A DNA stretch of 64,000 nucleotides from Lineus longissimus (lineage: Eukaryota > Nemertea > Pilidiophora > Heteronemertea > Lineidae), in assembly GCF_910592395.1 (NCBI RefSeq), contig NC_088323.1:10108001-10172000 (forward strand), written 5' to 3'. Position numbers and translations under genes: made by a program. Shown piece after piece: positions 1 to 64,000 of the stretch; position 1 is the stretch's first letter, and every line of letters begins with the position of its first letter. The notes beneath the pieces were generated by a model. That model saw only the letters and a program-made list of their open reading frames with translations, did not search any database and had not been told where the DNA came from.

Positions 1-58
1 ATGAATTACAAAGCACCAAATATCTATACGGTGAGCACAATGGCCCCTGGCCGTTTCA
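1..58 (+). repeat. AGCTCACC-family element, 3' end only
   Basis: The window opens inside a copy of the family. GTGAGCACAATGGCCCC, the near-palindromic GGCC...GGCC hairpin and the terminal TTTCA (ending at 58) match the 3' ends near 45812, 59607 and 62231. Confidence 0.8.
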
Positions 59-3000
59 TTTAAGCCTTTTAGCAGTTAAATTGTCAATGTTTGACCGCGA
101 CGCATCAAAGAATGTGTCAAGTAGTGAAACTGAAATTCGGATATGATATACGGGTTAGTCTTGCGAGTAACTGGTGCGATTTATATTGGTGATTGACCAC
201 GGAAATTTTTTTTTAAATTGACAAGTTTGACACAAGTGGACATTTTTACCCATATCGGCCATTTTCACTCCAAATTTGAACCACCCCCCTATGGCCAGGT
301 TGTCGAAATTCAAAATTATTTTTTTTACCAAACAATTTATTTATATCTGTAGACTTGCCACAGCAAATATTTTTTCAATACCTCTCCAAATATGTACTTG
401 AGAGTAAAAAACATGCACTCGTCTAATTGATAGGCCTCGACCCTCCAACCCATGAATATTCATTAGTGGTCTTGTCTCTTAAGACCTCATTATCGCGAAC
501 ATATTGCCGTAGATAGAAAAAACAAAGTTGGAAGTCACTCTGCAGTGGCCAAAATCACTTTAATCTGCATATAAACAGAACAAATACTCAGAAATAAGAC
601 ATTTATCAGTAGTTTTGTGAGAAAAAAATGTGTAAAAAATCTTTAGGTTTGCTGTTGTGAAGACTTTGAACAGCGACTATCACTGAAAAATCCGCAATTT
701 TTTCACAATTTTTTGGGGAATAAACGCATTCTCATCGAAATCATTACGATTCTTTGGAAATGAAGGCTGATAATCATTTGATTAATATCTTGTATTGAGT
801 TTGGTGATCAAAAATGGGATCATCTCCTTCTCATGGCTGGAAAATACTTTTTAGGTGGCAATTTTTCATGTTTCGCTGAATCAATGGCACCTAGCGTCAA
901 GATGGGCTCACAAGAACTCATATTGATGAATCTACAACGTTTCAACCTAACCGAACAGTTATAGATGTGAATGAAGGAACTGGTACAGTAGCTAGTTGAG
1001 CAGGCTCCGAAATGTGAAACAGGGCTTTAGATTATGGGCGTATATACGCCCGTGGAAAAGAGCAATACGCCAGGTTTTCTGGGCCAAAAACGTATTGTGA
1101 CACCCCCTAAATGAACATCTGATATCAGCGTACGCTTTCTAATATATCTGAAGGTGTATTCTGAGTCCCAGTGTGTTTGGCGTCAAACTTAAAACTTTCA
1201 CCGCCCGCCCGCCCGCCTCACACTCCTCAGCACGGCCGGCTCTTGATAGACAGTCTGTCACAATTAGTTCCAAAACCCCCCGCTGGCACTACTCTACCTT
1301 GCCCAAGTCCTGTTAATCATGCGGCTGGCCAATGAACGATGTTGCATGTACAGCTTTATGAATGAAAATGTTTTACTACGATAGTAGCTGACCATATTTG
1401 GCAGCCGGTGAAGTCATCCTAGTGGCACGTGCCTTGAGTGAGAGCTGTGATTGGTTACTGAATCTCAAGGTTACTAGTATTGAGAATATCTAATTACGAA
1501 TTCTGCCCGGCAGTGCCACTAACGAGGAACTCGAGTACCAATCTGTCATGCTTTGGCTCCATTGTTTAGGGGCTTTCATTTTGGAATTCAGGGGTTCCCG
1601 TCGGCTTTCCAGCTGTTGAAATGGAGCATGAATAATGAAGCCTGGAACAGCCATTATCAGCTAAGACGATGAGGTGGCGAAATAGGACAAGCTCTACACA
1701 TACTCTGTGGTTCGAGATGCAAGGGAACTTTGGATCACAACATGCATTGCATAACATAACATGCATTGCATAACATGAGTTTATACTTCCAACCTTAGGA
1801 AATTGGAAGTATCTGTACGCCCAGCCTGGGATAATACTGACAAGTTGGGAGTATTTGCAATGCCAATTAAAACTCCAAACTCCCAAAATGGTGCATCAAT
1901 GATGTTAAGGAAGTACTTGACTTCCTGACCAAAAAAGTTATCTAAAGCTCTGGTGAAATGCAGCATTGTTAAATCCTGTCACTTAAAACAGAGCTTCTGC
2001 ACTTGATGGCAATTGGATGTGGATGAGGGGATGAACACACTACACACACTGCAGTGCGAGCACAGTTTGCAGTGGTTTCTTGTAATATAGCCAACCATCA
2101 GTGGGGTGATACTGTCAGTAGTGACAGTACTTTATAATTATTGCCCACCACGGAGTGTAACATGCCGAATGTCGCCTAGCCAGGAGACATGGCAAAATGT
2201 CGTCCGGCTGGAGCGGGCAACATTGTGAATACCACACGGTCACGTGACGTGTATCAGCCAATCATATTCACAGAATCTCACTTGAGGTATGTGATTACTA
2301 AATGTCCACACTCTCCTGGGGCATCTGTGGGCATGGCAGTCACCCATTGTCTTGGCAGAATCATTACCACCAAAGGGAATGCTGTCACAACCAGGGAAGC
2401 AGACTAATGACAAGGCCGTCCTTGACAACCACACAGATTTCAAGTACAATAAAGGGCAAAGGCCAAATTATTTTTTTATTTCATCTTTTATTTTTGTTAA
2501 TTTTATATATTGTACCCTCCATGCAAAGCAAAACTTGAGGATAGTGATGGGAAAATTTATTCCAGAAATTGTCAGCCGGAAATGTCAGCACTCCAGTCCA
2601 AACCAGAGTGAAAACAGTGCACAATAATATTCAATATGTTCACAATATTCCATTCATTTAAAAAGGTTGAACCATTTTGAACAGTCCTCTTGCACCTTCT
2701 TTATCTGACATGTCTTCCTATCTGAGGTTGCTATCACTGCATTGACTGTCATGACTGTACATACACTCTTTCTATGCTTCAAGAAAGACTTGAGTAAAAG
2801 AAAAAAACCTTTAAACACCTGAAATTAGTGAAAAGATAAAGTTAGTGGTATACCATAGGCCATATAATTCTAGCTTCATCACAAATGTCGGGTGTCACTG
2901 CATAAGAGTAAGTTCAAGGCTATTGACCATAACTTGAACAACTCAATATTAAGAATAAGGAGGACAGACCACGAATATTCACGAAAATAACTCAAATATC

Positions 3001-3622
3001 GTACTCATTCTGACTTCTACCCCATCTTTTTTGGGACACCCTGTTTAGGAAACCATTGTGAAACGCACGTGAATTGCCGCAAACGGCTTGATTGACATCA
3101 CGTGATCAAAACGTCATCAAAAATTAATGAGATTTCTAAGAAATATCACCAAATTTTAAAATACCAAAAAGAGAAATTTAGGAAACCGGGTGCCCCGATG
3201 TTTACTGAATTTATTACAGATGGGTCAATCACTGAAGATATCAATTCATGAACTGTCTCCTCAGGGCAGGATATTTTTGTATTCAGCAAAAATTGCGAAC
3301 AAAATATCATCTCCCGAAAAATCGATCAAACTCATTGATTTTGCTTGGATTTGATGAAATAAACACCAATTTTTTAATTCAAAAACTTACAATTTCACCA
3401 TTTTCACCAAAATCTCTCTGATAAGTCTCAAATACTACAGAGGTTTTAACATCTGCTCCATGGCGGGAGTTGGTGTCAAGTTTTGATCAATAGATGACAG
3501 GACCTGTGCTCGGATGAGAAAAATGCTTTCGGAGCGCTGCGAACGGAGCTGCGCCGAGGAATGACTGGCAGCCATTTTGGTTGAAAATCTGAATGATCAC
3601 TCAGAGTCAGAACCTGTGTAGG
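59..3622. other. No recognised gene; AT-rich flank
   Basis: No coding exon or complete transposon recognised. Small structures only: the 16-bp perfect palindrome GGGCGTATATACGCCC at about 1036-1051 and an 8-bp stem-loop TACTGTCA/TGACAGTA near 2110-2128. Missing 5' exons of the FAM117-family gene could lie here or before the window. Confidence 0.5.
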
Positions 3623-3838
3623 TCACTAGGTGATTATGCCCCCGCTCAACGAAGTTGAGATGGGGGCATAATGTTCTTGGCTGGTTTCCGCGTCCGCACT
3701 CTATTCCGCTCTATAACTCAGGAACCGCTTGTCCGGTAGACTTGAAATTTTTATGGTGTGAAGGCCTAGGGTCTCGAAGGTTCCCTATTGATTTTGGGCC
3801 AAAGCCCAAATCCAAGATGGCCGCTAGGCCACCATATT

Positions 3839-5309
3839 CAGCCTTCTCCACGGGCCATTCAATCGGGGCGCCCCGCCCCGATTGAATCTGAAATATACGA
3901 AGTCCGCCCCGATCAAATTTTGCCGCCCCAATCAAAAAGTACGCCGCCCCGATTTATAACCTGCATCGCAATTTTGTCTCCCCCAGAAAAAAAACGAAAT
4001 TAGAAGCCCGGAGATGCATCTGATAAACGAATAAAACCTGTATGCCACCCTTTATACTGTGCAGTTGTGTCGGGACGGACGGATTTCCTTCCCGCCGGCC
4101 TAAACTTGCGCATCGCGAACCCACTCCTGACAGAAAATCAATAATTTATGGCGCAGAAAACCTCGGACGGAACACGGCGACCAATGAAATAATTGCGCGG
4201 CAAACCTTATTAGCAACCTTGGAAGTGGCACACTCACTGTCTTTCTCCAGCGTAACTTGTTCTATATAATTCCCTCCTAGTCCTCGAGGTCTCCGGCAGT
4301 CACGTTAATCGCTATTAGGCGACGTGGTTATCGTCAAAATTTACCAGCACTTCACTTTGAATACAGCTCAACGTGCTAAATTTCGCACCACGCATGCACG
4401 GAAAAACCGAACCCTGACGATAATTCCCGAGACAAATATGGTCATCGTACGCTGCTGACCAATCACCTCGAGGAGCGGGAGTATACATGTCATTGACGAC
4501 GGGCTCCACGCTCCACAACCAGATCGAACAGTGCGCCGTGAATGCAAGCCGCTGACCTCGGCGGCGGAGAGTCAGTAGCCTTCTCTTTGATCTGGCACCG
4601 CATCCACTAAATTATTTATTTCTAACTGAGCGGCGGCGAATAAGCTGTCCTAATTTCACGTCAATCATCGACACACGCGATGCTTGGATGGGGCTACGCA
4701 CAACGAAATCAGCGGCTCTAGTGTTGAGATCGGAATAGGTCTTAAATGCTGGTGACGACGGAGGAAATTGCGCGCGAATTCATTGATTCGTTTGCATGGG
4801 TCTGCCGATTTGTGAGCATGGATACTTGTCAGCTGAGCAGGGTCAATCGTCACTGATTATCAAATAGATATTAAAGGCCTACGCAGTCCTTTTCTCTCGT
4901 TGTGTCTGCTTGTAAGCGGTGCAATGTAAGTCTAGCTAAGCGATTTTTTCAGCTTACTTCAGTCTTAGTTGATTGAGGTTGCCGATCAACATGCTACCAG
5001 CTTTGTTATCTCCAAATTTTTGAAGCTCTACGTATTTTATTTATAGTGAGATGATTAAAGATGATATTTTACAACCGAAAAACGGCATTATTCAAGCCTA
5101 AACTGCCGCACGCATCGCCAGGAAATCTGCGCTCCAGATGCCGGGAAATCACGTCTAAGCCATTCTAGAATTCAAAATTTTCTGGGGGAGGTCCCCCAGA
5201 CCCCCGCTCGGGAGCGCGCCTGCGGCGCGCATCACCGACTTCGTCGGCGAAAGTATCAGTGATCGGGGCTAAACCGCCCTGATTAAATTAAGACCTGTGG
5301 AGAAGGCTG
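3839..5309. mobile_element. TIR DNA transposon, non-autonomous, 6-bp TSD
   Basis: Perfect 13-bp terminal inverted repeats CAGCCTTCTCCAC / GTGGAGAAGGCTG, with CATATT directly repeated at 3833-3838 and 5310-5315. Inside the left end is a 13-bp hairpin (ATTCAATCGGGGC and its complement, 3857-3888) and a tandem motif close to CCGCCCCGATYAAA at about 3903-3955. The flanks join into a continuous Helitron interior. Superfamily not assigned: a 6-bp duplication with a CAGCCT end does not match a family I can name. No transposase is visible. Confidence 0.8.
5181..5247. repeat. Row of four short perfect hairpins
   Basis: Stem-loops follow each other: 5181-5200 (9-bp stem, TCTGGGGGA), 5205-5216 (5-bp, CGCTC), 5214-5230 (7-bp, GCGCGCC) and 5235-5247 (5-bp, CCGAC). 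They sit in the right subterminal part of the 3839-5309 transposon. Confidence 0.8.
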
Positions 5310-5402
5310 CATATTGGTTTTTTGCATTCCGCCGCCTAACTATAGAACTGAGTGAGTGATAAACCTGAAACTTCAGTGGTGTGATGCTCTAGTGTAGGGG
5401 AG

Positions 5403-5612
5403 GTGCCCATTCCATCTCCATTGCATACTGTGATCGGCGGAGATTTCAACTACAACCCACTCGAAGAACGTCTTCAAGTGCCAGAACACCCCCTCCATTT
5501 ATTTCAACAACTCATCAAGGAACCTACAACACTCAACTGCACACTGTTAGATCACATCTATATCAAGTCGCATCCTGATGAAATACATGCAGGAGTGTGC
5601 AGAACATACTAA
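5403..5612 (+). pseudogene. Endonuclease/exonuclease/phosphatase-like fragment
   Basis: An open frame of 69 codons reads IGGDFNYNPLEERLQ, then FQQLIKEPTT and TLLDHIYIKSHP. GDFN and LLDHIY spacing resembles the C-terminal half of an EEP (APE-like) endonuclease as found in non-LTR retrotransposons and fused to Helentron replicases. The frame stops before a catalytic SDH motif, and nothing upstream extends it. It sits inside the Helitron, so it could be part of the element or a relic it captured. Confidence 0.5.
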
Positions 5613-5689
5613 AGCTACCACAACCCAGTCTACTATACGTTCAATCAGTAATAGAGTGGCCACTCGGCATCCCTTGGAAGCAACTCCTC

Positions 5690-6135
5690 CACTTCGACCA
5701 CTGCCTCCACAGCTGCTACCAGAACACCAGCTACAATACCCATCCAATTGATGTTCCTCAGCTCCCACCTCAGCCCAACACACCAACCCACAAATTCGGC
5801 TTCTTCCAAATAAAGCAATGGCGGACGAATGCCCAAGAGCTGTAACAAGCAAACCGTTTCCACTGTGACGACTGCCTTGATCCACAGCTGCTCTCCGAAC
5901 ACCGATTACGATGCCAATCACCGCTTTAAGGCTGATTACTCCACCAAGGACACTTCTTTCCACTGTAACCACCTCCAGAGCTGCTCTCAGAACACCAGTT
6001 ACAGTGCTCATAATCAGTCCTTTCATGGCTGATTACTGCAACAAGGACACGGTTTTCACCATGACCACTGTCTCCAAAGGTACTCTCCAAACCCAACTTA
6101 CGATGCCCATCATCAGTCCTTTCATGACTGGTTGA
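5690..6135. repeat. Degenerate ~95-bp minisatellite
   Basis: About four diverged copies of a unit containing CCACTG, AGCTGCT, AGAACACC and ATCAGTCCTTTCATG-like words; successive unit starts near 5700, 5864, 5959 and 6060. Open frames here in several phases are a by-product of the repetition. Confidence 0.6.
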
Positions 6136-6157
6136 TGAAAACTTGTCACACTACATA

Positions 6158-6664
6158 CCGTATTTATGCGCATTTTAGCACATGCGCTTATAAACAAAAA
6201 TCGCTTGTTTTAGGGTATATATTCAGCCTTCACTTTGCCCGATTATAAACGCATGTGCTAATATTTTTCGGAGATGTCATCGTCACTGCATCGAAGGGAG
6301 GCTGCATGACTTCTAATAACATGCTGGAAGAATACGTGAACAAACTGTCACAGTCCCGTGCTGCATGCTTCCATGTTTAACCCCGCTAGTACTCTAGCAT
6401 GTTAACTCTGAATACCGCGCACTGCCACATGAAAGGCGAAGAGAAAGACACTTTTAAGCAGCAAAACACACAACTGCTGTTCATTCCAGGTGGAATGACC
6501 CCCCTCCTGCCACCAATCAACACGCACATCAAGAACATTTTTGTTCAATTATTAGCGCACTGCGCTTAAACTGCGCTTAAACTGCGCTTAAACTGCGCTT
6601 ATAATTGAATTTAACTGCACCCTCAGTAAGCGCGTGCAGTGCGCTAAAATGCGCATACAGTAAG
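6158..6664. mobile_element. MITE-like element with 15-bp inverted repeats
   Basis: TATGCGCATTTTAGC at 6165-6179 is perfectly inverted at 6643-6657. Subterminal TTAGCACATGCG is inverted again near 6250. The 11-bp unit CTGCGCTTAAA is tandemly repeated about 3.7 times at 6560-6600. No clear target duplication, so boundaries are approximate. Confidence 0.55.
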
Positions 6665-6994
6665 CAGTAAGCAGATTACTACCAGTATAAGCACTTAAAT
6701 TCATTTCCTTCAACCTACCCAACATTAAAAATATGCCCACTCAGCGGGGGCATACATTGCGATTCACACGAATCGCGTTATGTCTAGTTGATTTCCTGTT
6801 GTCACTTTTCGAGTGTACTTGGTCCTAGCCACTGTTGGTACTGAAATGAGTGCTTGTTTACTTTTGCATTTAATTCTGGAACATTTTGATGGCACACTTC
6901 AATTGGTGAAAGTTCTGATATCCTGGGGTTTGCCACCAGACACATGACGTTTACTCCTTATCTTACGACGCTAGTTTGCACTTTCTCTTTTTAG

Positions 6995-7143
6995 TTGAAA
7001 GACCAAAAGCTATTCGATCAAGTCCATCGCCGGCCATCCGACGGACTGGTTCCTTGGATGCTATTGCTGGTCCTTACTTAACAGGACAATGGCCACGAGA
7101 AAGTATGTTCAGCCAACCTGGAATGACCGACAAGTCCACACAG
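6995..7143 (+). CDS. FAM117: FAM117-family exon ([20 protein letters not shown] core)
   Basis: Acceptor ttttag precedes 6995 and donor gtaagc follows 7143. The exon starts with the last two bases of a codon and ends on a codon boundary. It encodes [20 protein letters not shown] and the [11 protein letters not shown] block, the most conserved N-terminal signature of the family. Confidence 0.9.
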
Positions 7144-10100
7144 GTAAGCATGGTTCGATCAAGCAGGCACTACCCTCTGTGTATCATGTTCGTATGATCT
7201 TCCCACAACACTCTTTGACCTGTTTTTCTATCGGGTGGATGAAAAAATGCACCAGTATTTTAAGGGTTGATAACTGGTAGAGGTAAGATATCCAATTCTA
7301 TGGCAATTAAATTTGGTGAATGATAAGTCCTGATTATTCATTAGATCAGTCTAAATTTTGCTTGATGATATAAGATGTATGGCAAAATTAAAATCATGCA
7401 AATCCTGATAAAATTTCATGTATTTACCATACAAATTTACAAACCCACATTTTTCCACAGTCGGTGCTGATTTTATTGTGTTCAAGTTATGACCCCCCCC
7501 CCCCCCCCAAAGAAATGCCAGTCAAAATGTCAGAATCTTTGCTTGGGAGTCCTACATATCCCTTGGCGAAAACCAGTTATCCACTGAGCCACCATTCTGC
7601 TGCCCTACTGCCCTGAGGAGCTTATAAACGTCTTGTGACCATTTTGGACTGTTTTTGACAAGTTGTTTTTCAATTGGGTGTCTAACACCAAATTTTCAGA
7701 ATGAGCATAGAAATACATGAGCTACTTATAAATCAAATTTAACTACTGTCGAGTATGGATTCAACGATTTCTAATCTACATCTACTCATTACACTCTGAA
7801 GTTCGGCAATTTTTTTGTCCACCTGATACAATACAGTATTCCAGTTGGCTGTCTGGTTAACCCTATAACACCTGGAGGCGCCCGATGACGTCCGCCGCCG
7901 ATCTCACTGGAGGCGCCCGATGACGTCCTAACACCCATATTCGAATTTCGCGCGCTAAGCTACCGATCTCCTTCAGAGCGCTGCCTAATATTAATCTATG
8001 AAACTAAAGCTTTCAAATGCCCGGATGAACAATGGTTGTTGCTGTAGAAGTTTTTGAGATATTTGACGATTAAGTTTTTCTTTCTCTTAAAGCCAGTAAA
8101 TGCAGGTTGGACATTTGAATTGCTAAAATGGATCGTTTGTTTGATTCCGATTTGGATGTACCCTATCTAATAGGAAATTTCATCTTCTTTCAAATAAACG
8201 GGACTTGTAATACATTATTTGGAAGTTCACCTATGTCATTTTGTGAAAAACTGGACCCACCGCAAAAAATGTGATTTCCAGGTAAAATCGTCGGGGCCTA
8301 GGGGAATAAGTACTTGTGCTGGCAGTGGCTCTAGGTGTTATAGGGTTAATATGAAAATTCTGAAAAACAAAATGCTGTCTATGGCAAGTATATCTGTGGC
8401 TTGGACTCGAAGCCAGAGGTCGAGAGGTCCCTGGTTTGAGACTTGAGGCATTTTGGTTAGAGGATAGGTTACAGGATGTGTAAAGTTTTGATAACCATGC
8501 GCAGTTTTTATAACCCTATCCGGCCTATGTGCACTGATCGGCAGACATCGGTAAAAAAAAAAAAAAAAACCACAAAAAATTAATTTGAACTTCACCAAAA
8601 TCAAGGACAGTGTACAAAAGACCTACTTTTATGAGATTCACAGTACTTGCCTTGACCTTTTATAACCTTGAAGAGTGTATTTTGAGAAAGATTGCGAACG
8701 ATGCACGAAAGAAATATCGACACTTTCATTGTTGCTATTTCTGACGTCATAAATTTATTCCTCGCGTCGAGGACTTTTGGGTGGTTGCGACGTCATCACA
8801 TTGCCGCCAACTAAAAAATGACGTCTCTTCACGTCACAGAGGTTTTTTTGGTAAAAAAATGACAAAAAATAACCTTTTAATCGTCATTTCTTCGATATTT
8901 CTTATAAACCCCAACTTGTTGTTGCAGACGCCCGAGGAGTGGGATGAAGCAGACAAGGACAAAAAGAAGAAACATAAGCGATCTGCATCAGTTGGCAATG
9001 GTGATCAACAACTGGCAGCAGTAAGTCAATAGGTTTTGAAATGGAAATGTTTTGAAAGTCGAGCAAAAGAAGAGTCACTTGGCATGTGTGCTCTTGCATA
9101 GGAAGGACCATCTTTCTTGGAGCAAACCCTAATGAGGTTAAAACGCCTTGAGGTGGTGAATTAACAGTTTACTCTCTTTACCTGAAAATGTGTGCGAGGT
9201 AATGATTCACAAAGGTCATCCCAAGTGGGGAATAAATGCATTCTCCTGAACACCTCTGGCTCTGTTCACAGCCATGTCACATGTGCAACCAAGACCACCA
9301 TACAGTCTGCAATCTAGGTCATATTATATCCTTCGCCATACTATTGTATTGCCATAGTATTGTTATGCTCCTTTGTTTTATGTATATATGTTTCTTTGTA
9401 ATCAGTAATTGGGCTGGCGCAATCCCTGTTTGTTTGTCCTGCGGTCAGATCAGTTTACGACCAGGAGTTCAACTGTGTACAAGCCGTGTGAGAGCTGTGT
9501 GTTGACAATAATATTATACGTGTGTTTATCTCCGGAGTTTGTGTTTCGTCTCTTACCCATACTGGCGTGGTGGCACCTTTCATTCGAACCGGAATATCGC
9601 CTCTAACGTTAATAAAGGAGCAGAAAAGGAAAACGTCCTACGCAAACCCAAGGAAGGAAAAAAACAGTACGTATAAACTTTTGAACAATGCAACGTGCAC
9701 CGAAACAATGGTGCCTCTTAAAGACTGAGACAATAAACTCCTTTGAGAACTGGCGTCAAAACCCCCTATACACCCTTTCCCTAGACGGAAACTTTGCTCC
9801 ATTTCTGGCCGATGGAGTCACCTGGGGAAAGAAAACTCGAGCCGCGCCCCTGCGAGGATTCGAGGATGATCCGAACACCGTACCCGAAGCCAAACGCCTC
9901 ACAGGGCAACAAAAAGTAAATTATCTCGAACTGATGCTAGGACAAATTGCCAATTATTGCCCCATCATATCACGTAATACGATAGTTAAGAGTTTGGTGT
10001 CAATAGACAGTATTTGGCAAACCATCAGACTTCACTTCAGTTTTCAAACAACCGGAGCACATTTTATTGACTTCTCGGACATTCACCTTGAACCAGACGA

Positions 10101-13100
10101 ACGCCCAGAGGATTTGTACCAACGCCTCATGGCGTTCACGGAGGATAACCTGCTGAAGGCAAACGGCCTTTCACATCACGATGAACAACTCGGAGACAAC
10201 GAAGAACTGTCGCCATCTCTGGAAAACGTCATCACTCTCACGTGGCTCCGTCTCATTCACGTCGACCTTCCTAAACTGGTAAAGCAACGGTACGGAACCG
10301 AACTCCGTACACGAACACTAGCATCCATCAAGCCGGAGATATCGCAAGCTCTCGCATCTCTGCTTGATGAAATTTACACCAATGAAGGAGCCAAGGTCAT
10401 GCGCACCGCAGCCTACCAACACTCAAGAACGAAACCCGTTTCCAAGCGATCAGGATTCAAAACAACACGACGTAAAAAGCAGTGTCCTTTGTGCAAGGAA
10501 GCGAACCGCCCAGGTCAGAGTCATTTTCTCAGTGAATGTGTGTACCTGCCCGACTCTGATCGCAAATTCATGCTCAAATCTCGCCAAATAACCGGTATAC
10601 ATGACGATGGTTCAGAAAGTGACAGTGACAGTGACAATATCGAAATCAATCACACTGGCGCTGAAAGTTGCATCCCAGCAGTAAGCCGTGTTCAAGTTCG
10701 TCAATCTCCATACATTGACACATTTGTCCATCATCATGCGACACGCATCGTCGTCGACAGTGGAGCTACAGGCAACATGATTAGACTCTCAACAGCCAAA
10801 CGCCTTGGCGCGGACATTCGTAAAAGTTCTCAGTCGGCTCATCAAGCCGATGGTTCCTCACCTTTAACAATTGCAGGTGAGACAACGCTGACTTTTGTGC
10901 GCGATAAACACGAACTATATTTTGAAGGACTAGTTGTAGAGAACCTTGATGTAGAAGTGCTCGCGGGAACTCCTTTCATGAAATACAATGATATAACAAT
11001 CCGTCCCGCAAAACATGAAGTCATACTCAGTGACGGTACCACGTTCGTTTATGGCCCTCTAAGTAGGTCATCTAGTCGACACGCAGTACGCCAGCCCAAA
11101 TTATCCGCGCGCCACCCACAGCAACCACCGTTTGACATCCCAGAAAGCATTCCTAAAGATTCTGAATACGCACTTGAACCGCACGGACGGGCAACCGATT
11201 TGCAAGGGGAGATTTGGCCGCCCCCTCGCATCATAACTAGCGTCCCTCGAAAGATGCGCATTCCAAACCTAACCGCAGAACCACAAGTGGTCAAGCGTAA
11301 CGAACACTTTTGTCAAATCCGCCCCGTAATTGTCTCGGAAGTCGACCCAAAATATCACAATCTCAAGACTAACCACCCACAACCTGTACAAACTGAAAAA
11401 CACAGTGCTAATGTACAGCTTGACCCAGACAACGTACTCTCCTCAGACATCAGGTCAAAATTCCGCGCCGCCTTGGACGAGTATGACGATGTTTTCAACC
11501 CAATGTTTACTGGCTATAACGGCGCCTCTGGCCCATTCGAAGCCAAGGTAAACATGGGTCCTGTCCAACCTCCCCAGCGCAAAGGCAGACTTCCTCAGTA
11601 TTCCCGCGATAGGCTCACCGAACTCCAAAATAAATTCGACGAACTGGAAAACCAGGGGGTATTTAAACCACCAGAGGACATTGGTGTTTCCGTAGAATAC
11701 TTGAACCCATCCTTCCTTGTGAAGAAATCTAACGGCAACTTTCGCTTAGTAACCGCATTCGCTGATGTTGGACGCTATAGCAAACCCCAACCCTCCCTCA
11801 TGCCAGACATTGACTCCACACTTCGACAGATCGCTCAATGGAAGTATATCATAACCACTGACTTGACCAGCGCTTTCTATCAGATACCAGTCAAAGCATA
11901 AAACTTGTATCCTCACCGATAGCAAGCCTTGTGCCCAAGCGTTCGAAAAGTTGTGCAGGGGAGAATTCTCAGCCAGTCCAAGGGTAGCCACCTTCTTGTC
12001 CACCGCCAGCAGGTATCAGGTCACCATACGTCACGTATCAGGCTCGTCCATCCTTCAGTCAGACTTCGCCAGCCGCAACGCCGCTAAATGCAAAGATCCG
12101 ACTTGTCAAATATGCACGTTCATCAACAAAACGAAGTGTCAGTCGTCCGACAAATTAACATACAGGACATCATCTCGGGACGCTCAAAGCTTCCTTTCAC
12201 TACCAGATCCCAAGGCACAAGACCGTCCAAGAAGTTGACAAATGTCAAAGACGTCAAACGCTATCTCAACAGCGTCACCATAGCTAACGATGGACTACTA
12301 GTCATTCCACAACACGAACCACTTGCCCCAGCACGTGAACGAATCGTGGTACCTAGACAAGTACTTGATGGCCTCCTCACTGCACTACACATTCACCTAT
12401 TCCATCCTTCCATGTACCAGATGAGACAAGTTGTCAATCGCTATCTCTTTGCCTTAGAGATGGACAAAGCCATCGAACGTACAACAGATAGTTGCCACGT
12501 CTGCGCGTCTCTTCTCAACACCCCACATACCGTGATTGAGCAGACCACTACAGAACCACCAGACACCATCGGCTCATCATTCGCCAGCGATATCATCAGG
12601 TCATCCTAGTTCTGAGAGAATGCATCACATCATTCACCAAAGCTTCACTCATCGATAACGAACGTCATGACAGCATCAGAGACGCCCTTATTTGCCAGAC
12701 ATGCGACATTCGTCCCCTCGACGGCCCTCCTACAGTAATACGCACGGATCCAGGCCCGGGATACAGAGCATTAGTTGACGACAAGTTACTCGCGAAACAT
12801 AGACTATCCAACGAGGTTGGCCGCCCGAAAAACCTCAACAAAAATCCATTCGCAGAAAAAGCAATCCAGGAACTGGAAAGGGAACTCCTAAAATTCGACC
12901 CAATGGGTGGCACCATGTCTAAAAAAACGCTTACACTGGCCTTAGCTAATCTTAACAGCCGCATTCGTTCACGCGGCTTATCTTCACGCAAGATGTGGTC
13001 ACAACGCGACCCATTCTCTAATAAGCTAATAAACTTGTCTGATCACAATCTCATTATGAAACAGCATAGTGAGCGTGTATCAAACCATGTCTACAGCGAA

Positions 13101-16100
13101 AAGGCCAAAGCACCTTCAGGAAGAAGTCCTAAATGTGAGTCAATCGAAATCGGTGACCTCGTCTACCTCTTCATTGACCGCAATAAGAACTCTACTCGCG
13201 ACCGCTACTTAGTCACCGAGACAGACGCAAATTGGTGTAACATACGCAAATTAGTCGGCTCACAGCTACGAAACGCTTCATATCGCGTCAAGAAATGTGA
13301 ATGTTACAGGGTGCCCAATCTAGAAAACAGCGGTCTTCGCCAAGACACGTGTCCCCGCGATGACTCGGACGACGAAACTGAGGAAGAAATGCCAAAAGCC
13401 CAACCATGCGTTCAGCAACTACGCGAAATTGATCAGCCGCCGCCGCAAATCCCCCAAGAAATTATACCGCACATTGCAGATCACGCGCCTGTAAACGAAC
13501 CAAATACCGACAGTACAATAACTCCATGTGAGAATACACTATGCCGAACAACCCGAGTAAGCCGTCCGCCAGATTTTTACGGCGATCGTGTCACCAATCC
13601 TTAAGTTTTGAACTCTACTGACTTGTGATCTTGGTATAAGGCACTTAGCTATGGACTATCGTTTGTATCATGGCCAAGAGTAGGCCTATATTCTCGAGAA
13701 AGAAAGAAAATCGCGCCATACTATTGTATTGCCATAGTATTGTTATGCTCCTTTGTTGTATGTATTGTAATCAGTAATTGCGCTGGCGCAATCCCTGTTT
13801 GTTTGTCCCGCGGTCAGATCAGTTTACGACCAGGAGTTCAACTGTGTACAAGCCGTGTGAGAGCTGTGTGTTGACAATAATATTATACGTGTGTTTATCT
13901 CCGGAGTTTGTGTTTCGTCTCTTACCCATACTGGCGCTTATTATGCTAAAACTCAGCCTCCTTGCTGAAACTGAGCCTCGTTTTGGTGCCAATTCATAAT
14001 AGTGCATTGGCACTGCAATGTACTACCTGTCTGATAAGGGTAGCCAAAGGATTATGTGCCACTAAAAGTGTCCCCTGTGACAGTCCCCTGAGGTTTCAGG
14101 ATAGATAGGTCGGATGACTGACACCTCTTCCTCAGTTGATATCAGACTAAAAACTTTGTAACATTCATTTCTGACTGGATCTGCCTCTGGTTTATGCAGA
14201 TGGTCTTTATATCTGTTAATACCAATTGATTTCTTGGCATATGACAGGCAGTTATGAGGACAGGAAATGATGTGCTCAAATTAGCCCAAGTTGAGGCCAG
14301 TGTTGAGAATAGAAACCGGACAATGCAACTTAAGGCCTGTGATACCTAGCCACATCTTATGATGTCGTCATGTCTAAGATCGATCATTAGATGTTAAAAT
14401 TAACGGTCAGTTCTGTTCATTTCAGTTAACCGTATATCGCCAGATGCTGCAGCGAAAGAAAGATGGCAGCAAGCAGTGTGTGACGTCCAGCCAACGACAG
14501 AGTCCCATACAGGGTAACCACTCGGCGATCCACCCGACACCACCTCTACACACCATATCGAAAGCAATAGTAATTCCTGGGACACACATTCCAAAGGTGG
14601 TCATACCACGTATTAGGGGAAGCTATGAAGGATTAAATGAAGAAATTGAAAAATTAGTTCTGCGAAACCACCCTGGTCCAGAGGGTGAAGAACGGGTAGG
14701 TTACGATTTCTGTGGTAGTCAGATAATGTTGGTACGGCAGTTCCTTTATGCAGCCATTAATTATTGAGTCTAGAAAGTTGAAACTTTGTGTGTGGATGTC
14801 TTATGACAAGATGACAACCTGACTTGACAGTCATCACCATTTGACCTACTTTTTGGGCTCCAGGTAGCCATCTTTGAAAATCTTATTTTGTCGATATCTT
14901 ATGAACGCTGATAGCTAGAGTCATGGAATTTTTACTGTCGGTACTTCTGATTCATGAGACTTCTTGACATAATACCCAGGTTTTTGATTTGACCTACTTT
15001 TGAAGATCACCGAGGTCACAAACTCTAAAATTTCACCTGTCTAGTTCTTTGCTACGACTATTGTATTGTAAAAAAAACATGTACATTTAATTTCACCAGA
15101 CAAGTGAACTCGGGGTAGTCAGATTATACAATACAATTAGAGCATTGTACATTGTGCCATAATTGAAGGATCTACTACCAGGTGAATTCTTTGGCAAGAA
15201 ATCTTTTGTCACACATATTATATAATAATGATAATAATAATAGTGAGTTCTTATAAAGTGCTTACATGTTTCCCTGTTCAAAACACTTTTGGGCCATCAT
15301 ATTATTACTCCGCTCTCCACAGAAATCAATCCTGGGTTAAAAGGAGCAACCAGAAGGCGCTCACTTCAAGTTGAACTCAACCAGTTTTCATGTTTGATGG
15401 TCGCTGTGTTCTATTTGTCCAAATGTCCTTTTCAGCAAGTACAAGAGCCTACCCCTGATGGGCACCGTGCGCCAGTATTAGAGCTAATCCGAGGCAGCAG
15501 CACACGCAGTGTCGACACTCAGACCCCATCAGGTTACATTGAACATGACAGCGGCAACAGCAGCAGGTAACTGTTAGCGGCTCACAACCCGATGCATGCC
15601 CTCAGATATATAAACTTTCTGTCAATACCAAGGTTCTAAAGTTTGTCGTTTGGTAGGAGAGCATTCATGTTATAACAGCTCCTGTGATGTTGGACTAGTC
15701 TGAATCAAAATTCTTCGCAAGACTGACACTCTGAAATTCTGAAATGGGCTCAAGACAGTTGTCCAGGAGAATTTTAGCTCAGCTGACGAAAGGCAGCACA
15801 AATTTTGGCGTTTAGTTAATCAGAATCGATAGACCAGAACTGTAGATAAAGCTATTATAAGATGGCACACTTGCATCAAAACTATAGGTGTGACTGAATA
15901 GGTGTGTTGTATTGTTGGAATGACAAACCATTTTGTTGTCTACTGTCCATGTTGTTTACATTGACCCCAGAATCTCAGCGGAGGGCCAGGCACTTGGGCC
16001 TCTTCAATCAATATGTAGGAGGTGCTTTTGAAAAAGTCTGAAGTGGAAATGGTGCCTAAAGGTGTCACTTTACTTACAGGTCACAGTCCATCAGTCCAAC

Positions 16101-19100
16101 GTTCCCAATCATTCCAGCGGGTTCGATGGACACATCACGGCCATCAAGTCGCTCAGAGTCATCAGATAGCACAAGTAGGGAGTCAGAAACTCAGGGAGAG
16201 CTGAAAATTGTGAAGTCACGTAAGGAGGCAGAATTAGAGGGTATGTGCAGAATGTCACCATTGTAGTAGAGGAACCAAGTGAAACATGTACACTTGATCA
16301 GCACGTTTAAACAAGTAACAACAATGAACCAAATACCAACAACTTTGTGTATTGATGTGTGCTCGGATGACACATAGTCAGGTGCATCCCTCAAAAGTGT
16401 ACATGTAGTTTTCATTCACCAAATTTTTGCCTGGTTTAAAATTTTTTTTTCCCCATCTCAATTTGGAAAACAACCACTTCTTATTCTAGGAAGTGTGCGA
16501 GTACAGGTTATGACTTGTACTATGTCGTGGATGAACTGTCATTATTGGTTGCAACTGTTCACTTCTTTATAAAATGCATTTCGAAGAAATGTTGTTAAAA
16601 GCTCCAAAAAATAACCGAGACATGCTAAAAATGGTCAACTTGATCAATGTGTGTTAGGGATCACTTCCACAGTCCGCAAGCGATATTCGCCGGCGAAATT
16701 CACCCTACAGTATTTCGTCTGCAAAATCTGTCCGAAAATGTGTGGCGATTATATGAAATCACCGATATGTCAGATGCGAAATTCGCCCACAATTGCGCCT
16801 ATTCTTCAATATCGCCCCAAAAATCGCTCCAGGTGATAATGGAGAGATTTTATGAAATTGGTGGCTCTTGCATGCTTGTCCGATATAACGATTTTGCAAC
16901 AACTTTCGCCTTGTTTTATCGGCGGAAAAGTGCAGTCGCGTGACGTAAACAAATCGGGTCATACTAAACAGCGTCCACCAGGTTTAAAAGCATATTTATA
17001 GTCATCAAAGTAAAATCTAATGGTCATAAACGAAATAAGCAGGACATTTCCTGATCATTTCAAGACATTTGTGTGCTAGATTAGCGTGTTGTTGTCTAAA
17101 ATGTACCAGCGTCCATCACCCAGTCGGCAGCCATGTTGGATTTGACTTGGAGGAAATGATGGGGCTCCCAATACAACAGGAGCCCTGTGATTTTAGACAG
17201 CATCTCCCTAATTTTCAGGAAATGTGTTTTTTATGGTGTACTTATTACGTTTATGGCCACCAAATTTTATTTTGATGACTTTATACCCGATTTTAAACCT
17301 GGTGGACGCTGTTTAGGATAACCGGATACTACAACGATCTTGATTGGTTGGCTGTGACTCAGAAACATAAGCCAAATATGATTAGCTGTATGATTCAGTT
17401 CATTCCGCCACAATCCTTCGGAATGCATACCATGATATCAACAACCTCAAACCTCTGTGCCAAATAGTGTGGCTACTCGTGGATAGATGCGATGTATTTG
17501 ATTACTGGAGGAATTCCAGTTTGTGTTTTTGTTTGGTCTGCTATCGGCTGATGTGGGAATTCGCATACTACAACACATGTAATATTCACTCCGTTCCGAT
17601 GGTTGGTGAGAGCGAATTAGGCGCGATTATTGATAGATTTTTTACCTGCAATCCTCATTCAGTTTGAATTTACGCCTGATCATAATAGAATCGAAGCAGG
17701 CAGCGATTTGGAGGCGAATGGGTGTGGCGATATTCGACCAGGTGTATTTTCGCCCCGATTCGTGCAGCAAATATTCGCATGCGAACTTTGGGCGTGATCC
17801 CTTATCGTTCGCTTCTTCTCATCATGGAAATAACACTTGAAGACACTTCTTTCCTAGAGGACTGTATATTTTAGACTAAAAGTTAGCATTGCCATTTACA
17901 AATAGACGGATTAGAAGCATTGCATCATATTAAGTTATAAAAAGGTTACAACCATTAACCATTATGTGGAGTAAAAGCCTGTGGCCTAACTATGAGACCA
18001 TTTCACGCCCAAACAGCATGTTTCGTAACCAGAATGAATTCCTGACTACCAAATATCTACACGTTGAGCACAATGGCCCTTGGCCATTTCATTTCAAGAT
18101 GCAGCTTCACGGTGCGCCTTGGAAAAAAAAATCTTTGATCCCTGCATTGGCTGCTGAACGTCACAATTTTGTGACCATGTATTAATTTGATTGACGAGTG
18201 CGATGCCGCCAACCAGTTGGAGCACGAGACCGCACTTTGTTAGAATGAATACTGTATGTTGCATTGTTTGAGTTTGGTCAGGTTTTGAAGGAACCGTTAT
18301 TCCCATTCCAAGATTTTCAAACTCCGTGACTTCAAACCATATGTACTCTAGACTCACCAAACTAACACCGGTTCATTATCTCTGGGCATGACCGCCCCCA
18401 GCGCATTGCGCATTGAACAGGCCAAGGCTCCTTCAAACCCGTTTGGCTCAGGGCCTATGTGCCTGTCATTGTGACCCCTTGCCTTGCTCTGAAATCGACA
18501 CCAAAAACACCAGGGGCAGGACATGATGTCATGAACAGCAGAAATGTTAGATAACTTGGTGTCGCCCCCTATTGGCTATCTTGATTGAACAATGTTGAAT
18601 GGCATCAAACAACAAAAGGCATTATATCTATGGGGACTTGGCTTGCATAGTCCAAAACGGTCTTATATCGGTGAGTCTAGAGTATATATATATATATATG
18701 TATCAATGTTAAATAGATTCCTGTTAATGTAATATTCTACATTTGAAAATAGAAATTTGGAGAAAATTAGGATCACTTCGGTTGATAGTTTCTCCACAAG
18801 CAGTGGTTACCCAAATAAGCAGCTCTCTTTGACAAGAATCTGTCCACTTCTCCAATTTTGCATTCATCAAATACCAAGAACTAAATCAATGAGCATGTTC
18901 TTTAGGTTAATAGTTGTCAACGGGCCACGCAGGTAAGAAAGGTGGAGTCGCCTTGAAATTGTCTGGCCATGGGCAAGCGGCAACTTGGAATTAATGGAAA
19001 ATCCACACTTCTTGCACCGACAGCTGGGGCATGCATTGCAAACCGGCTGGTTGCCGTTTTCTAGTAGTTAATTTTTTGTAGGATCTATTGCTGATGTGTT

Positions 19101-19931
19101 TTTGCTCATTTCAGCATCAGCATGTTCTGTTCCACAAGAAGAAGAAGAAACGGAATCACCTGAACCGCAGACTCTACCAAAAAATACCATTAGTCCTCGC
19201 CCAAATAAATCATATTCGTTTGTGAGAGAGCCTCCAGATGGATGTGAGAAAGTTAACATTATCAGTGAGCCAAAGTAAGCCATTTGAAAATATTATGTAT
19301 TTCATAGCCCTGACCTCTAGGAGGAGGCGTTGTGTTTCAGGTTACAGTATAAATACAATTCATTCATGCTTCAAGCGTATAATGTCAGACAAAATATGAC
19401 CAAAAATACTCCAAACTACATCCGCCACTACAGCTGGGCTAATGTCTTAGATAATTACTGATCAGTTCATAGTGTATTCCGCTTTATAAACTTATCTGTG
19501 ATATAAACTAGTCTGTGAGTGAGGTGACCACAATTGTCCCACTGACCATTTCTTTTATCAGCCAGTTTGCAGTAACCATGCATGTGACCAAAGTTGTTTT
19601 CAAAACCAGGTTTTGCATGTTATTAACAGGCAGTGCACGGTTGGTCATGTGCCATGGTTACTGAAAACTGGCTCATTTGGGCAGCCTTTCGATGTTTAAG
19701 CCTACTATAAGATTTGTTCTTGTCTCCATGCTGATATTTTGTGTTTGTTTCAGAAGAGCTCCTCCAGTGCTTAAGGAGCCACTTCTCTCCTGTCCTCAGC
19801 AAAGTGAATTCGTGCTAAAACCAAGTGCGCAGTCTGCGTTCTACCCATTCTACACTAAGTTATATGGACAAGAGATTGCAATGAAGGCGCCTGTCACACC
19901 GGCAGCATTGCCAAGCATAGAGAGTCAGTGA
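6995..19931 (+). CDS. FAM117: FAM117/GLCCI1-family gene, seven 3' coding exons
   Basis: Spliced gene with coding exons 6995-7143, 8928-9020, 14426-14695, 15436-15566, 16080-16219, 19115-19274 and 19754-19931. Every junction is GT-AG and all codon phases join without a break, giving about 372 residues to a TGA. Motifs in order recall the FAM117 family (vertebrate GLCCI1, FAM117A and FAM117B): [91 protein letters not shown], and a C-terminal LLSCPQ...SAFYPF block. The family is poorly understood biochemically: Ser-rich phosphoprotein-like proteins without a known catalytic domain. The first exon used here begins with two bases of a split codon, so at least one upstream exon is missing; I did not find it in 1-6990. 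Large introns have absorbed several transposons without damaging exons. Family assignment is confident; orthology to one vertebrate paralogue is not resolved. Confidence 0.9.
7493..7508. repeat. C16 homopolymer
   Basis: Uninterrupted run of 16 C in the intron after the first recognised FAM117-family exon; similar C/G runs occur at 40520-40537, 50691-50704, 56793-56807 and 58104-58117. Confidence 0.9.
7861..8345. mobile_element. piggyBac-type MITE, TTAA TSD
   Basis: TTAA at 7857-7860 and 8346-8349 flanks inverted ends CCCTATAACACCT / AGGTGTTATAGGG. A TTAA duplication with CCC-starting termini is typical of piggyBac; Kolobok also uses TTAA. The 485-bp body has no coding frame and carries the 21-bp word TGGAGGCGCCCGATGACGTC(C) twice near the left end. 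Confidence 0.85.
8385..8570 (+). repeat. Possible tRNA-derived SINE with poly(A) tail
   Basis: A segment with a box-B-like word (GGTTTGAGAC) at about 8432 ends in an A17 run at 8552-8569. The box A match is weak and there is no second copy in the window, so this is tentative. Confidence 0.3.
8928..9020 (+). CDS. FAM117: FAM117-family exon ([10 protein letters not shown])
   Basis: Acceptor gttgcag before 8928, donor gtaagt after 9020; exactly 31 codons, phase 0 at both ends. It encodes an acidic start ([11 protein letters not shown]), a lysine run and [15 protein letters not shown], matching the basic RSAS segment of the family. Confidence 0.85.
9334..9567 (+). repeat. 5' LTR
   Basis: Direct repeat of 13714-13936. 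It contains the tracts ...GGTCAGATCAGTTTACGACC and ...TATTATACGTGTGTTTATC. It is 11 bp longer than the 3' copy. Confidence 0.88.
9688..11901 (+). CDS. Gag-Pol fusion, truncated in RT
   Basis: 737 codons from an ATG about 120 bp after the LTR. An N-terminal gag-like region (about residues 1-250) is followed by a CX2C...HX4C knuckle ([19 protein letters not shown]), an acidic SDSDSD linker, a retropepsin-type [10 protein letters not shown] site, a long linker and the start of a Gypsy-type reverse transcriptase ([30 protein letters not shown]). The frame ends at TAA just after the RT fingers. The palm with the YxDD motif and the first part of RNase H are missing because sequence resumes directly in RNase H. 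An internal deletion is the simplest reading, so the element cannot make its own reverse transcriptase. Confidence 0.85.
11905..13604 (+). pseudogene. Pol remnant: RNase H C-terminus and integrase
   Basis: After the deletion, frame 2 encodes an RNase H tail ([22 protein letters not shown]). Near 12137 the reading moves to frame 1 for a zinc-binding integrase N-terminus (HxxxxH ... CHVCASL). Near 12605 it moves to the frame running to TAA at 13602-13604, with the integrase core: [10 protein letters not shown] ... [12 protein letters not shown] has D and E 35 residues apart. A basic C-terminal region ([23 protein letters not shown]) follows. Two frameshifts and the upstream deletion make it non-functional. 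Confidence 0.8.
13714..13936 (+). repeat. 3' LTR
   Basis: Second copy of the LTR, directly after the purine tract at about 13695-13712. Confidence 0.88.
14426..14695 (+). CDS. FAM117: FAM117-family exon ([11 protein letters not shown] ... [10 protein letters not shown])
   Basis: Acceptor tttcag before 14426, donor gtaggt after 14695; 90 codons, phase 0. Starts [17 protein letters not shown], then [10 protein letters not shown] and [11 protein letters not shown]. It lies 490 bp downstream of the LTR retrotransposon that occupies the preceding intron. Confidence 0.88.
14770..15060. repeat. Degenerate AGCTCACC-family core monomer
   Basis: Words such as ...TTTGACCTACTTTT...GGTCAC and ...CTTATGAACGCTGATAGC follow the order seen in the ~300-bp core monomers at 44.8-45.8 kb, but with heavy divergence and no terminal hairpins. 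Confidence 0.5.
15436..15566 (+). CDS. FAM117: FAM117-family exon ([18 protein letters not shown])
   Basis: Acceptor ttttcag before 15436 and donor gtaact after 15566; ends two bases into an Arg codon that the next exon completes. Contains [12 protein letters not shown] and [14 protein letters not shown], both strong family signatures. Confidence 0.9.
15775..16004 (+). mobile_element. Short AGCTCAGCTGA-type element
   Basis: Starts TAGCTCAGCTGAC and ends GGCCAGGCACTTGGGCCTCTT, the start and 3' hairpin of a sister family also seen at 41537 and 46064. About 230 bp with no core tandem array. Confidence 0.55.
16080..16219 (+). CDS. FAM117: FAM117-family exon (Ser-rich linker)
   Basis: Acceptor ttacag before 16080, donor gtaagg after 16219. 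The first base completes the split Arg; the exon encodes [14 protein letters not shown] followed by a Ser/Arg-rich stretch and ends one base into a codon. The SQSxSP start and the phase match at both sides support it. Confidence 0.8.
16657..17801. mobile_element. PIF/Harbinger-type MITE, TSD TTA
   Basis: TTA at 16654-16656 and 17802-17804 flanks inverted ends GGGATCAC...; the left and right termini share GGGATCAC, then diverged GTYCGCAWGCGA-like sequence. A 3-bp TWA duplication and G-rich ends fit PIF/Harbinger. No transposase. A 347-bp TA-flanked MITE is nested inside. Its ends differ from those of the 47.7-62 kb Harbinger, so it belongs to another family. Confidence 0.8.
16967..17313. mobile_element. 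Nested MITE, TA TSD
   Basis: AACAGCGTCCACCAGGTTTA at the left is repeated inverted at the right, and the similarity extends about 75 bp inward with mismatches (AAAGTCATCAAA, CATAAACG). TA flanks both sides (16965-16966, 17314-17315), as in Tc1/mariner-type elements. No coding frame. Confidence 0.8.
18020..18094 (+). repeat. AGCTCACC-family 3' end relic
   Basis: GTTGAGCACAATGGCCCTTGGCCATTTCA preceded by ...CCAAATATCTACACG, matching the 3' end at 62150-62231; the 5' part is missing. Confidence 0.65.
18346..18682. mobile_element. MITE, 13-bp TIR, TA TSD
   Basis: CTCTAGACTCACC at 18346-18358 is inverted at 18670-18682, and TA flanks both sides. The 337-bp body has no coding frame. The right flank runs into a (TA)n microsatellite. 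Confidence 0.78.
19115..19274 (+). CDS. FAM117: FAM117-family exon ([18 protein letters not shown])
   Basis: Acceptor atttcag before 19115, donor gtaagc after 19274. Two bases complete the codon left open by the previous exon. Encodes an acidic [11 protein letters not shown] run and [20 protein letters not shown], a near-invariant family block. Confidence 0.9.
19560..19672. repeat. Foldback, ~32-bp arms
   Basis: AGCCAGTTTGCAGTAACCAT... pairs with ...ATGGTTACTGAAAACTGGCT across a loop that holds a further 7-bp stem (CAAAACC/GGTTTTG). It lies in the last intron of the FAM117-family gene, 80 bp before the terminal exon. Confidence 0.7.
19754..19931 (+). CDS. FAM117: FAM117-family terminal exon and stop
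   Basis: Acceptor gtttcag before 19754; the first base completes a Lys codon and the frame runs to TGA at 19929-19931. Encodes [21 protein letters not shown], the C-terminal motif, then a short tail. The vertebrate proteins carry a longer C-terminus. Confidence 0.85.
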
Positions 19932-22479
19932 CATGAGGATTATAGTATGTGAGGAGATTCTGGCTGGCCTTAATGTTTTGATTAGTGTCATTCTATCAGA
20001 AACTGACAGTAGAACCAGCGTCTGTGATGTCTTTTCAGACTTGCGAATGGTTGGTCGGGTAGCAATCGCAGTCGAGCTGGAGACAGCAGACGTTATTGCG
20101 TCTTGTCTTATAAGATGAAGTCATCTATCTCCTTGATATATTGTATTGTGATAACATTTAATATCTGGCTGGAGTTGTTAGTGACCCTAGAGTAGCTGCT
20201 GGTCTATGGCTACCTGACTTTTCACTTGACAGTGCCACGTGTATTAGGTCACTTACTGTGTGCATCATCTGTAGATATTTTTATGCAACATTCTTGTAAA
20301 AACTGTATAGTATCCGCACAAGGAGTCATACAAATCGTTGAGTCTTTCATAGGATTTTCCCTCCTGCCATCATAAAAAATCATTGGTTGTCCTGGCCCAA
20401 CCTTTCTGACATGATTTATTGTGTGTTGTTATGACATCGTTAGTAATAATTAGTTCATAACATGGACTCACTCTTTTACTAAAAATTTAATTGTTTGTCC
20501 CATCACTTTATTAACAAGCCTATTTGTGTACAGATAAAAACCTTTGGTGCTGTGATGTCTGTCATTTTGATCAATATGTTTCTGTCAGTTGGTGTTGAGG
20601 GTGACATTAATAATTATAGCTGCTTAGCAAAGAAAGCTTCAGAAAATACTGTACGTGGTTGAGTAGGCCCCCTTAATTGTTTTTGGCCTTATAGCAGTGT
20701 GGCCAGTCATTGTAGTGTTGTGATATGTAGCCAGGATAATTTAAGGAAGTCTGCCTTCTCGTGGTGTGCTGAACGTCATTTATCTGTCCGTGGGTTTCCA
20801 GTTACATGCCCACAGAACAAGTGTCCTGGTGCCACACTTTTTGTGGCGAGGTAGGCAGGTATTGAGCTTACAGTTAATAATACCTCTGGGTACATGTAGT
20901 TATTCTGCGGGTTGCATTGTTAGCATGCATAATCTGGAAACCTATTCTGTCCTTACAATCCTGTTGACCCAAACTGTCTCCAAGGTAGTTGGAAGCATCC
21001 ATCTACAACCAAATGAACAAGGAGAGTTCCCTTTTCTAAAGCCTTGGTATTTGATCCAGGTGTGGGCGTGGCTTAAAGGGGTACACCGTTTGTAATTACT
21101 GGTGGTCCAGGAAAATAGAAACACATTTATACACAATGCTGAAGTGAAGTTATCATGCATAGGAATTGCTGAAACTCTGTACTTACAGTAGTTGTGAATC
21201 TGTCTGCAGTATTGTTGAAATTTATACCAAGTACGTATTCACATTTTCAAATTCAATACCAAGATTTTAAATATTCAGCGATTGTACTGTGTCAGAAATG
21301 TGCACTACTTGTCCTCAGTTTATTTGTAGGGCACAACAGCATTCCCAAAAGCAGACATAATATTCACACATATTCTCTCTGCCACTATTAGCTGCCATTT
21401 TGGAAAAGTACAGCACATTATACATTGCGAACGCCCAGTGTAATTAGACTAAAAATGGCTGCGGCTGACAGATTCGTACTCACTTTTGACTTTGGGGGTA
21501 AAATGACAGAAACTTATATTGTTTAGAATAAATCTTTTTGCAACCAAAATGTTCTAATATATATCTTTAACCATGTCACAAACTTTAACGACTAGCGGCC
21601 CCGTAAAGTCTCATAATAATTGAATGGCCTCATCCAGGCCATTTGGAGGCAATGCAAGCAGGGACAGAACGACCTCAGTTATGATAGAGTTTCTGTTGTG
21701 CGCTAGGATAGCAGAACAGAGGGGGATTCCGAAACAAATTTTATGAATTTCGTGGACGAGTGATCAGGCAGTATATTATAACACACTTTATGGCTGGTAC
21801 AGAAAAAACCTAGGGAATGGTATGTTTGACGTTGTCAACATAGGTTATTTAAGGTTATATCAGCCAACATAATCTTTTTGCATTTTGGTGAGCACTTCTG
21901 TATCGGCGAGCCTTTTTAAAGGTTACAGTTATTTTCTAAAAATGTCCGTTTACTTTTGAATCGCCTTCAGGTCTTCTGAGGGCTGATGGTAAATCTTGGA
22001 ATCCGCTCTTGTGATTTATGCATGTGATAGTTTCAAATGTGATGAATTCTGTTTGGCAGCACCCATGCTGATGATGTTGATGCACCAGTGCAATTGCAGC
22101 CTGATCACCATCAGTCAAAATGGGACTTCCTGCAAGCTAATATAGTAACCCTGCTGCTGGCTTTATCATCAAAAGTAGATGACCGGGAACTTGGCAGTTT
22201 TATGATGGGGTATCATCAATCTTGAACTTACTCACTGCCGTTGCTACAAAAAAAAGAGACTGGGAACTTAAGTTCTGGTTGAGTAGTTTGTTTTAAATGT
22301 TCTCATGGTTTCCGACTCTAAGAACCCATTTAGTATTTTGTTCCAGATTGGTATTGGTCTAGGAATGCAGGAGTTCTTGATGGTGTTCATATTCACACGT
22401 TTTTGGTTATATTTGGCATTGTTTGTAGCTCATGTTCAAGTTGGTGACTTCAATAAATCGATTGAGTCTGCCAGCACAG
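19932..22479. other. 3' UTR/intergenic, no further gene seen
   Basis: Begins as the 3' untranslated region of the FAM117-family gene; I did not fix its end. The first AATAAA I see is at 21527-21532. No coding frame with a recognisable motif. Confidence 0.5.
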
Positions 22480-23400
22480 CCACCATCCCATTGCTGATCT
22501 TGAATAGAAGAGTCGAGCGCTGCTCTTCCCTCCTTGATTGAAGGCTCCACCATCCTAGGTCATTTGTAAGTTACAAATCTTGCCACCCTTTCTTTGGACC
22601 ATCTCTACTTTTATGATGTCTTTATCAAGGTATGGATCCCATATTGCAGCTCCAGTACTGAACGGACCATGGCAAGGTACAGAGTTTCCTTGGCTTTTGC
22701 TGGTGATCCACTCCGGTTCCCTCTGATTAACCCTAAAACACAATTTGCCTTCTTTGTTGTGCAGCAATATGAGAGTCCCATGTCAAGACAGTGTTAGGCC
22801 GAGGTATTTGGCTGTGTGTACTTCATGGAGAATGTGCCCTGATAGAGCGTAGAAACGTTCAAGTTTCTGTTTTTCTTCGAAATGCGCATGATATTGCATT
22901 TAGATGCATTGAACGACATGCCCCAATCTTTCCTGCATTGTACTGTTTTAAGGCGATGCAGATGTCCACCGACTTGATGATTCTGTAAAGCAGGCAGTCA
23001 TCTGCAAAGAGTCTTACTTGGGATTGTACAGCTTTAAGTAAATCATTGATGTGTAATAGAAAGATGAGCGTCCCCAGCACTGTCCGTTGGGGGTACTCCG
23101 GAATCAACAGGAACAGGTAGCTATGATTCCCCTCCAACTACTACCATTTTTTTCCTGTTGGTCAGGAATTTTTTAATCCATTCAGTGATGGGACCTTGGT
23201 TGCCATAATGATGGAGCTTATGCATGACTCGTCGTTGGGGGTGTGTATTAAATGCCTTGGAAAAGTCAAGGATAGCTATGTCTATCTGGTTGTTATCGTC
23301 TTATTCAAAAAATTAAGGGATTTTTGGAGCTTTTTTTCTCCAGCCAGGTGCTCCATAAGCTGATTAGGTAAAGATGAACAAATGGTTGTAACTAATAACC
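22480..23400 (-). pseudogene. CR1/Jockey-like LINE, reverse-transcriptase relic
   Basis: Reading from 23400 down, frames with shifts encode RT motifs in order: a degraded start, DIAILDFSKAFNT (motif A), HKLHHYGNQGPITEWI, PQRTVLGTLIFLLHINDL (motif B region), VRLFADDCLLYR (motif C, intact ADD). After about 22860 come YLGLTLS and VEMVQRK-type thumb sequences. Frameshifts and stops break it. Together with the ORF1/endonuclease remains at 34.9-35.8 kb, in the same orientation and correct order, it forms one old LINE that the Gypsy insertion split. Confidence 0.8.
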
Positions 23401-23526
23401 AATTAACTAAACTTTCTAATTAGAAAAATATGCAAATTAGGTCACATGACTGTGACTATTTCAAGTGATGTTTCAAACAGAACCTCAAATGGAGCAATTA
23501 CCATTAGGTTAGTGGTGAAAAACATG

Positions 23527-24157
23527 TGAAACCAACATCCTTCTCGTTTGGTTGATCTTTAAACAGCCGGACAACAGGATTCGTCAATATGCTTCTTTAT
23601 TGGATCAGTCTTGTTGTACATAGATTATTGTGGACCTCGTCTACTCTGGTCTATCCTGACCTCTGATCTCTGTCTGTTAGAACTAGGAATCAAGCTAGAA
23701 TTTATATCATTTTGTGTTTTGTTTTAGGTTACTAATGACATGAATGACCAAAATAAGGAACTCAATTCAGAGAATTGAGTGGGCGAATACGCCAAACATT
23801 CTGTAGTCAGGGGGTTGTTTCTAAGAGAGACTAGCTTTAAGTCCTAGCAATCATCAACATTCTGTTAGTCATATGTATCGAACCACAACATACACCTACA
23901 ACTTCTAGGAACTTGACCAGTGACGCACGGGTAAAGCGAAGTCCAGCCGGAAGTTTGGCAAGACTTTGGTCACCCATGTTGTGGTAACAACGTGGTTATA
24001 TCGACGATCCCCATACGTAATACCAACATGGAATGCCTAATCCAGTTCCTTGTTGTAGAAATACAAGCCTAGCAGTGGTTCTAACATAGGGCTAACAACA
24101 CAATTAATAATGACAATTTAACTAAATTAAATACAACCAAATATACCCTTGGTATCA
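23527..24157 (-). repeat. 3' LTR of the env-bearing Gypsy
   Basis: 631 bp. Relative to the 5' LTR it has about 250 extra bases at roughly 23735-23986, between GGTTACTA and ACAACGTGG. Elsewhere I saw no mismatch. Confidence 0.9.
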
Positions 24158-24170
24158 CTCCTCCCCCCTA
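24158..24170 (-). promoter_or_regulatory. Polypurine tract
   Basis: On the minus strand AGGGGGGAGGAG directly precedes the 3' LTR: the expected plus-strand primer. A second purine tract (GGGGGGAGGGAG) lies at about 24578-24590. Confidence 0.8.
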
Positions 24171-25845
24171 CGGATAATTTCAACTCCAGTTGAAAATAAC
24201 GATCTGGAATTGCAATGATATCAAGCTGGAGTCCAATCCAGTTAGAACTTTCCAAACAAAAAATAAAATAGAAATCTAATTATGGGGACAACCAACTTCT
24301 CCTTTTAAATGACCTTAAAATCATTACAATAGGCTGCTCATCCTGATGTCAACAGTGGTTCTGGCAACTGCTAAACCTGCTTGGAACAATACAACTTAGA
24401 CCATTGTTAAATGAAATACCGTTGACCTCTTTTGAGTTTACCGTCATACATTTCTCCGAATGTATCTAAAATATCAAAATGTTGCAACTCCAAACTGCAT
24501 AGGCAGATAGACAATATATGTTCAAAATAAGACACTCAATATTTATACCGATATTAACGGTACCAATCACATTACACTCCCTCCCCCCAACAAACCATTG
24601 ACAACACCCTAAGTGTTGAATGAAGGGTCATCATAGTGGCGAATCAATTGAAAAGAATGTTCACAACTGCAAGAAAATTGTTCATATATTCGAAGATGAG
24701 ACACAGGCGAGTTTGTTGAAAATAGTTCATCAAGAAACATGAGTGTTCTATTATTTCATATATATGGCAATATTCGATAATCCAAAGGTGAAGATCCTTG
24801 GAGGCATCCTTCTACGTTGTGACTGCTATGCTGACATCTGCCGCATGGCTGTCGTAACCTTAACGTTTTAACGGAATTTGGATGGACATCTGCTGCTTGG
24901 CGTATGAACCTCTGCTGCTTGGCGGATAACCCGTTTTCTTAAAGCTGTGGTAAAACCACCGTATTTGAAGATATCGGTGCTTACGTTGCAGAGTTAGGCA
25001 TTCTGCAACTGACCCAACGTATAGAAATATAACTGCTACGCCATGTCTCGGAGGACATGACCATGTCTTGGATGACATGACGTGGAATTGCCGTTTCATT
25101 CAGCGACTAGCGTATCCATAGATAAAATGTGATAAAAGAGACAATGTTTATGACGAATGATAAGAGGCGACGATAATTAACGTTCTTACGGGGGTACCAG
25201 CAATGACCAAGAAGGGTTGATGATAGTGAGACTTTAATTATAGCAGTAGTAGTTGTAGAGACCAGTCACATTCCACGATCCGTTCGTATACAGCCGATAA
25301 TAAAAATAATGTTCTGCAGACAGACTGCCAATCGTCAAAGACCAAGTACCGTTTGTACTTGGTTCCATCGTGTCCATAGTAATCCGTGGATTGCATACGT
25401 ACATTTGACTATCAACCGGATGTAAAGCTCAGCCCAAACAACGCAATGCCTTTGATTTTATCTTGTTTTTTTTTTTTAAATATTGTTTTTGGTGTGCCCT
25501 CCGCCAGGGTGAAGAAGGGTCTTAGTCGGTATTTTGGTGTGCCCTCCGCCAGGGTGAAGAAGGGTCTTAGTTACCGACTAAAGTTATTAAATTCATATGA
25601 ATATAAAAAACACCATATTGATTCCCAAGAACTACTCGCCTATTCACTATATCATTATATGCAATATGTATATATATATATTATTTTTAAACCTAAATCC
25701 ACGCTAATCATATGAGTATATTATATTATTGGTGCCACTTGTCCAAATCAATTGAGATATGACTTCCTCGAACCTAACTAATCTTTACCAATACCTGAAT
25801 ATAAATATAGGCCTAATCCCATATACAAGAAGTGTACCAATTCCT
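24171..25845 (-). other. Non-coding region between env and 3' LTR
   Basis: 1.7 kb without a convincing gene. It holds a second purine tract and two tandem copies of a ~43-bp unit beginning TTTTGGTGTGCCCTCCGCCA (about 25486-25572). Confidence 0.6.
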
Positions 25846-28371
25846 TTACAACCTAAGTTTTGTTACGACTTCTTCCTGAACCGGAAACGGAGTCAGAAGT
25901 CCCTCATGACCTAAGTAGAGGAGTGCTGTGTATGGAGTATTAAGCAAGACTCTCAAGCGCTTCACCTTTAACAACGGTGCCCTAATGGCACGTGGCAAGT
26001 CTATCAGATTTTGCCTTTCATCATGTAATATGCTAACATTTGGCCAGTCAATTCCAACCATTGGCCAGGGAAAGCGACGATGCAAATACATCCTCAGTAT
26101 CTGAGGTGCAGCGGTCAATTTGAAATTATCAGGAGAACCTGGCAAGGTCTTCACTAGCAGATCCATGCAGTCAACTCCATTTGATAACTGGAGAACAACC
26201 GATGTGGTTGCCGTAGTAAAGGGCGTCCTAAGCAGATGAACTATACACTGGAAGTCCTTGAGCAAATAATGAATAGCAATAAACCCAACGAGTACTAGAA
26301 CACAAACCAAAAGAACTAGATCCGTAGACATGGAAGATCTGATCACTTGGGCCGTCTGTATTAATGAACCTTGGAAGGAGACTGGTAAGGGTACATGAAC
26401 CGATCCATTTGTGGCAATAACAAGGGCTCTTGCTACTGGTAAGCTACCTGCAGCGGGGAGTAGAGAAACCATACAACAGTGAGTCCTAATAAATACATAA
26501 CCGCTTAGAAGTATAGCCAAAACACTCAATAAGCCTGTCAGAGAAAAGACATTACTTGGTGCAAAATCAAAGGTTGACTCGTCCACTGGAGTCAATTCTG
26601 AACTGACAGCAGCCATTTTGGAGGCATATAATTTACGCTTTGCTTGGGCCCGAGTAACTAACTTTTTAAAATCTATGGAGAAATCCTTTTCCTGAGTACT
26701 GACCGATTCCCATTTGTCCTTAATCAAAGTTAGATTAGGTAGCATCAATTGAGGTGGTTTTTGATACATCTTCTTTCCCGGAATATACACATGATTATTG
26801 GGATGCAGTGTATAATAAACAGCTAGATTTAAGGGATGCAGAAATGTTGGTGTGACCGCTTTAGAAATACAACCTGTCAGTTTGGGCGCAACCTTGAAAC
26901 TATCACTAGACAAGGAACAACGACATGGAATTTCAAGAAGACAATAATTGCAATGAGGAATAGTTTGAGAGGGCCGATCCATACAAGTCAATTTCCATAT
27001 ACCTTGTTTACCAGATGCCAAATACAAATCATCAGCGAGAGCGATGGCTCCCTCAAACAACCCATTTTCTTGATAATGAATAGCACAATGCTTAATTATC
27101 TCATTTGGTACATCGAAGTATAAGGCGCTAGCACAAGTAAATGTAGTACTGGCCTTCATAGACTTAGTACCCATACAAATCTTTAACTCCTTCCCTTGAC
27201 AAGCCGAGAGGAAATCGTGATTGAACTCTATGAAATAATCCTCATCCTGAGTAACCCCTATATACTCAGTTTTTGGATCGATTAGGGTTGTATGGTCACT
27301 AGAACCATTGAGTGGAACAGGTATGGTGATAATGTTGAATATTTCAAAATACGTCAACATTGACCGCAAGGGAATTTTAATTGAGATATACAGGAATTTG
27401 TCAGACTGGGAGTACAGAATGTCTTGTACCTGATAATGGTATGAGGGATCCAAATAAGCCAGTCGGAACTGAGGGTATTGTACTGGAAGCATTTCCCGTA
27501 CTTCCTTCAGTACAGCCCTTACCTGTTCTGGCGCCACCAAAGAGATGGGGAGATACCCACCAAGAAGAGTCTGAGAAGCCGCTATGAAAGCCTGTGACTC
27601 CTGTTCCATAGCCATCAGATTACTTAAATCCGACATAACCACCTGGACAACAGTTGACAAAAAATTAAGACGATTTAACAGATCTTCCTCGAGGTCATAA
27701 CCTTTACTATAAGTATCCTCAAAGTCAGCAATATTTTCCTGCAATTGAACAATGTTAGCGTTGTTTTCCTCTAGGCCTGTCATAGCATTTTTAATACGGT
27801 TCCCTGTGGAAGTCATATAACTACTTAGTAGATCATCATGTTGCTTAATTTGGTCATTTTCCAGCCCGGTCTGTTTTTCCAATTTTAGAATATGCTTAGA
27901 CAAAAGTTCGACATCAGCAGTACTTGCTGTACCAAAAATTGATTTTGAAATTTGCCCGATAAATGAAAGTGGGGCAGATCTACGATCCCTTACGGTTGGT
28001 TTAGACAGAGGCCCAGGCCTTGGAGATGAAGCGTTAATGAGACTACGGAACGTCTCGGTATTATTATTTATCCTATGTGCCAAATCTTGGCGTTGAGCTG
28101 AGAGTTGAGTCAAAAACTTTTTAATACTTGTACAGTCATCTGAATCCTCCCTACAATCTGGCATAGTGATCTGTTTGTAATCAGGGTTAATCCAAGGAAT
28201 AGCGAATGTGTGCATCCACAAGGAGGCACCATTATCAATGGCTCCGACATGATACATTGCTGTGCCATAATTTTGACGAAGGATAGGCGTTCTCTTTGCT
28301 CCTGCGATATCGTACAGTGCCCAGCTGATGGTGACGAGGAACAGCAACCGACTCATCTTGGTTCCCTGCAA
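25846..28371 (-). CDS. env: Envelope (F-type fusion glycoprotein-like)
   Basis: 841 codons. Hydrophobic N-terminus (about residues 6-24) fits a signal peptide. A furin-type site RDRR at 128-131 is followed by a Gly/Phe-containing hydrophobic stretch (about 133-147) placed as a fusion peptide, then heptad-rich coiled-coil sequence (about 150-245). This layout resembles the F-like envelopes of insect errantiviruses and baculoviruses. A membrane segment lies at about 608-630 and a second at about 683-705, leaving a tail of roughly 135 residues. The start ATG lies 11 bp after the TAA that closes the reading frame behind pol. Expression is probably from a spliced or separate mRNA; no splice site was assigned. 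The whole frame is open. Confidence 0.82.
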   Translation of the reverse strand: MQGTKMSRLLFLVTISWALYDIAGAKRTPILRQNYGTAMYHVGAIDNGASLWMHTFAIPWINPDYKQITMPDCREDSDDCTSIKKFLTQLSAQRQDLAHRINNNTETFRSLINASSPRPGPLSKPTVRDRRSAPLSFIGQISKSIFGTASTADVELLSKHILKLEKQTGLENDQIKQHDDLLSSYMTSTGNRIKNAMTGLEENNANIVQLQENIADFEDTYSKGYDLEEDLLNRLNFLSTVVQVVMSDLSNLMAMEQESQAFIAASQTLLGGYLPISLVAPEQVRAVLKEVREMLPVQYPQFRLAYLDPSYHYQVQDILYSQSDKFLYISIKIPLRSMLTYFEIFNIITIPVPLNGSSDHTTLIDPKTEYIGVTQDEDYFIEFNHDFLSACQGKELKICMGTKSMKASTTFTCASALYFDVPNEIIKHCAIHYQENGLFEGAIALADDLYLASGKQGIWKLTCMDRPSQTIPHCNYCLLEIPCRCSLSSDSFKVAPKLTGCISKAVTPTFLHPLNLAVYYTLHPNNHVYIPGKKMYQKPPQLMLPNLTLIKDKWESVSTQEKDFSIDFKKLVTRAQAKRKLYASKMAAVSSELTPVDESTFDFAPSNVFSLTGLLSVLAILLSGYVFIRTHCCMVSLLPAAGSLPVARALVIATNGSVHVPLPVSFQGSLIQTAQVIRSSMSTDLVLLVCVLVLVGFIAIHYLLKDFQCIVHLLRTPFTTATTSVVLQLSNGVDCMDLLVKTLPGSPDNFKLTAAPQILRMYLHRRFPWPMVGIDWPNVSILHDERQNLIDLPRAIRAPLLKVKRLRVLLNTPYTALLYLGHEGLLTPFPVQEEVVTKLRL

Positions 28372-28481
28372 AGAGTGAGGGATTAATTAGATCCCGTGGA
28401 CCCTTCAAATTCCTCGAGCTTGGTCTTGTCGAGAATTTGTCTTGGGGACAACCAACTACAACGACTCATTGGGTACCCTAC

Positions 28482-31400
28482 CTACTTGACCTTGTATTGT
28501 ACATCGTCACCCTTTTTTGTCTTGCGCTTGGCCACTATGCGCTCAATGGCAAACACGCGTTGCTTCCGAACCTTGTTCACCTGTGATGGTGGTGGGGTGT
28601 CCGACACCACACCCTTGTCTGGCAAGTGAGGTGGCTCATTGACAGGGTCGGGAATACTGTCGTCAGCATCAGGGGGTGGATCATCCTGAGCGACAGGTAC
28701 TGCACAACCAATAGGCCTACCAGCTGAGTCTGTGTAAGGTTTCAGCCTACTAGCATGGACAGGTGCTAATATCTTATTGCCCTGTAATGATTTGAGACGG
28801 AATGTACCCTGTGTCTGAGGAACCTGTTGATGAATAATATATGGGCCCTTCCAGAGATGCTGAAGTTTCCTGGTCAAGTGCTTTTTATGTGCGGGTACAT
28901 ATAACCAGACCTTGTCACCCACCTGAAACCGGTGCGACCGTAACCGTTTGTCATGTTGGACCTTCATTTTTGTCTGAGCAGCTAAGAGATTGTTGACACT
29001 TTTTGGTTGAATGATTTTGAGTTTTTCAACAATCTGCTCAAGATGTTGCTGTGGTTCGAGACCCGTGTCCCATTGAGCTAACAAGGCTACATCAATAGGT
29101 AATTTAGGCTGTCTCCCATAGAGTAACATAAATGGACTATAGCCAGTGCTGTCACATGGCGTTGATCGATAGGAAAACAACACAGGTTCCACAAACTCGT
29201 CCCAGGTCAACTGGTTACTGTCGACGTACATTGAAATACCCTGAATCAATGTCCCGTTGAATTTTTCACAAAGCCCATTGCATTGTGGGTGATAACTACT
29301 CGTCTTATGATGTTCCGTGTCAATCAATTTGCATAAGGCCTCAACCAACTTTGACAGGAAGTTTGTACCACGATCTGATAAGAGTACCTTTACCGCACCA
29401 TGTCTACAAATTATTTGCTTGAATAACAGATCTGCGATGACAGGCGCTGTAATTGAGCTTACTGCGAAAGCTTCTGGCCACCGTGTTGCAAAGTCTGTAA
29501 AAACAACCAAATACTTGTTTCCCTTGAGACTAGTGTGAATGGGTCCCACACAGTCTACAGCTAATCTCTCAAATGGAGCAGCCACTGGTTCTAGCGGTTG
29601 CATAGGAGCCCGCCTATTAGCCTTGGGTGTTTTCCTAGTGTTACAAGAGGCGCAGCTCTTAACCCAATGCTCAATGTCAGCAAACATTCCGGACCAATAG
29701 TAACGTACCTTCACCTTGTTATAAGTTTTCTGTTGGCCGTAATGAGCTGAAAGCACGTGATCATGAGCAGCAGCAATCACCTCTGATTGTAAACATTTTG
29801 GAATCACCAAGCGCCGTAGCTCATCCTCAGCATCCCCTGCCTGAGATTTTTGTAATAATTTGTACAATAGTTGATTTTGATCTAAGGTATAGGAATCTGA
29901 CTGCAAAAGAATACGGCGTGCTAATTTGTCATCATTTGGGAGTTCCTTGTTGGCTAAGTAACCTATAATTGGTGCTAACTCAGGGTCAGTTTGTTGTTGT
30001 CTAGCTAAGTCGACAGTGTTATCAGAGATGGCCAAGACTGTCGTATCCCAATCTCGTCGACTGAGTCCATCTGCATTTGTATGGATTTTACCTGGCCTAT
30101 GTTCAATTTCAAAGTCAAACTGTTGGAGGTACAGAATCCACCTGGCCAATCTACCTGTGGGATTTTTCATTCCCATGATGTAACGAACAGCACTATGGTC
30201 TGTGATAATTTTGAACTTTTTTGGACCAACCAAGTAGGATTTCCACTTTTTGAGAGCACATATGACACTAAGTGCCTCTTTCTCTGTGGTAGAATATGAC
30301 ATTTCTGCCTTATTGAGGGCCCTGCCATCATAGGCGATAGCACATTCCTTTCCATTTCTGACTTGGGCCAAGACTATACCTAAACCTGTATTGCTACAAT
30401 CACAACAAACAATGAACTGTTCATTGAAGTCCGGAAATACCAGGATGGGTGGACTGATTAATTTGGCCTTCAGGGTTTCAAAAGCCTCCTGTTGCTCCGT
30501 TCCCCAATCAAAGCTCACACCCTTGCGTAACAACAGATTCAGAGGGTGTGCAATCTTTGCAAAATCCTTCACAAATTTCCTATAAAAATTGGCCAAACCA
30601 AGAAATGACTTCAACTTTGTGACACTAGTAGGAACTGGGAAATCACTAATTGCCTTAGTTTTTCCATCATCGACCATTATGCCCTTTTCACTAACCTTGT
30701 AACCTAAGAACTTTAGTTCCTTCATGAAGAAGAAACACTTGGAGGGTTTTAAGGTCAAGTTAGCATCGCCTAATGCCTTGAAAACTAACTCTAGGTGCTC
30801 AAGATGTTGCTCATAACTGTTTGAAAATATTATGACATCATCCAAATAGCAGAGACAGATTTTCCAGTTCAACCCTCTTAGCACAGTTTCCATGAGACGC
30901 TGAAATGTACTTGGAGCTGATTTTAAGCCAAAGGGCATGACATTGAAATGATATAACCCAGAATAAGTAATAAAGCTCGCCCTGTCTCGTGAATCTTGTC
31001 CATCTAACTCTACCTGCCAATAGCCGGAACGGAGATCTAGAGTACTAAAGTACTTAGGTTGATTCATGCCTAAGGAGTCCAAAGTATCATCAATGCGTGG
31101 CAATGCAGTATAATCAACGGTGCGAGAAATTTTGTTAATTTCTCTAAAATCAACACAAAATCTATGACTACCGTCTGGCTTCTTAACAAGTACAACTGGG
31201 GAAGCCCATTCACTATTGGCCTGGGAGACAATTCCTCTCTTTACCATTTCTTGAATCTGTTCATCAGTGATATCTCTCTGGACTGGACCTACTCTATAAG
31301 GACGAGACCTGATAGGGGGATGATCACCTGTATCAATGCGATGTTTTATCAGAGAAGTTCGACCTAACTCACTGTCATTGTTGGCAAAGGCATGTCGATA

Positions 31401-33173
31401 TTTCATTAGAAGTTCCCTAAATTCTGTCTTTTGTGACTCTGTAAGGTGTGCACCATCTAAGTTCACATTAGGAGGATCGGTTTTGGGCTCACTAGTAGTG
31501 CCCTCTGTTTTTAAGGAAGTGGACTGCACATAATCCCTTGGTTCAATATCCTGTGTTGGTAAGCTGAGATTAGCAACTACATCGACTGGGGTCAAATCTA
31601 TGTGACCCAAATTAGTACACCTGTACAGTTTAATAGGCCTTGTTGTGGGATTGTAAATTTGGAAAGGAACCAAGTTGCCTTCCACTGTGGCAATACAATG
31701 TGCCCCCATTAGGTGACTTCTACCGACTAATCTTGGGTTTGGGGTTATTACTCCCTCCGCAGGTCCCGGCACACAACTATTTTCATTCTGTAGTTCGGCC
31801 CAAATTAGCTGCTGCTTCCCTGGTTGAAGCACAACTGTAGCACTTGCCCTAAGCTTAACTGCATCATTTAGATAGTGAATTTTCTGAATTTCTATTGGTT
31901 CACTGCCAGCTAGGGTTAAGGTACCATCACCAAAATCTATATGGGCCTTGTGTTCATTCAAGAAATCTAAGCCTAATACAAGATCATGGGATAGGTCCTT
32001 TGCAACATAGACTTCCTGCTCTAAATCAAAATGACCAAGTTTAAAAGGTAATATAACTGTACCCAGTAAGGGGAGGGCGGCGCCACTAGCAGTGACGGCC
32101 CTCTTCCCCCTTGTATAATCAATGGTGAGGGAAGCCAGATTAGATTGAGAATCAAGAAGCTGTTGCTTTATCAGAGAGATTGTCGCACCACTGTCAAGCA
32201 ATGCTTCAACCCTCTTCTTTCCCACTAGTGCTGGTAGTGAATTTGAAACTTTGGTCAAAACTCGAGGGTCATCGCCGTTGAAATATACTTCATTAGTATC
32301 ACCCGAAAGTGGCAAAGGATCATTGGTAGTGTCAAATGTTGCTTGAACATCTGGTTGGGTAACAGTGGGCGTTCTTTCAGTTTCCAACCCTGGTGGGGCG
32401 CACCAGCGTGGATTGCGGCCAAGCAACCATGACCTGAATGACCAGGATACGCAAGGATAATGGATCTCACTTAAGGATTTTATCCAATTCATTAAGCGTA
32501 TAATTCCCCGCCACACCGATTCATGGACTAATACACCCACTGCGACCAATATTGCCAATCCTACACCCATAGCGAAAACCACACAACCAACTCTACATAC
32601 AATATCCCTGACTATAAACATTATATAACCTAATCCACCAAGCAAAAACATAGTCCATACTATGCATATAATCTGTACATAATCACTGGGAGGTACTATA
32701 CTTGTGCTAGTATTGACCATTTCATTCTGCCCACTGGCATTCACATTTCCTAATTCATCATGGGTGCCTCTGTGCACGTCTGCACAAGGTGTTCCCATGT
32801 TTTTATCACAGGCCCCACTGGCTTCACTAACTACAGTTTCAACAATCTCATCATTGGATACTATGGATTCTATACCGTTGGAATCCTTACTCTCAATATT
32901 TGTCTCAACAATATCTGGCAGAACAGCTGATTCTGCTATACTCAAGGTTTGTTCGTTTGGACTTTGTACCGTAAGTCCACATACATTCTCAGTGCTTGGT
33001 TTTTGTGACCAGTTGTCATAGGGATTATTTGGTTGCTGGATGGCTACATATGGTGGCTTGGCAATAGTTACACTACAATGATTTTTAGGGTTTTCTCTGC
33101 TCACTTTCGCCCCCTCAAAATGAGCAGACCTTAGTTTGACCCCTGATTTTGACCTCCTAAGTTTGCTGTACAA
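28482..33173 (-). CDS. pol: Pol polyprotein (PR-RT-RH-IN), ends in cut chromodomain
   Basis: 1563 codons from an ATG inside the end of gag, in the -1 frame relative to gag (43-nt overlap). Unusual N-terminal part: residues about 166-216 are strongly hydrophobic (two or three membrane-like segments). Protease DSGA at 327-330. RT with YLDD at 776-779 in LCYLDDVIIF. RNase H with D925 and TDHSA (about 991-995). Integrase HHCC zinc site (HDHV...H, C1174, C1177) and D1207, D1267, E1303, the last two 35 residues apart. A GPY/F-type module (KLQHLWKGPYII) sits near 1440. The last 25 residues read like the first strand of a chromodomain (VFAIERIVAKRK...VQYKVK) and stop at TAG. Whether pol is made by frameshifting or its own start is not clear; no slippery site was pinned. 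Confidence 0.92.
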   Translation of the reverse strand: MYSKLRRSKSGVKLRSAHFEGAKVSRENPKNHCSVTIAKPPYVAIQQPNNPYDNWSQKPSTENVCGLTVQSPNEQTLSIAESAVLPDIVETNIESKDSNGIESIVSNDEIVETVVSEASGACDKNMGTPCADVHRGTHDELGNVNASGQNEMVNTSTSIVPPSDYVQIICIVWTMFLLGGLGYIMFIVRDIVCRVGCVVFAMGVGLAILVAVGVLVHESVWRGIIRLMNWIKSLSEIHYPCVSWSFRSWLLGRNPRWCAPPGLETERTPTVTQPDVQATFDTTNDPLPLSGDTNEVYFNGDDPRVLTKVSNSLPALVGKKRVEALLDSGATISLIKQQLLDSQSNLASLTIDYTRGKRAVTASGAALPLLGTVILPFKLGHFDLEQEVYVAKDLSHDLVLGLDFLNEHKAHIDFGDGTLTLAGSEPIEIQKIHYLNDAVKLRASATVVLQPGKQQLIWAELQNENSCVPGPAEGVITPNPRLVGRSHLMGAHCIATVEGNLVPFQIYNPTTRPIKLYRCTNLGHIDLTPVDVVANLSLPTQDIEPRDYVQSTSLKTEGTTSEPKTDPPNVNLDGAHLTESQKTEFRELLMKYRHAFANNDSELGRTSLIKHRIDTGDHPPIRSRPYRVGPVQRDITDEQIQEMVKRGIVSQANSEWASPVVLVKKPDGSHRFCVDFREINKISRTVDYTALPRIDDTLDSLGMNQPKYFSTLDLRSGYWQVELDGQDSRDRASFITYSGLYHFNVMPFGLKSAPSTFQRLMETVLRGLNWKICLCYLDDVIIFSNSYEQHLEHLELVFKALGDANLTLKPSKCFFFMKELKFLGYKVSEKGIMVDDGKTKAISDFPVPTSVTKLKSFLGLANFYRKFVKDFAKIAHPLNLLLRKGVSFDWGTEQQEAFETLKAKLISPPILVFPDFNEQFIVCCDCSNTGLGIVLAQVRNGKECAIAYDGRALNKAEMSYSTTEKEALSVICALKKWKSYLVGPKKFKIITDHSAVRYIMGMKNPTGRLARWILYLQQFDFEIEHRPGKIHTNADGLSRRDWDTTVLAISDNTVDLARQQQTDPELAPIIGYLANKELPNDDKLARRILLQSDSYTLDQNQLLYKLLQKSQAGDAEDELRRLVIPKCLQSEVIAAAHDHVLSAHYGQQKTYNKVKVRYYWSGMFADIEHWVKSCASCNTRKTPKANRRAPMQPLEPVAAPFERLAVDCVGPIHTSLKGNKYLVVFTDFATRWPEAFAVSSITAPVIADLLFKQIICRHGAVKVLLSDRGTNFLSKLVEALCKLIDTEHHKTSSYHPQCNGLCEKFNGTLIQGISMYVDSNQLTWDEFVEPVLFSYRSTPCDSTGYSPFMLLYGRQPKLPIDVALLAQWDTGLEPQQHLEQIVEKLKIIQPKSVNNLLAAQTKMKVQHDKRLRSHRFQVGDKVWLYVPAHKKHLTRKLQHLWKGPYIIHQQVPQTQGTFRLKSLQGNKILAPVHASRLKPYTDSAGRPIGCAVPVAQDDPPPDADDSIPDPVNEPPHLPDKGVVSDTPPPSQVNKVRKQRVFAIERIVAKRKTKKGDDVQYKVK

Positions 33174-34462
33174 TTTGCAGCCCTATGTCCAAAGTTGGAG
33201 CACCTATAACACTGCATATTTGCATCATTGGGCCTGTTCTGACCTCTGTAGTTACCACCAGAATTGTAACTGTTGTAGGTAGGCCTACCACCATCATTTG
33301 CATAATTGTTGGGCCTAAACTCATTTGCCTGATTGGGCCCTGAATAAGGTCCATTGCCTGAAGGGTAATCATTAGGCCTATAACCTTGGGCGTGGCGCCC
33401 TTCCCTTGGAAGCGGTTCAAGAGCAGTACAGTACGTGGCTGTATGTCCCACCCGCAGACAACGTCCACAAATAGGGTCACCATTTGTAGTTCGTGAATTC
33501 CTAAAGTTGGTTTTAGGCCTAGCCCCCTTGTCATCGTTATTACTACCACCCTTTGAAGCTTGTTGTTTGACCAAATCTGATACCGCACAGACCAAATCGT
33601 CTACTTTCCTCTCTAATCGGCCCCTCCCACTATCTGCATCAACTGACATGACTTGGGTTTTACCCTCTGGATAGAGAGAATCCCCAAGCCTAGCGCTAGC
33701 CATCGCTTGCTCGACCGATGCCACATTCTGACTGAGGACAAAGTTTTTTAAAGCTGGCCTAAGGCCGTGAATGAACCCAACAAAGTGGTCCTCTGGCTGT
33801 TTCCCAGCCCTGGCGCACATGCGCAACACCGTCTCAATATAATTTTCCAAAGGTTCATGAGGAACTTGGATTTTTGTGTGGAGCTCTTGGCTCTTGACAA
33901 ACTTTAAAGTGTTGGGATTAAATTTCTCCCTCATTCGTATACACAACCGATCATAATCAGTCCTTAACTCTTCAGGCAAGCTATGAAAGAAATCAAATGC
34001 AACTGAAGACAAAAAATTAGGCATGGCTTTACATTTGCTCTGAGCTTCCCAACCGTTGAAATCAGCGTATGAGTCAAAATGTTTGAGAAAGTCTTCTAGA
34101 TCTTCCGTGATCCTCCCTGAATACGATGCGGGCTTGTTTACGGACCCTCCAACTTTATTGTTACGGCCCCCTGTGCCCAAGGCAGCAATGGCCTCGGTTA
34201 ATCTTTGAATGTCTGACATTGTAGTGTGGACGAGGTGTTCCCTATTAAACTGGTGAATGGTCTCTATAAAATGATTTCGTCTAGCAAGATTTGGAGATTG
34301 TGCAGACGCCGCCGGTGTTCTAAACTCAAATTCGGGACTGTTTGCGCGACCTGAGGGTAATGTACTGGTTATGACGTCTGAATCATTGAGAGTCCGATTT
34401 TCTGCTAATATATCGAACTCCTGCTCACTAACATCATCAACCCCTACTTTAACGGTGGTCAT
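33131..34462 (-). CDS. gag: Gag (capsid/nucleocapsid)
   Basis: 443 codons from an ATG 38 bp inside the 5' LTR boundary. A Gypsy-type capsid region spans roughly residues 105-260 (ITEDLEDFLKHF ... FNPNTLKFVKSQELHTKI ... FIHGLRPALKNFV). A Gly/Asn-rich basic nucleocapsid follows with two CCHC knuckles, CGRCLRVGHTATYC and CYRCSNFGHRAANC, the second almost at the C-terminus. The 3' end overlaps pol. Confidence 0.9.
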   Translation of the reverse strand: MTTVKVGVDDVSEQEFDILAENRTLNDSDVITSTLPSGRANSPEFEFRTPAASAQSPNLARRNHFIETIHQFNREHLVHTTMSDIQRLTEAIAALGTGGRNNKVGGSVNKPASYSGRITEDLEDFLKHFDSYADFNGWEAQSKCKAMPNFLSSVAFDFFHSLPEELRTDYDRLCIRMREKFNPNTLKFVKSQELHTKIQVPHEPLENYIETVLRMCARAGKQPEDHFVGFIHGLRPALKNFVLSQNVASVEQAMASARLGDSLYPEGKTQVMSVDADSGRGRLERKVDDLVCAVSDLVKQQASKGGSNNDDKGARPKTNFRNSRTTNGDPICGRCLRVGHTATYCTALEPLPREGRHAQGYRPNDYPSGNGPYSGPNQANEFRPNNYANDGGRPTYNSYNSGGNYRGQNRPNDANMQCYRCSNFGHRAANCTANLGGQNQGSN

Positions 34463-34481
34463 AATAAAAGCTGGTACCTAC

Positions 34482-34499
34482 CCGGGTCCTGTCCACCAG
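34482..34499 (-). promoter_or_regulatory. Primer-binding site candidate
   Basis: On the minus strand TGGTGGACAGGACCC begins one base after the 5' LTR; the TGG start fits pairing to a tRNA CCA end. I could not name the tRNA. Confidence 0.5.
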
Positions 34500-34880
34500 T
34501 GAAACCAACATCCTTCTCGTTTGGTTGATCTTTAAACAGCCGGACAACAGGATTCGTCAATATGCTTCTTTATTGGATCAGTCTTGTTGTACATAGATTA
34601 TTGTGGACCTCGTCTACTCTGGTCTATCCTGACCTCTGATCTCTGTCTGTTAGAACTAGGAATCAAGCTAGAATTTATATCATTTTGTGTTTTGTTTTAG
34701 GTTACTAAAACAACGTGGTTATATCGACGATCCCCATACGTAATACCAACATGGAATGCCTAATCCAGTTCCTTGTTGTAGAAATACAAGCCTAGCAGTG
34801 GTTCTAACATAGGGCTAACAACACAATTAATAATGACAATTTAACTAAATTAAATACAACCAAATATACCCTTGGTATCA
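34500..34880 (-). repeat. 5' LTR of the env-bearing Gypsy
   Basis: 381 bp, apparently identical to the outer parts of the 3' LTR but lacking about 250 internal bases. Confidence 0.9.
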
Positions 34881-34884
34881 CATG

Positions 34885-35830
34885 CATGATGTTGATTGCC
34901 ATGGTTGTTGTGCATATTTCAGAACGGAAAAAATTTATTTCATCTAGATTTGGCAGATGGATAGAGTTGACTTACAGGCGATCATTACCTCTCCACCTCC
35001 AGTGGTGCGGCAGTTTCTGATGTCTCCCGCATACCCAGGTGGCAAGAACTCAGAGAGATATAGAAGGTTTGTGATCTCGGCTTTCTTCCCTTTGCAGCTG
35101 TTTGAGTTTATAACTAAGAATCTTATAGGTGGTCCTTGTTCTTAAGTGGCGGGTCGTGGTTGGTGGAGCTAGTAGTAGTTTTGCTACTCCTGTTGCTACC
35201 TCTGTGACCTGAGCTGTTTGCGTTTGAGTGGCCTTTGATCGTAGTGGGCTGCTGTGACCCAATGGTGAGGGGCCTGGGGTCGAGACTGAAAAAACTGTAT
35301 CCTCGAGTTTCTCCTAGGATCGAGTATTGATTATGTGTGAGCAAGTAAAATGAGTGGAAGAATGTGTCTGTATGGTTTGGAGCTTGGCATTTGTTACATA
35401 TCCAGACAATGCTAGACTGACCTAGTTCTTCTTCTGTTCTCATGCTCAAGCATGTCTGGTTAAACCAGGTTCTGCGCACATTGTATTATAGGCGCCAGTC
35501 ACCGATCTAAAGGTTGACCGCGCTCAACGTTGCTTATCTTCCACTCTGGGGCCAACGCGCCAACCACTGGGCCATAAAGGAATTCCTCCATACCGGGTGG
35601 GTTAAGCCGTGCCATATACCTAGGGTCACTATACACTCATCACATCCGATTGAACCCCTTCTTCCACTCAAATTAACTGCTTCCTCGCAGTATCCACATG
35701 GGTAGATACTATTACCTTTACAAGTAGTTTGTTGACTAATGGAGGGGCCTGGATTAGTTTGAATGTCACCACACAGTAACGGTAGTAGTGTGTACACTAC
35801 AAGGCTGGATTTTTTTCTCAGTTCGGTACC
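34885..35830 (-). pseudogene. CR1-like LINE 5' part: ORF1 PHD finger and endonuclease start
   Basis: Reading down from 35797, an ORF begins with a hydrophobic leader ending CGDIQTNPGPS, a 2A-like motif (GDIQTNPGP, 35744-35770). A PHD-type finger follows, YPCGYCEEAV...GCDEC (to about 35631). After a 159-bp insertion come WFNQTCLSM and SIVWICNKC (35479-35390). A Ser/Thr-rich linker then leads into a degraded endonuclease start (LPPGYAGDIRNCR, GGGEVMIACK at about 34960-35060). Order and orientation fit a single LINE continuing at 23.4 kb across the Gypsy insertion. Confidence 0.75.
35472..35630 (-). repeat. tRNA-like (SINE-like) insert in LINE ORF1
   Basis: The PHD-finger coding sequence is interrupted between GCDECIV and TWFNQTC by about 159 bp that includes TGGCCCAGTGG followed by TTGGCGCGTTGG, an exact RNA polymerase III box A. 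A box B is weak (GGTCAACC). ACC may be a short duplication at the junctions. Confidence 0.5.
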
Positions 35831-37383
35831 TGATCTTCCAGAGACTCTAACCAGTTATGTCTGCTGAGGACTTAATGGCTAAAGTGCTTTTGAAATTGGG
35901 CCTTGGAATCATACCTAGTAGTGACCTTTTCACAACGAGGTCTACATTGACACAGGAAACGGCTGGAAAACTCGGGTTAAAATCAAGACAACGATCCTGC
36001 TGCAACTCCATTCTGCTGCAGGTCCGGTTAACGACAGTCGTATTGCAAGGGATGCAAGGATGTTCATGATTGGCTTGATCGTCGCTGTGTGAAAAATGCC
36101 AAGATGGCGGCGTAAACAACGGGGCTGGCGGCCAGCCGGCAAAGAATGGTTTAAAACTCCTTGGATCTGGTGATGAATGCTATAAAATTCACTTATACGA
36201 AAACTATGGAATATCCGCTGCTATTGGTAGGTGGAAGATGAAATAGTTTGGAGTATATTGTTCGGATAGGTGGTTAATCGAAGCCCAGTGCAAAAGTCGA
36301 TCTGAAATCCTGTGCATGCGCAGCTTAACTCGTGCTGAACTTTTAAGATGAATCTCCCCAGTCACAACTGTTGATTCAGACTTAGCAGATATATATTTAT
36401 CTGTGAAAGGGTGAAACTTGGTCAAAGTAGCTTAAACCATTAACGGCATTACAGATCAGTGCTAAGATCCAATTATTTTTCTTTACTCGGTAATGATGAG
36501 TGTTGTTCTATTTGTTGTTTTTGGCTTAGTTATGTTTTACTTAGATGTGTTGAGACAATGTTAGATCTGGAATCGTGGCAGAGTAGAATCATTTCGATTC
36601 TGTCATTTGTTTGTTGTGGTCAATCACAGAGAATAATAAACAATTCCCAAAATGTGGAATGTCACAAATATTTTATAGTAGATGACAGACAGCAACCCAC
36701 TTTTACATTTTGCCAAGGAATAGATTGGAATTTTGTTTACTTGTGTTTTAGCATTGTGCTGTATATTTCTAGAACATTAGGTCGCACCAATTTACTTAAG
36801 TAACACCTTGGATAGTGGGTGAGGAGGAACTTTTCTTTGTTAGAAGAAGGGGAAAAAACATCTCGCAAGACGTCACAAAGTTCTTATTATGGTATGTAGG
36901 TTGCACCACAGATGATTTGTAGCGATCAGTTGTAATGAGACAATTGAAACTCAACCAAGACAACATACTGAACTTCTAGCGCTATTGCCTCTGTAGCCTC
37001 CGCCCATACCACTGAAGAAATACGTGCCATCTTACAGCATATCGCCCGCCTCACTTTGCGGTGCAATATGCAATGTGCAATGTACACTATCTGTATACGG
37101 TATATAGAGCAGCTTATGGGGAACCCGTTTTTCGATCACCAATACCTCACCCTCCCATGATCCGCTGCTGATATGAACTGGATTTATCTTCTCTGGACTC
37201 TGCGTGAGTTTCAATGCAAAGTATAAACCGCTGATCGAGCAATAGCGATGGACAGTGGCATCCCAGTAACTTATGTTACCATTGTGTGTACAGCAATGCC
37301 ATTTATGAGGGAGTAATAGCCGATTAACTTCATTTGGAATAGATTGCATTCAATATACAAATGCCACACTTTGGGTTGTTCTT
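35831..37383. other. No recognised gene
   Basis: Several open frames of 60-115 codons on both strands, none with a motif or splice context I can support. Probable LINE 5' flank in the first few hundred bases. Confidence 0.4.
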
Positions 37384-37960
37384 TTGTTAATTTTAGTTCC
37401 GATCTGATTCTTGACTTGGCCACCAGGGAGCCAAAACTAAAAACAAGAAAAGTGCCATAAATCTTGAACTAATGGCCATATCATTGCCAAAAATGTTATC
37501 ACAGGTTCTTCTTCTGAGAATGCACAACATAAACCCTGGGTTTCAATTTGACCTACCTTTCAAAAACGTAGAGGTCAAGCCGCGTAAATTGTCGGTTGGG
37601 GTGTAACTAGGGTACGTTTCATAACTGCCAATGCTATGGACTTGTGTATACATGACCGCCTGGGTCAGCTGACCTCTGACACCAAATTGCATTACTATCT
37701 GATTCACGACTTAGCCAACTAGGGGACAAAACAAAAAACACAATCTCCTGAACTAATGACTATATCACATCTCACTTTTTACCAGAGGTACTTCGAATTT
37801 AAAAGGATATATGATATACTCCCCTGGTTATTCATTTGACCTTCTTTTCAAGGTCACTGAGATCAAATTGCACAAATTGGCCTGTGTCTGTTAATCATTC
37901 ACAAACTTCTCCAATAACTCCCTCAGAAACTGGCATATTTTTGTATCATCAAAACGTTTT
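37384..37960 (+). repeat. AGCTCACC-family core, two diverged ~300-bp monomers
   Basis: Word order CGATCTGATTCTTGACTTGGCCACCAGGGAGCC, ...TTTGACCTACCTTTCAA, ...GTAACT..GG(T)ACGTTTC, then the same series again with mismatches. No terminal hairpins preserved. Confidence 0.65.
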
Positions 37961-40106
37961 AAAATCCATTCCTAATTTAGTAGTTATAAACCTTGGCATA
38001 GATGAATTTCCATAAAATGACCTGAGGAGTGATCCTGATCAGTGGAAACTGTGTTCCCCAGGAGTAAGACAGGCTTAATTTCTGTATAGTTTTATTTTTG
38101 TTATGTCTGTTTATTTCATGTGTAGTTTGTTATGGGGGGGATAAGTGTTTATCGAATGACACTGTGATGTGAGAGGCTTGAAATTCAGGCATCATATGTC
38201 TAGAACATGCTCATCTTTTATGGGCCAAACTATTTTTGCAAGATGTGAGAAAGGTATTAATTCTTACCAGTGTGAATGCGGGTGTACCACATTCAGGTCC
38301 CCTTTTAGGAGGTTGTATCCTTGTGGAGGAAACCATGAAGATAAGAGGCAGGTTGGTGTAGGGGGGCAAAAAAACAAAAAAAAACAGTCTCATGATCAGG
38401 AGATAGGGGGTTTTGTAGAATTTCAGCCTGGTCACTGCTCTTTTTCTCAGGTTGTTCGTTTACCCCCAAGACATTTTGAGGAGACCAAGCAAATAGATAT
38501 TCCTGATTTCATTTATTTTCTTGGTTCTAAAAATTGCCAGTTATCTTTTCATACTTCACCAAATCACAGTGTGGGGGAGTGCTATATTCTGAACCAACAA
38601 ACATTTTCTGGTGTTATATTTTCATAGATTTTGCAAATCACCAATATCGGCGAAAGTGAGATTTGCCAAAAAATATTGGGATGCAAAAATCAACAAAAAA
38701 TTCATAATCGACCCCCAAACAAATCATAGAAATGTTTTGATATTATCTTTTGCGATTTGCAATACATGCTGGGAGTCCATGGATCACATTCAGTATCAAA
38801 GGTGTGAATCCAATGGAACGCACCCGCTCTTATTACGAACAATCTTTAAAATTGAACGTGTAGTTGTGAAATTTTGAAAAAATCTTTGAAATTGATGATG
38901 ATTGTGGAGTGTGAAGTGCTATCCTAGAGCCGCCCTAAAAACACAACATTGTCAATACCATTTTGGCATGATTTTTTTTATTGTTTTTACATGGACAGCA
39001 TTAAATCCTTAATACGAAAAAACATAGAATGCTGACATTAGGCAGTTGTTTCTGTATTATGTATTGCCACTGTTCACAATACAGTTGTTAGGTTTGAGAA
39101 TTATTTGAATAAGTTTTAAAAATTTCAGTCAAAGTAAAAGGTCTGACAAGTTTGATTTTCAGTTGCTGACTTCTTTGATAGGTTTAAGTGTTTTGAATAC
39201 CAGTCTAAGCATGGACTATCATCCAGTTTCGCAATGATGAAGATAGCTTAGTGGATCTCAAATTATTTTGTAAGTGATGTCATGTCTAAAGCATGGTGCA
39301 ATGTGGCCATCGCCTCTGTGTTGTTGGACCGACATATCGACATTACCTCACAAAGTAATGGGCTGTTGTACTTTATTGTTTTATGCTGGTCCATTTCTTT
39401 TGAGTGCATTGTCAAAAGCCGATATCAAAGGAAATTATTTTCAAATGTAAATACTGTACATAGACATCAATGTTTTAGAAAAAGGTTACACGAATGTTGA
39501 TATAGCAGATCATTAAGATGCAAGATGATGTGTCTTCTCTTTTGTTTGTTCAGAGATAAATTTGTCGTGAGTATTTGAATTCATGTAAACTGTGAAATTT
39601 CCACAGAGCTTACAATTGCTGCATTATTGTTTAAATTTTCACGCTTTTTAAGTTAGTTTTTGACCGTGTATTGGCAGAAATAAAACTCACGAAAATGTCA
39701 CGGTTTAAAGTGTGAAGGTGTATTTTGCATTATGACCATTACCCATTACAATACTCAAATCAGTTGACTGGGAGGATGTTTGAATTGTATTTTGATATGA
39801 TGAGTTTCGTTTGAAAATGGAACCATTGACATTGGTAGAACAGTACTCTATGATGCTTATGGAGGTAATCCCCACGTGTCGCGTGTTCTATATGTCCCAA
39901 AATCAAAAGGGTTCTACTTGATGTGTCTTGAGTTCTTTGTGACCCAAATTGTAGAGGAAGGTTGGTTTTGGGGTGAGGGTTGTTAAGGGCGTAAGGCTTT
40001 TGCAAGTAGCCAAGGAAAATCTTAATGTCAGGAATTAGCCAACCTTCCCACACTAGGACACATAGAATCCCTTTGGTCTGGGAATAGAAAGAGCCCAGGA
40101 TGCATA
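37961..40106. other. No recognised gene
   Basis: A 152-codon open frame at 38169-38627 contains CEKGINSYQCECG, which resembles an EGF core, but no neighbouring cysteine pattern or splice sites support a gene. Confidence 0.4.
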
Positions 40107-40607
40107 GGGAGCATCCATTAAGTACGCACGTACGAAAACGCTGATTTCTAGAAGCCCCCCCTCTCCCTGTATGCACCTTGTACGCATTGCGTCAAACCCC
40201 CCTCCCCCTGCTTGTATGAGTGTATGCCTAGAGACCACTTTAATACTCGATGAATTGCCTATTTTCCTTCCTGCGGCACCACAGTTGGATCGGCAGGTGG
40301 ACTGCGCATTAACGCTTACAAGGCACACATGCGGGAAAAAGGCGCAGGAAACAGCTTCAGATAGTGTAGTGGGGTGTCATCAGAACCCAGTCAAGTTTAT
40401 TGCTTGTAAGTTGCGATACCAGTATGATTCCCTTGGTTATCTCAGTAATTTATCATTTAAGCATTTTCTAATTGTTCAGAAAATGGTTCTTGGGTTGCAT
40501 ACGTACACAAGACTATATACCCCCCCCCCCCCCCCCCGTACACATAGTGTGCGGTTTTTCATAGAACCCCTCCCCCCTCAGTGAGTACATACTTAATGGA
40601 TGCACCC
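40107..40607. mobile_element. MITE with 3-bp TSD (ATA)
   Basis: ATA at 40104-40106 and 40608-40610. Ends GGGAGCATCCATTAAGTA and, inverted, GGGTGCATCCATTAAGTA; C-rich subterminal blocks (CCCCCCTCTCCCTG, CCCCTCCCCCCTC) are also mirrored. A C18 run sits at 40520-40537. A 3-bp duplication and GGG ends fit the PIF/Harbinger group, without transposase. Confidence 0.8.
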
Positions 40608-40610
40608 ATA

Positions 40611-41536
40611 GAACCCACCCCATACTCCTGATAAGCGAAACCCTTGCATTCTAATGGTTCCATTCTGATGGTACCATGTCCATGGTGTACAAACAACCAA
40701 GCTTTACTATCAATGGTAGTGCTGTAGTCCAAGTCCACAAAAGAGAATTAAACACTTCTATCGCCGAAAATAATAGAAAACCAAAGGTGTACCCGCATAT
40801 CAGCCCATATTTAAGTGAGTGGACATCTGTTGTTAAAGTTTTGCCAGTTTCAGCAACAGCGGGTGTCTATCACTCTGTGTTGCCTATCATAATTAGTCTG
40901 ACATATAAAGCCACCTCAAAATGTTTTGAACCAGCTTTAGCCCAGAATAAAGACATAAATGAAAATAGAAATCTTGTTGTTGAACACACAATTGATTTTC
41001 ATTGATTACGGTGATGACAGTGGTAATCCATACCAGGAACCAACATGGCCATGAGGGAGATCACTCCATTTCTGTTTAACTTTCTTAGTACAAAAGCATT
41101 CCACCAATTTTTTTCATCAATCACGTTTTGGATATTTTAAAATACATATACATGTGTGTGAAAATGTGTTTTGGGACATGTGGACAATGTGCTACCTCCC
41201 ATCATCCTTTTAACATGTCAAACCAAAAAATCAGCTAGGTATCAAGTGTTACTGAATATTACTCTGTTCATACAGGGTGTCTTTAAAAGGAATTCTAAAA
41301 TACCTTGGTACCGTAAAGTCAACTTTTAAATGGAAAATGCATAAGCCTCGTTCTGAGAGCGGAGTGTTTTGGACACGCAACCAAGATGCTCTACCAAAGT
41401 TCCCTCGGGTTGCACTAAAATGTGGAAACCATGTACACGTCGCGTCAATGGAATTTCAGCTCACTTCAGAAGTTTGAGGCTCTCAAAACACTGCTTCAAA
41501 CACAAATCAGCCAAGGAAGCATCAACCACCCTAAGT
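40611..41536. other. No recognised gene
   Basis: A 109-codon open frame at 40676-41005 has no recognised motif. Nothing else supportable. Confidence 0.4.
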
Positions 41537-42117
41537 TTTTTAGCTCAGCTGACAAAGTCAGCGGAGCTAGTCAAATAGCTATTCGATTGGTGTCCGTCCT
41601 TCCTGCCATCCTTCCATCATGCCATCTGTAGACAAAGTTGGGCATTTTGTAATCATACAACCGAGGCACTTCAAATCCAGTCTTGCTTATAAACACCGCA
41701 GAAAATGTTGCTTGCGGAAAAAAATTTGGGCGATTCGACTCAAATTCAGCTCCCCAGGGGGCAAAATGCGTAAATGAAAAAACAATTTTTTGACGCTCTA
41801 TTCCAGCAGATAAAAGCTTGAAATAAAGTTGAAAAGGTCTTCATGATACAGAAGTTTTGATATAAAATAGATTAGTGTCGATTTATATCACCAGTTGGCG
41901 GTAGTGAGCAATGTTGCTTACGGAAAAAAATTTGGGCGATTCGACTCAAATTCAGCTCCCCAGGGGGCAAAATGCGTAAATGAAAAAAAAATGTTTTGAC
42001 GCTCTATTCCAGCAGATAAAAGCTTGAAATAAAGTTGAAAAGGTCTTCATGATACAGAAGTTTTGATATAAAATAGATTAGTGTCGATTTATATCACCAG
42101 TTGGCGGTAGTGAGCAA
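41537..42117 (+). repeat. AGCTCAGCTGAC-type element start with 212-bp tandem duplication
   Basis: TTTTTAGCTCAGCTGAC and GTCAGCGGAGCT form a 12-bp hairpin with one mismatch. About 41697-41907 and 41908-42117 are two near-identical copies of a 211-212-bp unit (GAAAATGTTGCTTGCGG / CAATGTTGCTTACGG starts). A matching 3' end (GCCAGGCCCTTGGGCCTCTTG) appears only at 46064. Confidence 0.65.
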
Positions 42118-43225
42118 AACTGTTGTTTGACCCCGGATGACCCCGCTTTAAATTTCCCGCCGAGGTTACCTGGAGTACTATCGTCAAGAAAATGGCGGTG
42201 ACATTTTTATTTCTACCGTAGCGATGATTTTGTAAGTGAGGAATTTTCTTTTTTAAGCCTTTACGGAAACGTATTTTGGTACGAAACTTCACACGTTTAT
42301 AGAAAAGATCAACGAGAATGTGTTCAAATGCCCTCATAACGATGAGTTCAACAGAATTTGGTCAAAACGACCTTCGAATGGAGTCAACTTTCTTTGCGAA
42401 ATTGAAGCGACGACCTCATTATTTATCGTAATTTATGCAGATCTGAGTCCAGCTGATGGGTGATGTTCTGATTTGTGTTCAAACTATTGGAAACTTCGGA
42501 AATTAGTTCTATTAGTTCTACTATTCTGCAGGAGTATATTATAGCCATTGATGTTGACAGCTAAAAGCACGAAAACTTTGTTCAGGTTTCTCGTCCAATC
42601 ACGTGACCTCTCTCCAACACCGATAATGCACTCTTCGTCCACGTTTTTTTAGGGCAATCTTCGGCCTGAACATGAAATCTAATAAGCGCAGTACTTAAAT
42701 CAGATGTTTCTCTCGCCTTGAAAACATTCTTGGGTAAAATCCATTGAGATTAGCCGAGTTGATCCACTTTTTCCGTGCCTAAAATCTCTGCCGCTGAATT
42801 CTATAAATAGAAACTATTAACATCGCGGCAGTGTGGTTCCCATTGTGCGCCCTCCCACTTCACACCATGTCAGGAACTTTTACGGAGAGAGAGGGCGTGC
42901 GGTAAGAAGAATGGCCAAAATGACGTCACGTTTTCCTGGCAATGTCTCTTGCCAGACCAGTCAAGCATTGGGAAAGCATCTTTACAGACAACGTTAGAAC
43001 TAGAAAACGAATATGTTAATTTGCAAAATTAAAAGCAGATTTCACCACTAACCAGCCAAATCGGAATACGACGGCGCAAAATGTTCTCGCTTTCCTCCTG
43101 CTAAAAAACCTTGTTCCCGCACTCCTATTTTAATTTATGCCAAGGAATATGATATGATCTGTTTTCACTTTTTTGTAATTAAATGGTATTCATATAATGA
43201 GATCAATAGTAGTGTCCGTGTCAGA
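42118..43225. other. No recognised gene
   Basis: No exon or repeat that I can classify; possibly internal sequence of the AGCTCAGCTGAC-type element. Confidence 0.35.
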
Positions 43226-43412
43226 TCCCATCATGGAGGTATAAATAATTATTTATACCTCCATGATCACATCGTTCAACTAGTCTTCTCTCCCCAGGTG
43301 CCTCACACGGACCTTCACGTCCCCATACTCAAGACCAACTCTTACAATATCGCCCTCAAAACAACCCTGGAGTCATGAATTCACAGGTGCTCCTGTGAAA
43401 TCTCAGTTCTAG
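43226..43412 (+). mobile_element. Short non-autonomous Helitron with 38-bp palindrome
   Basis: 3' end: stem TTCACAGG/CCTGTGAA (43380-43399, loop TGCT), then CTAG at 43409-43412 followed by T. 5' side: a perfect 38-bp palindrome at 43230-43267 centred on AATAATTATT, and TC at 43226 preceded by A. About 187 bp, no coding. Confidence 0.65.
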
Positions 43413-44710
43413 TTTATTTATCAAACTTTATCGAGGGTTATCGAATCGAATGGATGTGTCGATCGTCGGGGCGGATTGATATGTGGTTAGGTTGTGCGTC
43501 CAAGGCGATTAGGTCATTCAGTTCGTTTGAGAAAGATCATGATCATGAAGATGCGTGTTGTGTTATCATAACTGGAAAATAAGTTGAAGTTATTATTATT
43601 ACTACGATTCTTACATGAGTAAAAAGTAGACGTTTTAAGCAACACAATGATGTTACTCCCATAAAAAAACTGTCAATTCTCCTTACCACTCACAGAAGCC
43701 AAGCCATTGCTGTTAAGTTATGCAGGGACTTAATCAATTACTTGCACTCCATGTGGGGTGAATAACATTACCTTTTGAACGGCTGGCTGTAGGGGGATGA
43801 TTGGAACAGCCGGTATACCTGCTGACCTGCTGAACCGAGGTTAATGTTATTTTCAATCCACGATTGCAGGTCACCTGATTTTCGAGATTTCGCGGGAAAT
43901 GAAATTGTAAACAAACGCATGTGTGCAGTTCAAATGTAAACAAAAATGTATTTTGGTACTTTTGGTTGCTGGACTTGGGTTTTCCCGCAGTCAGGAGCTG
44001 GATCAAATTGGTGGTCTATTGTGCTGTTTTAGTCAGAGGTAGCCCTTGATTATGAAGGGATTTTCAAATTAAGGTGACCATAGTCTTTTATGTGCTCAGC
44101 TCACCACAGCTTTCAATACTTGATGTATCTGAAGAGGCGCGCGGAACCTGACATGGCCTTACCAAGGAGCTGCTAACTTTGCCTTTTTGGCTGAGACATT
44201 GCTTCATGTAGGACTAGGAGGAGCACGCATACATCGTGCCATTTCAGGGTCCGAGTCTGTGGACAATTGGTTTGATTAATTTGTCTCTTCGATATTGCTC
44301 CTTTATTGCATTAGATTTTCATCGCAATTCGATCTATTCAAGATATAGCCAATTTGAACCTGTCTGCGCCAAGGATAGATTGGTTCCAGATCGACTCACT
44401 ATGACTAGGAATACGCAGTAGAGCACAATGTCATGAAAAACGACCCTTTGTATTGTAAATTCCAATCACCTGCAGAACAGGTCAATTTCTCTCAATAAAA
44501 TTAATTTTGTTGACTCCTGTAATCTCTACCTTATTAAAAAAAAAAGAAAGTGGTGCTAGTCCCAAACTGGTAATTTCTATTTATTTTGACCTCTGTTAAA
44601 TCATGATACCTCTCAATTACAGACAGCATTTTGTATCCTTGTGCTGTACAACCCAGCCTGGACATACCACAGTTGTCCATGGAGAAGTCTCATCCTCTCT
44701 GACACTTTTT
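43413..44710. other. No recognised gene
   Basis: Only short frames without motifs; no transposon ends identified. Confidence 0.4.
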
Positions 44711-45812
44711 TAGCTCACCTCTTAGCAGAGGTGAGCTTATCCCATACCGTGGCGTCCGTCGTCCGTCGTCGTCGTCGTCGTCCGTCGTCCGTTAGCAGGG
44801 CACGTTTCGTAACTGTTAGAGCTATTGAGTTGAAACTTGGTACACATGTACCCTTATGTAATGACACCTGGGAGACTAAGTTTCGGTCCGATTCGTTTCA
44901 TGGTTTGGCCACCAGGGGGCCAAACGTTAAAAGTGAAAATATGCAATATCTCCCTTAATAGTAGTCGGGAAATTTTGAAAAAAATATGGTAGGTACTTCT
45001 AGCAAAGGTGCATCATATATCCTCCGGGTTTTTGATTTGACCTCCTTTTCAAGGTCACAGAGGTCAAATGGTGTAAATTAGCCGTTAGGATGTAACGATG
45101 GCACGTTTCTAAACTGCAATGACTATTGATACCAAATTTGGTACACATTTACCCCTTAGTCAGGTGATCTCAGGGACCAAAGTTTGGTCCAATATGATTC
45201 ACCACTTGACCACCAGGGGGCAAAATCCAAAAACCTTAAAAATGTGATTATTCCTTAACTTCTTGCCCGATTGCCACCAATTTGATATCATGGGTACATC
45301 TAACCACCATACAGTATATGTCACACAGGTTTTTAATTTGACCTTCTTGTCAAGGTCACAGAGGTCAAGTGGCGTAAATTCGCCGTCAGGCCGTAACTAT
45401 GGCACGTTTCTTAACTACAATGACTATTGATCACAAATTAAGTACACATGTACCCCTTGGTCAGGTGATCTCAGGTACCGAAGTTTGGTGCGATCTGATT
45501 TGCCGTTTGGGAGCGGGCCAAATCCTAAATTCTTCAAAATGCCATTATTCCTAGTAATGACTTGCCCGATTGGCACCAATTTTATATCATAGGTACATCT
45601 AATTCTAACAACCATTCAATGTGTCACCCGGGTCTTCTTTGATTTGACCTACTTTTCAAGTTCACAGAGGTCGAATGTACTGTAAATTGGCCATTTTGGG
45701 GAAATTGTAATTGCTTGGACCTACATCAAACCTAACACTACATGACACAAGACCATGCTCTTTATCCATCTTTCCTCCACATGAGGTGAGCACAATGGCC
45801 CTGGCCATTTCA
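44711..45812 (+). mobile_element. AGCTCACC-family element (Helentron-associated-like)
   Basis: Starts TAGCTCACCTCT; AGCTCACCTCT/AGAGGTGAGCT is a perfect 11-bp stem with loop TAGC. A GTC/CGTC microsatellite (44758-44793) follows, then about three ~300-bp tandem monomers (ACGTTTC near 44803, 45102 and 45402; 'CACCAGGGGGC' in each). The 3' hairpin AATGGCC/GGCCATT and terminal TTTCA close it. Very similar to 58498-59607. Confidence 0.85.
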
Positions 45813-45999
45813 TTTCTGTAAAGCTACTGATACAACATGCTGAACTAGGGATATCTTCCGTTGCCTCCTCTAATATTTACATACCATGGCTGATTAGTTC
45901 AATCATATTTCATCCAGCTGGCAGCTCTGCATTGGAAATTTTAGTGGTATAACGTGTTCTCTTGACCTTCAAACAGTAGTATAAAGCCGATATTTACTA

Positions 46000-46064
46000 C
46001 TTTATACCCTCAGTCCTATGTTATTAGGTCATCCAGCTGAGCGCCAGGCCCTTGGGCCTCTTGT
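46000..46064 (+). repeat. AGCTCAGCTGA-type 3' end
   Basis: CCAGCTGAGCGCCAGGCCCTTGGGCCTCTTG with the palindrome AGGCCC/GGGCCT; the same end as at 16004. It may close the element opened at 41537. Confidence 0.55.
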
Positions 46065-46346
46065 TAATGAGCACTACACAATATTTGCCGAGAAAAACGC
46101 TCCAAATAGCCCATTTGCGCGGATTTTAGCATCACTTGAGCGAGCCGATGCGGACTTCCTATGCGCGCTGTACAAAATGTACATGTCTCATTTTCTGTAA
46201 CGTTGCCGTAACATAATGTAAACAACGGCGCTCCGGTCCGGCGATGGATGGAATTTGCCAAATTCGCATATATTCAAGTTATTTTCGTGGCCTATCTTTT
46301 TAAGTTTGAGGTATTTTAGAATAGAAATTGAACCCTCGGCTTCGGA

Positions 46347-46470
46347 CCTTGGTTGAGTTACCAAGACATTCTCGGGTGGAGCTAAAATTTCGTCCAAACC
46401 CTCGCCTGTCGGCTCGGGTTTGGACTGTATTTTAGCTCCACCCTCGAGTGTCTTGGTAACTCAACCAAGG
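46347..46470. repeat. 124-bp foldback
   Basis: Arms of about 55 bp starting CCTTGGTTGAGTTACCAAGA and ending in its complement, with two short mismatch patches, around the loop TCGCCTGTCGGCT. No flanking duplication seen. Confidence 0.85.
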
Positions 46471-47833
46471 TAATCCATATACTGGTGCAATACAATGAAA
46501 AGACTCAGTTATTTGATGTTAATCCATAAGTGCGCACCAACGGCCTAGGTAGCTTGCTTGGTAAAGACTGAATGTGCGTACCTACCAGGAATTCTATATG
46601 GTGGGAAACCCTTGATTAGAGATAGCAGAAATCCCTGAACAACATCCAGGGGTTTCTAACTGGCTGGAAAGTGAGGTTGTTGGACGGTACGAATGATTTT
46701 TATACTAATATGCAAGTATCTACTAGGGGGTCCTCCCCTGAACATTTTGAAAGTTAGTTGCGCATTGATGCGTTCTGAGGCATTTTTCAACGTCATACGA
46801 GCTTTCAGAATTACCTGATAAATCGTCCATGTGGTCATTTTCGTAGTCCAAAGGAGGCTTTTGGTACTGAACTATAACCAGGCCTCTCACTGAAGAGCGA
46901 GAACACAAATTATGCATATTACTGAAAAGAGGGGCACCCAGATTAGCGGGCTATGATGTGATTGGCTATCGCCTAAGGCAGCTTTCCAAATGACATCACG
47001 CTACTACAAACACTGTATTTGGAAAGCAGGCCGCACTTTGTTATGCTCGAGCCACCTTGTCATTCTGTGATGCGACAGGATTATTACGTTTATTGCTGAA
47101 TACTCCAGGAACATGACACAATGTTCTTTGAGCAGCGGAATATCTTTTTTTCTGGAATAGTTTGGCTATCAAAATGTGTAAAAATAGCATCGCAAAGTGA
47201 GCATAACCCCTCAACCCACACATTGTGAAGGTGGCATGATAGTAAAGCTGAATTAATGAACTACGCGCATCATTGGCTCACCGTAGGGGAGTCTATACAA
47301 CAATGCAGTGTACGTCATCATCGTGGTATCCTATTTCAAAAACAGTGGCACGTTTCTTAACCGCTAAAGCTATGAAATTGAAACTTTGTACACAGGACAC
47401 CCCAGATCAGGTGACCTCTGACAATGCAATGAATTTCAGTCCGATCTGATTCTTGACTTAGCCACCGGGGTTGAGAGGTGGAAACCTAAAAAGTGTGATA
47501 TCTCTCTTATAAGTGACTTGTTTTCGATAACATTTTTAGGGTAGGTTCTCCGAGCAAGGATACATCACATATCTTACAGGTTTTTGACTTTACCTAATTT
47601 TCAAGGTGACAGGTAAAATGGCATAAATTGTCCGTTTGAGTATAACTATGGCTCGTTCTTTTCCTGCTTAAGTTATGAACTTGAAATTTCATGTACATGA
47701 CTCCCTGCGTCATATAACCCCCGACACCTAGGGCGTATTCGAATCATTCGTTCGTGTCAACCCGGGTGTGAGATATGGGGTTGGTCGTTCCGAACAAGGA
47801 AGTGCGCGTTCGGGTGTTGACATCAGTGGCAAG

Positions 47834-50648
47834 ATGGCGGCGAATGTAAACTTCGATGCGCTGGTGGCCTATGAAATGATGGATTCCGACGAAGAAGATG
47901 ATGAAAATGATGATATATGTATTATAGCCATTGTTCTGGCAAGAGAGAAGAGGGCAAGGATGCGAAATTTCGCCGAGGAGGTGGTGCCTTCCATGTCTTG
48001 GAAGGAATTCAGCAGCCATTTCAGGTGGGCTCTTCTGCAAAATCATCGTCCTGCCTCATGCATGCCTGCACAGAACATGATCATGTACATACATGTACAC
48101 CACTGCACTGCATTGCCTTGGTTTCATTGCATTGCAGCATATGCACCAATTCTGGTTCTGGTTCTGGTTCACGACATGCAATGCAATGATGCATAGCACT
48201 TAGGCCTATTCACACACATAGTAGGCATATCATTATTATAAGGCGCTTTTAAAAAATAGTCAATGCCCCAAGCACTTCAAACATGGTCAACAGGCGGCAG
48301 GCCACACTGACACACACACCAGACACTGCCTTTTTTGCCGTTCTGACCTACCACTCTAAGCCTATACCAGGGATGAGAAAGAAGACGATCGATTAGGGTA
48401 GGGGGAAGGGTGCCAGGGGGAAGGCACCCTCCTCCCTAACCAGTCTAGACTATGCCATCTCTGAAAGCAGAGAAAACGATATGGCTGCCAAGTGGGATTT
48501 ATAGTTGGCCCAACTTCAAGAAGTCCTACTCCCATGAAAAAAAGTACTACTCGGACAAATTTTTTATTTTCCCCACTACATTGACATAATTCTATCCTTT
48601 CTGACTGGTTTTACAAACAGTTCTCCTGTATGATGGCGCCATCCCCTGGCTGATGTTCTAAACTGATCCTCAATGAGACAATGGCCAGTAGTCGGATCAC
48701 GATACATGATGATTGATGAGGTCTACATTCGACTTCCAAAGACATGAGTGAAACAAATTGGATGACATTATACTGTTCCTGTGGATCATTCGTGCACTAT
48801 TCTGTTTTACTTGTATTTGACACTTTCCATTTATTTCATTTTCAGGATATCACCAAGGACATTTGACTTCATTCAGTCAGTTGTTGAAATGGACCTACTT
48901 CCGAAAGCACCCGGTGGCCCTTTAGATGCGATCCTGCCAACGAAACAAATTATGGTCTTCCTTTGGTACCTAGCGAACCAGGAGGTGATGCGCAGCGTTG
49001 CTGTCAAGTTCGGTGTTTCTGAGAGCACAGTCCACAAGATTGTCCGGAACGTGGCAGAAGCACTCATCAGAAGGAAGAAGCAATTCATCAGGTGGCCAAC
49101 ACCAGAACGGAGACGTGAAATCTCTGCATCATTTCAGGTAGGGTTACTTTCCATTTAAGGGTCAACCTATAGGCACAGCCAGGTGAAAGTGTACCAAGTG
49201 CATTTTAGTTTGTATTTTCATGTGCTTGCGTCACGCTGCAAGCACAGTGAAAGGATGCAATATCTGTTGAAGAATCTGATAATCGAAAGTGTTTATTTAG
49301 AGAGGAAGAATGAAGTTGGTACACAGTTTGCAGGCTGTGCCTAGTGTTTTCACATGACAACAAATACAAATTAGTGTTTCTTCCAGATAAATAATTCCAG
49401 TCCAGACAAACTGTTCAGAACAATCTGTGACTTAGTAAGGGAAGTTGTCAGTTGAAGTCCGATATCATACTACATAACTCTAGAATTAAAGAAAAATAGA
49501 AATATTCATTCTGACACCAGTCCACCCTTTTTTTTGTTAATATCCGAAAGCCCTGTTCTTCTATTTGCACCACCTTCTCAAGGGGGACAGTATTCACTTC
49601 TACACTTGCATAAACAATTGGCAGTGCCGGCTCAAAATTTACTTTATCTTACCCAGGAATGAGTCTTTCTAATTCTTTCAACCTGTCAAGATATCTAACT
49701 AGTATGCTCTATCTTTACAGGAATCCAGTGGTCTTGTCGGTGTTGTAGGTGCCGTTGATGGCTCTCATATTCGCATAATGAACCTGCCAGGTGGTGAAAG
49801 TGATTATTATAACAGGAAAAAGTTTCCATCTTTGCAACTACAGCTTGTTGCCGATGACAGGCTCCTGATCATCAATACCAATGTTGGTTGGCCAGGTTAG
49901 TAAAGATTACTGAGTATGTGTAGTTAGTAGCATGTAGTAGACTAGTACTAGCATAGAATATTGGTGCAAAGTTCGTTTCATTGTTTTTCTGAGCGGTAGA
50001 AAAAATTGCTTGCAAAAATTTAATTTGGATCAAAACCATGCAGCAAATTCAAGTCAAAGAGGTGTGAGTCCTACAGTCAAATCTGGAAATTGTCTTTACT
50101 CTGTCATAAGAAATCATACTGGATTTTCCTTGAGCAAGTGCCAGTTTAGTAGTCAATTTTGTCCTATGATGACTAAATAACATTTCTGTTCTATTGCAGG
50201 TTGTGCTCATGATGGCAGAGTTTTCCGAAATAGCCAGTTGGCAGCTGATGCCGATGCCGGGAAACTTTTTTCGCAGGATGAATTCCTGATAGGAGATTCT
50301 GCGTACCCGCTCCGTACATACCTGATGGCTGTGATGAAAGAGAATCGTCTTCTCTCAAGGGAGGAGAGAGTGCTGAACAAAAAACTTAGTTCATGTCGGC
50401 AGGTTGTTGAGCGGGCAATTGGGTTGATGAAGGGACGCTTTCGCAGACTGCGTGAACTCTACTCTAGAAAAGTGAAAGACATGTGTAAATTGATCACTTG
50501 TGCAGCCATCTTACACAACATGTGTATCTTAACAGATGATGAGGTGGAGGTCTACGTTGAAGAAGAGGAGGTGAACAATTTCGACAATGTATATCACTGC
50601 CCTGCCCCAGCAATTGCACTGCGAAGGAGGCTGCTGCAATATTGCTAG
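47834..50648 (+). CDS. Harbinger DDE transposase (HARBI1-like nuclease)
   Basis: Four exons, 47834-48024, 48846-49137, 49721-49895 and 50200-50648, all GT-AG and in phase: 368 codons from an ATG about 100 bp inside the TIR. An acidic start (MDSDEEDDENDD) leads into SSHFRISPRTFDFI. A helix-turn-helix-like part (VAVKFGVSESTVHKIVRNVA, about residues 120-140) follows. The DDE_4 nuclease has D in GAVDGSHIRI, D in FLIGDSAYPL and E in CRQVVERAIGLMKGRFRRL, plus GCAHDGRVF and AAILHNMC. No stop or frameshift, length like vertebrate HARBI1 (about 350). In Harbinger elements the nuclease needs the Myb-like partner for nuclear entry and end recognition, and that gene is broken here. Confidence 0.93.
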
Positions 50649-51251
50649 GCTGCATCAGTCGTCAGGTGTTCAGGATATTCACAGATCAATGGGGGGGGGG
50701 GGGGTCACTGTGCTATTTCCTCCCCAGAGAGAACTGGATGATTTTTATCTTGTTAAATGTTACTAGCAGTTGACCCGTTTGATGCCGGTTGGCTGGCACT
50801 GATGAATCTTGTAAAATGTAAACAAATTACCATTGTGTTGCCATATGGCAATGATTTCACGACGCACCGCAACCACAGTTACCATGATTCCCATTGTTTC
50901 CTTCCTCGTGACGCAATTATTTCATGACGTCATGAGCCATTGACCATTCACGCAAGTAGATTTATTCACACAGCGGCGCCACTGTCCTGAAGTGCGGGTG
51001 TGGGACATCATGTATCTAAAAATCGTCTGCTAGAACATACAGGACAACAACGTCGGCGGAGACAGTTGTGACATTTCATTGCAGACGAAGTAAACGTCCT
51101 CTTCTTCTCGATTTACGTACTTTACTTCAAAAAAGTCAGTTTTAACACTACTGCACAAATATAGAGTGGTCATAATGTTCCATTTGGATAGAGATTTGAC
51201 GGACTGATTTGGAAATTCATTCCAACCATGCAACTGTTTCAGAAATGAGAA
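50649..51251. other. Transposon interior, non-coding
   Basis: 3' flank of the transposase gene with a G14 run at 50691-50704. From about 51011 the sequence (AAAATCGTCTGCTAG...) recurs in the flanks of the tandem duplication at 53650 and 56182; copy 1 has about 100 bp (51090-51185) that the later copies lack. Confidence 0.6.
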
Positions 51252-53505
51252 TGAAACGGCCAGGGGCCATTGTGCTCACCGTATACATCTTTTAGTAGGC
51301 AGGATCATGCTTAGTTTAGAGGTGAATATGGTGAACACAATCAGGCATGAAGACTTTTTTTAGATGTGTATTGATGTCAAGTAATAAGACAGGGCAGTAT
51401 ATATAAGTTTATGATCCAACCAATAATTGTCTATGACATCAACAAGATCAATATCGTGTGATTGCTAAGAGTCCCTGCAATAAAAAATTCATCGAAAAAA
51501 AGTCATTAATAAGCAAGATATTGCATGTCCTACTTTTTCAGTTTTGACCCCCTGGTGGCCAAATCAAGAATCAGATGAGGCCAAAATTCGGTGTCAGAGA
51601 TTATCTGATGTAGGGGGTTACATGTACCAACTTTCAAGTTCATAGCTTCAGCAGTTAAGAAACGTGCCATAGTTACACTCTAATGGCCAATTTACGCCAT
51701 TTGACCTCTGTGACCTAGAAAAGGAGGTCAAATCCAAAAATCGTAGGACGTGGTGTATCCTTGCTAGAAGTCCCTGCCATAAAAATTTTATCGAAAACAA
51801 TTCACTCAAATAAGCAAGATATTGCACTTCTTCCTTTTTCCATTATGGCCCCCTGGTGGCCGAATAAAGAATCAGATCAGGCCAAAATTCGGCATCAAAG
51901 GTTATCTGATGTAGGGGGTTATATGCACCAAGTTTCAAGTTCATAGCTTTACTGGTTAAGAAACGTGCCATAGTTTACACTCCAACGGCCAATTTACGCC
52001 ATATGACCTCTGTGACCTTGAAAAGTAGGTCAAATTGAAAACCCGTAAGACATGTGATGTATTCTTCCTAAGAGTACCTACCATAAAAATTTTATCGAAA
52101 ACAAGTCACTTATAAGCGATATATCACACTTTTTAGATATCCACTTTTGGCCCCCTGGTGGCAAAGTTGAGAATCAGATCAAACTGAAATTCAGCACCAG
52201 AGGCTATGTGATATAGGGGGTTATATGTACCAAGTTTCAAGTTCATAGCTTTAGTGGTTAAGAAACGTGCTATAGTTTACACTCTAACGGCCAATTTACG
52301 CCATATGACCTCTGTGAACTTGAAAAGTAGGTCAAATTAAAAACCCGTATGATATAAGATGTATATTTGCTATGAGTACCTACAACACAAGTTTCATCGA
52401 AAACAAGTCACTAATAAGCGAGATATCACACTTTTTAGATATCGACATTTGGCCCCCTGGTGGCCAAGTTGAGAATCAGATCAGACCGAAATTTAGTGTC
52501 AGAGGTCACCTGACCTAGGGGGTGCTGTGTACAAAGTTTTAAGTTCATAGCCCTAGCGGTTAAGAAACGTGCCACTGTTTTTTAAATAGGATACGACGAC
52601 GGACGACGGACACTGCGGTATTACATAAGACTCCCCTACGGTGAGCCAAAAATCAAGAAAATGTAAGATACAAGTCAGAAAAGACAAAAGGGAAAAGATA
52701 AAAAATAATAAAATAAAAAAATATTTTTGGCCGTCCTGACCGGGGTTTGAACTCACGACCTTTGGATTGCCACAACACGAAAAACACAAAACATGCAATT
52801 TCGGCCATATCTGTGTCTGCGTTGTGACCTCTGTGACCTCGACAAGTACGTCAAATTAAAAACCCATATGATATATGATGTATCCTTGCTATGAGTACCT
52901 ACCACAAAAGTTTTATCGAAAACAAGTCATCAATAAGCGAGATATCACACTTTTTAGATATCCACATTCGACCCCCTGGTGGCCAAATTGAGAATCAGAT
53001 CGGACCGATATTCAGCACAAGAGGTTATCTGATATAGGGGGTTATATGTACCAAGTTTCAAGTTCATAGCTGTGGCGGTTGAGAAACGTGCCATAGTTAC
53101 ACTGAAACAGCCAATTTACGCCATTTGACCTCTGTGACCTTGAAAAGTAGGTCAAATTAAAAACCCGTATGATATATGATGTATCCTTGCTATGAGTACC
53201 TACCACAAAAATTTCATTCCAAACAAGTCATTAATAAGCGAGATATCACACTTTTTAGATATCTACATTCGGCCCCCTGGTGGCCAAATTAAGAATCAGA
53301 TCGGATCGAAATTTAGTGTCACAGGTCATCTGACCAAGGGAGTCCTGTGTACAAAGTTACAAGTTCATAGGCTTAGCGGTTAAGAAACGTGCCACTGTTT
53401 TTGAAACAGGATACGACGACGACGACGACGACGGACGACGACGACGACAGACGACGACGGACGACGGACACTGCGGTATTGTAAAGACTCCCCTACGGTG
53501 AGCCA
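51252..53505 (-). mobile_element. AGCTCACC-family element, copy 1 of the duplication
   Basis: Minus orientation: 5' end TGGCTCACCGTAGGGGAG at 53505, 3' end CGTTTCA at 51252. The core has tandem ~301-bp monomers (AAACGTGCCATAG at 51660, 51961, 52263 and so on). A second internal 5' end at about 52605-52645 shows one element joined to or nested in another, with a tRNA-like fragment (52726-52800) between. A GAC-rich microsatellite is at 53414-53470. Confidence 0.85.
52726..52800 (-). repeat. tRNA-derived fragment, copy 1
   Basis: On the minus strand CAAAGGTCGTGAGTTCAAAC continues as CCCGGTCAGGACGG; GTTCAAACC is an exact box B (GWTCRANNC). The acceptor-side half resembles the T arm of a tRNA followed by an A/T-rich tail, as in a 5'-truncated SINE or tRNA pseudogene. 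Repeated at 55257-55331. Confidence 0.55.
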
Positions 53506-53782
53506 AAAAGCTCCTGGGTGTCATGACATGCACGATGTGTCTTGCCTCTGCATTTTTGTACTCAGGCATGTCAGAGGGTTTTCAATTTTCATATCATTGA
53601 AGAAATAATTCAGTCCAATCTACAAGTATATCAATCACATCATTTATTTAAAAATCGTCTGCTAGGACACACAGGACAACGTCGGTGGAGACAGTTGTGA
53701 CATTTCAATTTTCATTGCATAGAGATTTGACGGACTGATTTGGAAATTCATTCCAACCATGCAACTGTTTCAGAAATGAGAA

Positions 53783-56036
53783 TGAAACGGCCAGGGGCCA
53801 TTGTGCTCACCGTATACATCTTTTAGTAGGCAGGATCATGCTTAGTTTAGAGGTGAATATGGTGAACACAATCAGGCATGAAGACTTTTTTTAGATGTGT
53901 ATTGATGTCAAGTAATAAGACAGGGCAGTATATATAAGTTTATGATCCAACCAATAATTGTCTATGACATCAACAAGATCAATATCGTGTGATTGCTAAG
54001 AGTCCCTGCAATAAAAAATTCATCGAAAAAAAGTCATTAATAAGCAAGATATTGCATGTCCTACTTTTTCAGTTTTGACCCCCTGGTGGCCAAATCAAGA
54101 ATCAGATGAGGCCAAAATTCGGTGTCAGAGATTATCTGATGTAGGGGGTTACATGTACCAACTTTCAAGTTCATAGCTTCAGCAGTTAAGAAACGTGCCA
54201 TAGTTACACTCTAATGGCCAATTTACGCCATTTGACCTCTGTGACCTAGAAAAGGAGGTCAAATCCAAAAATCGTAGGACGTGGTGTATCCTTGCTAGAA
54301 GTCCCTGCCATAAAAATTTTATCGAAAACAATTCACTCAAATAAGCAAGATATTGCACTTCTTCCTTTTTCCATTATGGCCCCCTGGTGGCCGAATAAAG
54401 AATCAGATCAGGCCAAAATTCGGCATCAAAGGTTATCTGATGTAGGGGGTTATATGCACCAAGTTTCAAGTTCATAGCTTTACTGGTTAAGAAACGTGCC
54501 ATAGTTTACACTCCAACGGCCAATTTACGCCATATGACCTCTGTGACCTTGAAAAGTAGGTCAAATTGAAAACCCGTAAGACATGTGATGTATTCTTCCT
54601 AAGAGTACCTACCATAAAAATTTTATCGAAAACAAGTCACTTATAAGCGATATATCACACTTTTTAGATATCCACTTTTGGCCCCCTGGTGGCAAAGTTG
54701 AGAATCAGATCAAACTGAAATTCAGCACCAGAGGCTATGTGATATAGGGGGTTATATGTACCAAGTTTCAAGTTCATAGCTTTAGTGGTTAAGAAACGTG
54801 CTATAGTTTACACTCTAACGGCCAATTTACGCCATATGACCTCTGTGAACTTGAAAAGTAGGTCAAATTAAAAACCCGTATGATATAAGATGTATATTTG
54901 CTATGAGTACCTACAACACAAGTTTCATCGAAAACAAGTCACTAATAAGCGAGATATCACACTTTTTAGATATCGACATTTGGCCCCCTGGTGGCCAAGT
55001 TGAGAATCAGATCAGACCGAAATTTAGTGTCAGAGGTCACCTGACCTAGGGGGTGCTGTGTACAAAGTTTTAAGTTCATAGCCCTAGCGGTTAAGAAACG
55101 TGCCACTGTTTTTTAAATAGGATACGACGACGGACGACGGACACTGCGGTATTACATAAGACTCCCCTACGGTGAGCCAAAAATCAAGAAAATGTAAGAT
55201 ACAAGTCAGAAAAGACAAAAGGGAAAAGATAAAAAATAATAAAATAAAAAAATATTTTTGGCCGTCCTGACCGGGGTTTGAACTCACGACCTTTGGATTG
55301 CCACAACACGAAAAACACAAAACATGCAATTTCGGCCATATCTGTGTCTGCGTTGTGACCTCTGTGACCTCGACAAGTACGTCAAATTAAAAACCCATAT
55401 GATATATGATGTATCCTTGCTTTGAGTACCTACCACAAAAGTTTTATCGAAAACAAGTCATCAATAAGCGAGATATCACACTTTTTAGATATCCACATTC
55501 GACCCCCTGGTGGCCAAATTGAGAATCAGATCGGACCGATATTCAGCACAAGAGGTTATCTGATATAGGGGGTTATATGTACCAAGTTTCAAGTTCATAG
55601 CTGTGGCGGTTGAGAAACGTGCCATAGTTACACTGAAACAGCCAATTTACGCCATTTGACCTCTGTGACCTTGAAAAGTAGGTCAAATTAAAAACCCGTA
55701 TGATATATGATGTATCCTTGCTATGAGTACCTACCACAAAAATTTCATTCCAAACAAGTCATTAATAAGCGAGATATCACACTTTTTAGATACCTACATT
55801 CGGCCCCCTGGTGGCCAAATTAAGAATCAGATCGGATCGAAATTTAGTGTCACAGGTCATCTGACCAAGGGAGTCCTGTGTACAAAGTTACAAGTTCATA
55901 GGCTTAGCGGTTAAGAAACGTGCCACTGTTTTTGAAACAGGATACGACGACGACGACGACGGACGACGACGACGGACAGACGACGACGGACGACGGACAC
56001 TGCGGTATTGTAAAGACTCCCCTACGGTGAGCCAAA
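53783..56036 (-). mobile_element. AGCTCACC-family element, copy 2 of the duplication
   Basis: Same structure as 51252-53505, offset by 2531 bp, including the internal second 5' end and the tRNA-like fragment. The microsatellite differs in length (about 55945-56000). Confidence 0.85.
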
Positions 56037-56315
56037 AAGCTCCTGGGTGTCATGACATGCACGATGTGTCTTGCCTCTGCATTTTTGTACTCAGGCATGT
56101 CAGAGGGTTTTCAATTTTCATATCATTGAAGAAATAATTCAGTCCAATCTACAAGTATATCAATCACATCATTTATTTAAAAATCGTCTGCTAGGACACA
56201 CAGGACAACGTCGGTGGAGACAGTTGTGACATTTCAATTTTCATTGCATAGAGATTTGACGGACTGATTTGGAAATTCATTCCAACCATGCAACTGTTTC
56301 AGAAATGAGAAAAAA

Positions 56316-58328
56316 GCTCCTGGGTGTCATGACATGCATTCAATTATTATTTCACCACAAAGAGCTGCTTCTTCCAGCAGATATGAGACAGCTACCGGGG
56401 CGGGGACTATTTCTTTATGGGGCCTTATTGTTCAGCGTCTCCAAGGAATTCTATTTTTAGAGTCCAATGGGGGGGGTTGGGGGGGGGCCTTCCCCCCAAT
56501 GTACTGACTAAAACCTGTCACTTTCAGAGAACGGGGGAGGGGGTTTGGGGGACTCATCCCCCAATGTACTGGCTATATATGTCAGAAGGACGGGGGTTTG
56601 GGGGGCTCCCCCATGTCAAACACTTGTGTGAGTTCACTAGAGATTGCTCTTTACATATTAACTGTTCTTGGACACATTTTGGCATCTTTCATCTGGTACT
56701 GTAAGATCTTGCATGTCTTGTCACGTCATTATCCTGAGATTGTGATAATATAGTATCAAACTGGCTATCTATCTTATGTTATATTTCTAGGACCCCCCCC
56801 CCCCCCCGGACATGTCCATGGGGGTATCAGGACACTTCCCCCGGACACTTCCCCACTGGCAAAGTCCCGTAAAACACCTGACCCATGGCTCATAGTGCTG
56901 CCATCTTCGAAAAACTGGCAGAACTGAACGAAACTGCGAGTTAGTGAGTGGAGCAAGTGTGGAAGCAACTGGTTTCAAGGGTTGTTCCAAAATATCAACA
57001 AAAGCTATGGCACAATCGCTTTAGAAAAGTATGCGAGGACATGAGAAATTTTTTTCCAGAAGAAGACGTCCTCACCCTAAAAAAATTGTTTCTCATGTCC
57101 TCGCATGCTTTTACTACTCCCCCTATGTGCCACCATAACTGAGTTTGTTGCCAAGGTTAGTCCAAGCAGGCCTGGATGTGCGGCTGTCTATTCCTTAGGA
57201 AAGTGTGTCACTGCTAGTATGCCAGATCAGGTTAGCGTCCAAGGCTGGACCAAGATAACGCCAGTGGAGAAACTATAACAAGTCCTACTGGAGAGGACTG
57301 TGTACATGTATGGGACCATAGCAAAATTATGTCGAGGCCAAGAGAACTAAAAATTTTAGTTTTGGGGGAGGGGAGGGGTAAAGGGTTACTTTAATTTTGC
57401 TACAGCCCCTAAGAGCACCAGATTTCCTCAGGATAAGGCCAGTGGAGAAACTGGAACATTATCCAAGTCGCCAGTCCTAGAGGGCCGTACAGGACAAGGA
57501 GCACTTCCAACATTTTCATAAGCCTACTAACTCGCCACACTTTAGGGGGAGGGGCTAGTGATTGTATTGTAACAACAATTCTGTACACTAGTAGTAGTAG
57601 CTCATAAAGTTAATGTACAAAATTTGGGGGACGCCTGATGAAGATGTGCTTTTTGCAGACTTGTGAAAATGTTCTGCCACTATTCCTGGGGACACCGAAT
57701 CTCCATAAAGATGCATTCCTGTTGAGTCCATATAGAGAACATTTTGGGGAACTATGAAAATTAAAGAATCAGGATTTTCCAAAATGTATTTTATTGAAAT
57801 AAAACGAAATAAAGTACAAAATTTACAAAAATATATGTTTCAGAATTTGTAAAACCTGAGAACACTGTTGTGTAACTGTAAAATCAAATGTTCATTTTAT
57901 ATACAAGAATAAGTCTAGCAGATTGCCTTTCAAAAAAATATGAACAGTAACAAGAATAACTCTTTAGCTATTTCCAAACAATAACAACATTAACAACAAT
58001 ACATGTAAAACGTTTGCTTTTACCCTTTCAAATAACATCAACAGTAACAAGAATAAGAGCCCGCCCATAGTTAACACTTCCAAAAGAATACTAATTGTAC
58101 AATGGGGGGGGGGGGGGATACTCCATAATACGCTTTGCCATTTTCTATAAATACTGATCAATTACTGCCATCGCACACAAAAGCATTCAGTGCCACATGT
58201 CTCTCAAATGAAGGCAGAGAAATGACATGACTGAGAGCCCCCTCCCTTTCCCAAGGAGTGAAACATTGTACAGTGTACCCAGAGGGTATAACCTCAGCTA
58301 TTACACATTGTATTGGCATTGCGCCATC
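56316..58328. other. Transposon interior without genes; G-rich tandem motifs
   Basis: 56460-56610 has three diverged copies of a unit with GGGGGTTTGGGGG and its complement CCCCCAATGTACTG. A C15 run is at 56793-56807 and a G14 run at 58104-58117. Around 57240-57270 and 57430-57460 a GCCAGTGGAGAAACT unit occurs twice. AATAAA on the minus strand at about 57792 could serve the Myb-like gene. Confidence 0.5.
57027..57111. repeat. Foldback, ~30-bp arms
   Basis: TATGCGAGGACATGAGAAA then a T run pairs with an A run, then TTTCTCATGTCCTCGCAT; the arms are almost perfect around a 23-nt loop. Confidence 0.8.
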
Positions 58329-61048
58329 CTAATTCTGTTTCTTTTCAAATATATCCAAAAGTCGAACGAACCTCTGCATTTTTTCATCATGACGCTTACT
58401 TCGTGACTCTTCCTGTTTTTCTGTATATTCCTCAAGGAACTGAACGGTTGAAGATTTACCAGGAGTTTTACTCGGTGTCTTACATTTCTTTCCTTTTTAG
58501 CTCACCTCTTAGCAGAGGTGAGCTTATCCCATACCGTGGCGTCCGTCGTCCGTCGTCGTCGTCGTCGTCGTCCGTCGTCCGTTAGCAGGGCACGTTTCGT
58601 AACTGTTAGAGCTATTGAGTTGAAACTTGGTACACATGTACCCTTATGTAATGACACCTTGGAGACCAAGTTTCGGTCCAATTCGTTTCATAGTTTGGCC
58701 ACCAGGGGGCCAAACGTTAAAAGTGAAAATATGCAATATCTCCCTTAATAGTAGTCGGGAAATTTTGAAAAAAATATGGTAGGTACTTCTAGCAAAGGTG
58801 CATCATATATCCTCCGGGTTTTTGATTTGACCTCCTTTTCAAGGTCACGAGGTCAAATGGTGTAAATTGGCCGTTAGGATGTAACGATGGCACGTTTCTA
58901 AACTGCAATGACTATTGATACCAAATTTGGTACACATTCACCCCTTAGTCAGGTGATCTCAGGGACCAAAGTTTGGTCCAATATGATTCACCACTTGACC
59001 ACCAGGGGGCAAAATCCAAAAACCTTAAAAATGTGATTATTCCTTAACTTCTTGCCCGATTGCCACCAATTCGATATCATGGGTACATCTAACCACCATA
59101 CAGTATATGTCACACAGGTTTTTAATTTGACCTTCTTGTCAAGGTCACAGAGGTCAAATGGCGTAAATTCGCCGTCAGGCTGTAACTATGGCACGTTTCT
59201 TAAATGCAATGACTATTGATCACCAATTAAGTACACATGTACCCCTTGGTCAGATGATCTCAGGTCCTGAAGTTTGGTGCGATCTGATTTGCCGTTTGGC
59301 CTCCAGGGAGGGGCCAATCCTAAATTCTTCAAAATGCCATTATTCCTAGTAATGACTTGCCCGATTGGCACCAATTTTATATCATAGGTACATCTAATTC
59401 TAACAACCATTCAATGTGTCACCCGGGTCTTCTTTGATTTGACCTACTTTTCAAGGTCACAGAGGTCGAATGTATTGTAAATTGGCCATTTTGGGGAAAT
59501 TGTAATTGCTTGGACCTACATCAAACCTAACACTACATGACACAATACCATGCTCTTTATCCATCTTTCCTCCACGTGAGGTGAGCACAATGGCCCTGGC
59601 CATTTCATTTCTGTACCTTTGTTGTGTTGGGTTTGGGGTTGTTTCTTCATGCTCATCATTTTCATCATCGTTGGAGTCATTTTGATTTCCAAGTGTATCT
59701 AGTATAAATGCTGGGTTGGTAGAGTCCTTATTGCCGTATAACTGATTAAGTTCCTCAAAGAATTTACAGTTTTCTCGGATCATTACCTGTTTTGCTGTTG
59801 TGGTCAACCGTTTCCATGTAAACTCTCTTCACTGCCTTCCACTTGTTAGCACATTGCTCCCATAAGCACTTCAAACCACTTGCTACCATCTCCCTGGCAA
59901 TTTTGTCCCATAGCAGTTTGTGAGTTCTGGTTTTTCGAAATTCTTCATCACTGTCAACGCGAATGTTAACAAGCATTTTGGCATACTTGTCTGGCCATAC
60001 CATTGGGGCTGCTTTCGCTGGGGTAGGGGTTTCATGGTGGGCTGTCACTGTGTCACCACATGCTGGTACTGAAAAAGAGAGTGAACAGTGTACATTTTGT
60101 AAGTTTGCGCACGTTGTTCGAGTTCCTCTGTGATTGGGGCCACCTGGAATCACTCAAAACTATGTCATACTATTGTCACCATCATCATTGTTGTAACTCT
60201 TAAGAAAATCAAAATAAATGCAATACCAATAGCTTCTAAATGATTCAAATATGGCTTGCTGACTAGAAATCTGTACATGGACATGTATTATACATGTATT
60301 CTTCAGGCTCAATAATGCCCTCTAAAACACATTGTGCACTGTACTCTTGTAAATTGAATTCTAATTGGAAGAAAATGCCATTGAGGACACATAATTTGTC
60401 AGATATTGCCCACTTTTTTTGCATATACATGTACATGTAGAATTGTTTTTTATTCATCTAATATATGAAGCCCTCAAAAGCTATGTTAAAGTCTGACATG
60501 TGACTGTTACTGCTACTTACATGTACATGACTTAGACTTAACAGCAAAAACATCTTCTTGATCAGCCGATGATATTTCCAAGTATGTCGATCCTTTTCAA
60601 ATTCTGTATTATGTCTTGGTCTGTAAATTAGAAAGAACCACAATTTTATGATATAAAAAGACAATTAAAACGGGTTCTGAACATTATCAATGAAGGCCAA
60701 AATACAAATTTTATACAATTCCTATTGCATGATTGGAATATGAAGTTGCAGGAAAAATACCTGCATGACAATATTTTTGGAAGAAGGGATACTCCGCAAG
60801 CTTTGGTTTGCATTGTTCGATGAAGTTCAGTTGTCTGTGTATTTACAGTCCAAACATCTCATGTTACATGCCCAAAACTTGAGGGATTTTACCAGCATAG
60901 GGCCATCCATCATCATAATGAAAATGCCTGTTGTATGGGAAGAATCAAGTCTGAAAATAAATAAATCGGACCTACCCTTTCTCTGAACAGCATTATACGT
61001 CGGTAAATCCACATTGAATGTCACAAGTTGGCCATCACCGAAGTCCAT
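58329..61048 (-). pseudogene. Harbinger Myb/SANT-like DNA-binding partner, disrupted
   Basis: Minus-strand gene with exons 61048-60976, 60592-60521 and 60068-59608, then 58497-58329 behind an insertion. All junctions are GT-AG and in phase 1. Exon 1 starts MDFGDGQLVTFNVDLPTY. Exon 3 carries a Myb/SANT-like domain (about 60010-59790): LLWDKIAREM, CLWEQCANKWKAVKR, with the spaced tryptophans, ending DHNSKTGND. Near 59770 a one-or-two-base shift moves the frame (CKFFEELNQLYG continues in the next frame). An AGCTCACC-family element (58498-59607) then interrupts codons after QQRYR; beyond it the reading frame resumes in register and ends at TAG 58331-58329 after a Lys/Glu-rich helix. In this superfamily the partner binds transposon ends and imports the nuclease. 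Confidence 0.82.
58498..59607 (+). mobile_element. AGCTCACC-family element inside the Myb-like gene
   Basis: 1110 bp, closely similar to 44711-45812: same 11-bp 5' hairpin, CGTC microsatellite, about three core monomers and 3' hairpin with TTTCA. Removing it leaves a run of seven T on the plus strand and a continuous Myb-gene frame, so it inserted between T and T with no target duplication. Confidence 0.9.
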
Positions 61049-61972
61049 CTCGAGTTCACGATAATAGCTGAAGATGGAATGGAAGATAAAAATAATATAA
61101 AAAACATGAAATTGAAAGAGTAGTAACACTAACAGAAAGAAGGTAGGCCTAGCCAGTGTGATCAACAGTAGTATTCACACAGACACAGGGCGGGGAGAGA
61201 ATAGACGGGTCACCATGATTTGAGTCTTGACAGGAGGGTATCGGGTAATAACAAACATAGGCCGCACGTGCATAGGCCTTTTGTAGGAAGATGGCGGCTC
61301 CATTGTTCTCTGGACATACGCCGCCTGGGGAGGGTCCGAGACATCATTTTACATGCATACCCAAATACATTATGGGCCAAGAGGAAAGCTGCTTCCCCAA
61401 AAAGCGCTCCTTTTATCTGGGGCCAACCCTCTCTCTAGCCTGAGAAAGCTAAGTAAAGGTGATTGATGGATGAGCCCAAATATCAATGCCAATTGGGTAA
61501 ATTCAGCAGCCAGGTATCACCTGTCCTACACCTAGAGGGCACCTAGGCCTACATGACCTAGGCCTACACGCAGTTGATCCCTGCACATGCATAGTGCATT
61601 GTGCTGTACACTACAGTAATTGGTAATATGTAGGCGCACAATATTTGACGGTTTTTACCAAATTGCTGCAACATCAAATCAGGTAACGGGACTAAAAGTT
61701 ATATCATGCTTCTGTACATAGTTTATTGCCATTTTAACTACTTATTCTCATGAGAAGAGCGTCATTAACAAGATTAATTGGTGAAATAAACGAAATTTTC
61801 ACATACGGTTCAAATGTGTCCGCCATCTTGGAACCTGTCAACACTCGCTGTACCCTCCAGAAAGTCGGGAGTGACAAGAACGCGTTCTCGTGTCGGTTCT
61901 TGGCTGTTCGGAACGTTACTCTCGTGTCGAGTCGACCCGAGTGTTGCCAAGAACAGGGATTCGAATACGCCC
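61049..61972. other. Right end of the Harbinger, non-coding
   Basis: Upstream region of the Myb-like gene and right terminus. CCTAGGCCTACATGACCTAGGC at about 61540 holds two TAGGCCTA words; no other gene seen. Confidence 0.6.
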
Positions 61973-62334
61973 CTAATTTCGGGCTGATGCGATTCTCGAC
62001 TTGGCTACCAGGGGGTTAAAAATAAAAAAAGGAAAAAGTGCAATATCTCTTTTATTAGTGACTTGTTTTCGATAATATTTTTATGATAGGTACTCCAAGC
62101 AACGATACATCACTTGTCATTCCGACTTTGGTTTGACCTATGTACTATACATAAAGAATGTTTCTTAACCATGATGAATTCCTAACCACCAAATATCTAG
62201 ACGTTGAGCACAATGGCCCCTGGCCGTTTCATTCTTTCATCGGATATAGCCGAAAGTAGTTTGTGAGAAAAAGTGACCATTTTGGCTGATGAGCAAAAGT
62301 TCCAGAGTACGCAATGGCACCAGAAGACCATCAT

Positions 62335-62440
62335 GTACCATATTTTTTTGCCTATAAAACGCACCGGGTTATAAGGCGCACCCATCGAAGGTGCCTCAAA
62401 AATCCATGCATAAGACGCACCTATACATAAGCCGCATCAG
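62335..62440 (+). repeat. CGCACC-motif MITE end
   Basis: A TACCATATTTTTTTGCC start is followed by four ATAAGRCGCACC-like words (ATAAAACGCACC, ATAAGGCGCACC, ATAAGACGCACC, ATAAGCCGCATC). Resembles the terminal array of a widespread MITE type; no opposite end was found. Confidence 0.5.
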
Positions 62441-62689
62441 TTTCCCATTGTTGTCCATAATCATTCACAAAGCATTCACACCTGTACGACGAGGCGTCAC
62501 CAAGCTGATCTGACAACTTGTGAAAGTGTAATTAACACCTAATTTGGCAGAAACCCATGGTGTTATGATTGTTTTGAAGAGTTTTAAAAGTTTGAGCAGA
62601 AGTTTTTATCAAAACTTAATGTAAGAAGGTTCAATGCCAAAATTTTCTCAACATTTCAACCTTCATTTTGTTTTTTGCAGGTCACATTA

Positions 62690-63354
62690 TCTAATATTTA
62701 ATTATGGGCCCCAGACCCACAGTCTGGGGACCATATTGATAATGCTGGAAGTTCTACATTCTTCTATCTGTTCACCCACAAACATTATTGTGAGTGTTCT
62801 CTAAAACACCTAAATAAACCAAAAATCTTTCTTCCGTATACCACCAAACATAACACCAACCATTCAAGGTCACCAAAGACTTTTCGAAATTTGGGTTCAT
62901 TTTGATGCTTTTGAAGCGTTTTTATGCGCCGATTTTCTGATTTGCTTTCAAATCTCCGGCACGATTCTGTCAATCACACGTACATTAGCATAAGCTCCGC
63001 CCCGTAATGGTGACGTCATATCCTCATGCATCATGGCGGCGGTATCTCTTTGCCGAAGTGGGGGAGCCCCCGAAGTGGCGAGCTGTCGAGTATTTTGAGC
63101 AAAGAACGACGGTTGAATGTAGGAATAAAATAAAGGAATAGCTTTAAATGCTTATCGATGATCCATCCTGCCCATCTGAAAAGGTTAGGGTGTTGTTTAA
63201 ATGTTATTAAGCGTGTGATTTTGAGAAAGCGCGAGCGTGTTTGTCCGGAAATAGATCATCCGCGAAACGGAATAGACTTCAATCCTCCATACGTGTACTG
63301 TGTGGGCCCGTGGGGGCTATCAAATTTGCTGACAAGCAAATTTCAAATTTCTAG
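62690..63354 (+). mobile_element. Non-autonomous Helitron, both ends
   Basis: 5' TCTAATATTTAATTATGGGC preceded by A, with hairpin GGGCCCCAGAC/GTCTGGGGACC following. 3' stem AAATTTGCT/AGCAAATTT (63322-63343, loop GACA), then CTAG at 63351-63354 followed by T. A-T flanks and termini are canonical. 665 bp; no Rep/helicase. Confidence 0.85.
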
Positions 63355-63368
63355 TAATCTCTTGTATC

Positions 63369-63456
63369 TTAGTTATTCATATTCTGTCAAAAGTATAAAA
63401 AAGGATTTAATTTTAGTTATTCATATTCTGTCAAAAGTATAAAAAAGGATTTAATT
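63369..63456. repeat. 44-bp tandem repeat, two copies
   Basis: A unit beginning TTAGTTATTCATATTCTGTC at 63369 recurs at 63413 without visible mismatch. Confidence 0.85.
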
Positions 63457-63479
63457 GAATTGTCATCTCAAAACAAAAC

Positions 63480-63936
63480 GTAGTACAGTAGACCTCACCT
63501 TAGTCGAACCTATTGGGACCATAGATTTTTCTTCGACTTACACAAAGTCTACTTAGGTGATGATTATTCAAAAGAAAAACATGAAATTTGCTTCAACTTC
63601 ATCAGATCTCGGCATATGCAAGTTCAACTTTGGCAAGGTTGACTGTATCTTCAATTTTCATGACAGGGCATACCTTTTCAAATGAGAACTCAATTATTCC
63701 TAAATGGACCAAAGCAGCTGTGCCTGCCATGAAAACCACCACCACTAGCCATTAGTCCTATGGACAACTCCAAAATACAGAAGTACTTGATTTAATCCCA
63801 CAAAGCAACTACCTTCTTTGCTCTTCTACCCAGGTGCCTCCCTACCTCACAACTTCCATTGTACATCTTCACACCTCCCTCAACCCTTATTAGTGGGGAC
63901 CATTCAATTTGCTGCCAAGCAAATTCATAGTTCTAG
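63480..63936 (+). mobile_element. Second Helitron, 3' end
   Basis: Stem AATTTGCT/AGCAAATT (63906-63925, loop GCCA), CATAGTT, CTAG at 63933-63936 and T. Internal CCCAGGTGCCTC is shared with the Helitron at 43.3 kb. The 5' end was not identified; the start given is only approximate. Confidence 0.6.
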
Positions 63937-64000
63937 TTTATTATAAAATATTCAGATTTAGGAAAATGTTGATGTTTAAAACTCAGTTCGTTCATGAAAG

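Follow-up and report, generated by a model that had tools for sequence, protein, structure and literature searches.

A PIF/Harbinger DNA transposon of Lineus longissimus spans positions 47731–61972 (14.2 kb) of the window, by which we mean the whole 64,000-nucleotide stretch of DNA that was analysed. The element carries two convergent genes, an open transposase gene on the plus strand and a broken Myb/SANT-like gene on the minus strand, and it displays the features of its class: a DDE_Tnp_4 domain with D-D-E, the Myb/SANT-like second gene (broken in this copy), terminal inverted repeats (TIRs) and a 3-bp target-site duplication (TSD).

The element inserted into a 301-bp repeat

The left TIR, GGGCGTATTCGAATC, is perfect over 15 bp (47731–47745, plus strand), and the right TIR is its exact inverse over 15 bp with zero mismatches (61958–61972, minus strand). 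The two TIRs are bordered by copies of the target-site duplication CTA at 47728–47730 and 61973–61975, respectively. A scan of the whole window with GGGCGTATTCGAATC at up to 3 mismatches returned two sites, both perfect, where 0.71 would be expected; in shuffled controls, 15 of 100 gave two TIR sites, a figure that holds for the tolerance of up to 3 mismatches and not for a perfect pair.

When the flanks were joined with a single CTA, the resulting sequence aligned across the junction to copies of an approximately 301-bp repeat elsewhere in the window. In particular, there were 13 such alignments, of which the best showed 76.6% identity over 342 columns (E = 9e-63); owing to the tandem duplication of repeats within the element, several of the 13 are duplicates of one another. 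In six aligned copies of the 301-bp repeat the alignment passed across the junction without a gap. The empty, pre-insertion site can therefore be read, with the left flank (47560–47727) forming part of the target 301-bp repeat and the right flank (61976–62140) forming the remainder. These findings are direct evidence for a clean insertion of the Harbinger element, with a 3-bp duplication, into one 301-bp repeat, and they bear out the claim of the first-pass annotation that the ends are exact, with perfect 15-bp TIRs and CTA on both sides, to which the recovered target site is now added.

Just inside the TIRs, the 11-mer CGTTCCGAACA occurs perfectly at two sites only in the window, one per element end (47786–47796 on the plus strand and 61905–61915 on the minus strand), and the motif GTGTTGMCA has six perfect sites in the window, three of which lie within the two 150-bp ends. 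Both are candidate binding sites for a protein encoded by such an element; these motifs were picked by eye after the ends had been viewed, so that the site counts do not amount to a test of binding.

The interior includes a 2.53-kb tandem duplication that contains arrays of the 301-bp repeat (51184–56243, made up of 51184–53714 and 53715–56243), the two copies of which differ by 6 substitutions in 2529 positions. Arrays of the 301-bp repeat occur outside the element too, and those within it were presumably added after the Harbinger insertion. Taking together the 301-bp arrays, the second copy of the 2.53-kb duplication and an insertion in the Myb gene, some 6 of the 14.2 kb are probably not original Harbinger DNA, so that the element probably measured no more than about 8 kb when it inserted. 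Thus, the 14.2-kb extent that had been given for this Harbinger holds as a span defined by its ends, and less so as a measure of the element proper. Immediately beyond the tandem duplication, at 56244–56330, lies a third, shorter copy of the duplication junction; having no repeat array, this copy resembles an unoccupied site of the 301-bp repeat family. Also inside the Harbinger element is an imperfect palindrome of approximately 90 bp (57025–57112), perhaps a small hairpin element.

The transposase gene is open and shows no clear decay

The transposase gene comprises four exons on the plus strand: exon 1 (47834–48024), exon 2 (48846–49137), which encodes a helix-turn-helix region that falls below the Pfam cut-off, exon 3 (49721–49895), which encodes the first D of the DDE set, and exon 4 (50200–50648), which encodes the second D, the E and the stop. 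The splice borders are GT..AG, and the spliced sequence of 1107 bp encodes 368 amino acids with zero internal stops, a product 100% identical to that of the NCBI gene model LOC135500138 of Lineus longissimus. Pfam assigned DDE_Tnp_4 to this protein (E = 9.7e-33), together with a match to HTH_Tnp_4 that lies below the family cut-off. Residues D174, D224 and E290, which we take to be the catalytic triad of a DDE_Tnp_4 transposase, are invariant in an alignment of 12 transposase proteins. The open four-exon transposase with its DDE residues, proposed at first from the letters of the sequence, is therefore upheld.

We compared the protein with a set of 89 proteins of 300–460 amino acids, drawn from the 120 listed of 210 matches (31 were dropped for length). 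It departs from the others at 3 of the 36 columns that are at least 90% conserved among them, which ranks it 69th of 89, the median being 1; at one of the three positions, residue 264, the Harbinger-type protein of the sea star Patiria miniata (P0002) carries the same residue, as judged by eye. The transposase is thus without clear decay, yet it is not unusually conserved. P0002, which is 59% identical across 97% of the transposase's length, is the closest named relative among the 120 listed of 210 matches, and it falls in the same small clade as the Lineus protein in a tree built from 38 hand-picked rows; the comparison with P0002 is at the level of the protein. Horizontal transfer was considered as a reading of this grouping and rejected as unsupported, because nemerteans are poorly sampled and an identity of 59% is not high.

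Searches of the PDB with the transposase sequence gave only weak matches (2 and 5), none of them credible as a relative. An AlphaFold model of the transposase had a mean pLDDT of 76.1 and a pTM of 0.77, and a fold search of the PDB with this model returned Mos1 in the top three rows, followed by Tn5 and piggyBac, with TM-scores of 0.15–0.33 by query length and no match at E ≤ 0.001.

The Myb/SANT-like partner gene carries three lesions

On the minus strand, and convergent with the transposase gene, we detected a Myb_DNA-bind_4 domain (PF13837, E = 1.2e-10). We propose that the gene begins at an ATG at 61826 and has three short exons ahead of the domain exon: a putative exon 1 (61807–61826, with the donor GTATGT), an exon 2 (60976–61067) that matches the protein P0123 with 55% identity over 29 amino acids, and a putative exon 3 (60521–60592), the acceptor of which is uncertain (60592 is in frame, 60620 is out of frame). 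The proposed Myb ATG and the start of the transposase gene each lie in a copy of CAAGATGGCGG, which occurs in the window only once more, at 36100 (three sites in all). The exon that encodes the Myb/SANT domain lies at 59640–60068, and the C-terminal part of the gene, placed by protein homology, lies beyond a repeat insertion, at 58329–58491 on the minus strand, the homologous proteins matching at 58332–58496.

The coding sequence is disrupted in three places. Matches to homologous proteins shift frame along the domain exon: the domain lies in one frame to approximately 59773 and the next part in another. Relative to P0121, an annotated Myb protein of Lineus that continues through both places, the copy in the window has two frame changes, one near 59770 and a second before the insertion. 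The insertion itself, a repeat of approximately 1.1 kb at 58494–59620 with borders ambiguous by several bases, interrupts the coding exon and cuts through a run of basic residues, KKGKKCK in P0121, that may serve as a nuclear localisation signal. (The idea of a 7-bp duplication around the insertion was given up, since the repeat ends in sequence similar to the target and the border can be placed only to within several bases.) The partner gene had been described at the outset as convergent and broken, and the domain match, the two frame changes and the approximately 1.1-kb insertion all agree with that description.

P0121 (LOC135498410) is encoded on another contig, at a locus that appears to fit chromosome 13. 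Between the pieces of the Myb gene in the window and P0121, 10 of 168 residues differ, 7 of them in one 9-residue patch, which leaves 3 differences in 159 residues outside it. The patch lies near the start of P0121, and by eye it is P0121, not the copy in the window, that departs from the other homologues there. As annotated, P0121 has 182 amino acids, and its Pfam match, which begins only at position 19 of the profile, leaves out the N-terminal part of the Myb domain. The short protein and its altered patch indicate that this copy has either damage of its own or a poor gene model. The patch matches DNA of the window in another frame, which suggests that the P0121 copy, too, may contain frame changes.

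Recent damage is enough to explain the open transposase frame

The age of the damage can be gauged from two proxies, without a clock. One is the 3 of 159 residues by which the Myb gene differs from P0121 outside the patch. The other is the repeat inserted in the Myb gene, whose sister copy at 44707–45820 differs from it by 27 substitutions in 1117 aligned bases (2.4%; 97% identity) and 3 indels, or approximately 1.2% per copy if both changed alike; the sister copy bounds the age of the insertion only on condition that the two derive from a single recent source. On the assumption of 0.05–0.15 indels per substitution, a neutral frame of 1107 bp would stay open with a probability of 0.15–0.39 at 1% divergence, 0.06–0.24 at 1.5%, 0.02–0.15 at 2% (0.06 with 0.10 indels per substitution), and at most 0.06 at 3%. 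The small number of changed residues, the 2.4% divergence of the repeat and the plausible survival of a neutral frame together indicate that recent damage is enough to account for an open transposase. Two points tell against such a neutral reading: the survival probability drops at higher divergence, and the lesions lean to the Myb gene (3 of 3). By chance, all three lesions, that is, the two frame changes and the insertion, would fall in the Myb gene with p of approximately 0.07, a value that uses both genes and an approximate Myb length of 789 bp.

Selective retention of the transposase is accordingly compatible with these numbers, which nevertheless do not call for it. The first-pass annotation had left a choice between recent damage and retention of the nuclease; the former suffices (3 of 159 residues, 2.4% and a survival probability of 0.06–0.39), and the latter is not needed. 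With damage so young, selection need not be invoked for a transposase that is still open while its partner is dead.

Discussion

We consider it likely that this element is a young, ordinary and recently active PIF/Harbinger transposon, the open frame of which is owed mainly to the short time since the Myb gene was damaged. As we envisage it, the element, with its two genes convergent from opposite ends, would have inserted by cut-and-paste into a CTA inside a 301-bp repeat. By analogy with the zebrafish and rice systems, the DDE nuclease would cut at the inverted ends, and the Myb-like protein would bind DNA close to these ends and assist the nuclease in reaching both them and the nucleus. After insertion, in an order that may have differed, the Myb gene would have gained its frame changes and its repeat insertion and the middle of the element would have filled with repeats, while the transposase frame would owe its open state chiefly to the shortness of the time elapsed. 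The copy, presumably once self-mobile, would now be immobile unless another copy supplied the Myb protein.

The dependence of the nuclease on a Myb-like protein, which had been asserted at first for Harbinger systems in general, agrees with published relatives: passages of PMC9710019 and PMC2836001 report that both proteins are needed for movement in the rice and zebrafish relatives, and that the Myb-like protein of zebrafish Harbinger3_DR binds near the ends and carries the nuclease into the nucleus. In yeast, co-expression of the rice ORF1 and TPase proteins brought no clear change in localisation (a passage of PMC2836001), which indicates that the role in nuclear import is not general.

A first alternative, which we regard as unlikely, is that its own transposase and a Myb protein supplied by a different copy, for instance the P0121 locus, still mobilise this copy in trans, with ongoing transposition keeping the frame open. 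That mPing is moved in trans by the rice Ping and Pong proteins (a passage of PMC2836001) provides a precedent, and P0121 is a close Lineus Myb protein encoded elsewhere and so a possible supplier. Among the 120 listed of 210 transposase matches, the only protein named as Lineus is P0001 (many matches are nameless), and for a 207-residue piece the only Lineus-named protein among the 120 listed of 149 matches is P0202, at 39%. Hence no second close Lineus transposase is named among the matches listed, as this alternative would have it, although the listings cover annotated or predicted proteins within the length limits and would therefore not show pseudogenes or copies that lack annotation. However, the annotated P0121 is without the N-terminal part of its domain and differs from the rest of the family in one patch, and selection on a transposase that acts in trans is expected to be weak.

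Still less probable, in our estimation, is an arrangement in which two half-broken copies sustain one family, this copy giving the nuclease and a copy on a different chromosome giving the Myb protein, such that transposition in trans keeps the nuclease frame. As a two-gene nemertean Harbinger whose empty site can be read and of whose genes one is open and the other broken, the element offers a clean case in which to look at complementation between split copies.

We think it very improbable that the host is retaining the transposase as a gene of its own while the Myb gene decays, as would befit a domestication like that of HARBI1 or the insect PIF-derived genes. Domesticated PIF genes have lost their transposon ends, whereas the Lineus element retains its own: its TIRs and target duplication are free of mismatches, and the damage appears to be recent. 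What speaks for domestication is the open frame, together with the transposase-only domestications reported in insects (a passage of PMC9710019). Least probable of all is that the frame changes in the Myb gene are sequencing errors and the true damage smaller, since, even though by eye the changes look small and one adjoins a short run of A, the assembly was made from HiFi reads with Illumina polishing (a passage of PMC8593623), the approximately 1.1-kb insertion disrupts the exon whatever the frame, and the copy in the window departs (D to V) at 1 of 43 columns that are invariant in five homologues.

We return to the element as a young Harbinger and to its place among known systems. It is like the animal PIF/Harbinger elements (zebrafish Harbinger3_DR and the teleost Harbingers) in its DDE_Tnp_4 transposase and separate Myb/SANT gene, its TIRs and its 3-bp TSD; unlike them, it has a broken Myb gene and is swollen to 14.2 kb by other repeats. 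Its perfect TIRs, at 15 bp, are shorter than the 25–50 bp given as usual for Harbingers in a passage of PMC9179366. Rice Ping/Pong/mPing likewise relies on two proteins, ORF1 and TPase, which move a non-autonomous element in trans (a passage of PMC2836001), but is a plant family. HARBI1/NAIF1 and other domesticated PIF proteins share the nuclease family (HARBI1 names appear among the transposase matches listed). Among the literature matches listed, there was no description of a nemertean Harbinger, and the titles and passages of PMC9179366, PMC9710019, PMC2836001, PMC9921582 and PMC8593623 do not treat this element.

Other repeats and retroelements in the window

The 301-bp repeats belong to a dispersed family marked by tandem units of approximately 301 bp, ACG-rich microsatellites and GGTGAGC-like ends, with members at 44707–45820, 58494–59620, 51184–56243, 37388–37891, 47346–47730 and 61975–62235. 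One copy of this family was the target of the Harbinger element, and another broke its Myb gene. Elsewhere in the window, the possible remains of a retroelement lie at 9685–13604, with an open reading frame at 9685–11901 that has an aspartyl-protease-like domain and a second at 12540–13604 that matched no Pfam family. Another retroelement, at 25846–34477 on the minus strand, has reverse transcriptase, RNase H and integrase (open reading frame 28482–33182), is Ty3/Gypsy-like by domain order, and continues with an 846-amino-acid open reading frame that matches the Baculovirus F protein (PF12259, E = 8e-14), an envelope-like gene.
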